64,000 nucleotides of DNA from positions 62,001 through 126,000 of the forward strand of contig NZ_VUYQ01000008.1 of assembly GCF_008711155.1 (NCBI RefSeq). The letters are read 5' to 3'. Positions 1 through 64,000 of the stretch are shown here, piece after piece. The position numbers and the translations under genes were made by a program. The stretch comes from Dechloromonas sp. CZR5 (GTDB taxonomy: Bacteria; Pseudomonadota; Gammaproteobacteria; Burkholderiales; Rhodocyclaceae). Every line of letters begins with the position of its first letter. The first letter of the stretch is position 1. A model generated the notes under the pieces. The model ran no database searches. It had not been told where the DNA came from and saw only the letters and a program-made list of their open reading frames with translations.

Positions 1-3000
1 CTGCGCTATGTTGAGATTCTCGATTTCCAGGCCGGCCGGAATCTTGTCGACCACCATGCCGGTATTCACCCAGCTGCGCGCATTGACGTTGATGCGTACG
101 ATCACCGACTCGCCGACACGCAGTGGTCGCGGCCGCATCGGCTTGCCGTCGGCTTCGAACAAGTCGCGCGACAGGGCGATGGCGTCATCGCGATTGGCCG
201 GCATCTTCGCCGGGTGGCCGCTCAGGCTCAGCTGCAGATAGAGCTTCTCCTTGTGCGTGTTCTTGAAGTGCACGCCGCCCTGCAAGGCAGCCGCCGTCAG
301 CGGGCGAACCAGATTGCCCGACGCGGTGATGCTTTCCGGCTTGTCCTTGCCGGCAAACTCGGCACTCCAGCTCGATTCGCCCTCCGTCTTGCCGGCGAAA
401 TTACGACCGAGCAGGAACAGGGCGAGCTTTTCCTGCGTGCTGGTGTAGCGGTTCTTGCCCAGCTCCGCGGCCGCAATGGCGACCAGGTTGTCCCTGCCAT
501 CGACCTTCAGCTTGTGGCGTTCGAGCAGCGCATAGGAGAGTGCCGCATCGCGTAGCGGACTGCCGTAGTCGCCCCACCAGTAGCCGGTATCGCGGCTCTT
601 CTTCACCCCCTCGGCCAGCGCCGTCTGGGCGCGGGTTTCATCGCCCATCAGCTTGAGCGCCAGGCCGAGATGGACCAGTGCCAGCCCCGAGTGGGCCTGT
701 TCGCGCAACTCGAACATCTGGCGCAGCGTGGACAGCGGCGCCTTCGACTCGCGTGCCAGCACGTAGCCGCCATAGGCCAGCACACCGAAACGGCCAGCCC
801 CGGCGTAACGATAGTCCTGCCAGCCGTTCTCGCGATACACCACCTTCCCCGACGGCAGGCCTGCAGCGCCTTCCTGCAGGTTCTTGAGCAGGAACTCCAT
901 GGCGTTTTTGTGCATTGCTTCCGGCACATCGAAGCCCTGTTCGCGGGCGTCGAGCAGGAAGTTGCCGACGTAGGCCGACAGCCAGTACTGGTACTCGGAG
1001 ACGTTGCCCCACAGGCTGAAGCCGCCGTTCGGTGCCTGCATCGCGCCGAGGCGGGCAATCGCCTTGCCCAGCATGTCGGCTCGCTGATCGCGGCTGTAGG
1101 CCTTCAGCCCGAACAGCTTGGCCCCCTCTTCATCGACCAGTACGTGCGGGTAGGCCGTGGAGGTGGTCTGCTCGGCGCAGCCGTAGGGATAGGTCAGCAA
1201 GCCCTGGATGGCGCCGCGCACATCGATCGGCGCTTTGTCGGAGATCACCAGATGCGACTGCACGGTGCTCTTGATGAATCCGCCCAGCTCGCCCTCCTTG
1301 ATGTCGATGCTCTCACCGGGCCCGACCGCCAGCAGCTTCATCACCTGCTGTTGCGGGGTCGCTGCCTGGACCTGCAGGCCAAAGCTGCGTTCCAGCTTGA
1401 GGCCGCTGGCGCTGCTCACGGCCACGCGCACATCGGTCAGGCCAAAGGCGCTGCCCGCCTCGACGGCGAAGCGCAAGGTCTGCTTCTGCTGGTCTTTCAG
1501 CTCCAGTTCGCGCTCGGCATTCGCCACCTTCAGTCCGTCACCGTTGATAACGCGAACCTTGAGCTTCTGTGCCTCGCCCGACAGGTTGTGCAGGTCGAGC
1601 GCGACGGTCGCGTTGTCGCCGACGGTCAGGAAACGCGGCGTCATCAGTTCGGCGACCAAGGGCGCGGCCACCACGGTTTCCGCCTCGGCATTGCCGAACT
1701 TGTCGGGCGCCGCGACCACCGTCATCAGGCGCAGCGTGCCGTTGAAGTCGGGCACGTCGAGCGCCACCTCGGCCTCGCCCTGGGCATTCAACTCAACCGG
1801 CCCCGAGAACAGATCGACCAGCCGGACTTTCTTGGGCAGGCTCTTGGTTGCCTTGGGCGCGGCATCGCCGCCGAACTTCAGCTTGCCCTTCTGGCCGGCC
1901 ATTTTCTCGATCAAGCGGCCATAGACATCGTACTGGTCGGCACCGTAGCGCTGCTTGCCGAAGAAGTGGCCGTGCGGGTCGGGCGTCGCGAAGCGGGTGA
2001 TATTGAGGATACCGACATCGACCGCCGACAGCGTCACCATCGCTTTCTGGCCTGCCGCAGCCGGCGCCTTGACCTTCACCTTCAGCTTGGTTTCCGGCAG
2101 CATTTTTTTCGGGGCTTCCAGCGTGACGGCCAGCTTGCGGTCGCCACGGTCAAGCGGCAGATGCGTCAGGCCGAGGGCGCGAGCCGGGGTCACCTTCTCG
2201 CCGCTGTTGCCCGGACGCAGTACCGCCACTGACACATACAGGTCGTGGCGCTTCCAGTCCTTGTCGACCGGAATGTCCAGCGTCGTGCCATCGGCAGGCA
2301 CAGAGATACGCTTCAGCCACAGGGTCTTGTCGCCCTCGACGGTGACCAGAGCCTCGCCGGCATGCGGTGGGGTGATGGTCAGTTTGGCGGTCTCGCCATC
2401 CTTGTAGGCCGGTTTGTCGAATTTCAACGCGACGCGGTCCGGACGGACGCCCTGCGTTTCATCACCGCGTGCGCTCCAGCCAGCGTAGAAACGAAGCTTG
2501 GTGACCTGCCGGGTTTCCGGATCGCTGATCTCCAGCCGATAGCGGCCATACTTGACCGGCAGGCCGAGCTTGCCACGCCCGCCGTCGGCAATGCTGACGC
2601 TGCCGGTATCGACCAGCTCGTCGGTTTCGGTGAAACCGCTGTGCCAGCCACGCTGGTCATCGAAGCGCCAGTAATAGTCGCGGTTCTCGCGGAACAGGCG
2701 GACCGGCAGCGCCTTGCCGGCGAGCAGCTTGCCATCGGCGTTGGCACGAATGACCTCGAACTGCGCGACGCTGCCTTCGCGGGCGTAGTCGCCGGTGAAC
2801 AATGGCCGCACACCAACCAGCACCGGTGCCGGCCAGATCACCCGTTCGAAATTGCGGACCACCGGGCGGCCACCGGTCTCCAGCAAGCTCAATGTCGTGC
2901 GCACGGTATAGGATGAGCGCTTGCCCTTGGCCGGCGACAGGTCGACGTCAAGACTCAGGTCGCCGTTCTCGTCGAGGACGTTCTGCTCCAGTTCGATGCG

Positions 3001-4836
3001 CTCGCGCTGGCTGTCCTCGTTGGTATCGCCGAACTCGAAACCAGGCAGTTTCTGGGCAAGCGGATTCTTCTGGCGCTCGAAGACGGCCACGCCGAGCAAC
3101 TGGTTACCAGCGGCCGGCGCACCGTAGAGATAGGCGCCCTTGACCGCGATGTTCAGAGTGTCGTCCGGCGACACTGCCGCCTGCTTGCTCGACAGCTCGA
3201 GCTTCATGCGCTCGGGCATGAATTCCTCGACGCCGAAGCGATAGCTGGTCGTCGCCAGCTTGTCGGCCGGGTCGGCACGCAGTTCCAGCGTCCAGAAACC
3301 GGTCGGGGCATCCACCGGCAACTCGATGCGGCTCTGGTAGTAGCCGCCCAACTTGGCATCCGACTGCCAGGTAGCCGTGAACTGGCTCTTGCCGTCGGGA
3401 CGGCGCAGGATGGCCTGAATCGGCTGGGCGGCGACCGGCCGACCATCGGCATCTCGTGCAAGCACCGACAGATCGAACTGTTCGCCCGGCCGGTAGAGAT
3501 TGCGGCCGGAGTAGGCGAACAGGCGTACCGGGCGCCCAGGCAAACCAGCGACATCATATTCGGAGAGGTCGAGCGCCGGCTCCTTGAGGGTGATCATGGA
3601 AATCTGCTGCCCCTGGCGGGCAACGACGACCTTGGCAGTGGCCGGGCGCTCGGCAAAGGCGGCGCGACCGTTTCCGTCGGTTTCGGCGCGGGCGACAACC
3701 TTGGCGTTCTCGTCCATCCACGCTACTTCAACGCCGGACACCGCCTTGCCGCTGGTCAGCGAACTGACGTAGGTATCCGCCCCCTTGGCGAACAGACGGG
3801 TGGCAAGGCCGAGATCACTGACGTAGAAATAGGTGACCTGATAGTCGTAGCGGAAGCGGTTAGGCTGGCTCATCACGGCGATGTAGATGCCGGGCTCGCG
3901 CAGTTCCTTGATTTCCTCGACCGGGATGAAGGTCACGTTGCGCTTGTTGGGTTTCTGCTCGGTCAGGAAACGCCCGACGAAGACGCTGTCGGTCAGCTTG
4001 TGCATCGCGTCGAGCGACCAGTTGTTGATAGCCCCCTTGAGGTCGGTGGCGCGCCAGTCGTATTCCTCGTCGTAGGCGTAGTCGTCATCCTCGTTCTGGC
4101 GGCGGTTCGGCGCCTTGCGCGGGCCGCTGATGACCTTGTCGAGGAAGCGCGGCAACTGATCCGGCTTGACGCGCAGGAACTGGATGTCGACTTCCGGCAC
4201 ATTGACCGTCATCACCGGCAGCCCGCCGTTCTGTTTGGCCGGCAGGACCATGCCGCGACTCGGGAAGTAATAGGCCGGCGATACGGTCGCGGTCAGAATC
4301 GAATAGCGCCCCTCGGCCGACAGTTTCTGCCCGGACGCCGCCGGCAGCCCCGCCGCCACGCGGATCACGTAACGGGTTTGCGGCTTGATGTGCGGAAAAT
4401 AAAGGATGCGCGGATTGTCGCCGACGACCCAGGCGCCCTTGACCAGCTTGCCGCCGTCGGTCTTGACGTCCTCATCCTGAGTGCTGACCTGCGGATTGGC
4501 GATGCCCGGCCTCTGTTCCTCGCCGTACTCATCCTCGTCGTCGTTACGGCTGGCCTTGACGCCATCGGCCGCGCGCGGCGGCATTTCGAAGACCTGAATC
4601 TGATCGTCGTAGCTGCCCCGGGCACTCATCGGATGCGTGAAGCTCAGGGCCAGCGACGGCGCGCCCTCGAAATCGCGATTGGCGACATCGGCGATCTCGA
4701 AGGGACCGGCATCGCCCCCCGCTGCGCCACCGTCGCCACCCGGAGCGTAGAAATGCAGGAGGGCCGCAATGGCCGCTCCCACCGCAATCAACAGTGCCAG
4801 AACCCGACTGTTCAGCCGCCCGGAAAGCAAGGACAT
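1..4836 (-). CDS. Bacterial alpha-2-macroglobulin family protein (C-terminus outside window)
   Basis: Bacterial alpha-2-macroglobulins sit in the periplasm and are thought to trap proteases that breach the outer membrane. 1612 codons are visible and the frame is still open at base 1. The start at 4836 has GAGGG 8 nt upstream and gives a short basic N-terminus followed by a hydrophobic stretch (about residues 12-30). I see no lipobox, so this is probably a signal anchor or signal peptide. Macroglobulin-type beta domains fill the middle. The thioester motif CAEQ is intact at about residue 1220 (bases 1168-1179), inside YGCAEQTTS. An alpha-helical toroid region follows. It lies 106 bp downstream of rpe on the same strand. 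In relatives a pbpC gene often follows, but that would lie outside the window. Confidence 0.9.
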   Translation of the reverse strand, partial: MSLLSGRLNSRVLALLIAVGAAIAALLHFYAPGGDGGAAGGDAGPFEIADVANRDFEGAPSLALSFTHPMSARGSYDDQIQVFEMPPRAADGVKASRNDDEDEYGEEQRPGIANPQVSTQDEDVKTDGGKLVKGAWVVGDNPRILYFPHIKPQTRYVIRVAAGLPAASGQKLSAEGRYSILTATVSPAYYFPSRGMVLPAKQNGGLPVMTVNVPEVDIQFLRVKPDQLPRFLDKVISGPRKAPNRRQNEDDDYAYDEEYDWRATDLKGAINNWSLDAMHKLTDSVFVGRFLTEQKPNKRNVTFIPVEEIKELREPGIYIAVMSQPNRFRYDYQVTYFYVSDLGLATRLFAKGADTYVSSLTSGKAVSGVEVAWMDENAKVVARAETDGNGRAAFAERPATAKVVVARQGQQISMITLKEPALDLSEYDVAGLPGRPVRLFAYSGRNLYRPGEQFDLSVLARDADGRPVAAQPIQAILRRPDGKSQFTATWQSDAKLGGYYQSRIELPVDAPTGFWTLELRADPADKLATTSYRFGVEEFMPERMKLELSSKQAAVSPDDTLNIAVKGAYLYGAPAAGNQLLGVAVFERQKNPLAQKLPGFEFGDTNEDSQRERIELEQNVLDENGDLSLDVDLSPAKGKRSSYTVRTTLSLLETGGRPVVRNFERVIWPAPVLVGVRPLFTGDYAREGSVAQFEVIRANADGKLLAGKALPVRLFRENRDYYWRFDDQRGWHSGFTETDELVDTGSVSIADGGRGKLGLPVKYGRYRLEISDPETRQVTKLRFYAGWSARGDETQGVRPDRVALKFDKPAYKDGETAKLTITPPHAGEALVTVEGDKTLWLKRISVPADGTTLDIPVDKDWKRHDLYVSVAVLRPGNSGEKVTPARALGLTHLPLDRGDRKLAVTLEAPKKMLPETKLKVKVKAPAAAGQKAMVTLSAVDVGILNITRFATPDPHGHFFGKQRYGADQYDVYGRLIEKMAGQKGKLKFGGDAAPKATKSLPKKVRLVDLFSGPVELNAQGEAEVALDVPDFNGTLRLMTVVAAPDKFGNAEAETVVAAPLVAELMTPRFLTVGDNATVALDLHNLSGEAQKLKVRVINGDGLKVANAERELELKDQQKQTLRFAVEAGSAFGLTDVRVAVSSASGLKLERSFGLQVQAATPQQQVMKLLAVGPGESIDIKEGELGGFIKSTVQSHLVISDKAPIDVRGAIQGLLTYPYGCAEQTTSTAYPHVLVDEEGAKLFGLKAYSRDQRADMLGKAIARLGAMQAPNGGFSLWGNVSEYQYWLSAYVGNFLLDAREQGFDVPEAMHKNAMEFLLKNLQEGAAGLPSGKVVYRENGWQDYRYAGAGRFGVLAYGGYVLARESKAPLSTLRQMFELREQAHSGLALVHLGLALKLMGDETRAQTALAEGVKKSRDTGYWWGDYGSPLRDAALSYALLERHKLKVDGRDNLVAIAAAELGKNRYTSTQEKLALFLLGRNFAGKTEGESSWSAEFAGKDKPESITASGNLVRPLTAAALQGGVHFKNTHKEKLYLQLSLSGHPAKMPANRDDAIALSRDLFEADGKPMRPRPLRVGESVIVRINVNARSWVNTGMVVDKIPAGLEIENLNIAQ

Positions 4837-4942
4837 CGACGCACCCTCAGAATGTTTGACAATAATCCGTCGGGCACGAACCCGAGCGGTGGATTATGAC
4901 ATCGATCTTCGGCTGACGGCGGGTGCCGGGCAAGGGAAAGGA

Positions 4943-5644
4943 CTAGACCTTCCCGAGTTCGCCACGCAGGGCGCCGATGATCGAATCGTAGCGGTGCGGG
5001 TCGCTGTCCTTGCCGGCCCCATAGACGGCCGACCCGGCAACGAAGGTATCGACTCCGGCACGGGCGATTTCGGCGATGTTGGCGGTGTTCACGCCACCGT
5101 CGATCTCCAGGCGGATACGCCGGCCGGTCTGTTGTTCGTAGGCATCCAGCTTGGCACGGGCCTGCCTGGCCTTGGCCAGCGTACCGGGGATGAACTTCTG
5201 CCCGCCGAAGCCGGGGTTCACGCTCATCAGCAGCACGATGTCGAGCTTGTCCATGACGTAGTCCATATGGTCGAGCGGCGTGGCCGGGTTGAAAACCAGA
5301 CCGGCCTGGCAGCCGCCTTCGCGGATCAGCGACAGGCTGCGGTCGATGTGGTCCGAGGCTTCCGGGTGGAAGGTGATGATGTTGGCGCCGGCCTTGATGA
5401 AATCGGGGATGATGCGGTCGACCGGCTTGACCATCAGGTGCACGTCGATCGGGGCCGTGGTGCACGGGCGGATCGCTTCGCAAACCAGAGGACCGATGGT
5501 CAAGTTGGGAACATAATGGTTGTCCATCACGTCAAAGTGAATCCAGTCGGCCCCAGAGGCAATGACGTTGGCCACTTCCTCGCCCAGCTTGGCGAAATTG
5601 GCGGACAGAATGCTCGGTGCAATGACGTAGGGCAGGCGGTTCAT
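4943..5644 (-). CDS. rpe: Ribulose-phosphate 3-epimerase
   Basis: It interconverts ribulose-5-phosphate and xylulose-5-phosphate in the cytosol, linking the pentose phosphate pathway and the Calvin cycle. The protein has 233 aa, normal for the family, and a TIM-barrel pattern: [15 protein letters not shown] at the N-terminus, [12 protein letters not shown] with a metal-binding His/Asp, [13 protein letters not shown] in the phosphate-binding loop and EIDGGV near the end. I chose the start at 5644 because GGAGCC lies just upstream and homologues begin near [11 protein letters not shown]. An in-frame start 39 nt earlier would fall in the upstream terminator. It follows the CBB gene run on the same strand, separated from the aldolase gene by that terminator. 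Confidence 0.95.
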
Positions 5645-5654
5645 GGCGGGCTCC

Positions 5655-5681
5655 AAAAAAACGGCCCCAGACTTCGGGGCC
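5655..5681 (-). terminator. Rho-independent terminator between cbbA and rpe
   Basis: Read on the minus strand, GGCCCC-gaagtct-GGGGCC is followed by G and seven T residues. The hairpin sits 36 bp after the aldolase stop. The rpe ribosome binding site begins within about 5 nt of the T-run. It should end or attenuate the CBB transcript, so rpe probably receives read-through or has its own promoter. Confidence 0.8.
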
Positions 5682-5716
5682 AAAAGCAGACTACCGCAGT
5701 AGTGAAAACGGGGGGA

Positions 5717-6754
5717 TCAGCGGTACAGCGCGGTCATTTTTTCCAGTGGCAGCGGCTTGATGCGGCTGGCCTGACCGGCACTGCCGAAGGCCTCGAAGCG
5801 CTGGCGGCAGATGTCACGGGCGGCCGCCACGGCGGCCTTCAGGAAAGCACGCGGATCGAATTCATCGGGCTTCTCGGCCATCGCCTTGCGCATCGCCCCG
5901 GTCATCGCCAGGCGGATGTCGGTATCGATATTGACCTTGCGCACACCGTGCCGGATGCCCTCGACGATTTCCTCGACCGGCACACCGTAGGTTTCCTTCA
6001 TCGCGCCCCCGTACTGACGGATGACCGCCAGCCACTCCTGCGGCACGCTGCTTGAGCCGTGCATGACCAGATGGGTGTCGGGGATGCGGGCATGGATGGC
6101 CTTGATGCGGTCGATGGCGAGGATTTCGCCGGTCGGCGGGCGGGTGAACTTGTAGGCGCCGTGGCTGGTCCCGATGGCGATGGCCAGGGCATCGACGCCG
6201 GTCTTGGCGACGAAGTCGGCGGCCTCCTCCGGGTCGGTCAGCATCTGCGAATGATCGAGCTTGCCGGCAGCGCCGATGCCGTCTTCCTCACCGGCTTCTC
6301 CGGTTTCCAGCGAGCCGAGGCAGCCCAGCTCGCCCTCGACCGAGACGCCGATGGCGTGGGCCATCTCGACCACCTTGGCCGTAACGAGAACGTTGTAGGC
6401 ATAGGTGCTCGGCGTCTTGCCATCGGGACACAGCGAGCCGTCCATCATCACGCTGGAGAAGCCGCTGCGCATCGATTGCTGGCAGACCGCCGGCGAGGTG
6501 CCGTGGTCCTGGTGCAGGCAAACCGGAATGTCCGGGTATTGCTCGATGGCGGCTTCGACCAGCTTGCGCAGGAAGGGCTCGCCGGCGTATTTGCGTGCTC
6601 CCGCCGAGGCCTGCAGGATGACCGGGCTGTCGCAGGCTTCGGCCGCCTGCATGATGGCCTGAATCTGCTCCATGTTATTGACGTTGAAGGCGGGCAGGCC
6701 GTAGCGGTGCTCGGCGGCGTGGTCGAGCAACTGGCGTAGGGATATCAGGGCCAT
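5717..6754 (-). CDS. cbbA: Class II fructose-bisphosphate aldolase, Calvin-cycle subtype
   Basis: This zinc-dependent cytosolic aldolase condenses dihydroxyacetone phosphate with glyceraldehyde-3-phosphate or erythrose-4-phosphate. The 345 aa match the Calvin-cycle class II subtype. Visible motifs include [10 protein letters not shown] near the N-terminus, the zinc-binding HQDHG at about residue 80, HGSSS near residue 210 and VNIDTD in the substrate loop. The ATG at 6754 has AAAGGAAA upstream. The frame is open for another 50 codons, but that stretch lies inside the end of gap and has no matching homology. It starts 11 bp after the gap stop, so the two are co-transcribed. Confidence 0.95.
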
Positions 6755-6765
6755 GACGTTTCCTT

Positions 6766-7773
6766 TCAGTGCATGACGTGGCGGACGAGCCGCAACAGGT
6801 TGCAGGTGTAGCCGTACTCGTTGTCGTACCAAGCGACGACCTTGACGAAGCTGGCGTCGAGCGCGATGCCGGCCTCGGCATCGAAGACCGAGGGCTGCGT
6901 GCACCCGCGGAAATCGGTCGATACCACCTTGTCGCGGGTATAGCCGAGCACGCCCTTGAGCGGGCCGGATTCGGCGGCGGCCTGCATCGCCGAACAGATT
7001 TCGTCGTAGCTGGTTTCGCGCTCCAGCTCGACGGTGAGGTCGACCACCGAGACGTCGGAGGTCGGCACGCGGAAGGCCATGCCGGTCAGCTTTTTATTCA
7101 GCGCCGGGATCACCTTGCCGACCGCCTTGGCCGCACCGGTCGAGGACGGGATGATGTTTTCCAGGATGCCGCGCCCACCACGCCAATCCTTGCCGGATGG
7201 CCCGTCCACCGTCTTCTGGGTGGCGGTGGCTGCATGCACGGTGCTCATCAAGCCGCGCTTGATGCCGAATTTTTCATGCAACACCTTGGCTACCGGGGCC
7301 AGGCCATTGGTCGTGCACGAGGCCGCCGAGACGATGGCTTCGCCGGCATAGCGTTCGTGATTGACGCCATAGACGAACATCGGCGTCTCGTCCTTGGCCG
7401 GCGCCGACTGCACCACCTTCTGCGCACCGGCCTCGAGGTGCTGGCGGCAGCTCTGATCGGTGAGAAACAGGCCGGTTGCCTCGATGACCACATCGGCGCG
7501 AACGCCGCCCCAGTTCAGCTCGGCCGGATTCTTGACCGCGCTGAGGCGGATGCTGCGGCCGTTGACGATCAGCTTGTTGCCGTCGACCACGATGTCGCCG
7601 GCAAACTTGCCGTGCACCGAGTCGTGCTTGAGCATGTAAGCGAGGTAGTCCGGTTCGAGCAGGTCGTTGATGGCGACCACTTCGAGATCGGCGAATTCCG
7701 CCTGTTCGGCGATGGCCCGGAAGGCCATGCGTCCGATGCGGCCGAAGCCGTTGATGGCAACCCGAATGGGCAT
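6766..7773 (-). CDS. gap: Glyceraldehyde-3-phosphate dehydrogenase (type I)
   Basis: It catalyses the reversible reduction of 1,3-bisphosphoglycerate to glyceraldehyde-3-phosphate in the Calvin cycle and glycolysis. The protein has 335 aa. The NAD(P)-binding Rossmann start is INGFGRIGR, the catalytic cysteine lies in [12 protein letters not shown] near residue 155, and [11 protein letters not shown] is near the C-terminus. The start at 7773 is chosen for AAGGAGAC upstream and for homology; an in-frame upstream start would add 16 non-homologous residues. It is gene four of the cbbF-P-T-gap-A run. No phosphoglycerate kinase gene lies between gap and cbbA, unlike many cbb operons, so pgk must be elsewhere. 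Confidence 0.95.
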
Positions 7774-7820
7774 GGTGTGTCTCCTTGATGATGTGAATTC
7801 TGGGCAAAGCCGCCCCCGCA

Positions 7821-7873
7821 CACCCGGAAGTCGGGTGCGAGAGCTTGAGGATTCGGAGCCCGGCGAACCGGGC
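7821..7873 (-). other. Two hairpins in the cbbT-gap intergenic gap
   Basis: The 118-bp gap between the transketolase stop and the gap start holds two perfect 6-bp stems. GCCCGG/CCGGGC (7858-7873) has a 4-nt loop and CACCCG/CGGGTG (7821-7837) has a 5-nt loop. Neither is followed by a T-run, so they do not look like terminators. They may be mRNA stability or processing elements within the operon. Confidence 0.4.
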
Positions 7874-7891
7874 GGGGACTCAGGTCAGCGT

Positions 7892-9937
7892 CTAGAAGTC
7901 GCCATCGGCACCGCCGGCACGAACGACGGCGCGCAACACCGTCTGCACTAGGTTCGCAGCGGTCAGGCCGAAGTGCTGATACAGGGCGGGGGCCGGGCCG
8001 GATTCTCCGAACTCGTCGATACCAAGGACTTCTCCATCCAGGCCGACGTATTTGCGCCAGATGTCGGTTTGCCCCGCCTCAACCGCCACACGGGCGATAT
8101 CGGGCGGCAGCACGGCATTCTTCCAGCTCGCCGGCTGACGGTCGAAACGCCGAGTGCAGGGCATGGACACCACGTGCACCGGAACACCCTGGGCCTTGAG
8201 CGCGGCCTGGGCCTGCATGGCCAGCGACACTTCCGAGCCGGTGGCGATGATTACTGCCTGCGCGGGACCATCGGACTCCGACAAGATGTAGCCGCCCCGG
8301 CTGGCACCTTCCGCCCGGCTGGCTTCGCCACCATACTGAGGGAGGTTCTGGCGCGACAAGAGCAGGGCGGAAGGTCCGTCACGGCGTTCCAGCGCGTCGC
8401 TCCACGCGATGGCCGTTTCCAGCTCATCGCAGGGGCGCCAGACATCAAGTCCGGGAATGACGCGCAGGCTCGCCGCATGTTCGATCGGCTGGTGGGTCGG
8501 CCCGTCCTCGCCGAGGCCGATGGAATCGTGGGTCAGGACATGGACGACGCGCTGCTTCATCAGCGCGCTCATCCGGATGGCGTTGCGGGCGTAGTCGGAG
8601 AACACGGCAAAGGTGCCGCCGTAGGGAATCAGCCCGCCGTGCAGCGCGACGCCGTTCATGATCGCCGTCATGCCGAATTCCCGCACGCCGTAGGAAATGT
8701 AGTTGGGCACCTCGCCCTCGGCCGTCGCGTGCAAGGCGCGGCTGCCCTTGCCGGCGGTCAGGTTGGAGCCGGTCAGGTCGGCCGAACCGCCCAGCAGTTC
8801 CGGGACGCGGTCGACCAGATAGTCGAGGCTGTTCTGCGACGACTTGCGGGTGGCGATGGCGCCCTCCTTGGCAGCCGCCGTGGCGAGCAGGGCCTTGCGG
8901 ATTTCAGGCCATTTTTCCGGCAGGCCGCCGGCCTGGGTGCGCTCGAATTCGGCCGCCAGTTCAGGGTATTGCTTGCGGTAGGCAACGAAGCGGACCTGCC
9001 ACTCGGCTTCGGCGGCCGCGCCCGACAGGCGGGCATCCCAGGCCTCGCGCAGCGCCGAGGGCACGTCGAAGGGCGCATGCGGCCAGTTCAGGGCGGCGCG
9101 GGTGGCGGCCACTTCGTCGGGGCCGAGCGGCGCACCGTGCACATCGTGGCTGCCCACCTTGTTGGGCGAGCCCCAGCCGATCTGTGTACGGCAAACGATC
9201 AGCGTCGGCTTGCCGGCAACACGCGCCTCAGCGATGGCCGTGGCGACTGCGGCTGCGTCGTGCCCGTCAACCGGACCGACAACGTGCCAGCCGTAGGCGC
9301 GGAAACGGGCCGGCGTGTCGTCGCGGAACCAGCCTTCGACATGGCCGTCGATGGAAATCCCGTTGTCGTCGTAGAAGGCGACCAGCTTGTCCAGCCCCCA
9401 GACCCCGGCCAGCGAGCAGGCTTCGTGGCTGATACCTTCCATCAGGCAGCCGTCGCCGAGGAAGACCCAGGTACGGTGATCGACGATGCTGCATTCCGGC
9501 TGGTTGTAGCGCTCGGCCAGCAGCTTCTCGGCCAGTGCCATGCCGACGGCGTTGGTCAGGCCCTGGCCGAGCGGCCCGGTGGTCGTCTCGACGCCCGGCG
9601 TATGGCCGACTTCCGGATGCCCTGCCGTCTTGCTGCCGAGCTGGCGGAAGTTCTGGAGTTGTTCCAGCGGCAGGTCGTAGCCAGTCAGGTGGAGCAGCGC
9701 GTAGAGCAACATCGAACCATGGCCGTTGGAGAGGACGAAACGGTCGCGGTCCGGCCATTTCGGATTCGTCGGGTTGTGCTTGAGGTGGTCACGCCAGAGC
9801 ACTTCGGCAATGTCGGCCATCCCCATCGGGGCGCCAGGGTGGCCGGACTTGGCTTTCTCGACGGCGTCGATGGCGAGGAAGCGGACGGCATTCGCCAGCT
9901 CGCGACGGAAGGCGATTTCGGTGTGGTCTCGTTCCAT
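7892..9937 (-). CDS. cbbT: Transketolase
   Basis: This thiamine-diphosphate enzyme transfers two-carbon units in the regenerative phase of the Calvin cycle and in the pentose phosphate pathway. The protein has 681 aa, a full-length transketolase. It shows [13 protein letters not shown] near residue 30, the thiamine-diphosphate motif GDGCLMEG near residue 157, [10 protein letters not shown] near residue 385 and [15 protein letters not shown] near residue 470. The start at 9937 has AGGAG 7 nt upstream. Only 10 bp separate it from the phosphoribulokinase stop, which supports co-transcription and probable translational coupling. Confidence 0.96.
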
Positions 9938-9947
9938 GGTTTTCTCC

Positions 9948-10820
9948 TCAGGCGCGGCGCTTCAGGTCCATCAGGCGGAGGACCATGGGGGTGAAGATCA
10001 TCTGCATGGCCAGGCCCATCTTGCCGCCGGGCACGACCAGCGTGTTCGGGCGGGTGAGCATGGAGCCGTGCAACATGGAGAGCAGGTACTGGAAGTCGAT
10101 GCCCTTGGGGTTGGCGAAGCGGATGACGACCATGCTCTCGTCGGCCGTCGGGATGTCGCGGGCGATGAAGGGATTGGAGGTATCGACGATGGGCACGCGC
10201 TGGAAATTGACATGGGTGCGGCCGAACTGCGGACACAGGTGGCTGACGTAGTCCGGCATGCGGCGCAGGATGGTGTCCGTCACCGCCTCCTGCGAGTAGC
10301 CGCGCATCTTCTGGTCGCGGTGCAGCTTCTGTATCCACTCCAGGTTGATGATGGGCACGACGCCGACGCAGAGATCGACCTGCTTGGCGATGTCGATGCC
10401 GTTGCCAGCCCAGGCGCCGTGCAGTCCCTCGTAGAACATCAGGTCGGTGCCCCCGGGAATGTCCTGCCACGGCGTGAAGGTACCCGGTTCCTGCTGCCAC
10501 GGCTCGGCTTCGCCGGCATCGTGCAGGTACTTGCGGACCTTGCCGGTGCCGCTGCTGCCGTAATCGACGAACAAAGCTTCCAGTTCGCCGAGCAGGTTGG
10601 CCTCCGGGCCGAAATGGCTGAAGTTCAGGTTGCCGAGCGCCTCCTGCGCCTTCATCTCGGCGCGCATGCTGAGCCGGTCGTAGCGATGAAAGGAATCGCC
10701 CTCGACGATCTGGGCATTGAGCTTCTCGCGCCGGAAGATGTGCTGGAAGCTCTGCATCACCGTGCTGGTGCCGGCGCCGGATGAGCCGGTGATGGCGATG
10801 ATGGGGTGTTTGACGGACAT
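9948..10820 (-). CDS. cbbP: Phosphoribulokinase (290-aa proteobacterial type)
   Basis: It phosphorylates ribulose-5-phosphate to ribulose-1,5-bisphosphate, the RuBisCO substrate, and with RuBisCO is diagnostic of a CBB cycle. The P-loop GSSGAGTST lies at about residues 12-20. Also visible are [17 protein letters not shown] (Walker-B-like region) and [12 protein letters not shown]. The start at 10820 gives [15 protein letters not shown] and has AGGAGAC upstream. The frame stays open far upstream through the FBPase gene, but that is not coding in this phase. It lies 38 bp after the fructose-bisphosphatase stop. Confidence 0.96.
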
Positions 10821-10858
10821 GGATGTCTCCTGCGGATGTGAATGCTTTGCCCGGCGCT

Positions 10859-11926
10859 TCAGGCCGTGTCGCGGAACAGGGAGCGTTCCGAGAACAGCGG
10901 CGACACGAAGGGACGGTCGGCGCCGGTGTCGTATTCCTGGTGGTAGCGCTCGACCCGCTCGACCTCGTTCTTCGAACCGAGGATGACCGGCACGCGCTGG
11001 TGCAGGCTGTCCGGCTGCACATCGAGAATGCGCTGGCGCCCCGTGCTCGCGGCCCCGCCGGCCTGCTCGACGAGCATGGCCATCGGGTTGGCTTCGTAGA
11101 GCAGGCGCAGGCGGCCGGGCTTCTTCGGGTCCTTGTTGTCCTTGGGATACATGAAAATGCCGCCACGGATCAGGATGCGGTGCACTTCGGCCACCATCGA
11201 GGCGATCCAGCGGGTATTGAAATCCTCGCCGCGCACCCCGGACTTGCCGGCCTTGCACTCGGCCACATAGCGCTGCACCGGCGGCTCCCAGAAACGCTCG
11301 TTGGAGGTGTTGATGGCAAATTCGCGGGTGTCTTCCGGCACCCGGATATTGGCGTGGGTGAGGATGAAGTTGCCGCTCTCGCGGTCCAGCGTGAAGCCGT
11401 GCGTACCGTTGCCCAGCGTCAGCACCATCATGGTCGATGGGCCGTAGATGGCGTAGCCGGCTGCGACCTGCTCGCAACCCGGGCGCAGGTAATCGCCCGG
11501 CTCGGCATCGCCGGCGCTGGCGCGGGTGAAGATCGAGAAAATGGTGCCGACCGAGACATTGACGTCGCTGTTCGACGAGCCGTCGAGCGGATCGAACACC
11601 AGCAGATAACGACCGCGCGGATATTCGGCCGGGATAGCATACGGGTCGTCCATCTCCTCGGAGGCCATGCCGGCGAGCTGGCCGCCCCACTCGCAGTGCC
11701 GCAGGATGGCTTCGTTGGTCAGCACATCGAGCTTCTTCTGCACCTCGCCCTGGACATTGGTGCTGTCCAGCGCACCGAGGCTGCCGCCGAGCGCCCCCTT
11801 GGCCACCATCGCCGAGATGGTCTTGACGGCGGCGGCCACGTCGATGAGCAGGGCGCCCAGCTCGCCGTGGCTGGCGCGGGTATGTTCGATGACGAACTTC
11901 GAGAGGGTTGTGCGACCGAATTGCAT
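10859..11926 (-). CDS. cbbF: Class I fructose-1,6-bisphosphatase
   Basis: It dephosphorylates fructose-1,6-bisphosphate in the Calvin cycle and gluconeogenesis. The protein has 355 aa. Metal-binding and catalytic motifs include LASEEMDD-type (MASEEMDDP) near residue 95, [10 protein letters not shown] near residue 117 and [25 protein letters not shown] in the substrate region. The ATG at 11926 has GGAGAC 6 nt upstream and gives [11 protein letters not shown]. An alternative ATG at 11941 lacks a good ribosome binding site. It is the first gene of the minus-strand CBB run, with a putative CbbR operator ending 59 bp before the start. Confidence 0.96.
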
Positions 11927-11985
11927 GGCGTCTCCAATCATTCTGGTGGTACCGCATTGGCAACCACGATAAGTGACGCAACAAT

Positions 11986-12008
11986 TAAGTAACAGTCAGA
12001 TTTTCTTA
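11986..12008 (-). promoter_or_regulatory. Putative CbbR operator upstream of cbbF
   Basis: Read on the minus strand the site is TAA-N7-TGA-CTGTTAC-TTA, two overlapping copies of the CbbR consensus TNA-N7-TNA. The half TGACTGTTACTTA matches 12 of 13 bases of the element before cbbM, in the same orientation relative to its gene. The distance to the start codon (59 bp) is also close to that at cbbM (65 bp). The consensus is known for this LysR subfamily; binding here is inferred. Confidence 0.6.
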
Positions 12009-12104
12009 AGCACCAATTCAGCAATAACTTACTAAACGATGCCTTACCGGCGACTTCAAGAACCCTGACTGGCCAGGGAGCCGGCCAAACGCTAAGGTGG
12101 GTGC

Positions 12105-12803
12105 ATGCATGGAATCCAGGCCCTGATCTTCGATGTCGATGGCACGCTTGCCGAAACCGAGCGCGACGGCCATCGCCCCGCCTTCAACGCCGCCTTTGCC
12201 GAACTCGGAGTCGACTGGCACTGGGATGAAACCCGGTACGGCGAGTTGCTCGCCATCACCGGCGGCAAGGAGCGCATGCGGCACTATGCACAGCGCTACG
12301 ATCCCGACATCGCCGCCCGCCCCGATCTCGATACGTTGATCAAGCGGCTGCATGCCGCCAAGACGGCGCATTACGTCCGGCTCGTCGGCGAAGGGCGGCT
12401 CGTCCTGCGCCCCGGCGTTGCCGAGCTGATTGCCGAAGCCCGTGCCGCCGGCATCCGGCTCGCCATCGCCACCACCACGTCCCCGGAAAACGTGAGCGCC
12501 CTGCTCGATGCCAGCCTCGCCCCCGGCTCGAGCGACTGGTTCGAGGTCATCGGCGCCGGCGATGTCGTCGCCGCCAAGAAACCCGCCCCCGACATCTATC
12601 GCTGGGTGCTCGAGCGCCTTGCCCTGCCTCCCGGCGCCTGCCTGGCCATCGAGGATTCCGAAAACGGCCTGCGCGCCGCCGTGGGTGCCGGGCTGCGCTG
12701 CGCGGTTACGGTCGGGGAATACACGCGAGGGCAGGATTTTTCGGGTGCGGCGGCTGTATTCGAGAACCTGAGCGGAGTCTCGCTCGCACACCTGCAGCCC
12801 TAG
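12105..12803 (+). CDS. cbbY: CbbY-like HAD phosphatase
   Basis: CbbY proteins are HAD phosphatases that dephosphorylate xylulose-1,5-bisphosphate, an inhibitory RuBisCO by-product. The protein has 232 aa. It shows DVDGTLAETE (HAD motif I, nucleophile Asp in FDVDGT), ATTTS (motif II), KKPAPDIY (motif III Lys) and IEDSENGLRAA (motif IV). The start at 12105 follows AAGGTGGG. It is divergent from cbbF across a 178-bp shared promoter region containing the putative CbbR site. A phosphoglycolate-phosphatase-type HAD is the main alternative; the ET after DGTLA and the location favour CbbY. Confidence 0.85.
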   Translation: MHGIQALIFDVDGTLAETERDGHRPAFNAAFAELGVDWHWDETRYGELLAITGGKERMRHYAQRYDPDIAARPDLDTLIKRLHAAKTAHYVRLVGEGRLVLRPGVAELIAEARAAGIRLAIATTTSPENVSALLDASLAPGSSDWFEVIGAGDVVAAKKPAPDIYRWVLERLALPPGACLAIEDSENGLRAAVGAGLRCAVTVGEYTRGQDFSGAAAVFENLSGVSLAHLQP

Positions 12804-12959
12804 GCGCACCGGCCGGCGGCAGGCGGAAAACCAGCCCAGGCGCACCGGGGCCGGCAAGCCCCTTTGCCCTGCATGGCCTTTTGGATACTACAATCGCATC
12901 TTTCCGGACATGCTGTGCCCGACGGGCCCGGATGCGCCGCCATCCTTGAGGAGAGAACC

Positions 12960-13634
12960 GTGTTCAAGAAAAACATCCTGGCCTGCACTTGCGTTGCCGT
13001 GGCCGCCACGATTTCCGGTTGTGCGACGGAAGATTCCCGCACCCTGGTGCCGCAACAGACTGCCGCCGCCGCGCGACCCTACGTCGGCGTGCGCCAACCG
13101 ATTTCCGTCGGCAAGTTCGACAACCGCTCCAGCTTCATGCGCGGAATCTTCACCGATGGCGTCGATCGCCTGGGCAGCCAGGCCAAGACCATCCTGGTTG
13201 CCCATCTCCAGCAAACCAACCGCTTCTCGGTCCTCGACCGCGAGAACATGTCGGAAATCAGGCAGGAGGCGGAAATCGCCAAGAAGCAGCAGGCACTGAA
13301 GGGGGCTCGTTACGTCATCACCGGCGACGTCACCGAATTCGGGCGCAAGGAAGTCGGCGACCACCAGCTGTTCGGCCTTCTCGGGCGCGGCAAGCAGCAG
13401 ATCGCCTACGCCAAGGTGGCGCTGAATGTGGTCGACGTGCAAACCTCGGAAGTCATCTACTCCACCGCCGGTGCTGGCGAATACTCGCTTTCCAATCGCG
13501 AGGTGGTGGGTTTTGGCGGTACGGCCAGCTACGACTCGACCCTGAACGGCAAGGTACTCGATCTGGCGATCCGCCAGGCCGTGGATAGCCTGGTCAACGG
13601 CATTGAAGCCGGCGCCTGGCGCCCGGGTAACTGA
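12960..13634 (+). CDS. CsgG/HfaB-family lipoprotein
   Basis: The GTG at 12960 after GAGGAG starts a 224-aa protein with a lipoprotein signal: basic VFKKN, a hydrophobic core, and lipobox ISGC with Cys near residue 19. The frame is open further upstream, but that part has no signal. The mature part resembles the CsgG family, with FDNRSSF, a variable-nucleotide-like alpha/beta core (VLDRENMSEIRQE, GARYVITGDVTEFG) and VVDVQTSEVIYSTAGAGEYS. It is gene one of a conserved trio with DUF4810 and DUF799 lipoproteins. Its role is unclear: outer-membrane or envelope assembly is likely, and curli export is unlikely because no curli genes are nearby. Confidence 0.85.
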   Translation: MFKKNILACTCVAVAATISGCATEDSRTLVPQQTAAAARPYVGVRQPISVGKFDNRSSFMRGIFTDGVDRLGSQAKTILVAHLQQTNRFSVLDRENMSEIRQEAEIAKKQQALKGARYVITGDVTEFGRKEVGDHQLFGLLGRGKQQIAYAKVALNVVDVQTSEVIYSTAGAGEYSLSNREVVGFGGTASYDSTLNGKVLDLAIRQAVDSLVNGIEAGAWRPGN

Positions 13635-13648
13635 CCCCGGGGACAGGC

Positions 13649-14026
13649 ATGCTTCAAGCATCTCCCAAACGGGGCCTGCCCTTGCTGGCGGTCCTGTTGG
13701 CAAGCGTCCTCACCGGCTGCGTCAATCGTCCGCAAGCGCTGTACCACTGGGGCAACTTCCAGGATCAGCAGTACGCCTACTTCAAGGGCGACAAAGGCCC
13801 GGAGGATGGCATCCAGAACCTGGAGCGGGTTCGCGAGGAAGCGCGGTCGCGCGGCCGCCCCCTGCCGCCGGGCTTTCAGGCGCACCTCGGCATGCTGTAC
13901 GGACAGACCGGGCGAACCGACCTGTTCGAACAGCATCTGCTGGCCGAAAAACAGCAGTTCCCGGAAAGCGCCGTCTACGTGGATTTCCTGCTGAAGAAAA
14001 AACAAAAACAGGAAGTCAGCCGATGA
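13649..14026 (+). CDS. DUF4810 lipoprotein
   Basis: This 125-aa small lipoprotein has lipobox LTGC with Cys at about residue 24. The mature part (LYHWGNFQDQQYAYFKG, then GFQAHLGMLYGQTGR) has the DUF4810 pattern with a short helical-repeat flavour. It sits 14 bp after the CsgG-family gene, and its stop overlaps the next start by 4 nt (ATGA). The trio is conserved in proteobacteria, including Neisseria. It is presumably a partner in an envelope complex; no biochemical function is known to me. Confidence 0.8.
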   Translation: MLQASPKRGLPLLAVLLASVLTGCVNRPQALYHWGNFQDQQYAYFKGDKGPEDGIQNLERVREEARSRGRPLPPGFQAHLGMLYGQTGRTDLFEQHLLAEKQQFPESAVYVDFLLKKKQKQEVSR

Positions 14027-14700
14027 CAACGATCCACAGACTGGCGGGTACAGCCCTGGCGCTGGCAACCCTGCTGCTTGGTGGCTGCGCCACGCCACCT
14101 TCATACGACTACACGGCCTTCAAGGAAGCGCGCCCGACGTCGATTCTCGTCCTGCCGCCGCTCAACAGCTCGCCGGACATCGCCGCCACCTACAGCATGA
14201 TGTCCCAGACGACGGCGCCGCTTGCCGAATCGGGTTACTACGTCTTTCCGGTCACGCTGGTCGATGAGAGTTTCAAGCAGAACGGGCTGACCGTACCGGC
14301 CGACATCCACGCCGTGCCCATCGGCAAGCTGCGCGAAATCTTCGGTGCCGACGCCGCGTTGTACATCAATGTCAGGCAGTACGGCACCTCTTATGCCGTG
14401 ATCGCCAGCGAAACCCGCGTCACGGCGGAAGCCCGGCTGGTCGACCTGCGCAGCGCCCGGGTGCTGTGGTCGGGTATGGCGACCGCCTCCAGTGCCGAAG
14501 GCAGCAACAACAACAGCGGCGGCCTGATCGGCCTGCTGGTCAATGCGGCGATCCGGCAGATCATCGAAACCCTCAGCAGCCAGGGTCATCTCATTGCGGG
14601 CCGGACAAGTACAAGGCTGCTGAGCGCCGGACGCCCCAATGGCATCCTGTACGGCCCACGCTCGCCGATGTACCTCAAGGAAGGCGTGCCGGCGCAGTAA
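14023..14700 (+). CDS. DUF799 (GNA1162-like) lipoprotein
   Basis: This 225-aa lipoprotein has lipobox LGGC with Cys at about residue 22. The mature part starts with YDYTAFKEARPTSILVLPPLNSSPDI, the DUF799 signature. Homologues include Neisseria GNA1162, whose fold resembles envelope polar-transport and TolB/CsgG-like domains. The start overlaps the DUF4810 stop (ATGA at 14023-14026), indicating translational coupling. NNNSGGLIGLLVNAAIRQI marks a conserved C-terminal part. It completes the three-gene lipoprotein operon and is convergent with the GGDEF-EAL gene 24 bp away. Confidence 0.85.
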   Translation: MTTIHRLAGTALALATLLLGGCATPPSYDYTAFKEARPTSILVLPPLNSSPDIAATYSMMSQTTAPLAESGYYVFPVTLVDESFKQNGLTVPADIHAVPIGKLREIFGADAALYINVRQYGTSYAVIASETRVTAEARLVDLRSARVLWSGMATASSAEGSNNNSGGLIGLLVNAAIRQIIETLSSQGHLIAGRTSTRLLSAGRPNGILYGPRSPMYLKEGVPAQ

Positions 14701-14724
14701 GGACGATGCCGCCACGGCGGGCGA

Positions 14725-17700
14725 TCAGATCGTTTTCCACGCCTCGGCCCGGGCCCAATTGCCGCACCAGGAAGGCATTTCACTGGCCGGCATCGGTTTG
14801 GCGATGCCATAGCCCTGGGCCAGGCGGCATCCCATCTTGCGCAGAGCCGAGCCGTGGGCCATGGTTTCCACGCCTTCGGCGATCACCTCGTGATGGAAAG
14901 CCGAGGCAAGCTGGATCACGCCATGAACGATGCCCAGATCGTCGGGATTCTCCAGCATGTCGCGGACGAAACTCTGGTCGATCTTGAGCGTATTGATCGG
15001 CAACTTGCGCAGATAGGTCAGCGACGAATAGCCGGTGCCGAAATCGTCCAGGGAAAACCCGACGCCAAGCGCCATGCAGCGCTCCAGAACCTGAACGGCC
15101 CTCTCCATATCGCTCAGTGCGGCGGTTTCCAGAATCTCCAGCTCCAACGTCGCCGGCGAAACAGCGGCATGGCGGGCCAGGGCATATCCGAGCCGGTCGA
15201 CGAAATTGGCCTGCAGCAAGTGGTTGGCGCTGATGTTCACACTCACCGTGATGTGCAGACCCATCGCCATCCAGCCTTCGATCTGTTTGAGCGCCGCCTC
15301 GATCACCCATTCGCCGAACTCGCATTCGAGATCGCTGCCGTGCAGGTCCGGCAGGAATTCGCTGGGCGGCAGCAAGCCGCGCTCCGGATGCTGCCAACGC
15401 GCCAACGCTTCGGCGCCGATCACCTCGCCACTCACCAGGTCGACCTTGGGCTGATAGAACAGGACGAATTCATCTCGCAATACCCCCAGTCGCAAGCGAT
15501 CCAGATGAGCCCGGTGGCGCTGGGCCATGCGATCGCTCTCCGGGTCGAAAAGCTGATAGCGGTCCTTGCCGGCCAGCTTGGCCAGATACATCGCCTGATC
15601 GGCGTGGCGGAGCAAGGTATCGGGATCTGAGTCATCCGCCGGGTACAGGCTGACCCCGATGCTGGCGGAAATCGACAGGCGGTATCCCTGTACGTTGACC
15701 GGCTTGCGCACCGCCAGCAGCAAGCGGTCCAGAACCTGCGTACATTCCTCCGGCGAGGCGATATCGCTGAAAAGGACGACAAATTCATCGCCCCCCAGAC
15801 GGGCCAGGGTGTCGTCTACCCGCAACACCTGTTTCAGGTGTTCGCTGACACCCAGCAACAGTTGATCTCCGACTGCATGGCCATATCGGTCATTGATCAC
15901 CTTGAAACCGTCGATATCCATGAAACAGACCGCCGACAACTTGCCGCTTCGCGTGGCGCGGGCAAGCAACTGCCGGAGGCGATCGGATAGCAATCGCCGA
16001 TTCGGCAATGCCGTCAGCGAATCGTAGTTGGCCGCCCGGTCCACTTCCACCTCGTGTGCCTTGAGCTGGCTGATATCGGAGAAGACGCCGATGTAGTGCT
16101 GAATCCTGCCTTGCTGATCCCGCACCGCGGAAACGGACTGCAACGCGACAAACAGCTCGCCGTTCCGGCGCCGGTTCCAGATTTCGCCCTGCCAGACATC
16201 GCGCTGTTGCAGCGCCGCCCAAAAACCCTGGAAGAATGCCTCGTCGTGTCGCCCGGAAGCCAGCATTCGGGGAGACCTGCCGATGATTTCGCCGCCGCTG
16301 TAGCCGGTGATGCGCGTGAATGCCGGGTTGATCTTGGTAACCAGGCCATCCGCATTGGTCACCATGATGGCCTCGTAGCAATGCTCGAACACCGAAGTTG
16401 CTTCCAGCTGCGCCAACTCGAATTTCTTGCGCTCGGCAATATCGGTATGGGTACCCGACATGATCAGCGGCGAACCGTCGGCTTCTCGCTCCACCACGCT
16501 GCCTCGCGTCAGGACCCAGAGCCAGTCGCCCGCCTCGGTCAGGCACCTGATCTCAGCTTCATGCCGATCGGACTGCCCGCCCAGATGGCGCTCTATGGAG
16601 GCAAGCGCCGATGGAAAATCATCCGGATGCACCAATGCCGGCCAATTGTCGGTAGATACATCCATCTCGCCGGGTTGATAACCGAGCATGCTTTCCCAGC
16701 GCCCGCTCACGCTGAATTCGTTGGTTTTCAAATTCCATTCCCAATACCCCTGGTCGGCCCCCTCCAGAACCCGTGCCAGGCGTTGCTCGCTATTGCGCAA
16801 GGCGCTTTCGGCCCGGCGTCGCTCGGTAATATCCGTGCCCAGCACGTAATACCCGACGACATGCCCCGGATCATCGTACTTGGGTGCATAGTTGATGACT
16901 TGCCAGACCCCGGGGAAAGGCTCCCAATCATAGCTTTGCGGTTCGCCTTGAAGAACCCTGGCAATCAGCGGGGCAGCGATCGCGTACCGCTCTTCACCCA
17001 GGATTTCCCGTACCGTACAACCGGCAATGTCCGGCCTATTCGATGCGAAACACGACCGATACTGTTGATTGCCATAGACATAGTGCTGATCGGCATCGAC
17101 AAAGGCGATCAGCGCCGGAACGTTGTTGATGACCTCCTGCAGGTGGCTTTCGCTTTCATGCAGTTGCCGTGTACGCTCATTGACACGCTGTTCCAGCAGC
17201 ACGTTTTGTTCGCGAACCATCCGCTGGGCTTCGCGGGCCGCCGATTCGTCATGGAAAACGATCACCGAGCCGCGTATGTCCCCCGCCACGCCCCTGATCG
17301 GCGCAGCGCTATCCGCAATAGGCAGCAGGGTGCCATCCCGGGCAACCAGCATCGCGCGACTGGCCCGTTTGCCAACCGTGCCGCTCCCGGGCAGCGCGCT
17401 CATCGCTTGATCGAGCGGCAGTTCGCCCGCTTCGCCGGTCAGGCGAAAAACCTCGTCCAGCGAGCGCCCTTGCGCCTCGGCAAACAGCCACCCGGTCATT
17501 TGCTCGGCCGCCGCATTCATCCGCGTAATCCGGCGCTCGATATCGGTCGCGATCACCGCATCGCCGATGGAGCGCAAGGTGATCGACAGGTCCTCCTCAC
17601 TGTCGGCCAGCGCCTGACGACTGGCGTGCGTTTCGTTCAGCTGGCGCCGAACCAGGAAATAGGTGCCGACCAGCAAGGCAAAAAGCGCCGTCGTAGCCAA

Positions 17701-18276
17701 AGCTGCAAGGATCAGCGTTCTATCCCGCCCCTTCGTTTGTTCGGTCGTGAACCTCTCAAGCAGCCGACCTTCCTCTTCGTACATGCTCGCCAGCACCTGC
17801 CGGGTTCTCGCCCGCGTTTCCTGCAGCGGTGCCGAAGCAACGAATGCATTCGCCGCCTCGACGCCCTGGTTCTTGCGCAGGAACTCGACGTGTCGGGCCA
17901 TTTCGATACGCTGCTCGATGACCTCCCGTAGCTGCTCCCAGTGCATTTGCTGCAGCGGATTGTCGATCGTGAGCGCACGAAGCTGCAGCAGCAAGCCCTC
18001 CCGTTCCGCAATGCTGGCATCTCGTTCAAGCAGGTATTTTTCGTTGCCGGAAATTCGGAAGTTCTGGGCAGAAAGTTCGATTTGCAGCGTATCGGCCCGG
18101 ATACGCGCCAGTTCGCGAAGCACCTCCTGGGTATGGGCAACTCGTCGCACCGACTCCGTTGCATCTGCCGCCACTTTCCAGGTCATGCCGGAAAGCAGTA
18201 CAACCACGGCAAGAGCGAGCCCTAAGGCCACCAGGATCCAGGTTTTGAATTTATCCAACTGTCGCACGACCGTCAC
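14725..18276 (-). CDS. Membrane CHASE3-PAS-GGDEF-EAL cyclic-di-GMP protein
   Basis: This 1183-aa inner-membrane sensor protein is predicted to make and/or degrade cyclic-di-GMP. The order is TM (about 12-34), a CHASE3-like helical periplasmic domain, TM (about 190-210), PAS with HDES-type ending, three further PAS/PAC modules (LGTDITERR, SGTHTDIAERK, IGVFSDISQLK), GGDEF (about 765-925) and EAL (about 940-1180). RLGGDEF is intact and preceded by RVDD, an inhibitory I-site (RxxD five residues before GGDEF). EALARWQHP, the metal-binding ELEILETAAL and DDFGTGYSSLTYL are also present. Both catalytic domains look competent. It is monocistronic and convergent to the lipoprotein trio. The signal sensed cannot be told. 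Confidence 0.92.
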   Translation of the reverse strand: MTVVRQLDKFKTWILVALGLALAVVVLLSGMTWKVAADATESVRRVAHTQEVLRELARIRADTLQIELSAQNFRISGNEKYLLERDASIAEREGLLLQLRALTIDNPLQQMHWEQLREVIEQRIEMARHVEFLRKNQGVEAANAFVASAPLQETRARTRQVLASMYEEEGRLLERFTTEQTKGRDRTLILAALATTALFALLVGTYFLVRRQLNETHASRQALADSEEDLSITLRSIGDAVIATDIERRITRMNAAAEQMTGWLFAEAQGRSLDEVFRLTGEAGELPLDQAMSALPGSGTVGKRASRAMLVARDGTLLPIADSAAPIRGVAGDIRGSVIVFHDESAAREAQRMVREQNVLLEQRVNERTRQLHESESHLQEVINNVPALIAFVDADQHYVYGNQQYRSCFASNRPDIAGCTVREILGEERYAIAAPLIARVLQGEPQSYDWEPFPGVWQVINYAPKYDDPGHVVGYYVLGTDITERRRAESALRNSEQRLARVLEGADQGYWEWNLKTNEFSVSGRWESMLGYQPGEMDVSTDNWPALVHPDDFPSALASIERHLGGQSDRHEAEIRCLTEAGDWLWVLTRGSVVEREADGSPLIMSGTHTDIAERKKFELAQLEATSVFEHCYEAIMVTNADGLVTKINPAFTRITGYSGGEIIGRSPRMLASGRHDEAFFQGFWAALQQRDVWQGEIWNRRRNGELFVALQSVSAVRDQQGRIQHYIGVFSDISQLKAHEVEVDRAANYDSLTALPNRRLLSDRLRQLLARATRSGKLSAVCFMDIDGFKVINDRYGHAVGDQLLLGVSEHLKQVLRVDDTLARLGGDEFVVLFSDIASPEECTQVLDRLLLAVRKPVNVQGYRLSISASIGVSLYPADDSDPDTLLRHADQAMYLAKLAGKDRYQLFDPESDRMAQRHRAHLDRLRLGVLRDEFVLFYQPKVDLVSGEVIGAEALARWQHPERGLLPPSEFLPDLHGSDLECEFGEWVIEAALKQIEGWMAMGLHITVSVNISANHLLQANFVDRLGYALARHAAVSPATLELEILETAALSDMERAVQVLERCMALGVGFSLDDFGTGYSSLTYLRKLPINTLKIDQSFVRDMLENPDDLGIVHGVIQLASAFHHEVIAEGVETMAHGSALRKMGCRLAQGYGIAKPMPASEMPSWCGNWARAEAWKTI

Positions 18277-18563
18277 TCGTCAAAAATTCGATACAGCCTC
18301 GCCAAATTCCGGCTGAAGAGAAGAAATACGCGGCAGATCAACTATTGCATCAAGCAAGCATTACCTAGGCCAGCAAAACAGACAACCAAAAACATCAAAA
18401 GTTTCTTTTTTGATAACCGATATCAACTTTCTCGTCACACCGACCGACTCCTGACCTGGCCCATTGCACGGCGACCATCCGGAAATACCCGCCTGCCCGA
18501 CAGACGGCACATCCCAATATAGAATTAGCGCCTCACAGCAACTGCTACATAAAGGATTACCCA

Positions 18564-19139
18564 ATGTCCGGTCACGGTTTTCACGTTCATGGCCCGCACG
18601 ATCACGAGGTCGAGCACGTCGCCCAGCATGGCGGCGACAATTTCACGTCGCGCATTGCCGTGCTCACCGCCATCCTGTCGACGGTGGGGGCCATCTTCGG
18701 CTACATGGGCGGCCACTCGCAGAACGCCGCGCTGCTCTACAAGAACGATGCCGCCATCCAGAAAACGGCCGCCTCGAACCAGTGGAATTACTACCAGGCA
18801 AAGAGCAACAAGCAGAACCTGGCCGAACTGTCGGTGACGCTGACCACCGGCGAGGCGCAGGAGAAATTCAAGGCCGCCGTCGAGCGCTACAAGAAGGAAA
18901 AGGAAGAGATCAAGGCCGAGGCCGACAAGCTGGAAGCCGAAGCCAAGGCCTCGGACGAGCGCAGCAACCAGGAAATGCACGTACACGAGCGCTGGGCGCT
19001 GGCCACCACACTGATCCAGATCGCCATCGCGCTGTCGGCCATCACGCTGCTCACCCGCAAGCGCTGGATGCTGGTCGGCGTTTACGGTGCCTCGGTCCTC
19101 GGGGTCGCGGCCGGCGTCATGGGCTACCTGCACCTCTGA
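18564..19139 (+). CDS. DUF4337 membrane protein
   Basis: This 191-aa DUF4337 protein has a His-rich start (GHGFHVHGPHDHEVEHV), a TM near residues 30-48, a charged coiled-coil stretch (KFKAAVERYKKEKEEIKAEADKLEAEAKAS, about 105-140) and two C-terminal TM helices. The fold is thus an inner-membrane hairpin with a cytoplasmic or periplasmic coil. The start ATG follows AAAGGAT. The His-rich N-terminus might bind metal. Function is unknown. A TATAGA-like -10 lies about 45 bp upstream in the 287-bp gap shared with the GGDEF-EAL gene. The next gene starts 5 bp after its stop. Confidence 0.8.
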   Translation: MSGHGFHVHGPHDHEVEHVAQHGGDNFTSRIAVLTAILSTVGAIFGYMGGHSQNAALLYKNDAAIQKTAASNQWNYYQAKSNKQNLAELSVTLTTGEAQEKFKAAVERYKKEKEEIKAEADKLEAEAKASDERSNQEMHVHERWALATTLIQIAIALSAITLLTRKRWMLVGVYGASVLGVAAGVMGYLHL

Positions 19140-19144
19140 GCGGC

Positions 19145-20233
19145 GTGCCGCTCCGCCGCAACCTGCTCGCCGGGCTGGCCGGCTGCCTGCTAGCCGCTGT
19201 CGCCGCGGCTGGCGAGCCGTGCCGTGTCGCCTTCGACATGGGCTCATCCGGCATCCGCGCCGGCCAATCCGGCCGTCCGGAAGTGCTGCGGGCGGATATC
19301 GACTACCTCACCCCGCTGTCGGCCGGACGCGGACTGGCCGACACGTTGCCGGCAACCGTCGCCGCGCTGCGCGACCTGCCGGCGCAAGGCGGCTTCGACC
19401 CGGGCTGCACCCGGCTGGGCGGCGGTTTTTCCGCCTGGCGCATGGCGGCACAGGAAGACCGCCGCAAGCTGGCCGGCGATCTGGAAGCCATCCGCAACAG
19501 CAGCGGCGTTGCCGTACTGGTCATCCCGCAGCGCCAGGAGGGCGCCTACGGTTACCTCGGCGCCCGCCGGCTGCTCGGCAACCGGCTGACCACCAGCCAC
19601 ATTCTCGACATCGGCGGCGGCAGCCTGCAGATCGCCGGCGAAAGCCACTCCTTCGGCGCCCAATTCGGGCAGAAGCTCTGGCACCGCGAACTGTGCAAAG
19701 CCCTGCGCCACAGTACCGAGCTGCCCTGCGCGCTGCAGCCGCTGACCCCGGCCGAACTCGACAGTGCCCGCCAGCTGCTGCGCAGTCGCCTGCAAGACAT
19801 CGCCCGCGACTTGCCGGGCGGCGCCCGGATGACCGCCATCAGCCGCCCGGTCACGCGCGGCATAGCGCCCGCCGTAGCCCACCTGTTCAACCGTCCGGCC
19901 GGCCTGGACAGCTTGTCGCCCACCCTGCTGCGCGCCACGCTGGAAGTGAACGCCGGCCTCGGCCTGGATGAAATGGCCAACCGCCTGGGCAGCGAACGCA
20001 AGCATGCCGCCTACCTGATCTCCGACCTGCTGCTGGTCGAAGGCCTGATGCAGGCCACCGGCAACCACGACCTGCGCATCGCCGAACTCGACCTGACCAA
20101 CCTGCCCGGCCTCCTCGCCGACGACCGCGGCTACGGCTGGGTGGCGCAGCATGATTGCTACCTGCGGCGTCTGCGCGCGATGGGGGTCGGCGCCTATTTC
20201 AGCGACCCGGCGACCTGCACGCCCTCCCGCTAG
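19145..20233 (+). CDS. Secreted Ppx/GppA-like phosphatase
   Basis: It starts at the GTG 5 bp after DUF4337 (362 aa). The N-terminus is a signal peptide (VPLRRNLLAGLAG, hydrophobic, then AAAGEPCR). The mature part is an ASKHA-fold Ppx/GppA-like domain: FDMGSSGIR (phosphate-1 loop), DIGGGSLQI (phosphate-2 loop) and a C-terminal GLGLDEM region. Usual Ppx/GppA enzymes are cytosolic and act on polyphosphate or pppGpp. A periplasmic version is odd, and its substrate is unclear. Extra cysteines (GEPC, GC, LC, PC, DC, TC) suggest disulfides consistent with export. No strong Shine-Dalgarno is visible, so translational coupling is likely. Confidence 0.75.
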   Translation: MPLRRNLLAGLAGCLLAAVAAAGEPCRVAFDMGSSGIRAGQSGRPEVLRADIDYLTPLSAGRGLADTLPATVAALRDLPAQGGFDPGCTRLGGGFSAWRMAAQEDRRKLAGDLEAIRNSSGVAVLVIPQRQEGAYGYLGARRLLGNRLTTSHILDIGGGSLQIAGESHSFGAQFGQKLWHRELCKALRHSTELPCALQPLTPAELDSARQLLRSRLQDIARDLPGGARMTAISRPVTRGIAPAVAHLFNRPAGLDSLSPTLLRATLEVNAGLGLDEMANRLGSERKHAAYLISDLLLVEGLMQATGNHDLRIAELDLTNLPGLLADDRGYGWVAQHDCYLRRLRAMGVGAYFSDPATCTPSR

Positions 20234-20245
20234 GACCCGAGCCCC

Positions 20246-20860
20246 ATGGAAAACCTGCTCTACTGGACCGCCCTCGTTGCCGTCGGCGTCAATGCCCTGA
20301 CCGGCGTGCTCGATGCCGGCCGCAAGCAGATGGACCTCGTCGGCGCGGTGATGGTCGGCACGGCCACGGCGCTGGGCGGCGGCACTGTGCGCGACGTGCT
20401 GCTCGATCGCAAGGTCTTCTGGATCGCCGACCAGACCTATCTCCTGGTCGCCATCGCCACCACCCTCGTCATTTTTTTCGCCGTGCGCGGCATGAAACTG
20501 CCGCCCCGACTGTTCCTCATCCCGGATGCCATCGGCCTCGCGCTATTCACCATCACCGGCACCCAGGTCGCCCTCGAATGGCAGGCCCCGTGGCTGGTTG
20601 CCAGCCTGCTCGGCGTCATCACCGGGGTGGTCGGCGGCGTGCTGCGCGACGTGTTGTGCAACGAGGTGCCGCTCATCTTCCAGCGTGGCGAACTCTATGC
20701 CTCGGCGGCCTGGGCCGGCGCCCTGACGCTGATCGGCCTGCAGGCGCTGGACATCTCGCCGGTGATCGCCGCCTGGGCCGGCATGGCCATCGTTCTCGGC
20801 GCCCGGCTGCTGGCCATGGCCTTCCGTATCACCCTGCCGACCTACAGCGAACGGCAGTAG
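20246..20860 (+). CDS. TRIC/UPF0126 family membrane protein
   Basis: This 204-aa protein has about seven TM helices and the UPF0126/trimeric intracellular cation channel repeat. The motif GGGTVRDVLLDR recurs as VGGVLRDVLCNEVPL, the sign of an internal duplication of three-helix units. Bacterial members are cation or small-solute channels of the inner membrane. It starts 12 bp after the GppA-like gene and is followed after 5 bp by the AcpH-like gene, so the group is probably one operon. The substrate is not predictable from sequence. Confidence 0.88.
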   Translation: MENLLYWTALVAVGVNALTGVLDAGRKQMDLVGAVMVGTATALGGGTVRDVLLDRKVFWIADQTYLLVAIATTLVIFFAVRGMKLPPRLFLIPDAIGLALFTITGTQVALEWQAPWLVASLLGVITGVVGGVLRDVLCNEVPLIFQRGELYASAAWAGALTLIGLQALDISPVIAAWAGMAIVLGARLLAMAFRITLPTYSERQ

Positions 20861-20865
20861 CCGCC

Positions 20866-21441
20866 ATGAACTTCCTCGCCCACGCCGTGCTGGCCGGTGA
20901 CGACCCGGCGCTCATCGTCGGCGGGGTGGTCGGCGACTGGATCAAGGGCCCGCTCCCCGGCGCCCTGCCGCCCGACCTGGCGCGCGGCGTCGCCCTGCAC
21001 CGGGCCATCGACAGCCATGCCGAGACGCATCCGGCCTTCCAGCGCAGCCGCAACCGCATCGCAGCCGACCGCCGCCGCTACGCCGGCGTGCTCGTCGACA
21101 TTTTCTACGACCATCTGCTGGCCCGCGACTGGGTCCAACTCCGGCCGATGGCACTCGATCTGTTCTGCACCGACGTTTATCGCCACATCGAAGCCCGGAT
21201 CGCCGAACTGCCAGAGCATGCGCACACCGCCATGCGGCTGATGGCCGACGAAAACTGGCTGCGCAGCTATGCCGACCTGACCGGCATCGCCGATGTACTG
21301 CAGCGCATGGGGCGACGCGCCCGCCAACCCAATTCGCTGTCCGGCGGCGAACAGGCCTTCGATGCCGACCCCGCCGGCTTCGCCGAAGACTTTGCGTGGT
21401 GGTTTGCCGACGCACGGGATTTCGCCGCGCGCTGGTCATAG
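20866..21441 (+). CDS. AcpH-like phosphodiesterase (HD-like family)
   Basis: The 191-aa protein starts MNFLAHAVLAG and contains GDWIKGPLP, LHRAIDSHAETHP, DIFYDHLLARDW and metal-binding His/Asp pairs typical of the acyl-carrier-protein phosphodiesterase (AcpH/YajB) family. AcpH removes the phosphopantetheine arm of acyl carrier protein. The start at 20866 lies 5 bp after the preceding stop. It is the last gene before the 159-bp cbbM promoter region. The physiological link to the RuBisCO operon, if any, is not evident. Confidence 0.8.
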   Translation: MNFLAHAVLAGDDPALIVGGVVGDWIKGPLPGALPPDLARGVALHRAIDSHAETHPAFQRSRNRIAADRRRYAGVLVDIFYDHLLARDWVQLRPMALDLFCTDVYRHIEARIAELPEHAHTAMRLMADENWLRSYADLTGIADVLQRMGRRARQPNSLSGGEQAFDADPAGFAEDFAWWFADARDFAARWS

Positions 21442-21512
21442 CCTTGCCCAGCCGGGCGCACAGCCTTCGCTGATCTGGCAGCAAATAAATAAACGATAAC
21501 TGATCAATTAGA

Positions 21513-21535
21513 TAAAAACACGTGACTGTTATTTA
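21513..21535 (+). promoter_or_regulatory. Putative CbbR operator upstream of cbbM
   Basis: TAA-N7-TGA-CTGTTAT-TTA sits in an AT-rich island (about 21,480-21,545) of otherwise GC-rich DNA. It comprises two overlapping TNA-N7-TNA sites, the CbbR consensus, and ends 65 bp before the RuBisCO start. TGACTGTTATTTA matches the cbbF element at 12 of 13 bases and in the same orientation. A nearby ATAAATAA/TTATTTAT inverted repeat (21485-21536 region) may extend the site. Confidence 0.6.
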
Positions 21536-21600
21536 TCAATAGTCCCCCCTAGCATTCAGTCCATCAGTTGTCCTGACGAACAAACCCAAGGAGACGAACG

Positions 21601-22980
21601 ATGGACCAATCGAACCGCTATGCCGACCTCAGCCTGCGCGAGGAGGACCTCATCGCCGGCGGCGGACACATCCTGTGCGCCTACAAGATGAAGCCCAAGG
21701 CCGGCTATGGCTACCTCGAGGCAGCCGCGCACTTCGCTGCCGAATCCTCGACCGGCACCAATGTCGAGGTCTGCACCACCGACGAATTCACCAAGGGGGT
21801 CGATGCGCTGGTCTATCAGATCGACGAATCCGCCGAGGAAATGCGCATCGCCTACCCGATCGACCTCTTCGACCGCAACATCACCGACGGCCGCATGATG
21901 ATCGTCTCCTTCCTGACCCTGACCATCGGCAACAACCAGGGCATGGGCGACATCGAATACGCCAAGATGTACGACTTTTTCGTTCCGCCGCGCGCCATCC
22001 AGCTGTTCGACGGCCCGGCCAAGGACATTTCCGATCTCTGGCGCATTCTCGGCCGGCCGCAGCAGGACGGCGGCTACATCGCCGGCACCATCATCAAGCC
22101 CAAGCTCGGCCTGCGCCCCGAGCCGTTCGCCCGCGCCGCCTACGAGTTCTGGCTGGGCGGCGATTTCATCAAGAACGACGAACCGCAGGGCAACCAGACC
22201 TTCGCGCCGATGAAGCAGGTCATCCCGCTGGTCGTCGATGCGATGCGCCGGGCGATGGACGAGACCGGCCAGCCCAAGATCTTCTCGGCCAACATCACCG
22301 CCGATGACCACTACGAAATGCTCGCCCGCGGCCACTACATCCTCGAAGCCTTCGGGCCGGACGCCGACAAGGTGGCCTTCCTGGTCGACGGCTATGTCGG
22401 CGGCCCGGGCATGATCACCACCGCCCGCCGCAGCTTCCCCGGCCAGTACCTGCACTATCACCGCGCCGGCCACGGTGCCGTCACCAGCCCGCAGTCCAAG
22501 CGCGGCTACACCGCCTACGTGCTGGCCAAGATGAGCCGCCTGCAGGGTGCCTCCGGCATCCACGTCGGCACCATGGGCTACGGCAAGATGGAAGGCGAGA
22601 AGGACGACCGCGCCATCGCCTACATCATCGAGCGCGACAGCTATACCGGCCCGGCCTATCACCAGGAGTGGTACGGCATGAAGCCGACGACGCCGATCAT
22701 CTCCGGCGGCATGAACGCCCTGCGCCTGCCCGGCTTCTTCGAGAACCTCGGCCACGGCAACGTCATCAATACCGCTGGCGGCGGCTCCTACGGCCACATC
22801 GACAGCCCGGCGGCCGGCGCCAAATCGCTGCGCCAGGCCTACGAATGCTGGAAGGCCAAGGCCGACCCCATCGAATGGGCCCGCGAACACCCCGAGTTCG
22901 CCCGCGCCTTCGCCTCCTTCCCCGGCGACGCCGACAAGCTCTACCCCGGCTGGCGCGAAAAGCTGGGCGTGCACAAATAA
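21601..22980 (+). CDS. cbbM: Ribulose-1,5-bisphosphate carboxylase/oxygenase, form II
   Basis: Form II RuBisCO (459 aa) fixes CO2 as a homodimer-based enzyme without small subunits, and no cbbS is nearby. Catalytic features are [10 protein letters not shown] (Lys166), [10 protein letters not shown] (carbamylated Lys191 with Asp/Glu metal ligands), [24 protein letters not shown] (Lys329 loop 6) and [12 protein letters not shown]. All key residues are present. It starts after AAGGAG with good spacing. Form II enzymes suit high-CO2, low-O2 settings. It leads the cbbM-cbbQ-cbbO-cbbR run, and cbbQ starts 32 bp downstream. Confidence 0.98.
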
Positions 22981-23012
22981 GGCGGCCCCAACGCCGTCAC
23001 GGAGAAGCCGCC
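22981..23012 (+). promoter_or_regulatory. Hairpin enclosing the cbbQ ribosome binding site
   Basis: Directly after the cbbM stop, GGCGGC (22981-22986) can pair with GCCGCC (23007-23012), which abuts the cbbQ ATG. The 20-nt loop contains GGAG, the cbbQ Shine-Dalgarno. Such a structure could lower cbbQ translation relative to cbbM. This is a simple hand-seen stem with no tested effect. Confidence 0.4.
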
Positions 23013-23816
23013 ATGATCAGTCCCGACGCCTACCGTATCCGCAAGCAGCCGTTCTACCAGCCACAAGGCAACGAAGTCGCCCTTTACGAAGCGGCCTACG
23101 CCGCCCGCCTGCCGGTCATGCTCAAAGGGCCGACCGGCTGCGGCAAGTCGCGCTTCGTCGAATACATGGCCTGGAAGCTCGGCAAGCCACTGGTCAGCGT
23201 GGCCTGCAACGAGGACATGACGGCTGCCGACCTGGTCGGCCGCTATCTGCTGGACGCCGGCGGCACCCGCTGGCAGGACGGCCCGCTGACCCTGGCGGCA
23301 CGCATCGGCGCCATCTGCTATCTCGACGAAATCGTCGAGGCCCGCCAGGACACGCTGGTGGTCATCCACCCGCTGACCGACCACCGGCGCGCCCTGCCGC
23401 TCGACAAGAAAGGCGAGCAACTGGCCGCGCACCCGGATTTCCAGCTGGTCATTTCCTACAACCCCGGCTACCAGAGCCTGGTGAAAGACCTCAAACAATC
23501 GACCAAGCAGCGCTTCACCGCCTTCTCGTTCGACTACCCGCCCGCCGCGCTGGAGGTGCAGATCGTTGCCGCCGAAACCGGGATTGCCGCAGCGCTCGCG
23601 GAACAGCTGGTCAGTATCGCCCAGGCCGGCCGCCGACTCAAGGGACACGGGCTGGACGAGGGCATCTCGACGCGGCTGATCGTCTATGCCGCCACCCTGA
23701 TCGCCCACGGCATTCCCCCGGCCGAAGCCTGCCGCATGGCCATGGTCCGCCCGATCACCGACGACGCCGACGTGATCGACGCTCTGGACCACGCCATCGC
23801 GGCCATCTTTGGCTGA
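23013..23816 (+). CDS. cbbQ: RuBisCO activase subunit CbbQ (MoxR-type AAA+ ATPase)
   Basis: CbbQ (267 aa) is the AAA+ ring of the CbbQ-CbbO RuBisCO activase, which removes inhibitory sugar phosphates. The Walker A is GPTGCGKS at about residues 39-46, the Walker B is ICYLDEIVEA near residue 106, and the sensor region is VISYNPGYQS. Length and motifs are normal for the MoxR/CbbQ group. Start 23013 has GGAG upstream. The gene ends 3 bp before cbbO, which supports a fixed CbbQ:CbbO complex. Confidence 0.95.
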   Translation: MISPDAYRIRKQPFYQPQGNEVALYEAAYAARLPVMLKGPTGCGKSRFVEYMAWKLGKPLVSVACNEDMTAADLVGRYLLDAGGTRWQDGPLTLAARIGAICYLDEIVEARQDTLVVIHPLTDHRRALPLDKKGEQLAAHPDFQLVISYNPGYQSLVKDLKQSTKQRFTAFSFDYPPAALEVQIVAAETGIAAALAEQLVSIAQAGRRLKGHGLDEGISTRLIVYAATLIAHGIPPAEACRMAMVRPITDDADVIDALDHAIAAIFG

Positions 23817-23819
23817 ACC

Positions 23820-26117
23820 ATGGCGGTTCCCGGCATCCGCAACCTTGCCGACGCCCGCCAGCGGCTGATGGCCACGGCCGAATCGCAGGCCGCCTGGACT
23901 GCGCTCGACTGCGGCTTCGCGGCTGTCGCCGACGTCTTCGACGAATGCTGGGCGGCCGCCCGGCAGCACATCACCCCCGCCGAACATCCGGCCTTCCTCG
24001 ATGCCGCACGCACCATCGGCAAACTCGGTCGCGGCGCCGAACCCCTGCTCGCCTTTCTCGAAGGCTGGCCGCGCGTCGTCGCCACGCTGGCCCTGCCGCA
24101 ATCGGCCATCCTGCCGACGCTGATGGACAGCATCCGGCGCCTGCAGAAGTCGCCCAACGCACCGGCCGTCACCCCGTTGCTGCAAACCCTGGGCGCGGTC
24201 GCCGAACGCCTGCGCAGCGCCGATGCGCTGGCCGACTACCAGACGCTGGCGCTCGACCTCGCCGAGCGCACCGCCGGCTCCATCCACGGCCGCCAGACAA
24301 CGCACCCCAGCCCCGCGCTGCCGGATTTCCTGCGCCAGGCCCCGCGCCTGCTCGGCCTGTTGTCGCTGGCCGGCCTGCGGCGCTGGATCGACAGCGGTAT
24401 CCGCCTGACTTCCCCCCACCCCGAGCAGCAACGCGCCTATTTCACCCTTGCCTCGCCGGAAAGCCGGGCCCTGCTCCAACGCGAACGGGAGGGAACGCTG
24501 TTTGCCGATGTCGAGCGCCGGCTCGGCCTCGGCCTCGCTGCCCTGTGGACCGACGACAGCCCGCTCGTTCCCTATTCGACCGCCTTCGCCGCGCCCGGCC
24601 TGCGTCCCTATCTGGCGGCTGACGGCATGCGCCTGCCCGACGCCCTGGGTACGCTATCCGGCATCGACGGGCTGCAGCGCTATCGCGCCATGCTCGCCCA
24701 CCTGGCCGCCCACCGGCAGTGGAGCCGGCCGCTCGTCGCCGACAACTGGAGCCCCCTGCAGCGCCTGGCGGTGGAGACCTTCGAAGATGCCCGCATCGAC
24801 CTGCTCCTGCTTCGCCGTTTCCCCGGCCTGCAGCCGGTACTGCTGGCACTGCACCCGCAACCGGCCGAAGACGCCTGTGACCCCGACCGGGTCAACACCC
24901 TGCGCCATCGGCTGACCTGCCTGTCGCGCGCCTGCCTCGATGTCGATCACCCCTACACCGCCATCGCGACCCGGGAATTCGCCGCTCGCCTGCATGCGCT
25001 GCTCGCCGACGACGAAGCCTCCACCTTCGCCGTTGCAGAGTTGGCGCTTGCCTGGGCAGCGCGCACCCGGGTGCCGAGCGACCAATACGCCAACGTGCAT
25101 TTCGCCGACACCGAGATCGACTACCGCGACGACAACCGGCACCTGTGGACCTTCATCGAAGCAGGCGACGAGGAAGACAGCTTCGACCCGCCGCCCGCGC
25201 CGGCCAAGCCGGAGCGTGCCGGACTGCCGCCGCGTCATTACCCGGAATGGGATGGCGCGACGCAAAGCTTCCGTCCTGACTGGGCCGCCGTCTACGAGGC
25301 CCTGCATCCGGCCGGCAACCCGGCCGACATCGACCGCCTGCTCGAGCGTCACGCTCTGCTCGCCCGCCGCCTCAAGCGCCTGCTCGACCTGCTCAAGCCG
25401 CAGGACAGGGTTCGCCTGCGCTACCAGGAGGACGGCAGCGAACTCGACCTCGACGTTGCGGTGCGCGCCTGGACCGACTGGCAGAGCGGCCGCTTGCCCG
25501 AACCCCGCATCAACGTCAGCCATCGCACCAACGGCCGCGACATCAGCGTGCTACTGCTCATCGACCTCTCGCAATCGCTCGCCGCCCGCCTGCCCGGCAG
25601 CGAGCAGCGCATCCTCGACACCGCCCGCGAAGCGGTCGCCCTGCTGGGCTGGGCCATCGGCGAGCTGGGCGACGCCTGCGCCATCGCCGGCTTTCACTCC
25701 AACACCCGGCACGAAGTGCGCTATCACCACATCAAGGGCTTTTCCGAGGCCTGGGACGACACCGTCAAGGCGCGTCTGGCAGCCGTCGAAGCCGGCTACT
25801 CGACGCGCATGGGCGCGGCCATTCGCCACGCCGGCCACACCCTCTCCGGGCGGCACAGCGAAAAGCGCATCCTGCTCCTGCTCACCGACGGCGAGCCGGC
25901 CGACATCGATGTCACCGATCCGGACTACCTGATCGCCGACACCCGCCAGGCCATCGAAACGCTCGCCGCCGAGGGCATTTCCACTTTCTGCCTGAGCCTG
26001 GACCCGAATGCCGAGCGCTATATCGGGCGTATTTTCGGAAAGCGCTGGCGGGTACTCGACCGCATCGAAAATCTACCGGAGCAACTGCCGATGGCCTACC
26101 TGAACCTGACACGCTGA
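23820..26117 (+). CDS. cbbO: RuBisCO activase adaptor CbbO (VWA domain)
   Basis: CbbO (765 aa) is the substrate adaptor of the CbbQO activase. Its N-terminal part is helical. The C-terminal von Willebrand A domain carries the MIDAS motif DLSQS in LLLIDLSQSL, near residue 580, followed by LLLTDGEPADIDV. In known systems the VWA domain binds the RuBisCO side and the rest sits on the CbbQ hexamer. The start is 3 bp after the cbbQ stop, so the two are probably translationally coupled. It pairs with the form II enzyme upstream. Confidence 0.95.
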   Translation: MAVPGIRNLADARQRLMATAESQAAWTALDCGFAAVADVFDECWAAARQHITPAEHPAFLDAARTIGKLGRGAEPLLAFLEGWPRVVATLALPQSAILPTLMDSIRRLQKSPNAPAVTPLLQTLGAVAERLRSADALADYQTLALDLAERTAGSIHGRQTTHPSPALPDFLRQAPRLLGLLSLAGLRRWIDSGIRLTSPHPEQQRAYFTLASPESRALLQREREGTLFADVERRLGLGLAALWTDDSPLVPYSTAFAAPGLRPYLAADGMRLPDALGTLSGIDGLQRYRAMLAHLAAHRQWSRPLVADNWSPLQRLAVETFEDARIDLLLLRRFPGLQPVLLALHPQPAEDACDPDRVNTLRHRLTCLSRACLDVDHPYTAIATREFAARLHALLADDEASTFAVAELALAWAARTRVPSDQYANVHFADTEIDYRDDNRHLWTFIEAGDEEDSFDPPPAPAKPERAGLPPRHYPEWDGATQSFRPDWAAVYEALHPAGNPADIDRLLERHALLARRLKRLLDLLKPQDRVRLRYQEDGSELDLDVAVRAWTDWQSGRLPEPRINVSHRTNGRDISVLLLIDLSQSLAARLPGSEQRILDTAREAVALLGWAIGELGDACAIAGFHSNTRHEVRYHHIKGFSEAWDDTVKARLAAVEAGYSTRMGAAIRHAGHTLSGRHSEKRILLLLTDGEPADIDVTDPDYLIADTRQAIETLAAEGISTFCLSLDPNAERYIGRIFGKRWRVLDRIENLPEQLPMAYLNLTR

Positions 26118-26187
26118 TTGACGCCGAGCAGGCGGGCTTCTAAAGTCAGCCATCACTGAATCCATACTGACAGACATTCAGCCTTTC

Positions 26188-27138
26188 ATGAACTTTATCC
26201 GCTCCCTGACCCTGCGCCAGCTGCAAATCTTCGTCGCGGCCGCCCGCCATCTGAGCTACGCCCGCGCCGCCGAGGAACTGCACCTGACACCGCCAGCCGT
26301 GTCGATGCAGCTCAAGCAGCTCGAGGACAATGTCGGCCTGCCGCTGTTCGAGCGCATGGGGCGCGGCGTGGCGCTGACCGACGCGGGCGACATGCTGGTG
26401 CATCACGCCCTGCGCGTCCTCGGCGAGATCAAGGACGCCGAATCCAACCTGCAGGCGCTGCTCGGCGCGGAGGTCGGCCAGCTATCGGTCGGCCTGGTCA
26501 GCACGGCCAAGTACTTCATGCCGCGCCTGCTCGCCAAGTTCTCGCAGGAACACCCGGGCATCGAGGTGCAGTTCTCGGTCGGCAATCGCGAAAGCCTGCT
26601 CCAGAAGCTGCAGGACAACGCTATCGACCTCGCCGTGATGGGCCGCATCCCGACCGAAATCGACGCCCACGCCGAGCCGATGGCCAGCCACCCCTATGTC
26701 CTGATCAGCCCGGCCGAGCACCCGCTGCGCGATGCCCGCCGCTTCGACATGCACGAGCTGCGCCACGAAACCTTCCTGCTGCGCGAGGAAGGCTCGGGTT
26801 CGCGCCGCGTTGCCGAGGAAATGTTCAAGAACCACCTGTTCACCCCGCCGCGCACGATCAGCATGGGCAGCAACGAGACGATCAAGCAGGCCGTGATGGC
26901 CGGCATGGGCGTGGCGCTGATGTCGCTGCACACCCTGCCGCTGGAACTGAAGACGGCCGAGGTGAGCATTCTCGACGTGATCGGCACGCCCATCGAACGC
27001 ACCTGGTACGTGGTCAACATGAATGCCAAACGCCTGCTGCCGGCCGGCCAGCGCTTCCGCCAGTACCTGCTCGAACAGTCGGCCGTCGCCCTCGAACACG
27101 AATTCGGGCGCTACGTGATTCCTCGCACAGCAAGCTGA
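26188..27138 (+). CDS. cbbR: LysR-type transcriptional regulator CbbR
   Basis: This 316-aa LysR regulator has a winged helix-turn-helix at about residues 5-65 (TLRQLQIFVAAARHLSYARAAEELHLTPPAVSMQ) and a periplasmic-binding-like effector domain from about 90. CbbR activates cbb operons in response to metabolites such as RuBP, PEP and NADPH. It lies 70 bp after cbbO in the same direction. In most bacteria cbbR is divergent from its target operon, so this is an unusual placement. The matching operators before cbbM and cbbF are its likely targets. Confidence 0.92.
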   Translation: MNFIRSLTLRQLQIFVAAARHLSYARAAEELHLTPPAVSMQLKQLEDNVGLPLFERMGRGVALTDAGDMLVHHALRVLGEIKDAESNLQALLGAEVGQLSVGLVSTAKYFMPRLLAKFSQEHPGIEVQFSVGNRESLLQKLQDNAIDLAVMGRIPTEIDAHAEPMASHPYVLISPAEHPLRDARRFDMHELRHETFLLREEGSGSRRVAEEMFKNHLFTPPRTISMGSNETIKQAVMAGMGVALMSLHTLPLELKTAEVSILDVIGTPIERTWYVVNMNAKRLLPAGQRFRQYLLEQSAVALEHEFGRYVIPRTAS

Positions 27139-27170
27139 TTGTGTTGGGCTACAATCTGGTGCACCGCAAC

Positions 27171-28502
27171 ATGACCTCTTCGACGCCGATCATGCATCCC
27201 CGCCTCGCGCTATCCGAACTGACCGAACACCCGCTCCGCCAGCGCCTGAACAACGAGTTCCACGCCCGGCCGCCGGTGCCGCTGGTCGGCCCGGTGCTCG
27301 TCTCGCACCTGGTCTTCAAGCACAGTACCGAGAAAGCGCCGGCGGCGCGCGACAACCTGGGCAAGCTGTGCCAGGGCCACGTCTGCAATTCGATCGACAG
27401 TTCCGACTCGCACATGATGGTCGACACCGGCGCCTTCCGCATGCGCTGGGAGCTGCACACCGAATTCTCCAGCTACACCTTCTTCCGGCCGCTGACGACC
27501 GGCGAGGAACTGCACCCGGACGTCACCGCCTTCGACGCGGTGCATCCCGAATGGATCGCCGGCATCCCCGGCAAGCTGATCGTCGCCACCCACGTTGAAC
27601 TGCGCTCCACCGACGAGATCAGCCCCGACTCCGTGCTCGCCAGCCTGACGCCGAACGGCCGCACCATGGTGGCGGCACGCGTCGCCGACGAAACGGCCTG
27701 GATTTTCACCGATTTCAAGATCGACAACGGCTTCTCGCGCTTCCTTGTGCTCAACGCCAGCATGACCCAGCGCCAGACTGGCCGCACCGTGCAGCGCCTG
27801 GTCGAGATCGAGACCTACCGCATGATGGCCCTGCTCGGCCTGCCCGTCGCCAAGGAAGTTGGCAAATGGCTGTACAAGGGCGAGAAGGAACTCGCCGAAA
27901 TGATGGACCACATCGGCCAGGCCCGGAGCGCCGACGACGAGCGCAACATCCTCGCCTCGCTGTCCCGGCTCGCCGCCGAGGTCGAGCACTCCGTCGCCCG
28001 CACCACCTTCCGCTTCGGCGCCTCCCGCGCCTACCACGGGCTGGTCATGCAACGCATCGAGGAACTGCGCGAGCAGCGCATTTCCGGTCTGCCGACCTTC
28101 ACCGAGTTCATGCAGCGCCGCCTGCTGCCCGGCATGAACACCTGCGAAGCCATCGCCCGCCGCCAGGAAGAACTCTCCGCCCGCGTCGCCCGCAACTCGC
28201 AACTGCTGCGCACCCGCGTCGACATCGAACTCGAGCGCCAGAACCAGGAACTGCTCGCCCAGATGAACCGCCGCGCCAAACTGCAATTGCATCTGCAGGA
28301 AGCCGTCGAGGGTCTGTCGGTCGTCGTCCTCACCTACTACGGATCGCAGCTGGTGCAGTACATCGCCAAGGGCACGAAGGAATTGCACCATCTGAACACC
28401 GATGTGATCACGGCTATTTCGATTCCCGTGATTGCCGGATTGGTGGCGTGGGGAACGCGGCGGATGCGGAAGAAGCTGGCGCGGGAAGAAGGGGCTGCCT
28501 GA
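27171..28502 (+). CDS. DUF3422 membrane-associated protein
   Basis: DUF3422 protein of 443 aa. The N-terminal HPLRQRLNNEFHARPPVPL is the family hallmark. Residues to about 230 are globular, then a long charged helical part (IEELREQ, ARNSQLLRTRVDIELERQNQELLAQMNRR) leads to two C-terminal TM helices (VVVLTYYGSQLVQYIA and ITAISIPVIAGLVAW). The ATG at 27171 is preferred; a GTG 30 nt upstream is possible. A TACAAT -10-like box (about 27151) lies close before the start. It is 32 bp downstream of cbbR. The function is not known to me. Confidence 0.8.
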   Translation: MTSSTPIMHPRLALSELTEHPLRQRLNNEFHARPPVPLVGPVLVSHLVFKHSTEKAPAARDNLGKLCQGHVCNSIDSSDSHMMVDTGAFRMRWELHTEFSSYTFFRPLTTGEELHPDVTAFDAVHPEWIAGIPGKLIVATHVELRSTDEISPDSVLASLTPNGRTMVAARVADETAWIFTDFKIDNGFSRFLVLNASMTQRQTGRTVQRLVEIETYRMMALLGLPVAKEVGKWLYKGEKELAEMMDHIGQARSADDERNILASLSRLAAEVEHSVARTTFRFGASRAYHGLVMQRIEELREQRISGLPTFTEFMQRRLLPGMNTCEAIARRQEELSARVARNSQLLRTRVDIELERQNQELLAQMNRRAKLQLHLQEAVEGLSVVVLTYYGSQLVQYIAKGTKELHHLNTDVITAISIPVIAGLVAWGTRRMRKKLAREEGAA

Positions 28503-28528
28503 GGGCTGCTTTGTCGCTCGTGCAGGCA

Positions 28529-29050
28529 GTTGTTTCCGCCCTTGCGGGGCGTCTCACTTTCTTTTGCTTCGCCAAAAGAAAGTAAGCAAAGAAAAGGCGA
28601 CCCCGGGTCGGTGCCCGCTACGCGGTTTCCCTGCGCTACTCGAAACGCCGGGCGGCTTGCCTGAACTCGCCTGCGGCTCAAACAAGGCAAGCCGAAATCC
28701 CCCGGCATTTCTGCATTGCTCGGCACCTCTCAAAGGGGCCCGGAAAAACATCCGGGTTTGATCTGCCCAAGACTTTTTGACACTCCCTCAGTTCGCCATT
28801 TGGCGGACAGCACTCAGTCACGCGACGCCTTTCGGGTCCCCATCTGAAGCGCCGAGCAACGCAGCTGCTGGCGGGAAAAGGGCGAGGACTGTCTGAGGGC
28901 GTAGCCCGAGTTCCGCAGCCCCCGCCAGTAGCGAGTAGCGCAGAGAAGTCGGCAACGCCGACCGCGTAAGCTGGGGTCGCCTTTTCTTTGGCTACTTTCT
29001 TTTGGCGAAGCAAAAGAAAGTACGCCCGCCCCGCAAGGGCGGAAAACAAC
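28529..29050. repeat. 522-bp non-coding element with ~75-bp inverted ends and hairpin-forming palindromes
   Basis: The left end (28529-28604) and right end (28977-29050) are near-perfect inverted copies. Each contains CCGCCCTTGCGGGGCG, then an 11-bp palindrome (ACTTTCTTTTG/CAAAAGAAAGT with a 6-nt loop, at 28556-28583 and 28994-29021), then AAAGAAAAGGCGACCCC. The roughly 370 bp between hold more stems: CGGCTTGCCT/AGGCAAGCCG (28653-28694), a CCCGG/CCGGG hairpin near 28740, and GCTGCTGGCGGG pairing with CCCGCCAGTAGC. No convincing protein is encoded; frames through it are arginine/serine-rich artefacts. It looks like a non-autonomous, MITE-like or REP-type dispersed element. Similar palindromes are common in proteobacterial genomes, from memory. 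Confidence 0.75.
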
Positions 29051-29103
29051 GCCCAAAGAAACGCCCAAGACGCCAAGCACGAAACCAACCCCCAGCAATA
29101 ATT

Positions 29104-29109
29104 TATAAT
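29104..29109 (+). promoter_or_regulatory. -10 box upstream of purC
   Basis: A perfect TATAAT lies 31 bp before the purC GTG, just right of the inverted-repeat element. No clear -35 is visible at the proper distance. Confidence 0.5.
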
Positions 29110-29139
29110 CCCCCCTTTGCTCATTTCGGGAACCCGATC

Positions 29140-30072
<933 letters not shown>

Positions 30073-30090
30073 GCAAAAGCCGCTTAAAAA

Positions 30091-30116
30091 AACGCCCGCT
30101 GAATGCGGGCGTTTTT
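30091..30116 (+). terminator. Rho-independent terminator after purC
   Basis: CGCCCGC-tgaat-GCGGGCG is followed by TTTTT. A run of A before the stem would make it usable in both directions. Confidence 0.9.
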
Positions 30117-30232
30117 ACTTTGTGAAGCCGGCTGTAATCGCCCCAAACTGGTAGTTACTCACTTAGAGAAGCGAGTCTCTAGGAAACTTGGCGCTTTCTA
30201 GCGCAACCATAAAGCACATCCCGTCAGAACGA

Positions 30233-30862
30233 TTAGTTTGAGCGTTTGGTGTCTACATAAGTCGGGTTTTGGTCACAATGGCGACCGTAGGGGGTTTGGT
30301 CGTGACTGCTAGCCCTGTCCTTGAAGACACTGCGGATTTCTTCTTCTCGCCTCTTTAGAAGCTTTGCATCTTCAGTTTTACCCAGGCGCGTAAGAATTTC
30401 AGCATACTCCTTAAGAATGTTGGCATACCCAATGGAATCTCTCGTGTCTGCTTGAATTTTGTCCAAAGACTGTTTGGCTTGGCCAAAGTATTTCTCTGAA
30501 TTTTGGAGATCACCCTTTGCGTGATACATGCGTGCCAGTTCTACGAGTGACATATGAACTGGGCCGTTGATTTTTGCATCCAATTCCAATGCCTTGAGAA
30601 GCCCCTTTTCCGACTCTGCCCAATCGCAGATGACTCCTGAAGTTCGGCCGTACTCATACGCATAAACTGCTTTTATTCCGTCGTTGGCATGTCCGAGATC
30701 AGCGTTCGTCCACGCTCGGCCAAATGACATTCGTGCCTTGAACCAATTGCCTTGAGCGGCATTGCTTTGTCCTCCTCGAAAATACTCGTTTGCAGTACGC
30801 AGGTTGATGGGGTTTGCACATGAGGCAACTAAAAATGGCACGAGTAATATCAAACGTTTCAT
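30233..30862 (-). CDS. TPR-type lipoprotein, AT-rich
   Basis: This 209-aa protein has a lipoprotein signal (MKRLILLVPFLVASC, lipobox VASC at about residue 15). The mature part has TPR-like helix pairs (NEYFRGGQSNAAQGNWFKARMSFGRAW; LELDAKINGPVHMSLVELARMYHAKGDLQNSEKYFGQAKQSL; YANILKEYAEILTRLGKTEDAKLL). The start at 30862 has AGGGGA upstream. Base composition is clearly more AT-rich than its neighbours, and the surrounding gaps are too, which suggests recent acquisition. It probably acts as an envelope scaffold; the partner is unknown. Confidence 0.75.
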   Translation of the reverse strand: MKRLILLVPFLVASCANPINLRTANEYFRGGQSNAAQGNWFKARMSFGRAWTNADLGHANDGIKAVYAYEYGRTSGVICDWAESEKGLLKALELDAKINGPVHMSLVELARMYHAKGDLQNSEKYFGQAKQSLDKIQADTRDSIGYANILKEYAEILTRLGKTEDAKLLKRREEEIRSVFKDRASSHDQTPYGRHCDQNPTYVDTKRSN

Positions 30863-31127
30863 GATTTTTCCCCTAGGCAATTGGGAGCTTGAAAGCTATT
30901 GGAACGTCCCGTTTCTACGCATTATCTTTCTAATTCGTTTACGAAAAAGATACAGATGAGCAAGTGTCCATCCATTTTGAATTATGCCCAAAGAATACCC
31001 TGATCTGTTGGCGTCCACTATTTAGGTAGTCATCTGACTGGCCGTTTGTGGCCGATCTCAACCATCCAACTGAACCCCGCCGCCACTCCCCGGTCAAACC
31101 GCAGTGACCCCGACCGAGGAGGCTGCG

Positions 31128-31901
31128 ATGAAACACGTTTCCGATTTTCATACGACCGGGCTGCCGCTGCCCGGCATCCGGCGCATTGGTGTCGACCGTC
31201 CTTTTGCGTGGATCATGGCCGGGTGGCGCGATGTTCAGGCCAATCCCCTGCCGTCACTGGCTTATGGCCTGCTCTTCGCCTTGTGCGGCGACCTGATCAT
31301 CCTGTCCACGCTTAATCGTCCCCATCTACTGACGGTTTCGGTTTCCGGATTTTTCCTCGTTGCTCCGCTGCTCGCTGCGGGGTTGAATGAATTGAGCCGG
31401 CAGCACGAGCAGGGGAAGAAGCTCCTTTTCATCGAGTCTATACAGTGCTTCCGCCGCAACCTTGAATCGTTCTCTTTCTACGGCTTGCTGCTGGCGCTGA
31501 TCGGCCTGATGTGGGAGCGTTTTTCGGCCATCGCCTTCGCGCTGCTCGGCAGTTCAACCGGCATCGATGCCCGCAATTTCATCGTCAGCCTGGTGCTCAG
31601 TGGCGAACACAATGCCTTCATCGGCACGTGGTTCGCACTGGGCGGCGTGCTTGCCCTGTGTGTCTTCATGGTCTCGGTCGTCACGGTGCCGATGATGCTC
31701 GACCACGATGCCGACATGCCGACCGCCACGGTAACGAGCCTGCGCGCTTTCCTGCTCAACACAGGGCCGTTGCTGCTGTGGGCTGCCTTGCTGGTGACCC
31801 TGACCCTGATCGGTTTCGCCACCCTGCTCTTCGGCCTGGTGGTGATCATGCCGATTCTCGGCCATGCCACGTGGCATGCCTATCGCGACCTTGTAGAATA
31901 G
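31128..31901 (+). CDS. DUF2189 integral membrane protein
   Basis: This 257-aa DUF2189 inner-membrane protein has about six TM helices. A conserved start (LPLPGIRRIGVDRPFAWIMAGWRDVQANPLPSLAYG) is followed by helices around 55-75, 80-100, 130-160, 175-205 and 225-255. The ATG at 31128 is preceded by GAGGAGG at good spacing; an upstream in-frame GTG is less likely. It is a monocistron with its own terminator. The family is common in beta- and gammaproteobacteria, sometimes near cytochrome genes, but its function is unknown. Confidence 0.85.
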   Translation: MKHVSDFHTTGLPLPGIRRIGVDRPFAWIMAGWRDVQANPLPSLAYGLLFALCGDLIILSTLNRPHLLTVSVSGFFLVAPLLAAGLNELSRQHEQGKKLLFIESIQCFRRNLESFSFYGLLLALIGLMWERFSAIAFALLGSSTGIDARNFIVSLVLSGEHNAFIGTWFALGGVLALCVFMVSVVTVPMMLDHDADMPTATVTSLRAFLLNTGPLLLWAALLVTLTLIGFATLLFGLVVIMPILGHATWHAYRDLVE

Positions 31902-31919
31902 CCTTTTGAACGCTCATCC

Positions 31920-31946
31920 ACGGGCGGCTCAGACCGCCCGTTTTTA
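31920..31946 (+). terminator. Rho-independent terminator after the DUF2189 gene
   Basis: ACGGGCGG-ctcaga-CCGCCCGT is followed by TTTTATT. It lies only about 19 bp before the prlC start, separating the two transcripts or attenuating prlC. Confidence 0.9.
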
Positions 31947-31964
31947 TTGCTTCCCCCGACGACC

Positions 31965-34022
31965 ATGACCCAAGCCCATAATCCGCTGCTCGATTTCTCC
32001 GATGTGCCTCGCTTCGACCTGATCCAGCCGGAACACGTCAAACCGGCCATCGAATCCCTGCTCGCCGACGGCCGCAGCCTGATCGAACGCCTGACCGACG
32101 ATGCAACCCCTGCCACCTGGACGGACTTCGCCGGCGCGCTGTCCGACGGCCTGGAAGGCTTCGGCCGCGCCTGGGGCGTGGTCGGCCACCTGCATTCGGT
32201 CAATGACGTCCCGGCGTGGCGCGAGGCTTACAACGAGATGCTGCCCGAGGTGTCGCGCTTCTACACCGAACTCGGCCAGAACCTGAAGCTGTTCGACAAG
32301 TACCGCGCCCTCAGGGCCAGCCCGGAATACGCCGCACTGAGCGCCGAACGCCGGAAGATCGTCGATAATGAGATCCGCGATTTCCGCCTCAGCGGCGCCG
32401 AACTGCCGGAAGAACAGAAGCCGCGCTACCAGGCGATCATGGAAGAGCTGTCGCAACTCGCCGCCAAATTTTCCGAAAACCTGCTGGATGCGACCAACGC
32501 CTTCGGCGAGGTGGTCACCGACGAAGCGCGGTTGACCGGCCTGCCCGACTACGCCAAGGATGCAGCCCGCGAAGTTGCCGAGAAAGCCGGTGTCGACGGC
32601 TGGAAATTCACGCTGCACGCGCCCTCCTACGGCCCGCTCATGCAGTACGCCGAAAATCGCGACCTGCGCCAGCGCATGTACCGCGCCTACGCCACCCGCG
32701 CCGCGGAGATCGACAACGGCTACTCGAAGTCCGAATGGGACAACGGCCCGCTGATGAAGCGCATCCTCGAACTGCGCGAGGAAGACGCCCGGATGCTCGG
32801 GTTCAGGAACTTTGCCGAGGTTTCGTTGCTGCCCAAGATGGCCGACACGCCGGAACAGGTACTCGCCTTCCTGCGCGACATGGCGAAGAAGGCCAAACCC
32901 TTTGCCGAGCAGGATATGGCCGAATTGCTGGCTTTCGCCAGGGATGAACTCGGCATCGCCGATTTCCAGCCCTGGGACGCCGCCTTCGTGTCCGAAAAGC
33001 TGCAACAGGCCCGCTACGCCTTTTCGGCACAGGAAGTGAAGCAGTACTTCACCGAGCCCAAGGTCGTCGCCGGCCTGTTCAAGGTCATCGAGAGCCTGTT
33101 CACCGTCAAGGTCCGTGAGGACAAAGCCCCGGTGTGGCACGAGGACGTGCGTTTCTACCGCATCGAAACGCCGGCCGGCGATCTGGTCGGCCAGTTCTAC
33201 ATGGACCTCTACGCCCGCGAAACCAAGCGCGGCGGCGCCTGGATGGATGAAGCGCGCTCGCGCAAGCGCACCGCCCACGGCATCCAGAAGCCGATCGCCT
33301 ACCTGAACTGCAACTTCGCCCGCCCGGTCGGCGGCAAGCCGGCCACCTTCACGCACGACGAAGTCATCACCCTGTTCCACGAAGCCGGCCACGGCCTGCA
33401 CCACCTGCTGACACGCGGCGAAGAGCTGGGCGTTTCAGGCATCCACGGCGTCGAATGGGATGCCGTCGAACTGCCGTCGCAGTTCATGGAAAACTATTGC
33501 TGGGAATGGGAAGTGCTGCAGGGCATGACGGCCCACGTCGATAACGGCGAATCCCTGCCGCGCACGCTGTACGACAAGATGCTGGCCGCCAAGAACTTCC
33601 AGAGCGGCATGATGACCGTGCGCCAGCTCGAATTCTCGATCTTCGACATGCGCCTGCATGCCGAGTTTGATCCACGGGGCTCGAAGTCGGTCATGGACCT
33701 GATCAACGAAGTCCGCCAGGAAGTCGCCGTCCTCGTTCCGCCTGAATGGCATCGCTTCCCGAACAGCTTTTCGCACATCTTCGGTGGCGGCTACGCAGCC
33801 GGCTACTACAGCTACAAGTGGGCCGAAGTGCTGTCGGCCGATTGCTATGCGGCCTTCGAGGAAGCCGGCGACCCGTTCGACGCCACCGTCGGCAAGCGCT
33901 ACCTCGATGAAATCCTGTCCCAGGGCGGCTCCCGTCCCGCCCTGGAAAACTTCAGGGCGTTCCGCGGTCGCGAACCGAGCCCCGACGCGCTGCTGCGCCA
34001 TAGCGGTATGATTGCGGCCTGA
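31965..34022 (+). CDS. prlC: Oligopeptidase A (M3 metallopeptidase)
   Basis: This 685-aa cytosolic M3 zinc metallopeptidase degrades oligopeptides, including cleaved signal peptides. The zinc motif HEAGHGLHH (HExxH) is near residue 470, and the downstream Glu of the family lies in GVEWDAVELPSQFMENYCWE. FGGGYAAGYYSYKWAEVLSAD, typical of M3A enzymes, is present. The start at 31965 gives MTQAHNPLLDF; an in-frame start 18 nt earlier lies in the terminator tail. Full length. It is followed after 23 bp by a DUF4124 gene. Confidence 0.96.
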   Translation: MTQAHNPLLDFSDVPRFDLIQPEHVKPAIESLLADGRSLIERLTDDATPATWTDFAGALSDGLEGFGRAWGVVGHLHSVNDVPAWREAYNEMLPEVSRFYTELGQNLKLFDKYRALRASPEYAALSAERRKIVDNEIRDFRLSGAELPEEQKPRYQAIMEELSQLAAKFSENLLDATNAFGEVVTDEARLTGLPDYAKDAAREVAEKAGVDGWKFTLHAPSYGPLMQYAENRDLRQRMYRAYATRAAEIDNGYSKSEWDNGPLMKRILELREEDARMLGFRNFAEVSLLPKMADTPEQVLAFLRDMAKKAKPFAEQDMAELLAFARDELGIADFQPWDAAFVSEKLQQARYAFSAQEVKQYFTEPKVVAGLFKVIESLFTVKVREDKAPVWHEDVRFYRIETPAGDLVGQFYMDLYARETKRGGAWMDEARSRKRTAHGIQKPIAYLNCNFARPVGGKPATFTHDEVITLFHEAGHGLHHLLTRGEELGVSGIHGVEWDAVELPSQFMENYCWEWEVLQGMTAHVDNGESLPRTLYDKMLAAKNFQSGMMTVRQLEFSIFDMRLHAEFDPRGSKSVMDLINEVRQEVAVLVPPEWHRFPNSFSHIFGGGYAAGYYSYKWAEVLSADCYAAFEEAGDPFDATVGKRYLDEILSQGGSRPALENFRAFRGREPSPDALLRHSGMIAA

Positions 34023-34045
34023 GCGGTTCAAGGGAGACAAGGATA

Positions 34046-34531
34046 ATGCGTTACCTGCTGACACTTTGCCTGCTTCTCGCAGGCCCGGTGGCCATGGCCG
34101 AAACCTACAAATGGACCGAAGGCGGCAGGACCGTCATTTCCGACACGCCGCCCCCGGGCAGGGCCACGGCGGTCACCAAGGCCGGCACCACGAACGAGCC
34201 GGGCGACAACCTGCCGTTCGCCGTCAAGAAGGCCATGGAAGCGTTCCCTGTCACGCTATACACGGCGGCCGACTGCGCCGACGACTGCAGACTGGCGCGC
34301 GACTTACTTACGCGCCGTGGCGTACCGTTCAGCGAAACAGTGGTCGAAACTCAGGCGCAGATCGAGGAACTAAAACAGTTGATCGGCGAACCCGCCGTAC
34401 CCGCACTCAAGGTAGGCAAACAGAGTCACCGCGGTTTTCAGGTAGCAGCCTACAATAACCTGCTTGACCTCGCCGGCTATCCGAAAACAGCGCCCTACGG
34501 CAGCAAACCCTCCGGCGGTCCGAGCAAGTGA
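34046..34531 (+). CDS. Periplasmic DUF4124 + glutaredoxin/thioredoxin-fold protein
   Basis: 161 aa: signal peptide (MRYLLTLCLLLAGPVAMA), a DUF4124 motif (ETYKWTEGGRTVISDTPPPG) and a glutaredoxin-like domain (PVTLYTAADCADDCRLARDLLTRRGVPFSE, then EPAVPALKVG with the cis-Pro). The two cysteines are spaced CxxxC instead of CxxC, so redox activity may be altered or lost. This architecture is common in betaproteobacteria. RBS GGGAGA. It is the last chromosomal-looking gene before the integrase region. Confidence 0.8.
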   Translation: MRYLLTLCLLLAGPVAMAETYKWTEGGRTVISDTPPPGRATAVTKAGTTNEPGDNLPFAVKKAMEAFPVTLYTAADCADDCRLARDLLTRRGVPFSETVVETQAQIEELKQLIGEPAVPALKVGKQSHRGFQVAAYNNLLDLAGYPKTAPYGSKPSGGPSK

Positions 34532-34893
34532 AGATCGCCGCCTGCGAGTTCAATCGACATCCAACGACGTTTCAATACATCCCACGAGCAACACACAATC
34601 AACTAATAAACAGCTACATACATCCTGCGAAGTCGCACTTCGTCTCATGACGCCGCGTCAAAACCGGGTAGCTAAGTGGGTAGCTAGATGGGTAGCTCGC
34701 TGCTAGAATCACTCGCAGCTACCCACTTCGCCAATGCATCAGCCGACCACGTCGAGATCAGCCAAGCCAGCAACGGCGCGGTGAACGTGGGATGACGGTT
34801 ATCGATGCGAGGGAAAGTCGCCACAACAACAGACCCTGGTGACCGGGAGCCGGCAAGAAGGACTCGATTGATCCTGACCGGGAGTCGGACATC
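34532..34893. other. Left boundary region of the island: GGGTAGCT repeats, no tRNA seen
   Basis: This 362-bp gap holds three direct GGGTAGCT copies at 12-bp spacing (34666-34673, 34678-34685, 34690-34697) and one inverted copy (34717-34724), the last two forming a hairpin. Such repeats near an integrase resemble arm-type or attachment/excisionase sites. I find no tRNA or tmRNA 3' end here, so the attachment target is unknown. The DNA is a little AT-rich at 34,560-34,630. Confidence 0.5.
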
Positions 34894-36174
34894 ATGGGAA
34901 CCCAGATCAACGTACTCGACGACATCCAGATAAAGCACTGGGTCAACAAAGGCGCACCAATTGCCCGTTCCGATGGGGGTGGCCTGACTTTCACCCTGTC
35001 CGAGGCGGGAACCGCTACGTGGATACTCCGCTACCGGATGGGAGCCGGCCGCCGCAAGGAACTGACCCTTGGCAATTACCCCGACTTGTCGCTCGCCAAA
35101 GCCCGCCAGATGGCGAGAGAACACAGAGTATCAATCGACAAGGGAGAGGATCCCGCCGCCAAGAAAAAAGTCGAGAAGATGCAGTCCAAGATGGCCTGGA
35201 CCGTCCGCGCATTGATCGACGACTACAAGCAGAAGAAACTGGTGACGCCCAGCCTCGCTGAAGGGACCATCTATTACCGAAAGTGGGATCTGGAAAAAGT
35301 CATACTGCCCAAGCTCGGGTCGCTGGAAGTTCGGCACATCACGCCAGCCAAGATCGTTCACGTGCTTGAGTCGGCAAAGCGTTCCTGGACGATTTCGAAG
35401 CGAATTCTGACTTCGTGCAAGCTGCTTTTTGCCCATGCGTGTGGAAAGCGCTTGATTGACTCCAACCCGGCCGCTGGAATCGACCTGATTGCCCTCATGG
35501 GAGAACGCCCACCGATTCGCAAGCGCGTGATGCTGAACGAAGAGGAGTTGCGGACCCTACTGGCCGACATCGACGATATCGGTGTGGAAAACGCCTTGGC
35601 CTTCCGGATTCTGCTCGCCACCTGCGTGAGGTCCGTCGAACTGGCGAAAGCCCGGTGGGAGCACATCGATTTTGATCAAGCAACCTGGTGGGTTCCAGAC
35701 GATTCAGTGAAGACCCGGAAGGGCTTCCTGGTTCCGCTCACGCCAACAGTCGCAAACTGGTTCAAGGACCTGCGTGATCTCGCAGGGGAATCACCATGGG
35801 TACTACCAGCGAGGATCGAGCGTCGGCGTCGGCGGCTTGGAGATACCCACGTCGGCGAGACCACCTTGTGGGCCGCTATTTCACGTGCATTCGAGCGCGG
35901 TGACATCCAGATCCGAAAGTTCACGCCTCACGACACCCGTAGCACGGCAAAGGGACACATGCGCAACATGGGCATATCCCGAGAGATTTCCGAACTGGCC
36001 CTGAATCACACGTTGAAGGGCATGGAAGCGATCTACGATGTCCGTGAAGAGATTCCAGAACGTCGGGAAGCCCTGGAACGCTGGGCAAGCTTCATCACGG
36101 CGTGCGAAAGCGGACGGCCATGGAAGCCGGGCCCGCTTCGGCAGATTGCCAGCTTCGCCAACGTGAGGCACTGA
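34894..36174 (+). CDS. P4-type tyrosine integrase (DUF4102 N-terminus)
   Basis: This 426-aa site-specific recombinase catalyses integration and excision of the island. The N-terminal arm-binding domain (GGGLTFTLSEAGTATWILRYRMGAGRRKELTLGNYPDLSLAKARQ) is the DUF4102 pattern of P4-like integrases. The SAM-like core-binding domain follows. The catalytic domain has Arg in CVRSVELAKARW, HxxR in HDTRSTAKGHM, a His in NHTLKG and the Tyr nucleophile in AIYDVREE. All are intact. RBS GGGAG. It is directed into the island, with repeats on its upstream side. Confidence 0.93.
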   Translation: MGTQINVLDDIQIKHWVNKGAPIARSDGGGLTFTLSEAGTATWILRYRMGAGRRKELTLGNYPDLSLAKARQMAREHRVSIDKGEDPAAKKKVEKMQSKMAWTVRALIDDYKQKKLVTPSLAEGTIYYRKWDLEKVILPKLGSLEVRHITPAKIVHVLESAKRSWTISKRILTSCKLLFAHACGKRLIDSNPAAGIDLIALMGERPPIRKRVMLNEEELRTLLADIDDIGVENALAFRILLATCVRSVELAKARWEHIDFDQATWWVPDDSVKTRKGFLVPLTPTVANWFKDLRDLAGESPWVLPARIERRRRRLGDTHVGETTLWAAISRAFERGDIQIRKFTPHDTRSTAKGHMRNMGISREISELALNHTLKGMEAIYDVREEIPERREALERWASFITACESGRPWKPGPLRQIASFANVRH

Positions 36175-36205
36175 CTGGGCGATGTCCGCGATGTCGCGAT
36201 TTTTC

Positions 36206-36790
36206 TCAAAGAGGTATCCGGTCGCATTGCGTTCGAAACGCGCAAGTAGGGCACCCCTTCCGAGACAGGGGCCTGCACGGAAGAGCGCGACCTGCCAGCA
36301 CGTCTTCCCGCCGCCTGACCAAGGCGACCACCTGCTCGTCAGTCATCAATTTGACGAAATGCGTGATCGGTAAGGCTCGCCGGGTCGGCGCCTTCACCAT
36401 CACATACCCGTACGATGCCACCGACTGCCCCGTCTGACCCATCACCGCCATCCTCTGGGCGGACAACTGGATCACGTCCGACAGGCACGGCTGTTTGCTC
36501 CAGCGAGTCTTGAACTCCACCAACACGAGCAGACCGGAGGGTATCCGGTATGCCCGGTCAAGTTTCGCCACCAGTCCGACGGGCGTGGAAATCCGGAACA
36601 GCTTTTCCATGTAGACCAACTCGGCATCCCGCAGCGCTGCTGGTCGCGAGGCCCGCTCAGCCCGTGCAGCATGGGTCTCAAGTGATCCCCTCCGCGTCAT
36701 GGCAAGCGCGAGGCACACGATGGCAACGGCGCAACCGACGCCCCACGCTAGCGCCGACACTTGCCACCTCGACGCAAGCCTGACCACCAT
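36206..36790 (-). CDS. PD-(D/E)XK (Cas4/RecB-like) nuclease-family protein with N-terminal TM
   Basis: From ATG 36790, 194 aa. A hydrophobic helix (about 13-30) is followed by a nuclease-like core: GLVAKLDRAYRI (Asp), LLVLVEFKTRW (E-x-K), SDVIQLSAQ (Q motif), and C-terminal cysteines in PCRPLSRKGCPTCAFRTQC resembling the 4Fe-4S cluster of Cas4/AddB nucleases. The motif order fits the PD-(D/E)XK superfamily. It overlaps the upstream gene by about 43 nt on the same strand, and the start is uncertain (an ATG about 36706 is possible). No CRISPR array or cas genes are seen, so it is probably an island DNA-processing nuclease. Confidence 0.65.
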   Translation of the reverse strand: MVVRLASRWQVSALAWGVGCAVAIVCLALAMTRRGSLETHAARAERASRPAALRDAELVYMEKLFRISTPVGLVAKLDRAYRIPSGLLVLVEFKTRWSKQPCLSDVIQLSAQRMAVMGQTGQSVASYGYVMVKAPTRRALPITHFVKLMTDEQVVALVRRREDVLAGRALPCRPLSRKGCPTCAFRTQCDRIPL

Positions 36791-37218
36791 CGAAGCCCCA
36801 TCGCTATCGCCCCCAAGACCATACGCACAGGAACTTGCAACGTGGGCAATCGGCGCAGGACGACACAGACGCCCGGTGCTCCCCGATAGTAGAGGCGGAT
36901 CACCCGGCGTCCCCAAACGCTGGGTCGCAGTGCCTCGTCCCTGAACCGGCGCAGGACCTCGGTCTGCCAAGCTTCGCCGAACACGCAGGTGGCGATGAAA
37001 CAGCGCCCCTTCCGATCAGCCTGCGCGGAAGCCAGGCCTTCCCGATAGAACTGCTCATGCTCGACCAGTCCGCGCGCCCGGGCACGTTGCTGCCGTGCGG
37101 TACACCGACTTCCATGGAGATGCTCGAACACCACCAATCTCTCGCACCGGCCCATCTGCGCCAAGTCCGAAGCACTGACCATCCGAACATCCGCTGACCG
37201 GCGCGAGCGCTTGCCCAT
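36748..37218 (-). CDS. Unknown protein with CFIATCVFG motif
   Basis: 156 aa, ATG 37218 with AGGTGG upstream. The N-terminal VSASDLAQMGRCERLVVFEHLHG resembles the first helix and cysteine of Cas4/PD-(D/E)XK proteins. A central CFIATCVFGEAWQTEVLRRFRDEALRPSVWGRRVIRLYYR is the CFI-type motif found in several small bacterial families. The C-terminus is basic with a hydrophobic segment (VPVRMVLGAIAMGL). It overlaps the following nuclease-like gene and is 7 bp downstream of the small segregation-partner gene, so all four minus-strand genes here are one operon. Function is unknown. Confidence 0.6.
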   Translation of the reverse strand: MGKRSRRSADVRMVSASDLAQMGRCERLVVFEHLHGSRCTARQQRARARGLVEHEQFYREGLASAQADRKGRCFIATCVFGEAWQTEVLRRFRDEALRPSVWGRRVIRLYYRGAPGVCVVLRRLPTLQVPVRMVLGAIAMGLRWWSGLRRGGKCRR

Positions 37219-37225
37219 GGCCACC

Positions 37226-37504
37226 TCACGCGTCGATCGCAGGCGCGAAGAGATCGTTGGTGATCTCGCCACTGCCCTCTTGCGCGCTCCTTGCGGAAGG
37301 CAGATGAGGCGAGCCACGTCCCATCCCGGCGAAAACACCGTTCTGCGCCAGCAACCCATCGTAGGCCAGCAACCGCAAGCGATTGATGCGTTTAACGCCC
37401 TTCTGGAACTGGATCAGATCGTCATACAGACGGGGATGGTCGGCACGCGTCAATACGAAGACCAGGCGAATGGGTGCGGCGTCCTTCACGGTATCGGTGC
37501 TCAT
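37226..37504 (-). CDS. Small StbB-like partner of the ParM-like protein (tentative)
   Basis: 92 aa. Its ATG overlaps the stop of the ParM-like gene by 4 nt (ATGA), implying translational coupling. Plasmid ParM/StbA genes are often followed by a small partner (ParR/StbB), and this fits position and size. The sequence (PIRLVFVLTRADHPRLYDDLIQFQKGVKRINRLRLLAYDGLLAQ) has no motif I recognise. The central helix-rich KGVKRINRLRLL could be a ribbon-helix-helix-like element. The role as segregation partner is inferred from context. Confidence 0.55.
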   Translation of the reverse strand: MSTDTVKDAAPIRLVFVLTRADHPRLYDDLIQFQKGVKRINRLRLLAYDGLLAQNGVFAGMGRGSPHLPSARSAQEGSGEITNDLFAPAIDA

Positions 37505-38544
37505 TCGAGTTCTCCCGATGCGCCCTGAACTGGCTCCTTACCGGTGGCGGTCATCTTGCTGTTCGCGTAGTTCTGCCCCCCCAGCTGAAAACCCCGCACA
37601 TTGGCGAACATCGGTTCCTTCACTTCGTGGATGCGGTGCTTCGGGAACGCCGCCTTCACCGCCTTGCGGAACAGGAACGCCCCGCCGCCAACCAGGATGA
37701 TGTTCTGCAGGCTGTGCGGCGCCTCGATCCACTCCTTCATCGTCGACACCGCCTGCTCGGCGACGGTCTCCGCCAGGGGCAGCAGGCGCTTCATGTCATA
37801 CGGCTTCTGGAAGATCACCGGCTGCTTGCCGGTGCGCAGCGCCAGGTCGATGGCGTCGTAGTCCCGGTACGGCGAGCCGATATCCTTGGTAATCTCGGCC
37901 GCCAGCAGGCGCAGCACATCGGACATGCCGCGGTTGAAGGAGTAGCTCTGCTTCTGCACGAGGCGCATGCCCCGGGCCACCAGCCAGTCGAAGGTACGCG
38001 CGCCGGGGTCGATGACCAGGCTCTGCTCGTTGCCGATGATCGTCATCTTTTGGTGCTCGGAGGCAAAGTGCGCCAGCGCCCCTTGCGGCTGAGCGACAGC
38101 CATGGCCTTGCCCACCGTCACGGCCTTGCCGCCGCCGATGTCGTGCCGGCCCGTCATGGCCTTTTCCAGCGCCGCTTTCTTGACCGTCAGCAGTGCTACC
38201 GGCAGGCCGACCACCAGCAAGTCGATGTGGCTGACCTTCATCATGGAGAGCGCCCCCCGCAGCAGGGCCATGTATTCGGGCGTCTCAGTGTATTCGTCGT
38301 GCAACTGCTTCGCCCTGAAGGTATCGGCGGCAAGACTCACGTCCGGCCCAACTTCGTAATACAGGGGACCGATGGGAATGCACACCGTCTTCTTGCGCTC
38401 GCCAGCGGTCCAGGAGGGAGAGGCATCACTGGACGGATAAGCCACCGAGGGAAAGCTGGCGCAGCGGATATCGGTACCGGCCGCGGCCGTGACGAATTTG
38501 GTGTTGCCGGATCCGACATCCACCGCTCTGACGATCAATTCCAT
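37501..38544 (-). CDS. ParM/StbA-like actin-fold (ASKHA) segregation protein
   Basis: 347 aa with an actin/HSP70 fold: VRAVDVGSGNTKFVTA (phosphate-1), SLVIDPGARTFDWLVARG (phosphate-2), and ILVGGGAFLFRKAVKAAFP (adenosine motif). This matches plasmid StbA/ParM-like or PRTRC-D-type proteins that build filaments or segregate replicons. RBS GGAG. It leads a minus-strand operon with the small partner, the CFI protein and the Cas4-like protein. A 10-bp inverted repeat lies 110-150 bp upstream as a candidate centromere or operator. PRTRC-D is an alternative name, as a ParB-family protein is also present. Confidence 0.8.
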   Translation of the reverse strand: MELIVRAVDVGSGNTKFVTAAAGTDIRCASFPSVAYPSSDASPSWTAGERKKTVCIPIGPLYYEVGPDVSLAADTFRAKQLHDEYTETPEYMALLRGALSMMKVSHIDLLVVGLPVALLTVKKAALEKAMTGRHDIGGGKAVTVGKAMAVAQPQGALAHFASEHQKMTIIGNEQSLVIDPGARTFDWLVARGMRLVQKQSYSFNRGMSDVLRLLAAEITKDIGSPYRDYDAIDLALRTGKQPVIFQKPYDMKRLLPLAETVAEQAVSTMKEWIEAPHSLQNIILVGGGAFLFRKAVKAAFPKHRIHEVKEPMFANVRGFQLGGQNYANSKMTATGKEPVQGASGELE

Positions 38545-38655
38545 AGCAAGACTCCGAGGTAGGTTTCAGGTCGATCAGCATCGACAGAGCGATCTGATCC
38601 CGCCACACGAAATCCCCACTCAACGAGGCCGATTTCGGCATCGGGCTCGGCCCGC

Positions 38656-38693
38656 TGTCAGCGAACCGGCAATGCACGGACATTTCGCTGACA
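38656..38693. repeat. Inverted repeat upstream of the ParM-like gene
   Basis: Perfect 10-bp arms TGTCAGCGAA (38656-38665) and TTCGCTGACA (38684-38693) are separated by 18 bp. It lies 112 bp before the ParM-like start. Its location suits a centromere-like (parC) or operator site for the segregation operon. Confidence 0.5.
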
Positions 38694-39054
38694 CCTGAAA
38701 GCGTCATCCCCCAGCGGGGCTGCGTGTGTGTCACTACGCTCTCATTCAAATAGCTGGCATCAACCCCATGCGCGGCAGTTGCCGCCGGAGCGATCCGCGC
38801 GCGAGCATCGCCCTGAGTTCCCCCGCTCAGGACCAGAGGCAGAGATTTCCCCCGTCAAGCCCGCCCGCCGCCTCGTTGCCCGCCGCTTTGCGACAATAAA
38901 TGCGCCTTACCGCAATCTCCCGGGCGCGCAAGTGCCACCCGCAATCCCCCACCAATCGCCGCGCTTTCGAGCCGCCCGCTTGACCGCCCTCCCCGCTTGG
39001 CGTCAACTACGTTTCCCGAGGGCCATCCTGGCCCCGCTCCATCGCGGAGCAAAA

Positions 39055-39076
39055 GGCGTCGCAGTCGTTACCTGCC
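39055..39076 (+). repeat. Shared 22-bp intergenic repeat, copy A
   Basis: GGCGTCGCAGTCGTTACC followed by TGCC. Copies B (46868), C (54249) and D (57735) all lie on the plus strand in intergenic DNA before plus-strand genes. Copy A is 660 bp before the second recombinase gene. Confidence 0.7.
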
Positions 39077-39738
39077 CTTGAAGCGCCGGTCTCGAACCGG
39101 CAATGCCGTCGCCCTTGAGGCGGCGGTCCCGAGGTCTTTCTCGTAGTGCATGTCCCTGGTTTGGCCAGCGTTCATCGCTGGGCGCTCCCTGAAGCGCGCC
39201 ACGGCCAACAGAGCACCCGGCCGGCACCCGATGCCGTGCCCCTGTTCCCGCCATCCTTTGAGCACGCGGTTCGCCGCAGCGCGCGGTCGTGTTTGCCCTC
39301 TTGGGCTCCCCGCGCGCCTTCGCTCACACCCTCGACACCGCCCTGGACTTTCGGTCAGGGGCGGACCCATGCGAGTGGATGGCGCTACGACCCCAGAACC
39401 GATCCACCAGATGGCACGAGGCCCGACCTCGCCGCCGATGCCCAAGCCACGCCCCAGAGGCCGGCCGGCATCACCACCCCCATGGCTGCAGAAATGCACG
39501 GATGGGCCGGATCAACCCGTTTCGTTTTTAAGACCGACCGAGTTGGCGAGCGCAGACGCGCTGGCCGACGAACCCCTGGGTAGAGGTGCCGCGACGGCGT
39601 GGTCGCGCGCGGCACCGAAGTTCTTGACCACTGACCGGCGCGGGCAACGGAATCCGTCCTACCGGTGGCCTCTATGGATTCCACGCCAACATCGGCTTGC
39701 CGTTCGGGCGGCTGGCCTTCGACCCAGGAGCCTTCACC

Positions 39739-40941
39739 ATGTCGGACGCAATCCCCAGCAACACCGTTCGCCGTAGCTCTCGCCGCCGGCGGCAGGAACC
39801 TGCCAGCCCCGGGCGTTCCAGCCAGCAGCAACCCGCTCGCCCCCAGAGTTGGGCGGGAAAGACCCCCCAGGAAATCCTCGCCCGCTACCAGCCGGGCAAG
39901 GCGCCGCCGCTCAAGGTGCTGGAGGTCCTGATCAAACTCTTCAACCCCCAGCATACGGCGCTGGAGAAAACCGTCTCGCACAAGACGCGGCAGGAGCGTG
40001 CACAGTTTCTGCGGCGCTTCTTCCGCGACCTGAAGCAGAAGGCGGGCTTCAAGACGGTGCCGGATCCGCGCAACCTCGGACAGAAGCACATCCACGCCAT
40101 GGTGCAGGTCTGGCAGCAGGCGCCTCTGGCGCCGGCGACGATCCAGACCTACCTGAGCTTCCTGCGGGGACTGGCGATGTGGATGGGCAAGCACGGCTTC
40201 GTACGGAAGCCCGCCCACTACGGCCTGAGTCTGGAGGAGTACCAGCGCCACGAGTCCGCCCGGCGGGACAAGAGCTGGACCGCCCAGGGGATCGATGCCG
40301 CGGCGGTGATCGCCGCGGTGTGCCAGTTCGACCGCCGTGTCGGCGCGTCGCTGCGGCTGATGTCGGCCCTGGGGCTGCGGCGCAAGGAGTCGGTGCAGTT
40401 CCGGCCATTCCAGCATGTCATGCCGTTCAGCGAGACCGGGCTGCCAGAGAATCAGCAAAAGGCGGATCGCTATGCATGGGTCAAGGGCAAGGGCGGCCGG
40501 GTGCGCTGGATTCCCCTGGACAGTCCGGCCCATCGGGCAGCGCTGGAGTTTGCCCAAGGCGTGGTCGACGGTCGCGACGCCCACATGGGTGATCCGCGTC
40601 GGGACCTGAAGCGAAATCTGCGGCGGCTGGATTACGTCCTGGAGAAATTCGGCATCACCCTGCGCAAGCGGGGCGCGACAGGCCATGGCCTGCGCCATGA
40701 GGTTCTTAACGATGCCTATGAAGATGTCGCTGGCGTACCGTCGCCGGTCCGAGGGGGCGGGCCGGTCTCCCCGGAACTGGATCGGGCGGCGCGGCTGGCG
40801 GTATCGCAGTTGGCGGGACATGCGCGCGCAAGAGCGGCAGACGCGTACTGCGGAAAGTCGGTTAGTAGTCGCAGTGGAGCCCCCGGTACCCCGCCACCCC
40901 GCGTGCACGGCGCCGACACCGACGATTCGCCCGCGACCTGA
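39739..40941 (+). CDS. Tyrosine recombinase (Integrase_1 type)
   Basis: 400 aa, ATG 39739 after AGGAG. The N-terminal 60 residues are basic (RRSSRRRRQEPA). A phage-integrase N-terminal domain (FLRRFFRDLKQKAG, QTYLSFLRGLAMWMGKHG) follows, then the catalytic domain with Arg in LGLRRKESVQF, His-x-x-Arg in GHGLRHEVLND, and GHARARAADAYCG carrying the His/Tyr. This is a family distinct from the P4-type integrase at the left end. It often occurs on ICEs and may resolve multimers or mediate secondary integration. A tail of about 25 proline/serine-rich residues is nonconserved-looking. Confidence 0.85.
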   Translation: MSDAIPSNTVRRSSRRRRQEPASPGRSSQQQPARPQSWAGKTPQEILARYQPGKAPPLKVLEVLIKLFNPQHTALEKTVSHKTRQERAQFLRRFFRDLKQKAGFKTVPDPRNLGQKHIHAMVQVWQQAPLAPATIQTYLSFLRGLAMWMGKHGFVRKPAHYGLSLEEYQRHESARRDKSWTAQGIDAAAVIAAVCQFDRRVGASLRLMSALGLRRKESVQFRPFQHVMPFSETGLPENQQKADRYAWVKGKGGRVRWIPLDSPAHRAALEFAQGVVDGRDAHMGDPRRDLKRNLRRLDYVLEKFGITLRKRGATGHGLRHEVLNDAYEDVAGVPSPVRGGGPVSPELDRAARLAVSQLAGHARARAADAYCGKSVSSRSGAPGTPPPRVHGADTDDSPAT

Positions 40942-40993
40942 CTGCAGCCAGGTCAACGCTTGCCCCCCATTGGATCAATTTGAAGGAGCCAAC

Positions 40994-41422
40994 ATGAACG
41001 AGATCAATCGACGCAGTCCTTACTGGCTGAGCCCCGGCATCGACGTGCCGACGCGCGACGAATTCCTGTTGTTGTTATCGCGCCGCACGCTGCGCGGTTT
41101 CTATGTGGACCGAGATACCGGCGAATCGGCATTCGTGCCGACCGCAGAGTTCATGCGCGAGAGTCCCTTGTGGCGTATCGACGTGCTCGACGATATCGCG
41201 GATGGCTTACAGCGAACACGCACCCATGCTTTGGTGGCATTCTTTCGGGAATGCCAGGCCAAGAACCATGACGTGCAGATGGCCAGGCAGCTCGCAGCCT
41301 ATCGCGGGATGTGTCAGCGAATCGGTATAGAGCTGCCGGACGATTTGGAGGCGTTGCTCGTTTTGGATCAACAATTCCGCCGATCAGCAATGTGGGGCTC
41401 GACAGGCCAGGCCACGAAGTGA
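40994..41422 (+). CDS. Unknown island protein
   Basis: 142 aa; AAGGAG 8 nt upstream of the ATG. The sequence (RRSPYWLSPGIDVPTRDEFLLLLSRRTLRGFYVDRDTGESAFVPTAEFM, then helical C-terminus) has no motif I recognise. It starts 52 bp after the recombinase gene, same strand, so probably the same transcript. Good ribosome binding site and codon use support it being real. Confidence 0.6.
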   Translation: MNEINRRSPYWLSPGIDVPTRDEFLLLLSRRTLRGFYVDRDTGESAFVPTAEFMRESPLWRIDVLDDIADGLQRTRTHALVAFFRECQAKNHDVQMARQLAAYRGMCQRIGIELPDDLEALLVLDQQFRRSAMWGSTGQATK

Positions 41423-41593
41423 CCATCGACATCTCCCGCCTCGTCGTAGGCTTCCGCAATCGGGCGGGGTTGGGAGCCGAGATGCCAGGGTCCGCTTCTA
41501 AACGCCGTAGCGGCCAAGGGGGACGCTATTTCCGAACTGCCAGGACCGTGCAGCTTCTCGCGAGAAAGCAGCGCCTGCGGAATTGCGGGAAGA

Positions 41594-42442
41594 TCAAGAA
41601 AGGTGGCTCTGCCCACCCAGGGGCGGCGAGCACCGTGCCAGGATGCGTTTCCAGCCGTTACGGGCGGCGACCGCTTCGCGCAGGATGTCGAGATATTCGT
41701 CCACATCTACCCTGTCGTCCGCCGGCATCGGCCCCTGCGAATATTCTGCGAGCAGTGCCTGTCGGGACCGCAGCCCCTGGCCAAGGTCGTGAATGCGGCT
41801 GTAGGTCTCGCAGGCATAAGCGAAGGTTTCGCGCCTGGCGAACTCGATCTCGAGCAGCCACTCACGCCGCCGGGTCTCGCGCAATCCGATCGTGCGACGC
41901 TTGCAGTTGTGAAAGATATGGGCCGCCTCATGGACCAGGAAGTCATCGAAGCGCCCGGGCGCGCCGAGGTATTCGGCCGACAGGTAGCAGGTCGTTCCTT
42001 CACTGAGGCCGAGAAGATTGGGCGCATCGTCAGCCAGGAGTTCGGCACCGATGCCGGCGAGATAGAGGTTCGCCAGATCCCAGGCGGTACTGAGCCACGG
42101 CGTCTGTTCGAGCACGGCGTCGATGGTGGCCGGCGTGAGAAAGATGACCGAGCGTCCGAGCACGTCGAGGACGGACTCCTGTTCGTGGACCGGGAACAAT
42201 CCCTGCACCATGGGGGCCACTTTGCCCCGGGTGAAGGCAACGACATCCCGTTCGGGCGGGGTTGCAGGGAGTTCGGCGTGTGCAGTTCGATGATGTACCG
42301 CCGAGATCAGTGCTTGGCGTAGCGCGGCACCCCCGTACCGGGCCTGGGCAACGTTGTTGTCCCCCGGCCATGACTGGAAGTGCGCATCGTGGTCGCCGCT
42401 GCGAAGGTAGCGTTCAATCGCTTGTTGCGGAGATTCCTGCAT
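41594..42442 (-). CDS. Putative zincin metallopeptidase following an Xre-RES module
   Basis: 282 aa. HEAAHIFHN (HExxH) at about residue 180 and a Glu about 45 residues later (FAYACETYSR) fit a gluzincin-like zinc site. The rest is helical and unlike named families I know. ATG 42442 gives MQESPQQAIERYL. The ribosome binding site is weak and the frame is open far upstream, so the start is uncertain. It follows the RES toxin gene by 44 bp on the same strand, giving an antitoxin-toxin-zincin order. It may process one of the partners or be an unrelated passenger. Confidence 0.6.
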   Translation of the reverse strand: MQESPQQAIERYLRSGDHDAHFQSWPGDNNVAQARYGGAALRQALISAVHHRTAHAELPATPPERDVVAFTRGKVAPMVQGLFPVHEQESVLDVLGRSVIFLTPATIDAVLEQTPWLSTAWDLANLYLAGIGAELLADDAPNLLGLSEGTTCYLSAEYLGAPGRFDDFLVHEAAHIFHNCKRRTIGLRETRRREWLLEIEFARRETFAYACETYSRIHDLGQGLRSRQALLAEYSQGPMPADDRVDVDEYLDILREAVAARNGWKRILARCSPPLGGQSHLS

Positions 42443-42486
42443 GGGTTTCTTCACTCTTTTCCGGCCTGCAAAGCGACGGCTGACGA

Positions 42487-43011
42487 TTACCTTGTCCAGG
42501 AATCCTGGTTTTGCGGCAAGGACCGGCCGGGATCGTAGACCTGGAGCAAATCCGTCGCCGTCAGCGCATTGACGAACAGGACCAGATTGGTACCACCCAC
42601 CCTCGCCTGCGACGGAAAGAGAATCCCTTTGCCGCCCGCCGCGATCACCGTGTCTCCGACGATCCAACTCGGCGGCTCGATACGCTGGTTGAACCACAGT
42701 TCCCGCCAGTCGCAGTAGAAGTCCTCCCAGATCGGTGGCCACACCGAGGCATCGTAGCCGGCGGTGAAGTCCGCTACCGGCTCGACCGTCAGTTGGTAGC
42801 TGGTCAGGGTTCCGGGCGGGAGCAGGCTCGACACCTGCTGGTATTCCCGCACCGCCGTTTCGGTATCGAGGGCCAGATAGAGCGCCTCGACTCCCGGCCG
42901 GTTGGCTCGCCCGCCGTGTTTGGCCGCCCCGGCGCCGCTCATCGGCGCAACCGCCCATTTCGGCACATGCAGGCGATAGGCGGTGACGCCAGCCAGCCGG
43001 ACAAGCTTCAT
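42487..43011 (-). CDS. RES-domain toxin
   Basis: 174 aa RES-domain protein. RES toxins of Xre-RES systems deplete NAD+. Hallmarks are the N-terminal YRLHVPKW(A) Arg, GGRANRPGVEALYLALDTETAVREYQQ (Glu) and the C-terminal region IVGDTVIAAGGKGILFPSQARVGGTNLVLF with the Ser/Asn segment. The start overlaps the antitoxin stop by 4 nt, standard for this family. It is cytosolic and held by the Xre-type partner. All family landmarks are visible, so the toxin is probably functional. Confidence 0.85.
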   Translation of the reverse strand: MKLVRLAGVTAYRLHVPKWAVAPMSGAGAAKHGGRANRPGVEALYLALDTETAVREYQQVSSLLPPGTLTSYQLTVEPVADFTAGYDASVWPPIWEDFYCDWRELWFNQRIEPPSWIVGDTVIAAGGKGILFPSQARVGGTNLVLFVNALTATDLLQVYDPGRSLPQNQDSWTR

Positions 43012-43412
43012 CCCGCCGCGCCCGCTTCGAGGGACTCCACGTAGCGCAGCACATCCTCGGCCCGCCCTTCCGACACCAGTTGCTCAGCCGTCTTGTAATT
43101 GAACGGCGGCAGGGGTTCGTTGCGATACCAGAAAATGGCCCGGCCGACATCGCCGGTCAGGTCGTTGGCGGCACGCAGCACGCGCAGGGCCTCGCGCATG
43201 AAGCGCTGCACGCTCTCCGAAGCGGGCGCCCGACTCAAGGTGTTGCGGTGAACATGGGCCTGCCCGGCAAGCGTCTGGAGGTCGATGCTCAACACATCGC
43301 TGAACCGCTTCGGCGAGAGCACGGCCGGTCCGGCTTCCTGGTCACGCAGGAAATCCAGGAAGCCTTCGAAGCCGTGGGTCAAGGCAGGGGCATAGGCAGC
43401 AGTCATGGGCAT
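43008..43412 (-). CDS. Xre/MbcA/ParS-type antitoxin (DUF2384)
   Basis: 134 aa from ATG 43412, with GGAGAG upstream. The N-terminal helix-turn-helix-like part (FSDVLSIDLQTLAGQAHVHRNTLSRAP) is followed by the toxin-binding C-terminal domain (AIFWYRNEPLPPFNYKTAEQLVSEGRAEDVLRYVESLEAGAAG), a DUF2384 hallmark. It neutralises the RES toxin and represses its own promoter. The stop overlaps the RES start by 4 nt. An upstream in-frame start would add 27 residues across the promoter and is rejected. Confidence 0.88.
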   Translation of the reverse strand: MPMTAAYAPALTHGFEGFLDFLRDQEAGPAVLSPKRFSDVLSIDLQTLAGQAHVHRNTLSRAPASESVQRFMREALRVLRAANDLTGDVGRAIFWYRNEPLPPFNYKTAEQLVSEGRAEDVLRYVESLEAGAAG

Positions 43413-43454
43413 GGCGTCTCTCCGGCAAGTTACTGCATTGCAACTCTTACGCAC

Positions 43455-43483
43455 ATTATATGCACTCTTTTGGCACAAATCCA
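43455..43483 (-). promoter_or_regulatory. Promoter of the Xre-RES operon
   Basis: On the minus strand TGGATT, 17 bp, TATAAT. The -10 (43455-43460) is perfect and the -35 weak, and the spacing is ideal. It lies 42 bp before the antitoxin start. Confidence 0.55.
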
Positions 43484-43613
43484 GGCAACTCAAGCTGGCT
43501 GGATTTTCGACTGCCCCTCTGCCCCACCTCCTGAATGCCTTCCTTGCTGAGACTCACCGAGGCGGGCGAGTGCCGCGCAACGCGCCGGCGCCCCCGTGTC
43601 TGCCCGCATCGGT

Positions 43614-45647
43614 TCAACGGTATTGCATTGCAGAGGCCTCGGCCATTGCCGGTTCCGCTTCTTCGCCATGCAAGGATTCCGAGCACTCGCCTGCTGTCGG
43701 CAGGGCCTGAACCCGCAACACCCCCGGTAACCAGCCCGTGCCGGCCACCGTCTGTTCCGCCCCCGTCACCACGGCATCTTTCTTGAGCGCGGCCAGCGGG
43801 CTGGCGGCATTGGCATCGACGGCCTCGGTGACAACCTCGAGGACACGTGCCTTGGGGACGTGGTTGAAGTAGGAAGCCCCCGTGGCCGTCCACCATCGGC
43901 TCATGTCCAGCCCCAAGGCCCGCGCCAGCGCCTCGTTGCTCTGCCGCTCGGGCTCGGTGCCGTATATGCCCGTGACGGTGACTGCAACGACGAAGGTCAG
44001 CAGGCGCAGCACCGTTGCCTGCTCCTGGGCGAGCAGCCACGGGAAGATTTCCTCCAGGTTCTCCGGCAGCCGCTCGGCCCAGGCCGTGCGCTCGGCCTGA
44101 AGCTTCGCCCAGGCGGCACTGGCCTCCATGTCCTCGGCGGCGGAGCGCAGGTCGGATTGGCTGTCGATCGCGCTGATGGCGAAGACGTTCTCCGAGCGGC
44201 GATAATAAAGATTGTTGCCCCGGAAAATCTTCTGCGCCAGATGCGCGGTGATCGCGGCCAGCGCTACGTCGGGGCGGTCGAGCAATTCGGCCTGGACGGC
44301 GGCGACCCGGTGGGCGGTGAGACAACGCACCAGTTTCTCGGAATGCACCGGGCGGGTCTTGGGCGACGGCAGCGACACCAGTGACTCGTCGGTGCCGTTT
44401 TCAGCGGCTTGGCGGGCAGCCTGGACCATGTCACTGCGATCCTCGGGGCGGATCAAGCCGTACTTCACCGCGACGGCGCCGTTGTGGCCGACATGGACGA
44501 CGCAGCCGGCCTGGGCCATCAGGTCGGCCGACCACACGCTGAGGGCCTCGTCGATCGCCTTGCGTTGTTCCTCCAGGCCTTCGGCTTCGCCTTCGAGCTG
44601 ATAGAAGGCCTCCTCGTCGCCGTCTTCGTCGGCCAGCGCTTCTGCCAGCGCTTCCATCTGCGCGTGCAGCGCCGCGATGCGACCATCCAGGTCCTCCAGG
44701 GCGGCCGCTTCCTCGGCATCCGGTTGGCGCTTCGTCTTGCGCAGTTCGCCGTACTTGACGTACTCGTCGAAGGCATAACGGACTCGGACATCGACCCATT
44801 TCCAGCCTTCGGCCGCGATCTGCTTGGCCCGCTTTTGCAGCTTGTCGGTCGCCAACTTTTCCAAGAGGGCCGCATCGAGCAGGTAGACCTTCTTGTCGTC
44901 GTCGCTGAAGAGGTCGCGCCGTAGCGCACCGCCGGCCTTCTCATAGGCCTTGAGGGTCACGTACTTGGCGACGGCATCGCGGTCGGACTCGATCTCGCCC
45001 TGGGTCAGCAGTTGGCGCAGGTAGTCGGGACGGCGGTTCCACGACGGCAGCGCGGCCCAGGTCTGCTCCTGCTTCTGGTGATCGTCCACCGAGGCCAGCA
45101 CCATCAGGCAGTCCAAGCCGATGTGGTCTTCGCGAAACAGCGCCATCAGCTTGGGCGAGACGGTGGCGAGTTTCATGCGACGCTTGACCACCAGGGGCGT
45201 GACGCCGAAGGCAGCGGCCACGTCCTCCACCGACTTGCCTTGCCCGATCAGCTTGGCGAAGGCCGCGAACTCGTCGGCGGGATGCATGGGGATGTGGAAG
45301 ACGTTCTCCGACAGGCTGGCGATCAGCGCCCGGTCGGCCGGCACGATTAGCACGGGCACGGGGTAGTTGCCGGCGAGGTCGCCATTGCCCACCAGCAGGG
45401 TCAGCGCTTCGAGCCGGCGACCGCCCGCGCAGACCTCGTAGCGGCCGCGTGTGCCCTGCACGACGACGAGGTTCTGCAACACGCCGCATTCCTTGATCGA
45501 GGCCGCGAGTTCGGCGATGCTCATCTTCGGGGTGCTGCCACCGGCGCGCGCCTGATAGTCCTGCGAGAGGACCAACTTGTCGAAGGGAACGAAGGTACGG
45601 GGCGACGCTTCGATGATGGCGTCGATTTCGGCTTTCGTGAATTTCAT
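43614..45647 (-). CDS. ParB/RepB/Spo0J-family protein (677 aa, PRTRC-like)
   Basis: 677 aa from ATG 45647 with GGAG upstream; the frame opens further left but is not supported. A ParB N-domain contains GGSTPKMSIAELAASIKECGVLQNLVV, YEVCAGGRRLEAL and SENVFHIPMHPADEFAAFAKLIGQGKSVEDVAAAFGVTPLVVKRRMKLATVSPKL (helix-turn-helix). A long coiled/acidic stretch (DLDGRIAALHAQMEALAEALADEDGDEEAF) and a helical C-terminus follow. It is much larger than standard ParB (about 300 aa), like ICE or PRTRC ParB proteins. It presumably binds the element's DNA for partition or regulation. No ParA is seen. Confidence 0.85.
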   Translation of the reverse strand: MKFTKAEIDAIIEASPRTFVPFDKLVLSQDYQARAGGSTPKMSIAELAASIKECGVLQNLVVVQGTRGRYEVCAGGRRLEALTLLVGNGDLAGNYPVPVLIVPADRALIASLSENVFHIPMHPADEFAAFAKLIGQGKSVEDVAAAFGVTPLVVKRRMKLATVSPKLMALFREDHIGLDCLMVLASVDDHQKQEQTWAALPSWNRRPDYLRQLLTQGEIESDRDAVAKYVTLKAYEKAGGALRRDLFSDDDKKVYLLDAALLEKLATDKLQKRAKQIAAEGWKWVDVRVRYAFDEYVKYGELRKTKRQPDAEEAAALEDLDGRIAALHAQMEALAEALADEDGDEEAFYQLEGEAEGLEEQRKAIDEALSVWSADLMAQAGCVVHVGHNGAVAVKYGLIRPEDRSDMVQAARQAAENGTDESLVSLPSPKTRPVHSEKLVRCLTAHRVAAVQAELLDRPDVALAAITAHLAQKIFRGNNLYYRRSENVFAISAIDSQSDLRSAAEDMEASAAWAKLQAERTAWAERLPENLEEIFPWLLAQEQATVLRLLTFVVAVTVTGIYGTEPERQSNEALARALGLDMSRWWTATGASYFNHVPKARVLEVVTEAVDANAASPLAALKKDAVVTGAEQTVAGTGWLPGVLRVQALPTAGECSESLHGEEAEPAMAEASAMQYR

Positions 45648-45934
45648 GCGGAGGGCTCCTGAACGGTTGAACGAGGCATGCCGAGGGGCATGTCCATGAG
45701 TCCAGAATCTCATCCCAACCCCGCCCTTCAAGCCTCCGGGCGTCGCCGTCAGAAGTGATGCGCGAACACGGATGGCACAGCCAATGTAAGTCGAATGGCA
45801 TTGTCCTCGATCCATCGGCTCGCCCTTATCGTGCCTGATCTCGAAACGGTGCCGCCAAAGCGGCCGTTCCTGCTGGGCGCCCCAGCCACCGACCACTACG
45901 CTGAGGCCCTCTTCCGCACCCCGCACAGGCCTTC

Positions 45935-46615
45935 ATGCATTCCAATTCCCAGCGGCGACATCGGCGCTCGGCCGTCATACAGCGCATCGCGGGTCTGGAG
46001 CGGGCGCTGGAACAGGCGCAGCACCTGCTTCACCAGGACGATCTCACTCCGCTCCTGAACCGTCGCGGATTCCGGCGCGCCTGCGACCGGTGGGTGGGCA
46101 ACGGCCCGATGGCCATGTCGGCCTCCTGCGCGATGATCGACCTGGATGGTTTCAAGGCCATCAACGACCGGCACGGCCATCCGGTCGGCGACGCCGCGTT
46201 GGTTCACTTCGCCGCCACGCTGCGCCGGCATCTCCGCCCCGCCGACACCATCGCGCGGCTGGGCGGCGACGAGTTCGCCCTGATCCTGATGAATTGCAGC
46301 GGCGACGATGCGTGCCTGCTGCTGGAACGCCTGCAGCAGGCACTCGCCGGATCACCCTTGGCAGTGCCGGGTGGCGCGGTGCCGTTGCGGTTCTCTGCCG
46401 GGGTCGCCGAGCTTCGCGCGGCTGAATCGCTGGAGCAGGTTTTGGAGCGCGCCGATACCGCCTTGCTCGATGCGAAGCAACTGGGCAAGGCGATGGTCCG
46501 CCTGAGCGTTCCACCGGCGCGGTCTGCGCAGGCGGCCGCGGCGAACGCGTGCGACCGACAGACCGCTTCAGCGTGCGTTCCCATCGCCATCGATGAACGG
46601 GAAAGCGACGGGTAG
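45935..46615 (+). CDS. Island-borne diguanylate cyclase (GGDEF)
   Basis: 226 aa soluble protein. A short coiled segment (RIAGLERALEQAQHLL) is followed by a full GGDEF domain: LTPLLNRRGFRRACD, MIDLDGFKAINDRHGHPVGD, RLGGDEFAL intact, and RPAD five residues before GGDEF (inhibitory I-site). It should make cyclic-di-GMP. Ribosome binding is weak (AGGCC). The tail after about residue 185 is Ala/Arg-rich. A cyclase on a mobile element may steer the host toward surface attachment or modulate transfer; that is inference. Confidence 0.85.
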   Translation: MHSNSQRRHRRSAVIQRIAGLERALEQAQHLLHQDDLTPLLNRRGFRRACDRWVGNGPMAMSASCAMIDLDGFKAINDRHGHPVGDAALVHFAATLRRHLRPADTIARLGGDEFALILMNCSGDDACLLLERLQQALAGSPLAVPGGAVPLRFSAGVAELRAAESLEQVLERADTALLDAKQLGKAMVRLSVPPARSAQAAAANACDRQTASACVPIAIDERESDG

Positions 46616-46867
46616 TCGGATCCTCGACCCCGTGCCGCACCAAATGCCGGCGTCGTTGGACTCCACCCCGTTGGACGCGCATCAGGCCCCTCACTGTTGG
46701 TGGCCCATGGCCGCTCAACCCATTGCCACCCGCAATCCGCCTGCTCCACCAGGGATTTCGTAGGCGAATGGCCGATCGGTGCGCACGGCTGCACGCCGGA
46801 CGGCACACTGTTAGGGCATCTGGCTTCGGCCAACGCGCGCTCGTTCGAGCGCTCCCGAGTCGCCTCG

Positions 46868-46888
46868 GGCGTTGCGGTCGTTACCCGC
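46868..46888 (+). repeat. Shared intergenic repeat, copy B
   Basis: GGCGTTGCGGTCGTTACCC then GC: a 3-substitution variant of copies A and C. It lies 280 bp before the methylase-helicase gene. Confidence 0.6.
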
Positions 46889-47108
46889 ATTCTTGTCGTG
46901 GCAGCGTTCGATGGCTGCCTCTGGTTCCGCGCACCACGCTGAACTGAGCCCTGCGCCGGCCGACACTTGTCGGTTGGTTTCCAAGCCCTTGGCGCTCGCC
47001 ACCTCGTACCCGATATGCCGGCCGGCTTCGCTATGAAGTCCGGCGCAGTCGCGTACGTCTGGCCTTTGCCAACCGGTCGTCCACGACCGTTTTCTTGCCC
47101 ATCCCACC

Positions 47109-47168
47109 CGGGGAGCCCGCCTCCCCGATGGGGCGTTGTGTTCCCCGTTTTCCTTGGAGAACACACCG
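47109..47168 (+). promoter_or_regulatory. Structured 5' leader L1 with sequestered Shine-Dalgarno
   Basis: Hairpin 1 is CGGGGAG-cccgc-CTCCCCG (47109-47127). Hairpin 2 pairs GTGTTCCC (47138-47145) with GGAGAACAC (47156-47164, one bulged A), burying GGAG just before the ATG. Same layout as L2-L5. Confidence 0.65.
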
Positions 47169-50100
47169 ATGGCCCGTCCTACCGCGCCTTCCCTGTGGCT
47201 GCCCGGGTTCGACCCGGCGGCCCCGACCCTGCCCCGCCCTGTAGAGCAGGTTTGCCTTTCCGTTTCTTGCGAGCCCGCCAAGCCTGTCGAGGTCATCCAC
47301 GTCGAGAACCTCAGCGACGTAGAGCAAGAGCAGTTTGTAGCCTCCGTCCGCGCCAACTGGCGGGTGGTGGCCACCGCGAACGAGGCCGCCCCCCGCATCA
47401 TCTGGCCACGGCTGACCCGCGCCGACCTGGAGCACCTGACCGGCCCGACCGTCAAGTTCGAGGCCAACCTGGCAGCGATCACGCTCCTGCGGCAGATCGA
47501 AGCCGAAGGCCGGCCGGCCAGTACGGATGATCGCCAGGTTCTTCAGCGCTACACCGGCTGGGGCGGCCTGCCCGCCAGCTTCAATCTCGAAGCCGCAGAC
47601 AGCGCCTGGGCCGAACGTGCCCGTCGCTTGCAGGCAATGCTCAGTGCCGAGGACTACGAATCGGCGCGCGCGTCCGTCAACAACAGCCACTACACCGAGG
47701 TCTGCGTGATCGAGGCGATATGGCAGGCGGTGGAGCGCTTCGGCTTCACCGGCGGGCGCATCCTGGAACCCGCCGCCGGCATCGGCCATTTCATCGGCGC
47801 CATGCCGCGGAATCTGGCCGAGCGCAGCAGCATCACCGCCGTCGACATCGACCGGGTCTCGGGCCGCATCCTCAAGGCGCTCTACGCGCCCGGCGGCGTG
47901 GACGTGCGGATTTCCCCGTTCGAGAAAACCCCGCTGCCCGACCACTGGTTCGACCTGGTGATTGGCAACGTCCCCTTCGGCAAGTACAAGGTCGCCGACG
48001 TGAGCAACCGGGCCTATGCCCGTTTCAGCATCCACAACTACTTCTTCGGCCGCGCCCTCGACCTGGTGCGCCCCGGTGGGCTGGTGTGCTTCATCACCAG
48101 CAGCCACACCCTGGATGCCCAGTACGACGCGGTGCGCGAGTACATCGCAAGTCAGGCGCACTTGCTGGGTGCCATCCGGCTCCCCAAGGGCACCTTCGCC
48201 GGTATCGCCTCGACCGAAGTGCAGACCGACATCCTGTTCCTGCGCAAGCGGCAGCGGGCCGAGGCGGTCGAGGCCAAATGGTTGAAACTGGGCACGGTGC
48301 CCGATAGTCTCCGGCACCCCCAGTGCTACGAGCGCTACCTGCCGATCAACGCCTGGTACGCCGAGCACCCGCAGTTCTGCATTGGCCGCATCCGCCGCGA
48401 GAGCAATGGCTACGAGGAAGTACCGGTCGCCGTGTTCGAGGGCGACCTGGAGGCGGCCCTGGCCGAGCGCATCGCCTTGCTGCCGGCCGGTGCTTACCGG
48501 CCGGTGGCGCACAAGGCCGCCCCGCTGCGAGTGGTGGTCCCGGCCGAGGCCGGTGCCCGTCCTGGCAGCTACCGTCTCCACCAGGGGCGGGTGCATCGGG
48601 TCGAGGGCAGCGAGATGGTCGACGTCCATGACCAGCTCAATGCCACGCAGCGGGCCCGCGTCACCGGCCTGTGTGCTATCCGCGACCACGCCCGGGCCCT
48701 GCTCGATGCGCAGTTGGCGGATGCGGGCGACGGTCGGCTGGGGCACCTGCGAGCCATGCTCAATGGAACCTACGAGCGCTTTATCTCGCGCTATGGCTGC
48801 CTGTCCACGCGCGCCAATGCGCTCGCATTCCGGCGTGACCCGGACTATCCGCTGTTGCTGTCGCTGGAGCATTACGACGAAGAGGCCGACACGGCCCGCA
48901 AGGCTGCGCTATTCACCCGGCGCACGCTGACCCGGGTCGTCGAACCGAGCACCGCGGGCGAGCCGGCCGAAGCGCTGGCCGCGTCCATCCAATGGCGTGG
49001 CCGGGTCGATCCGGCTTACATGGCCGAACTGCTTGGGGCACCCGAAGCGGCGGTGCTGGAAGCACTGGCCGGAGCGGGGCAGGTTTTCCGTGACCCGGCT
49101 GACGGGGAATGGAAGACCACCGACGACTACCTGTCAGGCAACGTGAAAGCGAAGCTCAAGCAGGCGGTGCTATCCGGGAGTACCTACCAGCGCAACATCG
49201 AGGCGCTGGAACAGGTGCAACCGGAAGACCTGCCACCGGCAGCCATCGAGCCGCGCCTGGGAGCGGTGTGGATTCCGGCCCTCGACGTCGAGGCGTTCAT
49301 CCAGCAGGTCCTGGAACTCAAGGACTGCCAGGTGGGCTACTCGGCCGAAGCCGGCGCCTGGTCGGTGAAGTACGGCGAGTGGGAAGCACGGCAGAACGTG
49401 AAGGTGACCCAGGAATTCGGCACCTCACGCATGAACGCGATCGAACTCGTGCAGTGTGCGCTCAATGTGCAGGTGCCGACCGTGCGCGACCGCGATCCGC
49501 TGACCGACAAGTACTTCGTCAATCCCGACGAGACGCTGGCGGCGCGGGAGAAGCTGGGCCTCATCAAGGAGCGGTTCGCCGTCTGGGCCTTCGAAGATAC
49601 GGAACGCCGCGAGAAGCTGTGCAGGATCTACAACGACCTGTTCAACGCCACGCGGCCCAGGCGCTTCGATGGCTCGCACCTGAAGCTGCCGGGATTCTCC
49701 CGCTGCTTCGTGCTGCATCCGCACCAGTTGGATTCGGTGTGGCGCATCGTGCAATCCGGCAACACCGGGCTGTTTCATGTGGTCGGTGCGGGTAAGACGG
49801 CGGTATGCGTCATCGCCAGCATGGAGTTGCGGCGGCTGGGCTTCGTCAACAAGCCCTGCCATGTGGTCCCCAACCACATGCTGGCGCAGTACACGGCGGA
49901 ATTCGTCCGCCTCTATCCGAACGCGTCGGTGCTGATGGCGAGCAAGGAGGACCTGGAAGGCGACCGCCGGCGCGAGGTGGTGTCGCGCATCGCCACGGGC
50001 GATTGGGACGCGGTGGTCATCACGCACTCGAGCTTCGAGCGCATCAGGATGTCGCCGCGATTCAGCGAGCGATTCATCAAGGAGATCATTCATGAAATAG

Positions 50101-52178
50101 AGATGGCGGTACGCGCCGAGAAGAGCAACGACCGGTCCAACCGGATCGTCAAGCAACTCGAGGCGATGAAGAAGAACTGGGCGGTGCGGCTGGAAAAGCT
50201 GTCGGCCGACCAGAAAAAGGACGACCTGCTCAGCTGGGAACTGCTGGGCATCGACGCCCTGTTCATCGATGAAGCCCACCTGCACAAGAACCTCTACCGG
50301 TTCACCAAGATGACGCGGGTGGCCGGCCTGCCGCTGACCAGTTCGGAGCGCGCCTTCGATTTGTTCCTGAAGACGCGCTACACGATGCAGATCCATGGGC
50401 ATGCGCAGCGCGGCGTAGTGTTTTCGACGGCGACGCCGGTGGCCAACACCATGGCCGAGATCCACACCATGATGCGCTATCTGCAGCCCAACCGGCTGGA
50501 GGAACTCGGGCTGCAGCAGTTCGATGCCTGGGCCGCCACCTTCGGCGAGAGCGTCACGGCGCTGGAGATCGCGCCGGACGGCAGTGGCTATCGCATGCAT
50601 ACGCGCTTCGCCCGGTTCATCAACGTGCCCGAGCTGATGGCGGTGTTCGGCGAAGTGGCCGACATCCGCACGGCGGAGATGCTGGACCTGCCGGTGCCGA
50701 AGCTGCGCGGCGGCAAGCCGCGCATCGTCGCCTGCCCGGCGAGCCCATCGCTGAAAGCCTTCGTGCAGACGCTGGTCCAGCGGGCGGAAGCCATCCGCAA
50801 CGGCGACGTCAAGCCGAACGAAGACAACATGCTGGCGATCACCACCGACGGTCGCAAGGCCGCGCTGGATTTCCGGCTGGTGGCGCCGCTGGCGGGATTC
50901 GACGAAAGCGGCAAGGTCTCGGCCTGCGTGCGGGAGGTTCACGCCATCTGGCAACGCACGACGGACTTCCGCGGCACCCAGTTGGTGTTCTGCGACTTGT
51001 CGTCCCCCAAGGACGGCAAGAGCTTCAGTGTCTATGACGACCTGCGGGACCGGCTCATTGGTGCGGGCATCCCCGAGAAGGAGATCGCCTTCGTCCATGA
51101 TGCCGAGACCGATGTCCAGAAGGCGACGCTGTTCAAGGCGGTGCGCGAGGGCCGGGTCCGGGTGTTGCTGGGCTCCACCGCCAAGATGGGGGTGGGGACC
51201 AATGTGCAGACGCGCCTCACGGCCCTGCATCACCTCGATGCGCCCTGGCGTCCCTGTGACGTCGAGCAGCGCGAGGGGCGCATCCTGCGCCAGGGCAATG
51301 AGTGTGAGGAAGTGGAAGTCTTCCGGTATGTCACGGAAGGCAGTTTTGACAGTTACATGTGGCAAACGCTGGAGACCAAGGCGCGCTTCATCGCTCAGGT
51401 GATGAAGGGCGACCAGGGCATCCGGTCGCTGGAGGATGTGGAATTGGCGGCGCTGTCCTATGCCGAGGTGAAGGCCTTGGCCTCGGGCAATCCGCTGGTG
51501 ATCGAGAAAGCCGGCGTGGACGCGGAGGTGGCCAAGCTCTCGACGCTGTTCTCGGTGTGGCGCAACCAGCGCTATGCCAACGAAAGCGAAGTGGGCCGGC
51601 TGCCGATGATGATCGAGGCGCTGGAGAAGAAGGTCGCACTTTACGCAGAGGATGCGGCCCGGATCGAGCCGCAGACCCTACAGGGCATCGCCATGGAATT
51701 GGCGGGGCGCAGGATCGTCGGCCCCGATGCGGTCGGCGAGGCGCTACGCGGGTTGGTGAGGACAGCCAAGGAAGAGGTCCGCACGGCCAGCCGGATGATC
51801 GAACGGATCGTCGGCCGGTTCGGCGGCTTCGAGCTCGGCATCCTCGGGGCCCGGGGCGACGAGACGCCCAGCCTGTACCTGGCGGGACACTGCCTGTACA
51901 ACGCCGAAACCTATCAAACAGGGCCGGCCCTGGTGGCCGCCCTGCTGGGTGCGCTGGAATCGGTGGGCAAGTATTACGCCGATGCCGAGATCCAGTTGGA
52001 AACTCGCCGCAAACGGCTGGAAGACCTGCGGCTGGAACTGGCCCGATCTTTCGAGCATGAAGGCCGGCTGACCGACCTGCTGGTCCGGCAACGCGAGTTG
52101 CTCAAGCAACTCGACCTGGACAAGGATGAAGCGGGTAGCGCGAAGGTCGACGCCGACGAGGCACGACAAGCCGCTTGA
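47169..52178 (+). CDS. Giant N6-methylase-like/SNF2 helicase fusion (1669 aa)
   Basis: 1669 aa. N-terminal methylase-like part: YTGWGGLPASF near residue 128, SAM motif ILEPAAGIGHFIG near residue 200 and catalytic-type VIGNVPFGKY near residue 265 (NVPF in place of the usual NPPF/NPPY). A SNF2/DEAD-like helicase follows: Walker A VGAGKT near 870, FIDEAHLHK (DEAH) near 1033, STATP near 1085 and QREGRILRQGN (motif VI) near 1366. The C-terminus is helical. Similar proteins on phages and ICEs (DarB-like) are thought to protect or process incoming DNA. RBS GGAG sits within leader L1. All helicase motifs look intact; methylase activity is uncertain because of NVPF. Confidence 0.85.
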   Translation: MARPTAPSLWLPGFDPAAPTLPRPVEQVCLSVSCEPAKPVEVIHVENLSDVEQEQFVASVRANWRVVATANEAAPRIIWPRLTRADLEHLTGPTVKFEANLAAITLLRQIEAEGRPASTDDRQVLQRYTGWGGLPASFNLEAADSAWAERARRLQAMLSAEDYESARASVNNSHYTEVCVIEAIWQAVERFGFTGGRILEPAAGIGHFIGAMPRNLAERSSITAVDIDRVSGRILKALYAPGGVDVRISPFEKTPLPDHWFDLVIGNVPFGKYKVADVSNRAYARFSIHNYFFGRALDLVRPGGLVCFITSSHTLDAQYDAVREYIASQAHLLGAIRLPKGTFAGIASTEVQTDILFLRKRQRAEAVEAKWLKLGTVPDSLRHPQCYERYLPINAWYAEHPQFCIGRIRRESNGYEEVPVAVFEGDLEAALAERIALLPAGAYRPVAHKAAPLRVVVPAEAGARPGSYRLHQGRVHRVEGSEMVDVHDQLNATQRARVTGLCAIRDHARALLDAQLADAGDGRLGHLRAMLNGTYERFISRYGCLSTRANALAFRRDPDYPLLLSLEHYDEEADTARKAALFTRRTLTRVVEPSTAGEPAEALAASIQWRGRVDPAYMAELLGAPEAAVLEALAGAGQVFRDPADGEWKTTDDYLSGNVKAKLKQAVLSGSTYQRNIEALEQVQPEDLPPAAIEPRLGAVWIPALDVEAFIQQVLELKDCQVGYSAEAGAWSVKYGEWEARQNVKVTQEFGTSRMNAIELVQCALNVQVPTVRDRDPLTDKYFVNPDETLAAREKLGLIKERFAVWAFEDTERREKLCRIYNDLFNATRPRRFDGSHLKLPGFSRCFVLHPHQLDSVWRIVQSGNTGLFHVVGAGKTAVCVIASMELRRLGFVNKPCHVVPNHMLAQYTAEFVRLYPNASVLMASKEDLEGDRRREVVSRIATGDWDAVVITHSSFERIRMSPRFSERFIKEIIHEIEMAVRAEKSNDRSNRIVKQLEAMKKNWAVRLEKLSADQKKDDLLSWELLGIDALFIDEAHLHKNLYRFTKMTRVAGLPLTSSERAFDLFLKTRYTMQIHGHAQRGVVFSTATPVANTMAEIHTMMRYLQPNRLEELGLQQFDAWAATFGESVTALEIAPDGSGYRMHTRFARFINVPELMAVFGEVADIRTAEMLDLPVPKLRGGKPRIVACPASPSLKAFVQTLVQRAEAIRNGDVKPNEDNMLAITTDGRKAALDFRLVAPLAGFDESGKVSACVREVHAIWQRTTDFRGTQLVFCDLSSPKDGKSFSVYDDLRDRLIGAGIPEKEIAFVHDAETDVQKATLFKAVREGRVRVLLGSTAKMGVGTNVQTRLTALHHLDAPWRPCDVEQREGRILRQGNECEEVEVFRYVTEGSFDSYMWQTLETKARFIAQVMKGDQGIRSLEDVELAALSYAEVKALASGNPLVIEKAGVDAEVAKLSTLFSVWRNQRYANESEVGRLPMMIEALEKKVALYAEDAARIEPQTLQGIAMELAGRRIVGPDAVGEALRGLVRTAKEEVRTASRMIERIVGRFGGFELGILGARGDETPSLYLAGHCLYNAETYQTGPALVAALLGALESVGKYYADAEIQLETRRKRLEDLRLELARSFEHEGRLTDLLVRQRELLKQLDLDKDEAGSAKVDADEARQAA

Positions 52179-52213
52179 GTTGATTTCATCCCCATGCTCG
52201 AAAGCAGAAAACG

Positions 52214-52247
52214 AGGGCCTCCACCAAAAATGGAGGCCCTTTGTTTT
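52214..52247 (+). terminator. Bidirectional terminator between helicase and nhaD genes
   Basis: AGGGCCTCCA-ccaaaaa-TGGAGGCCCT is followed by TTGTTTT; in the other direction TCGTTTTC follows. It lies in the gap between two convergent genes. Confidence 0.85.
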
Positions 52248-52358
52248 CGGGCTGAGAGCGTTTCAGACCGACTCAAATAATGTGGCATCGCCTGCTTCGC
52301 GAGACCCATCGGTTCTGGTTCCGGATGCACACCATCGGCGTAGTTACTGAGCGCGGGA

Positions 52359-53633
52359 TTAACCCGACATCGCAAGATAAAGGACAGCCCCGGCCAGATA
52401 GCCCGTCAGGGCCAGCCCACTAATTTTTTGGACGTACCAGAAGAACCGGATCTTCTCCAGACCCATAGCTGCCACGCCAGCGGCGGAACCGATGATGAGT
52501 ATGGAGCCCCCGGTGCCCGCACAGTAGGCGAGAAACCCCCAGAGCAGGTGATCGGGGGGATAGTCCGTCAGGCTGTACATACCCATGGAAGCGGCCACCA
52601 GCGGTACGTTGTCGACTATGGCGCTGACGATGCCGATGACCAGCACGATCACGTCCACCCGGCCCACAGCCTGGTTCAGCCATTGGGCAAGACTGGCCAG
52701 GATGTGGGTGTGCTCCAGTACCGCCACCGAGAGCAGGATACCGACGAAGAAAACGAGGGAACTCATGTCGATCCGGCTCAAGGCGTGGGCCAGCGTCAAG
52801 GGCTGCTTGCGGCTCTCATCCTTTTCCCGATGTACCAGATCGCCCGCCATCCAGAGAATACCCAGGCCGAACAGCACCCCCGTGAAGGGCGGCAGATGGG
52901 TGATCGTCTTGAAGGCGGGGACGGCAATCAAAACGCCGAGCCCGAGAAAGAACATCAGCTTGCGCTCAAATTCGGTCGTGTCCTGGATTGGATCGTCGTT
53001 ATCCGGCTCGATGGCGTCAAAGCGGCGTCCCCGCAAGGTATGGGCCATCATTGCCAAAGGCACGATCAGGCTGACCAAGGAAGGCAGGAACACCGACTGG
53101 ATAGTGGCCAACACGCTTATCTGGCCGCCGATCCACAACATGGTGGTCGTCACGTCGCCGATGGGCGACCAAGCCCCGCCGGAATTGGCGGCGATGACGA
53201 TGATCCCGGCAAAGAGCAGCCGGTCTTCCTGCCGTGCCAGGATTTTGCGCATCAGGGAAATCATCACGATGGTGGTGGTCAGGTTGTCGAGGATGGTACT
53301 GAGGAAAAAGCTGATCCCGGCGACCATCCACATCAGCGAGGACAGCGTCGACGTACGGATGCGCCGGGTGATGACGTCGAACCCGTTGTGCGCGTCCACC
53401 AGTTCGACAATCGCCATGGCTCCCATCAGGAAGAAAACGATCTGGGCCGTGTCCGTCAACGACTCCCCCAGATGTTGGGCCACAAGATAGGGGTCGTTCT
53501 GCGACATGGCGTAAAGGGTCCACAGCAGTCCTGCCGCGACCAGGGCAGAGGCCGACTTGTTCACCTTGAGCGGGTGTTCAAGGGCGATGGCGGTATAGGC
53601 CAGAACAAAGATGACGATCATTGCAGTCAGCAT
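52359..53633 (-). CDS. nhaD: NhaD-type Na+/H+ antiporter
   Basis: 424 aa, about 12 TM helices. Family segments include FFLMGAMAIVELVDAHNGFD, ISFFLSTILDNLTTTIVMISLMRKIL, IVIAANSGGAWSPIGDVTTTMLWIGG, and IVSAIVDNVPLVAASMGMY. The buried Asp residues (LDNLTTT and VDNVPLV) are conserved in the NhaD ion pathway. It exports Na+ or Li+ in exchange for protons. The start at 53633 has AAGGAG upstream; the longer frame upstream is rejected. It is a single-gene cargo with its own unit, not linked to mobility functions. Confidence 0.93.
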   Translation of the reverse strand: MLTAMIVIFVLAYTAIALEHPLKVNKSASALVAAGLLWTLYAMSQNDPYLVAQHLGESLTDTAQIVFFLMGAMAIVELVDAHNGFDVITRRIRTSTLSSLMWMVAGISFFLSTILDNLTTTIVMISLMRKILARQEDRLLFAGIIVIAANSGGAWSPIGDVTTTMLWIGGQISVLATIQSVFLPSLVSLIVPLAMMAHTLRGRRFDAIEPDNDDPIQDTTEFERKLMFFLGLGVLIAVPAFKTITHLPPFTGVLFGLGILWMAGDLVHREKDESRKQPLTLAHALSRIDMSSLVFFVGILLSVAVLEHTHILASLAQWLNQAVGRVDVIVLVIGIVSAIVDNVPLVAASMGMYSLTDYPPDHLLWGFLAYCAGTGGSILIIGSAAGVAAMGLEKIRFFWYVQKISGLALTGYLAGAVLYLAMSG

Positions 53634-54248
53634 GTCACTGCTCCTTCGCAAGCGCGGTGGCTGCTGCGCGTCGACTGCACCCGGGTCGGCCATGGGGCGA
53701 GCGGACATCCCGCCTCCGGCGGCAAAGCTGAGGCGCTCCCGGCAAGTGCGGAAAGGTGCAATACCGGAAGAACAACCTTGCAGGCTGGCAGGACAGCGGC
53801 AAAGCAAAGGGGCAGCGAACGCGGCGGGTGGGCGCGATGAGCGGTCATGGGTCTACTCTGACAGACAGCGTGCGGCGGCCCGACCAGCACGAAAACCTGT
53901 CATCGACTCGCTATCGAAGCGCTGACACCCGAGCAAATTTTATCATCATATCCATCTGAATCACCCCGGCTCAATGCCGTTTACCGGCATCGTGCCAGTG
54001 ACAAACTAGATGAACCGCTTGTCGGTTCACTGGTAGCCGGTTCGCATCCGATGACCGGCGAGGCGCACTATAAGCACGACCCCCACTTCACCAAGACCCA
54101 CCAAATTCCCAACGCTTGCGTGTGGCAACCCTGCTTGCAGACTTGAGCCAAAGGTAAAACCAGCGCGATACTGCAAGGGCTTTCTGCGGACATCGCGTCT
54201 GCACAGCCTTCATCGGCGGCCTCGGTCGCCCTGAAGTCCAGCCCAGCT

Positions 54249-54270
54249 GGCGTCGCAGTCGTTACCTGCC
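54249..54270 (+). repeat. Shared 22-bp intergenic repeat, copy C
   Basis: Identical to copy A: GGCGTCGCAGTCGTTACC followed by TGCC. It lies 275 bp before the next plus-strand gene. Confidence 0.7.
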
Positions 54271-54482
54271 TCAAGGATACCCGGCGTCGATCGGGTCCGG
54301 CCACGTCCATGGCCGTGTGTCTTGTTCAGCCACCCGGCTGAATGTTGAGTACTGCCGCGCGACCTACGGGTCGATCGGCATCGAGCGAAGGCCCCGTTCG
54401 CAAGAACCGTGGGCCTTCATCCTGCACGTGCCGCCTGGCACGTCGCCGAGCCGCTCTGCCGTCCACGGCTGAGCATCCCGAA

Positions 54483-54544
54483 CGGGGAACCCCAAGTTCC
54501 TCCTCAGGGATGGGTGTTCCCTTTCATTCCTGAAGGAGAACACC
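54483..54544 (+). promoter_or_regulatory. Structured 5' leader L2 with sequestered Shine-Dalgarno
   Basis: Hairpin 1: GGAAC-cccaa-GTTCC. Hairpin 2: GGTGTTC (54513-54519) pairs with GAACACC (54538-54544), and the inner CCTT/AAGG extends the stem over the AAGGAG ribosome binding site. The ATG follows at once. Confidence 0.65.
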
Positions 54545-54721
54545 ATGTTCGCAATCCCTGTAACGAGAGAGTCGCGCCCGGTCGCCGTGCTGCTGGGAGG
54601 CTCCGGACATGCCCGGACGCCTGCTGTTCGCACGCCCGCCGTGCCGGCGTTGCTGAAGCTGCAGCCCAACGCCCCTTGGCGTTCCGGCTGCGCTTCCGAG
54701 TACCGCGCGTCAGGAGGCTGA
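54545..54721 (+). CDS. Small unknown ORF behind leader L2
   Basis: 58 aa, starting right after leader L2 (AAGGAG, 7 nt). The sequence is Ala/Pro/Arg-rich with no recognised motif. Its stop is 2 nt before the next ATG, suggesting coupling. It is either a real small protein or a translated leader peptide for the following gene. The conserved leader before it supports translation. Confidence 0.5.
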   Translation: MFAIPVTRESRPVAVLLGGSGHARTPAVRTPAVPALLKLQPNAPWRSGCASEYRASGG

Positions 54722-54723
54722 TC

Positions 54724-54948
54724 ATGCCGATCAGCCTCTACCGCCGGCGCATTGCCGCCACTGTGATCCAACTGGCCAAGGACGATCCGTCTCTGGTCAA
54801 GGAGGTGATCGCCCGCTTGCGAGAGTCGGGTGAGATCGAAGCCGACGATCTGGTTTACCTGGACCGGATCGCCGACCGCTGGATGAGGATTGCCGAGGAC
54901 AACGGCAGGCACGCCGCATCAACGTATCCGCGTCAAGCGCGCGGGTAG
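54724..54948 (+). CDS. Small unknown helical island protein
   Basis: 74 aa; AGGAGG 6 nt upstream, overlapping the preceding stop region. LYRRRIAATVIQLAKDDPSLVKEVIARLRESGEIEADDLVYLDRIADRWM looks all-helical. The pattern resembles small ICE proteins of unknown role. It overlaps the end of the convergent 76-aa gene by 30 bp. The good ribosome binding site and amphipathic pattern make it likely real. Confidence 0.6.
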   Translation: MPISLYRRRIAATVIQLAKDDPSLVKEVIARLRESGEIEADDLVYLDRIADRWMRIAEDNGRHAASTYPRQARG

Positions 54949-55149
54949 CGGGATGCCCCTGGCCTTCGCCATTGCCGCAGCGATCTTTTCCAGCAGATCG
55001 GGACGTTCATCGTTCAGCGTATCGGCCCATCGGGCCAATGCCTGGTCGATGTCGCCCTGTGTTCGCGCCCCGTCGAAGTCGAGACCGAGTTTTCGGTAGG
55101 CCTCGATTTCGTCGGGCGTGAACCGTAGTGCATTGCCTGCACGCAGCAT
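54919..55149 (-). CDS. Small unknown protein, paralogue of the 57187-57402 gene
   Basis: 76 aa. The N-terminal MLRAGNALRFTPDEIEAYRKLGLDF resembles MIRLGSQIRLTRREVERFRKITDIE of the minus-strand gene at 57187, and both continue with a helix (GDIDQALARW versus DDLDAYIARC). The shared start and spacing suggest divergent paralogues. AGAGGTG lies about 9 nt before the ATG. The function is unknown; size and charge would suit a DNA-binding or regulatory peptide. Confidence 0.55.
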   Translation of the reverse strand: MLRAGNALRFTPDEIEAYRKLGLDFDGARTQGDIDQALARWADTLNDERPDLLEKIAAAMAKARGIPLPARLTRIR

Positions 55150-55212
55150 GGTGTGGGCACCTCTTGACCTGTGAGCGTTCAGCTTAGCAGCGCCGCATGT
55201 CCGTGCAACCCC

Positions 55213-55277
55213 GGGGAGTCCACCGCCTCCCCGACCAGGGACAGGTGTTCCCTCTATTCGTCTTTGGAGAAAACATC
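55213..55277 (+). promoter_or_regulatory. Structured 5' leader L3 with sequestered Shine-Dalgarno
   Basis: Hairpin 1: GGGGAG-tccaccgc-CTCCCC (55213-55232). Hairpin 2: GGTGTT (55244-55249) pairs with AACATC (55272-55277) with one G-U pair, enclosing GGAGA before the ATG. Confidence 0.6.
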
Positions 55278-55793
55278 ATGTCCCTTGAGAAACCCCGTCC
55301 TCGCCCCCGGCGCTCCGGTATCGAGTCCGAGGAAGAGCGTGCCTGGGTCGGCTTCTACCAACGCGTCAGCCGTGATCCGGCCATCGCGACCGAAGTCATG
55401 ACCCAACTCGAGTCCGATCCCGAAATGAAGCGTACCCATCTGGCGTTGTTCCTGTGCTGCAAGGAATCCTTGCGCAGGCACAAGGCCCGCCAGGCGCGCA
55501 ACAAGCGGATCGGTCAGTTCGTCCGCTGGCTGTGCCACGGCCTGTTCGTCCGGCCGCTGCGCAGTCTGCAGAAGGGTCTGCGTCACGGCAGCGACATCGC
55601 CGTCGAATGCCTGCCCGAAGTGGTCAAGGAGCCGGCCGTGGCCCAAGTGCGCCGCCTGGCTCGGGAAACCGAGTTCACGACGGCACACACGGCCTTCGAG
55701 CAACAGGCGGCCCAGTCTGCGCCCGACCCGTTACCCGCATCCACTGAAGCCCAGGCCTCGCCCAGCGCAAAAACAACGCGCTCGGCCGCCTGA
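55278..55793 (+). CDS. Unknown island protein
   Basis: 171 aa behind leader L3. The first half is charged (RPRPRRSGIESEEERAWVGFYQRVSRDPAIATEVMTQLESDPEMKRTHLALFLCCKESLRRHKARQARNKRIG) and helical. The C-terminal part (from about 140) is Ala/Pro/Ser-rich and probably disordered. I recognise no domain. RBS GGAG. It lies in a string of small plus-strand genes on the island. Confidence 0.6.
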   Translation: MSLEKPRPRPRRSGIESEEERAWVGFYQRVSRDPAIATEVMTQLESDPEMKRTHLALFLCCKESLRRHKARQARNKRIGQFVRWLCHGLFVRPLRSLQKGLRHGSDIAVECLPEVVKEPAVAQVRRLARETEFTTAHTAFEQQAAQSAPDPLPASTEAQASPSAKTTRSAA

Positions 55794-56078
55794 CCCGAGA
55801 AGCGCCAGGCCATCACCGGCCCGGCCTGTGATGTGGCGGCACCAGCCGTTGCATCCGGATCGACGAACGCCCACGCCCGCTGCTCACCCAGCGGCGCGTG
55901 CGGTGCTCGCCCCGATCCCCGCACACCCCATCGAGTGCCCGTGAACGCCGGCAAGGCGACTTCACGGCGCGCCCACACCCGCCCGCTACGCCGTCTGCGC
56001 GCGTCGGGCCAAACCCCGCCCGCCGATCTGCTCCTGGCATGCCGGCCCCATTTTTCTAGCAATGAAAGGAAGCCTTTG

Positions 56079-56321
56079 ATGATCACTATCACCGCCATCC
56101 TGAACGCCATCGAAGCGCACGCTGAGCGCGCCATCGTCCCAGAGCTTCGCCTCATCAAGAAGGAGGTCGAGAAACTGCGCCCATCCCTCTACCCGGATGA
56201 CCAGGAGCACGCCGACGCCCTGCTGCTGAAGCTGGACCGCCTGCTGTCCGACCAGGTCGTCGTCGCCACCGAGGCCGGCGCCTTGGCGCAAGGATTCCAG
56301 GCAGTGGCGCAGGCGGCCTGA
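56079..56321 (+). CDS. Small unknown helical protein
   Basis: 80 aa: MITITAILNAIEAHAERAIVPELRLIKKEVEKLRPSLYPDDQEHADALLLKLDRLLSDQVVVATEAGALAQG is likely two helices with a coiled-coil flavour. AAAGGA is 8 nt upstream and can fold with CCTTT (AAAGGAAGCCTTT), another way the ribosome site may be masked. The upstream extension of the frame (from 55833) is not supported. The 285 bp before it shows no gene or clear signal. Confidence 0.55.
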   Translation: MITITAILNAIEAHAERAIVPELRLIKKEVEKLRPSLYPDDQEHADALLLKLDRLLSDQVVVATEAGALAQGFQAVAQAA

Positions 56322-56374
56322 GCCGCAGCGGCACCACCGGCCAGCTGACCTTCGGCCTGCCGGATAGGCAACAA

Positions 56375-56433
56375 CCCCGTGGGGCTCACGCCCGACGGGG
56401 TGGGGTTCCACGACATTTCGAAAGGAACCCGAG
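56375..56433 (+). promoter_or_regulatory. Structured 5' leader L4 with sequestered Shine-Dalgarno
   Basis: Hairpin 1: CCCCGT/ACGGGG. Hairpin 2: GGGTTCC (56403-56409) pairs perfectly with GGAACCC (56424-56430), burying AAAGGAA three bases before the ATG. The stem sequence differs from L1-L3 but pairing is kept. Confidence 0.65.
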
Positions 56434-57105
56434 ATGAACAAGGTGACTATCAATGCGGCACAGCAGCACTACGTGATCGATTGCGGCGAGGGCTATACCT
56501 GCCTCGGTTTCGCCAACGCCCGGGATCACGCCAACCAGATCGCCTGCAGGCTGCGCCGTGCCGACCTGGCGTTTACGGATGAGGACTACGCGACCCTCAC
56601 CGGCTACGAAAAGTACGGCCGAGCCGTCCAGGCCTGGGGCCAGTCCCCGCTGACACGCACGACCTACTTCGATCCCGGCACCGATGCCAAGGCCGGCAAG
56701 GTCCTGGAATCCTGCCGCACCCGCGAACGGAAGGTCCGCCTGATCCTGGGCGATGCGAGCACCGGCGAACCCTGGCTGGAGGAACACGATGTCGTCGGCC
56801 GGATCGGCCGCTCGGCGGGGAGTTTGAAGATCCCCTTGCTGATCGAGCCGGGTGAGCATGGCGGCTGCGCCATTCTGTGCGCCTGCCTCCTTGCCATCGT
56901 GGATTGGGAATCGGGCGACTTCCTGTATCGCCATGCCGCCTACCGCGAAGCCGACTTGAGCATCAAGCCTTCGGGCGACGCCGACCGGTCCTGGAACGTT
57001 CTGCGGCGCGAAGAAGTCGTCGCCAGTTTCCGGGACATCGGCAAGGCCGGCGCCTACCTCGCCTTCATGCGCGGCGCGACGATCGAGCCGCGTGTCTTCC
57101 AGTGA
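56434..57105 (+). CDS. Unknown island protein
   Basis: 223 aa behind leader L4. N-terminal MNKVTINAAQQHYVIDCGEGYTCLGFANARDHANQIACRLRRADLAFT, then GYEKYGRAVQAWG, RERKVRLILGDASTGEPWLEEHDVVGRIGRSAGSLKIPLLIE and a C-terminal AYLAFMRGATIEP. It is globular, apparently alpha/beta, with no family I recognise, though similar proteins are common on ICE-like elements. Good ribosome site and codon use. It is probably an accessory protein with an unknown role. Confidence 0.65.
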   Translation: MNKVTINAAQQHYVIDCGEGYTCLGFANARDHANQIACRLRRADLAFTDEDYATLTGYEKYGRAVQAWGQSPLTRTTYFDPGTDAKAGKVLESCRTRERKVRLILGDASTGEPWLEEHDVVGRIGRSAGSLKIPLLIEPGEHGGCAILCACLLAIVDWESGDFLYRHAAYREADLSIKPSGDADRSWNVLRREEVVASFRDIGKAGAYLAFMRGATIEPRVFQ

Positions 57106-57186
57106 CTTTGATGGCAGTACCCAATGGAGCGACGTCTCCCTGGCAGCAACGCTGGGGAGGCGGTCGCCCGCAGAAAACCAACCGTG

Positions 57187-57402
57187 CTATGCCGCCTGGC
57201 GGCACTGGGCGTATTCGCGGTCGATGAGCCAATGCAGGAACTGGGTGTCCTTGGAGACACCCCAGTAGTGCGCCTTGCATCGGGCGATGTAGGCGTCCAG
57301 GTCGTCGAGCGTGCGGATGTCCACCGGCTCGATGTCGGTGATCTTCCGGAAGCGCTCGACCTCCCGGCGAGTGAGTCGAATCTGCGAGCCGAGGCGGATC
57401 AT
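57187..57402 (-). CDS. Small unknown protein, paralogue of the 54919-55149 gene
   Basis: 71 aa: MIRLGSQIRLTRREVERFRKITDIEPVDIRTLDDLDAYIARCKAHYWGVSKDTQFLHWLIDREY. Its first 45 residues align with the minus-strand gene at 54919. Its ATG overlaps the stop of an upstream 61-aa frame by 4 nt (ATGA), hinting at coupling. No recognised family. Confidence 0.5.
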   Translation of the reverse strand: MIRLGSQIRLTRREVERFRKITDIEPVDIRTLDDLDAYIARCKAHYWGVSKDTQFLHWLIDREYAQCRQAA

Positions 57403-57584
57403 GGTCGTTCTACGTGAAGGGTTGAGTCTTCATCTTGATCAAATTTTTCAGGCTTGTCGCGGGTCTTACGGCGGTCACGCAAAAAATTTATGCAGTACCA
57501 ATAGGCTGACATCCAGGTCACACTGGAGTGCAAGTAGGCCCTTTTGACCAAGCTGGCGGCACCTCCGCCGAAAGCGATCGGCAC
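57399..57584 (-). CDS. Possible small ORF coupled to the 57187 gene
   Basis: 61 aa from a GTG. It overlaps the downstream start by ATGA, the main evidence for it. The sequence MPIAFGGGAASLVKRAYLHSSVTWMSAYWYCINFLRDRRKTRDKPEKF contains a weakly hydrophobic middle followed by a basic stretch. Composition is AT-rich compared with neighbours, and no strong ribosome site is present. It may be only a chance frame. Confidence 0.3.
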   Translation of the reverse strand: MPIAFGGGAASLVKRAYLHSSVTWMSAYWYCINFLRDRRKTRDKPEKFDQDEDSTLHVERP

Positions 57585-57700
57585 GCCCTCATCACCAACG
57601 CCATTCCCAAGCCCGTCGGATTCCGGCCGCTTGAACGTTGCGTCCTCCGCATCCCCTTGAATCTACCCTACTGATGCCGGAAACTGACCAAGCTTATATG

Positions 57701-57717
57701 CATTCCATCGTGGAATG
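57701..57717. promoter_or_regulatory. 17-bp operator-like dyad
   Basis: CATTCCA-tcg-TGGAATG is perfectly symmetric. It is 18 bp upstream of repeat D and about 160 bp before radC. The dyad itself was not seen at the other repeat copies. Confidence 0.45.
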
Positions 57718-57734
57718 TAGTCCGGCCCCGAGCC

Positions 57735-57756
57735 GGCGTCGCAGTCGATACCTGCC
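57735..57756 (+). repeat. Shared 22-bp intergenic repeat, copy D
   Basis: GGCGTCGCAGTCGATACC followed by TGCC; one difference from copies A and C. It lies 104 bp before radC. Confidence 0.7.
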
Positions 57757-57790
57757 TCATTCATCGTGCCGACCCAGGTCCGCACATTCA

Positions 57791-57860
57791 TCCCAAGCGG
57801 GGACCTTGTCCCGTTTGGGATTGGCGCTCCCGCTTTTCTTGTTTACTCGAGGAGAACGCC
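57791..57860 (+). promoter_or_regulatory. Structured 5' leader L5 with sequestered Shine-Dalgarno
   Basis: Hairpin 1: TCCCAA..CGGGGA/TCCCG..TTGGGA (57791-57820). Hairpin 2: GGCGCTCC (57823-57830) pairs with GGAG-aa-CGCC (57851-57860), burying the GGAG site right before the ATG. The outer GGCG/CGCC replaces the GGTG/CACC of L2. Confidence 0.65.
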
Positions 57861-58442
57861 ATGAATCTATCTGCCTTGTCCCGCGCCGATCTGGTCCGCG
57901 AATTACTCTCGCCCCTGGTTTGCGCGTCGAGTACCAACCCTTTGCACGTCAGCGATGCCGTGGCGCAAATGGGCATGCTCGGCACCACCGATACCGTTCT
58001 CGCCCATCGCCTGGGCATTGCCCGCGAACTGCTGCTGCGCGATCTGCATGCGCAGATGCGCAGCGGCCCGCTAATGACCTCGCCGCAAGTCCTGCGCGAT
58101 TGGCTGCGGCTGTATTGCGCTGGCCTTGAGCATGAGGTGTTCCTGGCGCTCTACCTGGACGCCCAGCATCGCCTGATCGAAGCCGAGGAGTTGTTCCGGG
58201 GAACCCTGACCCAAACGTCCGTCTATCCCCGGGAAGTGGTCAAGGGAGCGCTCGCCCGTAACGCCTCGGCGCTGGCCGTTGCGCACAACCATCCCTCGGG
58301 GGAAGTCGAGCCCTCGCGGGCCGATGAGCTGCTGACACAAAACCTGAAGCACGCGCTGAGCCTGGTGGATGTGCGGGTGATCGACCATTTCGTCGTCGCC
58401 GGCGACACCGTTGTGTCGTTTGCCGAACGCGGGCTGGTGTAA
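57861..58442 (+). CDS. radC: RadC-family JAB/MPN protein
   Basis: 193 aa. A helical N-terminal part (HhH-like) is followed by the JAMM metal site [15 protein letters not shown] (HxH...S...D), [20 protein letters not shown] and [19 protein letters not shown]. RadC/YeeS proteins are frequent on mobile elements. A DNA-repair role is doubtful; metallo-isopeptidase or DNA-transaction functions are proposed. It follows leader L5 and repeat D. It is the first gene of a tight plus-strand set ending at the terminator near 59,400. Confidence 0.9.
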
Positions 58443-58540
58443 CGCCATGCGCCGCCTGCCAACCGCGTCGCGTCCGATGCTCAAAGGGCTGCCCACCTCA
58501 TCGGGTCGGGCTGCCTTTTCGGTCGCATGAGGAGATCATC

Positions 58541-58756
58541 ATGTCGACGAGAATCCCGCCTCATTGTCCTGTTTGCACGGGCGACGGCGTGCCGTTGGGT
58601 ACGCTGGGCCGCCTGCGCTGGTTCCGTTGTCGCGACTGCGGCATGAACTTCAGTCGTCAGACTGGCACGCGCCCCAAGACCAAGTCGACGTCGCATCAAG
58701 AGGAAGGAGAACCGCATGGAAACACCCGCTGTGGCAAGCTTGCAAGCGCAGGCTGA
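58541..58756 (+). CDS. Small zinc-ribbon protein
   Basis: 71 aa. Two CxxC pairs (HCPVCTGDG and FRCRDCGMNF), 25 residues apart, form a zinc ribbon as in transposase or transcription-type zinc fingers (RWFRCRDCGMNFSR resembles an IS1-type InsA-like finger). AGGAG upstream. The C-terminal 30 residues overlap the next gene's start by 41 nt. Likely a nucleic-acid-binding accessory protein. Confidence 0.65.
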   Translation: MSTRIPPHCPVCTGDGVPLGTLGRLRWFRCRDCGMNFSRQTGTRPKTKSTSHQEEGEPHGNTRCGKLASAG

Positions 58757-59024
58757 ACCCCTGGCCTCGTTATCGATCTCGCATCTGAGTTCAAGCACCC
58801 GCCTGAAACTGGCCGATGACGAATTGTCAGTCAACGCCTACCCGACCGACTGCGGCGGCCTCGTCTACGTCGGCGCACCCTGTTACAGGGTGCCAACGGA
58901 AGCCGACTTGGCTGTAATTTTCGAGGTCGCGGAGCAAGCCGGCATCGTCTGGCTGAAGTTCGATAGCGAGGCGGCCGTGATCGATGGGCTTCCAGTCTTC
59001 GATATGTCGGGGCCCGAAGCATGA
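58716..59024 (+). CDS. Unknown small protein (DUF5983-like)
   Basis: 102 aa; AAGGAG 6 nt before the ATG, overlapping the zinc-ribbon gene. SLSISHLSSSTRLKLADDELSVNAYPTDCGGLVYV then TEADLAVIFEVAEQAGIVWLKFDSEAAVIDGLPVFD resembles small ICE proteins of the DUF5983 kind, a weak match from memory. Its stop overlaps the next gene's start by 4 nt. Confidence 0.6.
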   Translation: METPAVASLQAQAEPLASLSISHLSSSTRLKLADDELSVNAYPTDCGGLVYVGAPCYRVPTEADLAVIFEVAEQAGIVWLKFDSEAAVIDGLPVFDMSGPEA

Positions 59025-59353
59025 GTCGGCATCACATCCGGCTCTCACACTGCGGCGGCACAATCGTGGTCGTGGCCGGATACGACCGGCCGTTGCGCCA
59101 GCTGTTCCTGCAGGTGCTACGCGGCGAGGACGGCAGGCTCACGTGTGAGGACGATATTCTCTACGATAGCCTGCATGAGCCGGCCCTCGACTGGGGGGTG
59201 ATCAGCACGCTGACCGACAAACTCCTCATGCTCGACATCACGGTGCCGCAAAGTCTGATCGAAGCGGTATACCTGGATCAGTGCTTCACCACAGGCAACC
59301 GCGTGGTTCGACACCATGCCGACCGGCCGCCGGAAGTGCTGATGACCGGCTAA
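59021..59353 (+). CDS. Unknown small protein
   Basis: 110 aa. The start overlaps the previous stop (ATGA). N-terminal beta-strand-like IRLSHCGGTIVVVAGYDRPLRQLFLQVL, then ALDWGVISTLTDKLLMLDITVPQSLIEAVYLDQC. No family recognised. It is the last gene before a strong terminator. The tight overlaps suggest that the zinc-ribbon protein, the 102-aa protein and this one work together. Confidence 0.6.
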   Translation: MSRHHIRLSHCGGTIVVVAGYDRPLRQLFLQVLRGEDGRLTCEDDILYDSLHEPALDWGVISTLTDKLLMLDITVPQSLIEAVYLDQCFTTGNRVVRHHADRPPEVLMTG

Positions 59354-59387
59354 GCGCTTCCGCCGCAAGGTAGTCCCATCTCCCCGC

Positions 59388-59423
59388 AGGGCGTCGTGCC
59401 GACAGGCCGACGCCCTATTTTTC
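59388..59423 (+). terminator. Rho-independent terminator ending the radC-side operon
   Basis: AGGGCGTCG ... CGACGCCCT followed by ATTTTT. It overlaps the last codons of the convergent glycosylase-like gene. Confidence 0.85.
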
Positions 59424-60011
59424 ATTGGCGCATTTGCATGTCTCATCGGGCCCAATTGCCTCGACAAGATCACGCATCGCTGCCACTGCCTGTGCGGCCG
59501 TGCATGGCGTGCCGGGGAGGGGGAAGGCAAACACTCGCGTACCGAAGTGTGCCTCGAGATCTGGGTTGAACCCGTAAGCGGACCTCTTTCGCACACCGAA
59601 GCGGCGCCGGAGCACTTCGTCGAGAACCCGTTTGTAGACGAACACAATCACAGACGGACGATGCACACGGGTCAGCTCCAGTATGCGATCCATACCGGCG
59701 ACATACTCAGCTGGCGAAGGCTCGTTTCCGTAAGCTCTCGGAACCTTGACGATGTCCGTAATTCCGAAACCATAATTGAACAGGGATTCGTCTTCGAACT
59801 CAGTGGTGGACTTGAAGAGGCCGTACTCCCGCAAGCGGTTCCAGAATGCCCTGCCCTGAGTGCCCTGAAAGTAGTGACCTACGGCGACACTCTTTGGCGC
59901 TGGCGTCTTGGCGACGAATAGCACCTTCAATCCGGGCATCTCAGGGAGGATGTCGCGAAGTGTCTGAACCTCGCACCCATCGACGGTCACTGTCGTGCAG
60001 TAATCGGCCAT
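59415..60011 (-). CDS. Uracil-DNA-glycosylase-superfamily (Mug-like) protein
   Basis: 198 aa. KVLFVAKTPAPKSVAVGHYFQGTQGRAFWNRLREYGLF and YGFGITDIVKVPRA follow the Mug/G:T-U glycosylase pattern (GINPGLxS...GHYFAGPGNRFW; GITDVV). The catalytic Asn of GINPG aligns with Thr (AKTPAP), and the second motif (NPSG-like) reads PLPGTP, so activity may be changed. A late region IVFVYKRVLDEVLRRRFG fits the fold's strand. ATG 60011 is chosen over a GTG 24 nt upstream. It lies downstream of the interrupted HEPN-like gene on the same strand and could be its operon partner. Confidence 0.65.
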   Translation of the reverse strand: MADYCTTVTVDGCEVQTLRDILPEMPGLKVLFVAKTPAPKSVAVGHYFQGTQGRAFWNRLREYGLFKSTTEFEDESLFNYGFGITDIVKVPRAYGNEPSPAEYVAGMDRILELTRVHRPSVIVFVYKRVLDEVLRRRFGVRKRSAYGFNPDLEAHFGTRVFAFPLPGTPCTAAQAVAAMRDLVEAIGPDETCKCANEK

Positions 60012-60479
60012 CGTGTGCCTACAGTCGCGTATCACCGGCCGGGCAGCAGCAAACGAGGCACCGCTGTCGATCAGTTTGGTGCGAGCGCCTGTTGATTTGT
60101 GATGCCCACGGCATCAATCACTCCTTGTCAACCGGGACGGCGACATGTCCGCCGCCAAGATCAACGCCTCCACCCGATGCTTCATTGCTTTCCACGGTTA
60201 CCGCACCGGGCGGAATCTCGTCGACCTTCAATAGGATCAGATCGCCCTGTTGGTAGTAAACCCTATCCGGTATAGGAATAACCTTATTGCCCTCTTTGCT
60301 ATCCCCAAGTAGATCGCAGCGGACGAAGCGCGACAACGCCAGTAGAGCGAGCGGTCCGCCGTAGTGGCGCCAATCGAAGGGGTGTCCGTCAAGGTCTGTG
60401 CAGTCAAGTTGGATTATGTCCGGAATCGCGAATCGCTTTCCACGACAGTCCTGATCGATCCGCCAGATAGGATTAAAGG

Positions 60480-61895
60480 CAATGCCGTTTAGTTAAGCGA
60501 CTGCCTTGTAGGCAAAGGGATAGCCGCGCTGCAGTGGCCTGGGTTCGCGCGGATAGCTGCGCTCGGGTCGCACCGCTTCGGGCTCGGAACTGAGGCGCCG
60601 CAGAATCATCGCGACGAGCGTGACGGTCGCACGCCCGAGCAGCAGGCGCGGCAGCCATCGGCGCACCTGCGCGAGCGCATAGTGTCGGTTGGTCTGGTAG
60701 CGATGCTCGCGATGCGCACAGCGCTTGTCGATGCGGCGATCGGCCTCGAGGACGAACAGATTGGTCAGATTCATCAGGAGCACGCGGGCATGGAAATCCT
60801 GTTCGACCGCAAGAGCGCTCTTGCCGGAGAAGTTCTCGGCGGTGAGCCGGCACTTCAACTGCTTGTAGCCTTCCTCGACGGCCCAGCGGCGCGCGTAGAG
60901 GTCGCCGAATAGATGCAGCGGATAGCGCTCGGCGTCACACAGCGACGTGACCAGGTACTCCTGCTCGCCGGTGGCCAGCCGCACCCGCACGATGCGCAGG
61001 CGCAGGCTCGCACACTCGACGCCGAACTCGCCGCACACGCGGCGCGCCCGCTCGGTCAGATGCGCCACGTAGCACAGCTCGCGGGTGTCGTTCACCAACA
61101 GGTCGAAGGCCCGCGACCACAGGCCCGCATCGATGCGCGCGCAAGAGTGCGCCCCGCGCGAGCGCACCAGCGCGAACAGCCACAGTGCCGGATAGCCACG
61201 GTCGAACAGCATCATATCGCCCGCGCCCATCGCATCGAGCTGCTGCGCGAACAACGCTCGCTCGCCCTGTTTCCACGGCGCCAGCGCAGCGCTGACGACC
61301 ATGCGGTTCAGTACATCGAAGGCGAACGACACCCGCGCGAGCGGCCGCAGCCCGCGCTCGTGGCGCAAGCCACCAAACGCCTTGGCCAGTTCTGCAAAGG
61401 CCTGCAGACGCAGGCTCGAACCATCGACGGCGAGCAGCCGATGTCCCATCCAGCGCGCAAGCCGCCCGCCCTGTTCGGCGTGCCGCACGATCGACGCGTT
61501 GAGCGCGATGAGCGCCGACGGCTTCAGTTTCGCGCGTGCCTGCGTGAGCGCGCCCTTGGTGACGGCGCTCTGCCTGCCGCCGGAAAGATCGTCGAGCAGG
61601 CGCTGGAGCGCCTGCCGCATGGAACTCTGAAAGTTGAGCAGCAGCCAGGTCACCACGGTCGCGAAGGGCAGCGCGCGCTGCCGGGTAAAGTCCTGCGGGC
61701 GTTGGCGGTGGGCATCGATGAAGTCGCGATCAGTGAGCGTACGGCGCAACAGATCGGTCAAACTGGCATAGAACTTGCAAGGACGTTCTCATGATTTATC
61801 CTTGTTTATCAGTGCATTACGTGCAGCATTATACCATCCGGCATGAAGTTGCAGGCGCGCTCGGGCCGATCGGCGGGCTAAACTAAACGGCATTG
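60480..61895 (-). mobile_element. IS4-family insertion sequence, 1416 bp, with 10-bp target duplication
   Basis: The ends are imperfect inverted repeats, CAATGCCGTTTAGTT then AAG/TAG. The target duplication GGATTAAAGG is present on both sides (60470-60479 and 61896-61905). A 10-bp duplication is typical of IS4. A single transposase gene fills the element. Perfect duplications suggest a recent insertion. Confidence 0.92.
60493..61761 (-). CDS. IS4-family DDE transposase
   Basis: 422 aa. DDE residues: Asp in LLAVDGSSLRL, Asp in MMLFDRGYPA and the YREK motif YARRWAVEEGYKQLK. The N-terminal helical part (FATVVTWLLLNFQSSMRQALQRLL) is typical. A TTG at 61761 is the only usable start in frame; a stop lies just upstream. 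All catalytic residues are intact, so the element may be active. Confidence 0.9.
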   Translation of the reverse strand: MTDLLRRTLTDRDFIDAHRQRPQDFTRQRALPFATVVTWLLLNFQSSMRQALQRLLDDLSGGRQSAVTKGALTQARAKLKPSALIALNASIVRHAEQGGRLARWMGHRLLAVDGSSLRLQAFAELAKAFGGLRHERGLRPLARVSFAFDVLNRMVVSAALAPWKQGERALFAQQLDAMGAGDMMLFDRGYPALWLFALVRSRGAHSCARIDAGLWSRAFDLLVNDTRELCYVAHLTERARRVCGEFGVECASLRLRIVRVRLATGEQEYLVTSLCDAERYPLHLFGDLYARRWAVEEGYKQLKCRLTAENFSGKSALAVEQDFHARVLLMNLTNLFVLEADRRIDKRCAHREHRYQTNRHYALAQVRRWLPRLLLGRATVTLVAMILRRLSSEPEAVRPERSYPREPRPLQRGYPFAYKAVA

Positions 61896-62442
61896 GGATT
61901 AAAGGGGCTATGGGAAAACGCATTTCGGACCATACGCGCAATCTGGTAAGCGCTAATGATATGCGGATCGCTATGTGACTTCGGGTCGTGGACTGAAGCC
62001 CGGATCGCTTCAAGGGCCGCCGACGCCATCAGGAAAGTCGCGCTTCGCTGGAGGTTCCAAGCTGCAACATCGGCTTCGTCCTTGGAAAGGGCAACCTCCG
62101 AGTAGTTCACGGTGTGCCTTCCGTGCGACCACTGTATCGGAAGATCAAGCGGCTGGTGGCCCACGGTCACCGCAAGTCGCACCGCGGTAGCGAGACGGAA
62201 CTGGACCTCAGCAGACCGAAGATGCGTCAGATAAGTTTCGCGTGTGTCCATTGGTCTCTGACGTCTGCGGTCAAGGCCCGCCGGTTTCGAGGTGGCTGAA
62301 TGAGTACGGTCACCGATCTTGATGGCAATCGGCGGGGGATTGGTCAAGCAGCGCGATGGTGAGGGGGTGATCCCCCTCGGGGAACTTGAACAAACGAACC
62401 CTTCGGGGGAGTCTCCGGTTACCAAGCCAAGAGACCGTTCAA

Positions 62443-63009
62443 GTGTGCCATGTCCTGCTGCAAGACCCGAACTTTTTTCACTTACTCCTACGCATCGACG
62501 AAGAACTGGCGCGTGAGGCGCGCGCCGGCGGTTGTGCCTGCGGCGGTGTTCTGCACCGCGCCAACTATCCGAGGAAACCCCGGGGCTGCCCGAGCGCGGT
62601 GCGCTCGGACTTCGCCGCGCGCTTATCCTTCTGCTGTGCCGCTTGCCGCAAGCGCACGACGTCGCGGTCGGTGCGTTTCCTGGGCCGACGCGTCTATCTG
62701 GCGCTGGCGGTGGTGCTGGGTTCTGCCCGGCATGCCGGGCAGAACCCAGCGGCGGCGCGGCTCGCCGGCACGCTGGCGGTGCCGGTGCGCACCCTGCAGC
62801 GCTGGCGCGCGTGGTGGCGCGAGCAGTTTCCGCGGACCGCGCTGTGGCAGGCGCGGGGCGCGCACTTTCTGCCTCCGGTAGCGATCGAGCGCTGCCCGGC
62901 CAGTCTGCTCGAACGCTTTGCCGGCGATGCCGCGCCGCAGCTCTTGCGCCTGCTGGTCTTTCTGACCCCGCTCACGGTTGCTGCGGTCACGTTGCATGGG
63001 GGACGCTAA
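62443..63009 (+). CDS. IS accessory protein with cysteine motif and HTH-like region
   Basis: 188 aa from GTG 62443 (a TTG at 62386 is possible). DPNFFHLLLRIDEELAREARAGGCACGGVLHRANYPRKPRG has CxCGG and later FCCAACRKRTT, a zinc-ribbon-like pattern. FLGRRVYLALAVVLGSARH and LAVPVRTLQRWRAWW look helix-turn-helix-like. Such proteins accompany rve-type transposases in a group of proteobacterial ISs. It contains a 34-bp perfect palindrome (62716-62749). Confidence 0.65.
   Translation: MCHVLLQDPNFFHLLLRIDEELAREARAGGCACGGVLHRANYPRKPRGCPSAVRSDFAARLSFCCAACRKRTTSRSVRFLGRRVYLALAVVLGSARHAGQNPAAARLAGTLAVPVRTLQRWRAWWREQFPRTALWQARGAHFLPPVAIERCPASLLERFAGDAAPQLLRLLVFLTPLTVAAVTLHGGR
62716..62749. repeat. 34-bp perfect palindrome inside the IS accessory gene
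   Basis: The left arm CTGGGTTCTGCCCGG is followed by CATG and its exact complement. It is in frame within the protein (VLGSARHAGQNPA), so it is tolerated as coding. Confidence 0.8.
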
Positions 63010-63107
63010 TCGCCCGCAGAAGATGCGGATAGCCAGCGCCGACGAGGGCTCCTAGCCTTCCCTCCCGGTTGTGGCGCCGTCGGCGCCGCCGCACAGGGAG
63101 ACCCTTC

Positions 63108-64000
63108 TTGAGTACCGTTTCCGATCCACCCCAGCGTGATCGCTGGGCGCGCCTGCGCTTCTCAATCATCGGCCCCTTGCTCGCCGCGCCGCCGGCGCCG
63201 GGGGAACTCGCTGCGGCCTTGACCGCGCTGGCCGCCAAACCCTGGCGGCATCCGGTGTCCGGCCTCGCGATCTGCTTTGCCGTCTCGACGCTCGAGCGCT
63301 GGTATTACACGGCCCGCGCCGCCGCCGATCCGGTCGCCGCCTTGCGTAACCGCCTGCGCGGCGACCTTGGCCGCTTCCCGAGCCTCGCGCCGGCGGCCAT
63401 CGACCGGCTGACGACCCAGTATCGCGAGCATCCGGGCTGGACCATGCAGCTGCATTTCGACAACCTCCGGGCGGCCCTCGAAGGCTCCGACACGCCGCTG
63501 CCCTCGTATCCGACCGTGCGGCGCTTCCTCAAGGCGCAGGGAATGTTCCGCCAGCCGCGCCCGAAACGCGCCAGCGACGGCGCGCGGCTCGCCCGCGACC
63601 GCCTCGATCAGCTGGAGGTCAGGAGCTTCGAGGTCGACCACGTCGCGGCCCTCTGGCACCTCGATTTCCACCACGCCGCGCGCAAGGTCCTCACGCGCGC
63701 CGGCACCTGGGTCAAGCCGATCCTGCTCGGCGTCCTCGACGACCGCTCGCGCCTGGTCTGCCACCTGCAGTGGTACCTCGACGAGACCGCCGAGAGTCTC
63801 GTCCATGGCCTGTCGCAGGCGTTCATGAAGCGCGGCCTGCCGCGCGCGCTGATGACCGACAACGGCGCCGCGATGCTCGCCGAGGAGACGGTCGCCGGGC
63901 TGGCCCAGCTGGGCATCGTGCATCAGACGACGCTGCCGTATTCGCCCTACCAGAACGCCAAGCAGGAGTCGTTCTGGGCCCGCGTCGAAGGCCGCCTGAT
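63108..64000 (+). CDS. rve/DDE-type transposase (C-terminus outside window)
   Basis: 297 complete codons visible from TTG 63108 (GGGAG upstream). Helix-rich N-terminus (LAICFAVSTLERWYYTARAAADPVAALRNRLR), then an integrase core: Asp in WHLDFHHAARKV, Asp in ALMTDNGAAML, and Glu in YQNAKQESFW. This is the rve (IS3/IS481-like) catalytic core. It is cut off at the window edge. It belongs with the accessory gene 98 bp upstream. Confidence 0.85.
   Translation, partial: MSTVSDPPQRDRWARLRFSIIGPLLAAPPAPGELAAALTALAAKPWRHPVSGLAICFAVSTLERWYYTARAAADPVAALRNRLRGDLGRFPSLAPAAIDRLTTQYREHPGWTMQLHFDNLRAALEGSDTPLPSYPTVRRFLKAQGMFRQPRPKRASDGARLARDRLDQLEVRSFEVDHVAALWHLDFHHAARKVLTRAGTWVKPILLGVLDDRSRLVCHLQWYLDETAESLVHGLSQAFMKRGLPRALMTDNGAAMLAEETVAGLAQLGIVHQTTLPYSPYQNAKQESFWARVEGRL

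What the first reader, a model, noticed from the sequence alone, without database searches (positions are those of the whole stretch)
47109..57860. Five unrelated island genes share a two-hairpin leader that sequesters the Shine-Dalgarno
Seen: the genes at 47169, 54545, 55278, 56434 and 57861 (methylase-helicase, small ORF, unknown, unknown, RadC) each have a first hairpin, then a second stem containing the ribosome binding site, ending within 0-4 nt of the ATG. Stem 2 arms differ but stay paired: GTGTTC/GAACAC, GGTGTTC/GAACACC, GGTGTT/AACATC (one G-U), GGGTTCC/GGAACCC, GGCG/CGCC plus CTCC/GGAG. Compensatory change argues for a selected RNA structure. Inference: a common post-transcriptional switch (antisense RNA, protein, ribosomal protein or temperature) holds island genes silent until a signal such as transfer. 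I know of no named motif for this.
Basis: partly seen in the sequence, partly recalled or inferred. Interest (0 to 1): 0.85.

Follow-up and report, generated by a model that had tools for sequence, protein, structure and literature searches.

The report
Two-state RNA leaders in conjugative islands
Genes of mobile DNA islands in many proteobacteria start with the same short two-hairpin RNA leader that hides the ribosome-binding site and has a built-in alternative fold, an apparently unnamed family of RNA switches that may control when islands make their transfer and upkeep proteins.

Summary
All five leaders fold as two hairpins with the Shine-Dalgarno (SD) in the second. A covariance model of related leaders ranks exactly these five as the top hits in the 64-kb window. 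The same leader sits at the start of 29 of 35 proteobacterial methylase-helicase orthologues examined. It also precedes RadC, ArdC-like, SSB, RecT, exonuclease VIII-like, PRTRC and ICE-replication genes, and 9 of 12 genes checked in pKLC102.

New here: in 130 held-out leaders the 5' strand of hairpin 1 pairs with its own hairpin-2 5' arm better than with other leaders' arms (-12.75 against -9.20 kcal/mol, 0 of 5000 permutations). So each leader seems to encode two exclusive folds. Cut before the SD arm, 100 of 126 prefer the alternative, against 37 with swapped hairpin 1. Full-length, 115 of 126 prefer the SD-hiding form.

No Rfam family matched these leaders above its cut-off. Rfam's radC RNA lies 9-31 nt upstream of the leader in 9 of 9 hits above cut-off. 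The trigger, and whether the alternative fold means "on" or "terminate", are untested.

The parts
47102..47168 (+). Leader of the methylase-helicase gene (47169). Hairpin 1 47102-47133, hairpin 2 47134-47168 with the SD GGAG
   Evidence: fold; R2 hit 47103-47171, 50.0 bits; alternative helix CGGGGAGC/GTTCCCCG
54474..54544 (+). Leader of the 58-aa ORF (54545). Hairpin 1 54474-54512, hairpin 2 54513-54544
   Evidence: fold; R2 hit 54477-54547, 55.0 bits; the similar leader L030:7435 has alternative helix GGGGAAC/GTTCCCT
55198..55277 (+). Leader of the 171-aa unknown gene (55278). Hairpin 1 55198-55243, hairpin 2 55244-55277
   Evidence: folds; R2 hit 55209-55280, 29.5 bits, not in training; no clear alternative helix found by the scan
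56374..56430 (+). Leader of the 223-aa unknown gene (56434). Hairpin 1 56374-56401, hairpin 2 56403-56430
   Evidence: fold; R2 hit at 56375, E 0.014, hairpin 2 misaligned; alternative helix CGTGGGGCTC/GGGTTCCACG
57790..57860 (+). Leader of radC (57861). Hairpin 1 57790-57821, hairpin 2 57823-57860
   Evidence: fold; R2 hit 57792-57863, 56.9 bits; alternative helix AAGCGGGG/TCCCGCTT
47169..52178 (+). Methylase-helicase (Eco57I-type methylase and helicase C domains), leader-bearing
   Evidence: Pfam PF07669 over cut-off, PF00271 just under it
54545..54721 (+). 58-aa ORF, unknown, leader-bearing; a homologue in L159 also has a leader
55278..55793 (+). 171-aa unknown protein, leader-bearing; homologues in L159 and (fragment) L142 also have leaders
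56434..57105 (+). 223-aa unknown protein, leader-bearing; homologue in L111 also has a leader
57861..58442 (+). RadC-like JAB-domain protein, leader-bearing
   Evidence: PF04002 E 1.5e-41; TIGR00608 over cut-off
34894..36174 (+). Tyrosine-type integrase; probable edge of the island (inferred)
   Evidence: PF00589, PF13356, PF22022

Best explanation
Each leader is a self-contained two-state mRNA switch at translation initiation. Strand 1 (hairpin-1 5' side and loop) pairs with strand 2 (hairpin-1 3' side). Strand 3 (hairpin-2 5' arm) pairs with strand 4, which carries the SD and runs to the start codon. In this state A the SD is hidden and translation is low.

Strand 1 is also complementary to strand 3. 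In state B strand 1 takes strand 3, hairpins 1 and 2 both open, and the SD arm is released. As RNA polymerase leaves the leader, B is predicted to form first and A to replace it once the last few bases of the SD arm are out.

Shown by comparative computation: the folds, the covariation, the leader-specific complementarity and the SD location. Inferred: that A means off, that B means more translation (possibly a short window on new transcripts), and that the trigger is general (transcription and folding kinetics, or ribosome traffic from the gene upstream) rather than a sequence-specific factor. The genes served that can be named are mainly DNA-handling and upkeep genes, so the switch probably limits them to particular moments such as entry or excision.
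For: Structure: 12 of 16 pairs have changes on both sides. Cells paired: 92.4% (A7, 94 distinct rows) and 93.5% (A8, 136 distinct), against 81.8% and 82.4% in shuffles and 52-69% in slid controls. Cells changed on both sides: 137 and 217, against 42 and 62 in shuffles.

Alternative pairing: own against permuted duplex energy -13.21 vs -10.67 in 69 leaders, and -12.75 vs -9.20 in 130 held-out leaders. Permuting only within a locus gives -11.89 and -11.32. 0 of 5000 permutations reach the observed value in each of the four tests. Hairpin-1 loop 4-mers alone (56 leaders, best of three registers): 2.91 of 4 vs 2.48, 0 of 5000.

Order of folding: truncated after strand 3, state B is the MFE in 52 of 68 and 100 of 126 leaders (swapped hairpin 1: 30.4 and 37.0). 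Full length, hairpins 1+2 are the MFE in 62 of 68 and 115 of 126.

SD hiding: in four named records, annotated genes with a leader have median SD-unpaired probability 0.02 (n=23), without 0.26 (n=50), p 2.3e-4.

Position: 25 of the 26 plus-strand hits in six named plasmid records end exactly at an annotated CDS start.

Specificity: 106 R1 hits at E<0.01 in 839 kb of proteobacterial island loci (the training leaders included), against 1 in 864 kb of control loci.
Against: No experiment exists. At full length A is more stable than B by a median 8.0 and 6.2 kcal/mol, and forcing B raises the SD-unpaired probability only from 0.25 to 0.40 and 0.46; so B as a fully open state is not shown. B is followed by a U-rich stretch in many leaders, which fits a terminator at least as well. 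No trigger was found. For leader 55278 no clear alternative helix was found. In one fixed register the loop 4-mer test showed no signal across loci (own 1.27 of 4 against 1.37 permuted; within loci 1.19, reached by 351 of 5000). Seed leaders were chosen by structure, and CM alignments lean towards it. The permutation, slide and annotated-start controls are less exposed to that, but the slides still run on structure-fitted alignments.
Confidence: 0.58

Rival explanations
1. Transcription attenuator. The 1:3 helix followed by U-rich RNA is an intrinsic terminator just ahead of each gene; hairpin 1 is the antiterminator; hairpin 2 hides the SD in whatever escapes. Expression needs antitermination.
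For: State B is the predicted fold exactly when the RNA ends after strand 3. T in the 8 nt after strand 3 is 2.1-3.4 times that expected from GC in every GC class; at least 5 of 8 are T in 49 of 68 and 68 of 126 leaders. In AT-richer loci positions 2-5 are over 90% T.
Against: In loci of 62% GC or more only 6 of 14 and 2 of 28 have at least 5 T, and the pKLC102 leaders mostly lack a U-run. It leaves both states off. U-rich loops also serve to hide A-rich SD flanks.
Confidence: 0.22
2. Plain SD-sequestering hairpin relieved by the ribosome of the gene upstream (translational coupling) or by temperature; the 1:3 complementarity is a by-product of hairpin 1 resembling the SD arm.
For: Leaders often start 3-24 nt after the stop of an upstream ORF of 40 aa or more (16 of 48 leaders listed; recount). 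SD hiding is strong.
Against: 15 of the same 48 lie over 100 nt from such a stop, and some follow radC or STAXI RNAs. A by-product would not give own-versus-swapped specificity within loci.
Confidence: 0.12
3. Binding site for an island-coded or host RNA-binding protein or an antisense RNA that toggles the two folds.
For: A whole gene set shares the leader; G-run and C-run positions and GGAG are near-invariant.
Against: Loop and arm sequences differ widely among leaders of one element, so recognition would have to be of shape only; no common partner gene was looked for systematically or found.
Confidence: 0.06

Closest known systems
radC RNA (Rfam RF01754; table entry in PMC2864571)
   Same: Cis-regulatory RNA ahead of genes of mobile elements in Proteobacteria; overlapping gene set as I recall it (radC, methyltransferases, integrases, anti-restriction), not from a call
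   Different: 149-nt element with another sequence and fold (alignment) and no SD or start codon. The 9 hits above cut-off (L196, L203, L204, L205) end 9-31 nt before hairpin 1 of our leader. None near the window leaders at E<=10.
STAXI RNA (RF01728)
   Same: Beside single-strand-binding, anti-restriction and integrase genes (passage of PMC2864571); three hits lie in loci with our leader, 27 nt (L195), 61 nt (L206) and 409 nt (L192) upstream of one
   Different: Repeated pseudoknots, possibly acting as single-stranded DNA; different sequence and position
freshwater-2 RNA (RF02980)
   Same: Hairpins then SD and ATG; a 27.1-bit match over leader L035:9867
   Different: Below the gathering score (49.9); its SD lies in an unpaired tail
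erm-type translational attenuators and metastable mRNAs such as hok (recalled, no call)
   Same: Strands with exclusive pairings that hide or free an SD
   Different: Here strand 1 pairs with 2 or 3, not 2 with 3; no leader peptide identified (none was searched for systematically); many copies per element, each with its own sequence

Membership tests
radC RNA RF01754 | matches the RF01754 covariance model over the element | tested here: not met
   No RF01754 match on window leaders at E<=10; own-genome hits all under cut-off and none on the island contig C31; in other elements its hits lie upstream of our leader, not over it
radC RNA RF01754 | located ahead of radC and related mobile-element genes (gene set recalled) | tested here: met
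   Leaders precede RadC, ArdC-like, SSB, RecT and methylase-helicase genes
freshwater-2 RNA RF02980 | match above gathering score, SD in unpaired 3' tail | tested here: not met
   27.1 bits against 49.9; SD paired in our leaders
Intrinsic terminator / transcription attenuator | GC-rich hairpin directly followed by a U-run | tested here: inconclusive
   Met in most AT-rich hosts, less often in GC-rich ones
SD-sequestering translational switch | SD base-paired in the ground state | tested here: met
   Predicted SD-unpaired median 0.02 with leader against 0.26 without
SD-sequestering translational switch | conserved alternative fold that excludes the sequestering one | tested here: met
   Own-versus-swapped tests in 69 and 130 leaders
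SD-sequestering translational switch | change of translation on switching | not testable with these tools
   needs reporter or ribosome data
RNA thermometer (ROSE, fourU) | match to a known thermometer family; melting in the physiological range | tested here: inconclusive
   No Rfam thermometer match to the window leaders; melting not tested
erm-type translational attenuator | short leader peptide overlapping strand 1 | not tested
   no systematic search for leader peptides was made

The most novel reading that the evidence does not exclude
The leaders are RNA timers. A new transcript folds first into the 1:3 state with the SD exposed, is translated for a short time, then refolds into the SD-hiding state. 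Conjugative elements would use many individually tuned copies to give a brief burst of anti-restriction, recombination and partition proteins after entry and then silence them, with no dedicated regulator.
Probability: 0.2. Interest if true: 0.93.

Novelty: new variant of a known kind. Interest (0 to 1): 0.8.

Why it matters
If right, a large, apparently unnamed RNA family controls the DNA-handling genes of conjugative elements across beta- and gammaproteobacteria, including pKLC102. It would explain why so many island genes carry a hidden SD, give Rfam a new family, place the orphan radC and STAXI RNAs next to an expression platform, and offer a simple handle (about 65 nt, any reporter) for asking when these genes are on. 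The own-versus-swapped co-variation makes the two-state claim directly testable by strand exchange.

Tried and rejected
Rfam radC RNA as the identity: rejected, because it matches neighbouring sequence, not the leader; a sample of 185 class genomes gave no radC hit and its controls did not ring, so that search says nothing about absence. Freshwater-2, SAM-Chlorobi (other strand) and DUF2815 matches to L035: weak and below cut-off. Shared antisense RNA: judged unlikely on sequence diversity within elements. Terminator as sole function: not general. A first descriptor scan was too loose (1561 hits); I filtered it by rules to 168 and by eye and by dropping duplicate loci to 100, then clustered to 65. 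R1 was built from 19 leaders of that kind; R2 from R1's own 98 hits. DNA matches of four held-out stretches in plasmids or E. coli genomes: none. Literature: searches (listings and starts of abstracts) showed no paper describing the leader; only open-licence papers are held, so absence from print is not shown. A 4-mer loop test in one fixed register showed no signal across all loci (own 1.27 against 1.37); the signal appears when the best of three registers is allowed for own and swapped pairs alike. An energy table with automatic helix choice picked wrong helices in some leaders and was replaced.

Full report
OBSERVATION. The five leaders were read directly and folded. Each gives two hairpins, the second containing the SD and reaching to 0-3 nt before the start codon, with z-scores -2.75 to -5.07. 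For 55278 the stem extends past the start codon when coding bases are included. A scan of the window with Rfam 15 found only an nhaA-I RNA at 53871-53930 on the other strand above cut-off; even at E<=10 no family matched any of the five leaders.

RELATIVES. A search with the methylase-helicase protein found homologues in 13 of 300 genomes of the order, own genome included, which has a second, 80% identical copy. A scan of the named genome collection gave the best 80 of 575 related places with flanks, a capped list: Dechloromonas, Accumulibacter, Rubrivivax, Xenophilus, Luteimonas, Gallionella and others, plus Verrucomicrobia, Planctomycetes and Firmicutes. The same two-hairpin leader stands before many genes of the proteobacterial islands. 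One Gallionella contig (L080) has 14 hits of the later model R2 at E<0.01 on one strand within 17 kb. I built model R1 from 19 leaders. In 41 proteobacterial sources (839 kb, training leaders included) it has 106 hits at E<0.01. In 42 control sources (864 kb of non-proteobacterial helicase loci and other stretches of the own genome) it has one, in a stretch (L007) that may be another island. In the own genome its seven hits at E<=0.004 lie on contigs C31, C4 and C29; R2 adds one on C5.

COVARIATION. On the 98-row alignment A7, 12 of 16 pairs have changes on both sides, 137 cells against 41.7 in shuffles; cells paired 92.4% against 52-67% when the partner is slid. On A8 (150 rows from 59 loci not used for training) the figures are 12 of 16, 217 against 61.9, and 93.5% against 55-69%. 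Both alignments were fitted to the structure, so the slide and shuffle controls carry the weight.

ALL FIVE WINDOW LEADERS BELONG. Model R2 ranks exactly the five leaders first in the window; two of them, 55209 and 56375, were not in its training. I tallied 35 proteobacterial loci that hold the 5' part of the helicase gene (window plus 34 sources). In 27 an R2 hit at E<=0.5 ends on an in-frame start codon of it with no stop between; in two (L054, L069) the hit ends directly before the ATG; in six (L034, L038, L040, L043, L044, L088) there is none at the helicase start. Many of these loci were in R2's training, and near-identical copies count separately. In L033 the helicase is split into two ORFs and each half has its own leader.

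GENES. Leaders precede RadC, an ArdC N-terminal-domain protein, SSB, RecT, an exonuclease VIII-like nuclease, PRTRC ParB and PRTRC E, the methylase-helicase, and many unknown proteins. Of 130 held-out leader genes, 26 resemble one of the reference leader genes: RadC 11, ArdC 3, exonuclease 2, others 10; the other 104 do not.

NAMED ELEMENTS. In stretches of pKLC102, a Pseudomonas veronii plasmid, a Stutzerimonas plasmid, a Duffyella plasmid and two Sphaerotilaceae plasmids R2 gave 31 hits at E<=1. I examined the 26 on the plus strand (down to E 0.042); the five left out are minus-strand hits with E 0.059-0.46. Of the 26, 25 end exactly at an annotated CDS start. In pKLC102 9 of the 12 plus-strand CDS from 10900 to 18738 of L203 have one, including the STY4534-family ICE replication protein and a DEAD/DEAH helicase. 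The pil genes upstream in the same stretch have no hit. In the other records the shares are 6 of 9, 7 of 15, 1 of 11, 1 of 1 and 1 of 1 of the CDS that I listed. In the four larger records annotated genes with a leader have median SD-unpaired probability 0.02 (n=23), the others 0.26 (n=50), p 2.3e-4; genes without an SD-like word were left out.

DISTRIBUTION. At E<=1e-4 R2 rings in 40 of 399 genomes of the order (31 genera), 18 of 369 of the class sample and 11 of 299 of the phylum sample; G000 and G049 count in all three, G020 and G158 in two.

THE ALTERNATIVE FOLD. In many leaders the 5' strand and loop of hairpin 1 (for example CGGGGACAC) repeat the SD arm of hairpin 2 (GGAGACAC) and are complementary to its 5' arm (GUGUCCCC). 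In 69 non-redundant leaders the duplex of own strands averages -13.21 kcal/mol against -10.67 (sd 0.24) when strands are permuted, and -11.89 (sd 0.23) when permuted only within a locus; 0 of 5000 in each. Using only the four loop bases, which hairpin 1 does not constrain (56 leaders), own pairs score 2.91 of 4 against 2.48, and 2.69 within loci (0 of 5000), if the best of three registers is taken for own and swapped pairs alike. One fixed register gave no signal across all loci (1.27 against 1.37) and little within loci (1.19; 351 of 5000 as high). In 130 held-out leaders (two similar to training leaders dropped; 128 end in a start codon) own is -12.75 against -9.20 (sd 0.19), and -11.32 (sd 0.20) within loci, 0 of 5000 in each. 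R2 models only hairpins 1 and 2 as pairs, so this pairing was not selected for as pairing; its consensus letters could favour it, which the permutations control for.

ORDER OF FOLDING. The MFE of the leader cut after strand 3 is the alternative helix in 52 of 68 (training) and 100 of 126 (held-out) leaders; with hairpin 1 swapped between leaders it is 30.4 and 37.0 on average (maximum 35 and 44 in 20 permutations). Cut after the SD it is 42 of 68 and 90 of 126; at full length hairpins 1+2 win in 62 of 68 and 115 of 126. Forcing the alternative at full length costs a median 8.0 and 6.2 kcal/mol and raises SD-unpaired probability only from 0.25 to 0.40 and 0.46; so a fully open SD in state B is not shown.

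U-RICH STRETCH. The 8 nt after strand 3 hold 2.1-3.4 times the T expected from base composition in all GC classes, but at least five T in only 8 of 42 leaders from loci of 62% GC or more. A terminator is therefore plausible in AT-richer hosts and weaker in hosts like the window's.

RELATION TO KNOWN RNAS. Rfam radC RNA lies 9-31 nt upstream of our hairpin 1 in 9 of 9 hits above cut-off (one in L196, three in L203, two in L204, three in L205; one of these leaders is itself weak, L204:11574, E 0.042). A tenth match, below cut-off (27.6 bits), lies 8 nt upstream of a leader in L147. STAXI lies 61 nt upstream in L206, 27 nt in L195 and 409 nt in L192. The radC alignment shows a separate 149-nt fold without SD. 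PMC2864571 was seen by search passages only. The leader is thus a neighbour, not a member, of those families; many leaders have no such neighbour.

READING. The comparative evidence shows a selected, SD-hiding, two-state leader. That state A is off is the natural inference. Whether state B turns translation on, forms a terminator, or only times translation of new transcripts is open; I favour the first, with the timer as its boldest form. The diversity of leader sequences within one element argues against a common sequence-specific partner.

Noticed in passing
window 53871-53930 (-) and 52362-53705 (-): An nhaA-I RNA (43.8 bits) ahead of a CitMHS-type transporter gene lies inside the island, on the strand opposite the leaders.
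   Followed up: partly
window 43614-45926 (-), 45935-46615 (+), 58716-59024 (+), 59415-60035 (-): Island cargo: a 770-aa protein with a ParB N-terminal domain, a GGDEF diguanylate cyclase, a DUF5983 protein and a uracil-DNA-glycosylase-like protein.
   Followed up: partly
window 54919-55149 (-) and 57187-57402 (-): Two small ORFs on the opposite strand lie just upstream of the leaders of 55278 and 57861; no clear family.
   Followed up: partly
L033 (G020) 5289-7522: The methylase-helicase is split into two ORFs and a leader stands before each half.
   Followed up: partly
window about 54252 and 57735: A shared stretch (GGCGTCGCAGTCG, one variable base, then TACCTGCCTCA) lies upstream of two leaders; it could be a divergent upstream element like radC RNA, but Rfam finds nothing there.
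   Followed up: no
own genome C29 about 46635 (L129) and 50809 (L007): Two further leader hits suggest another island in the same genome; the second was seen only in the locus search.
   Followed up: no
L203 12558-12620 (pKLC102): A leader-like hit ends at a TTG inside a stretch annotated as a gene on the other strand; possibly an unannotated small gene.
   Followed up: no
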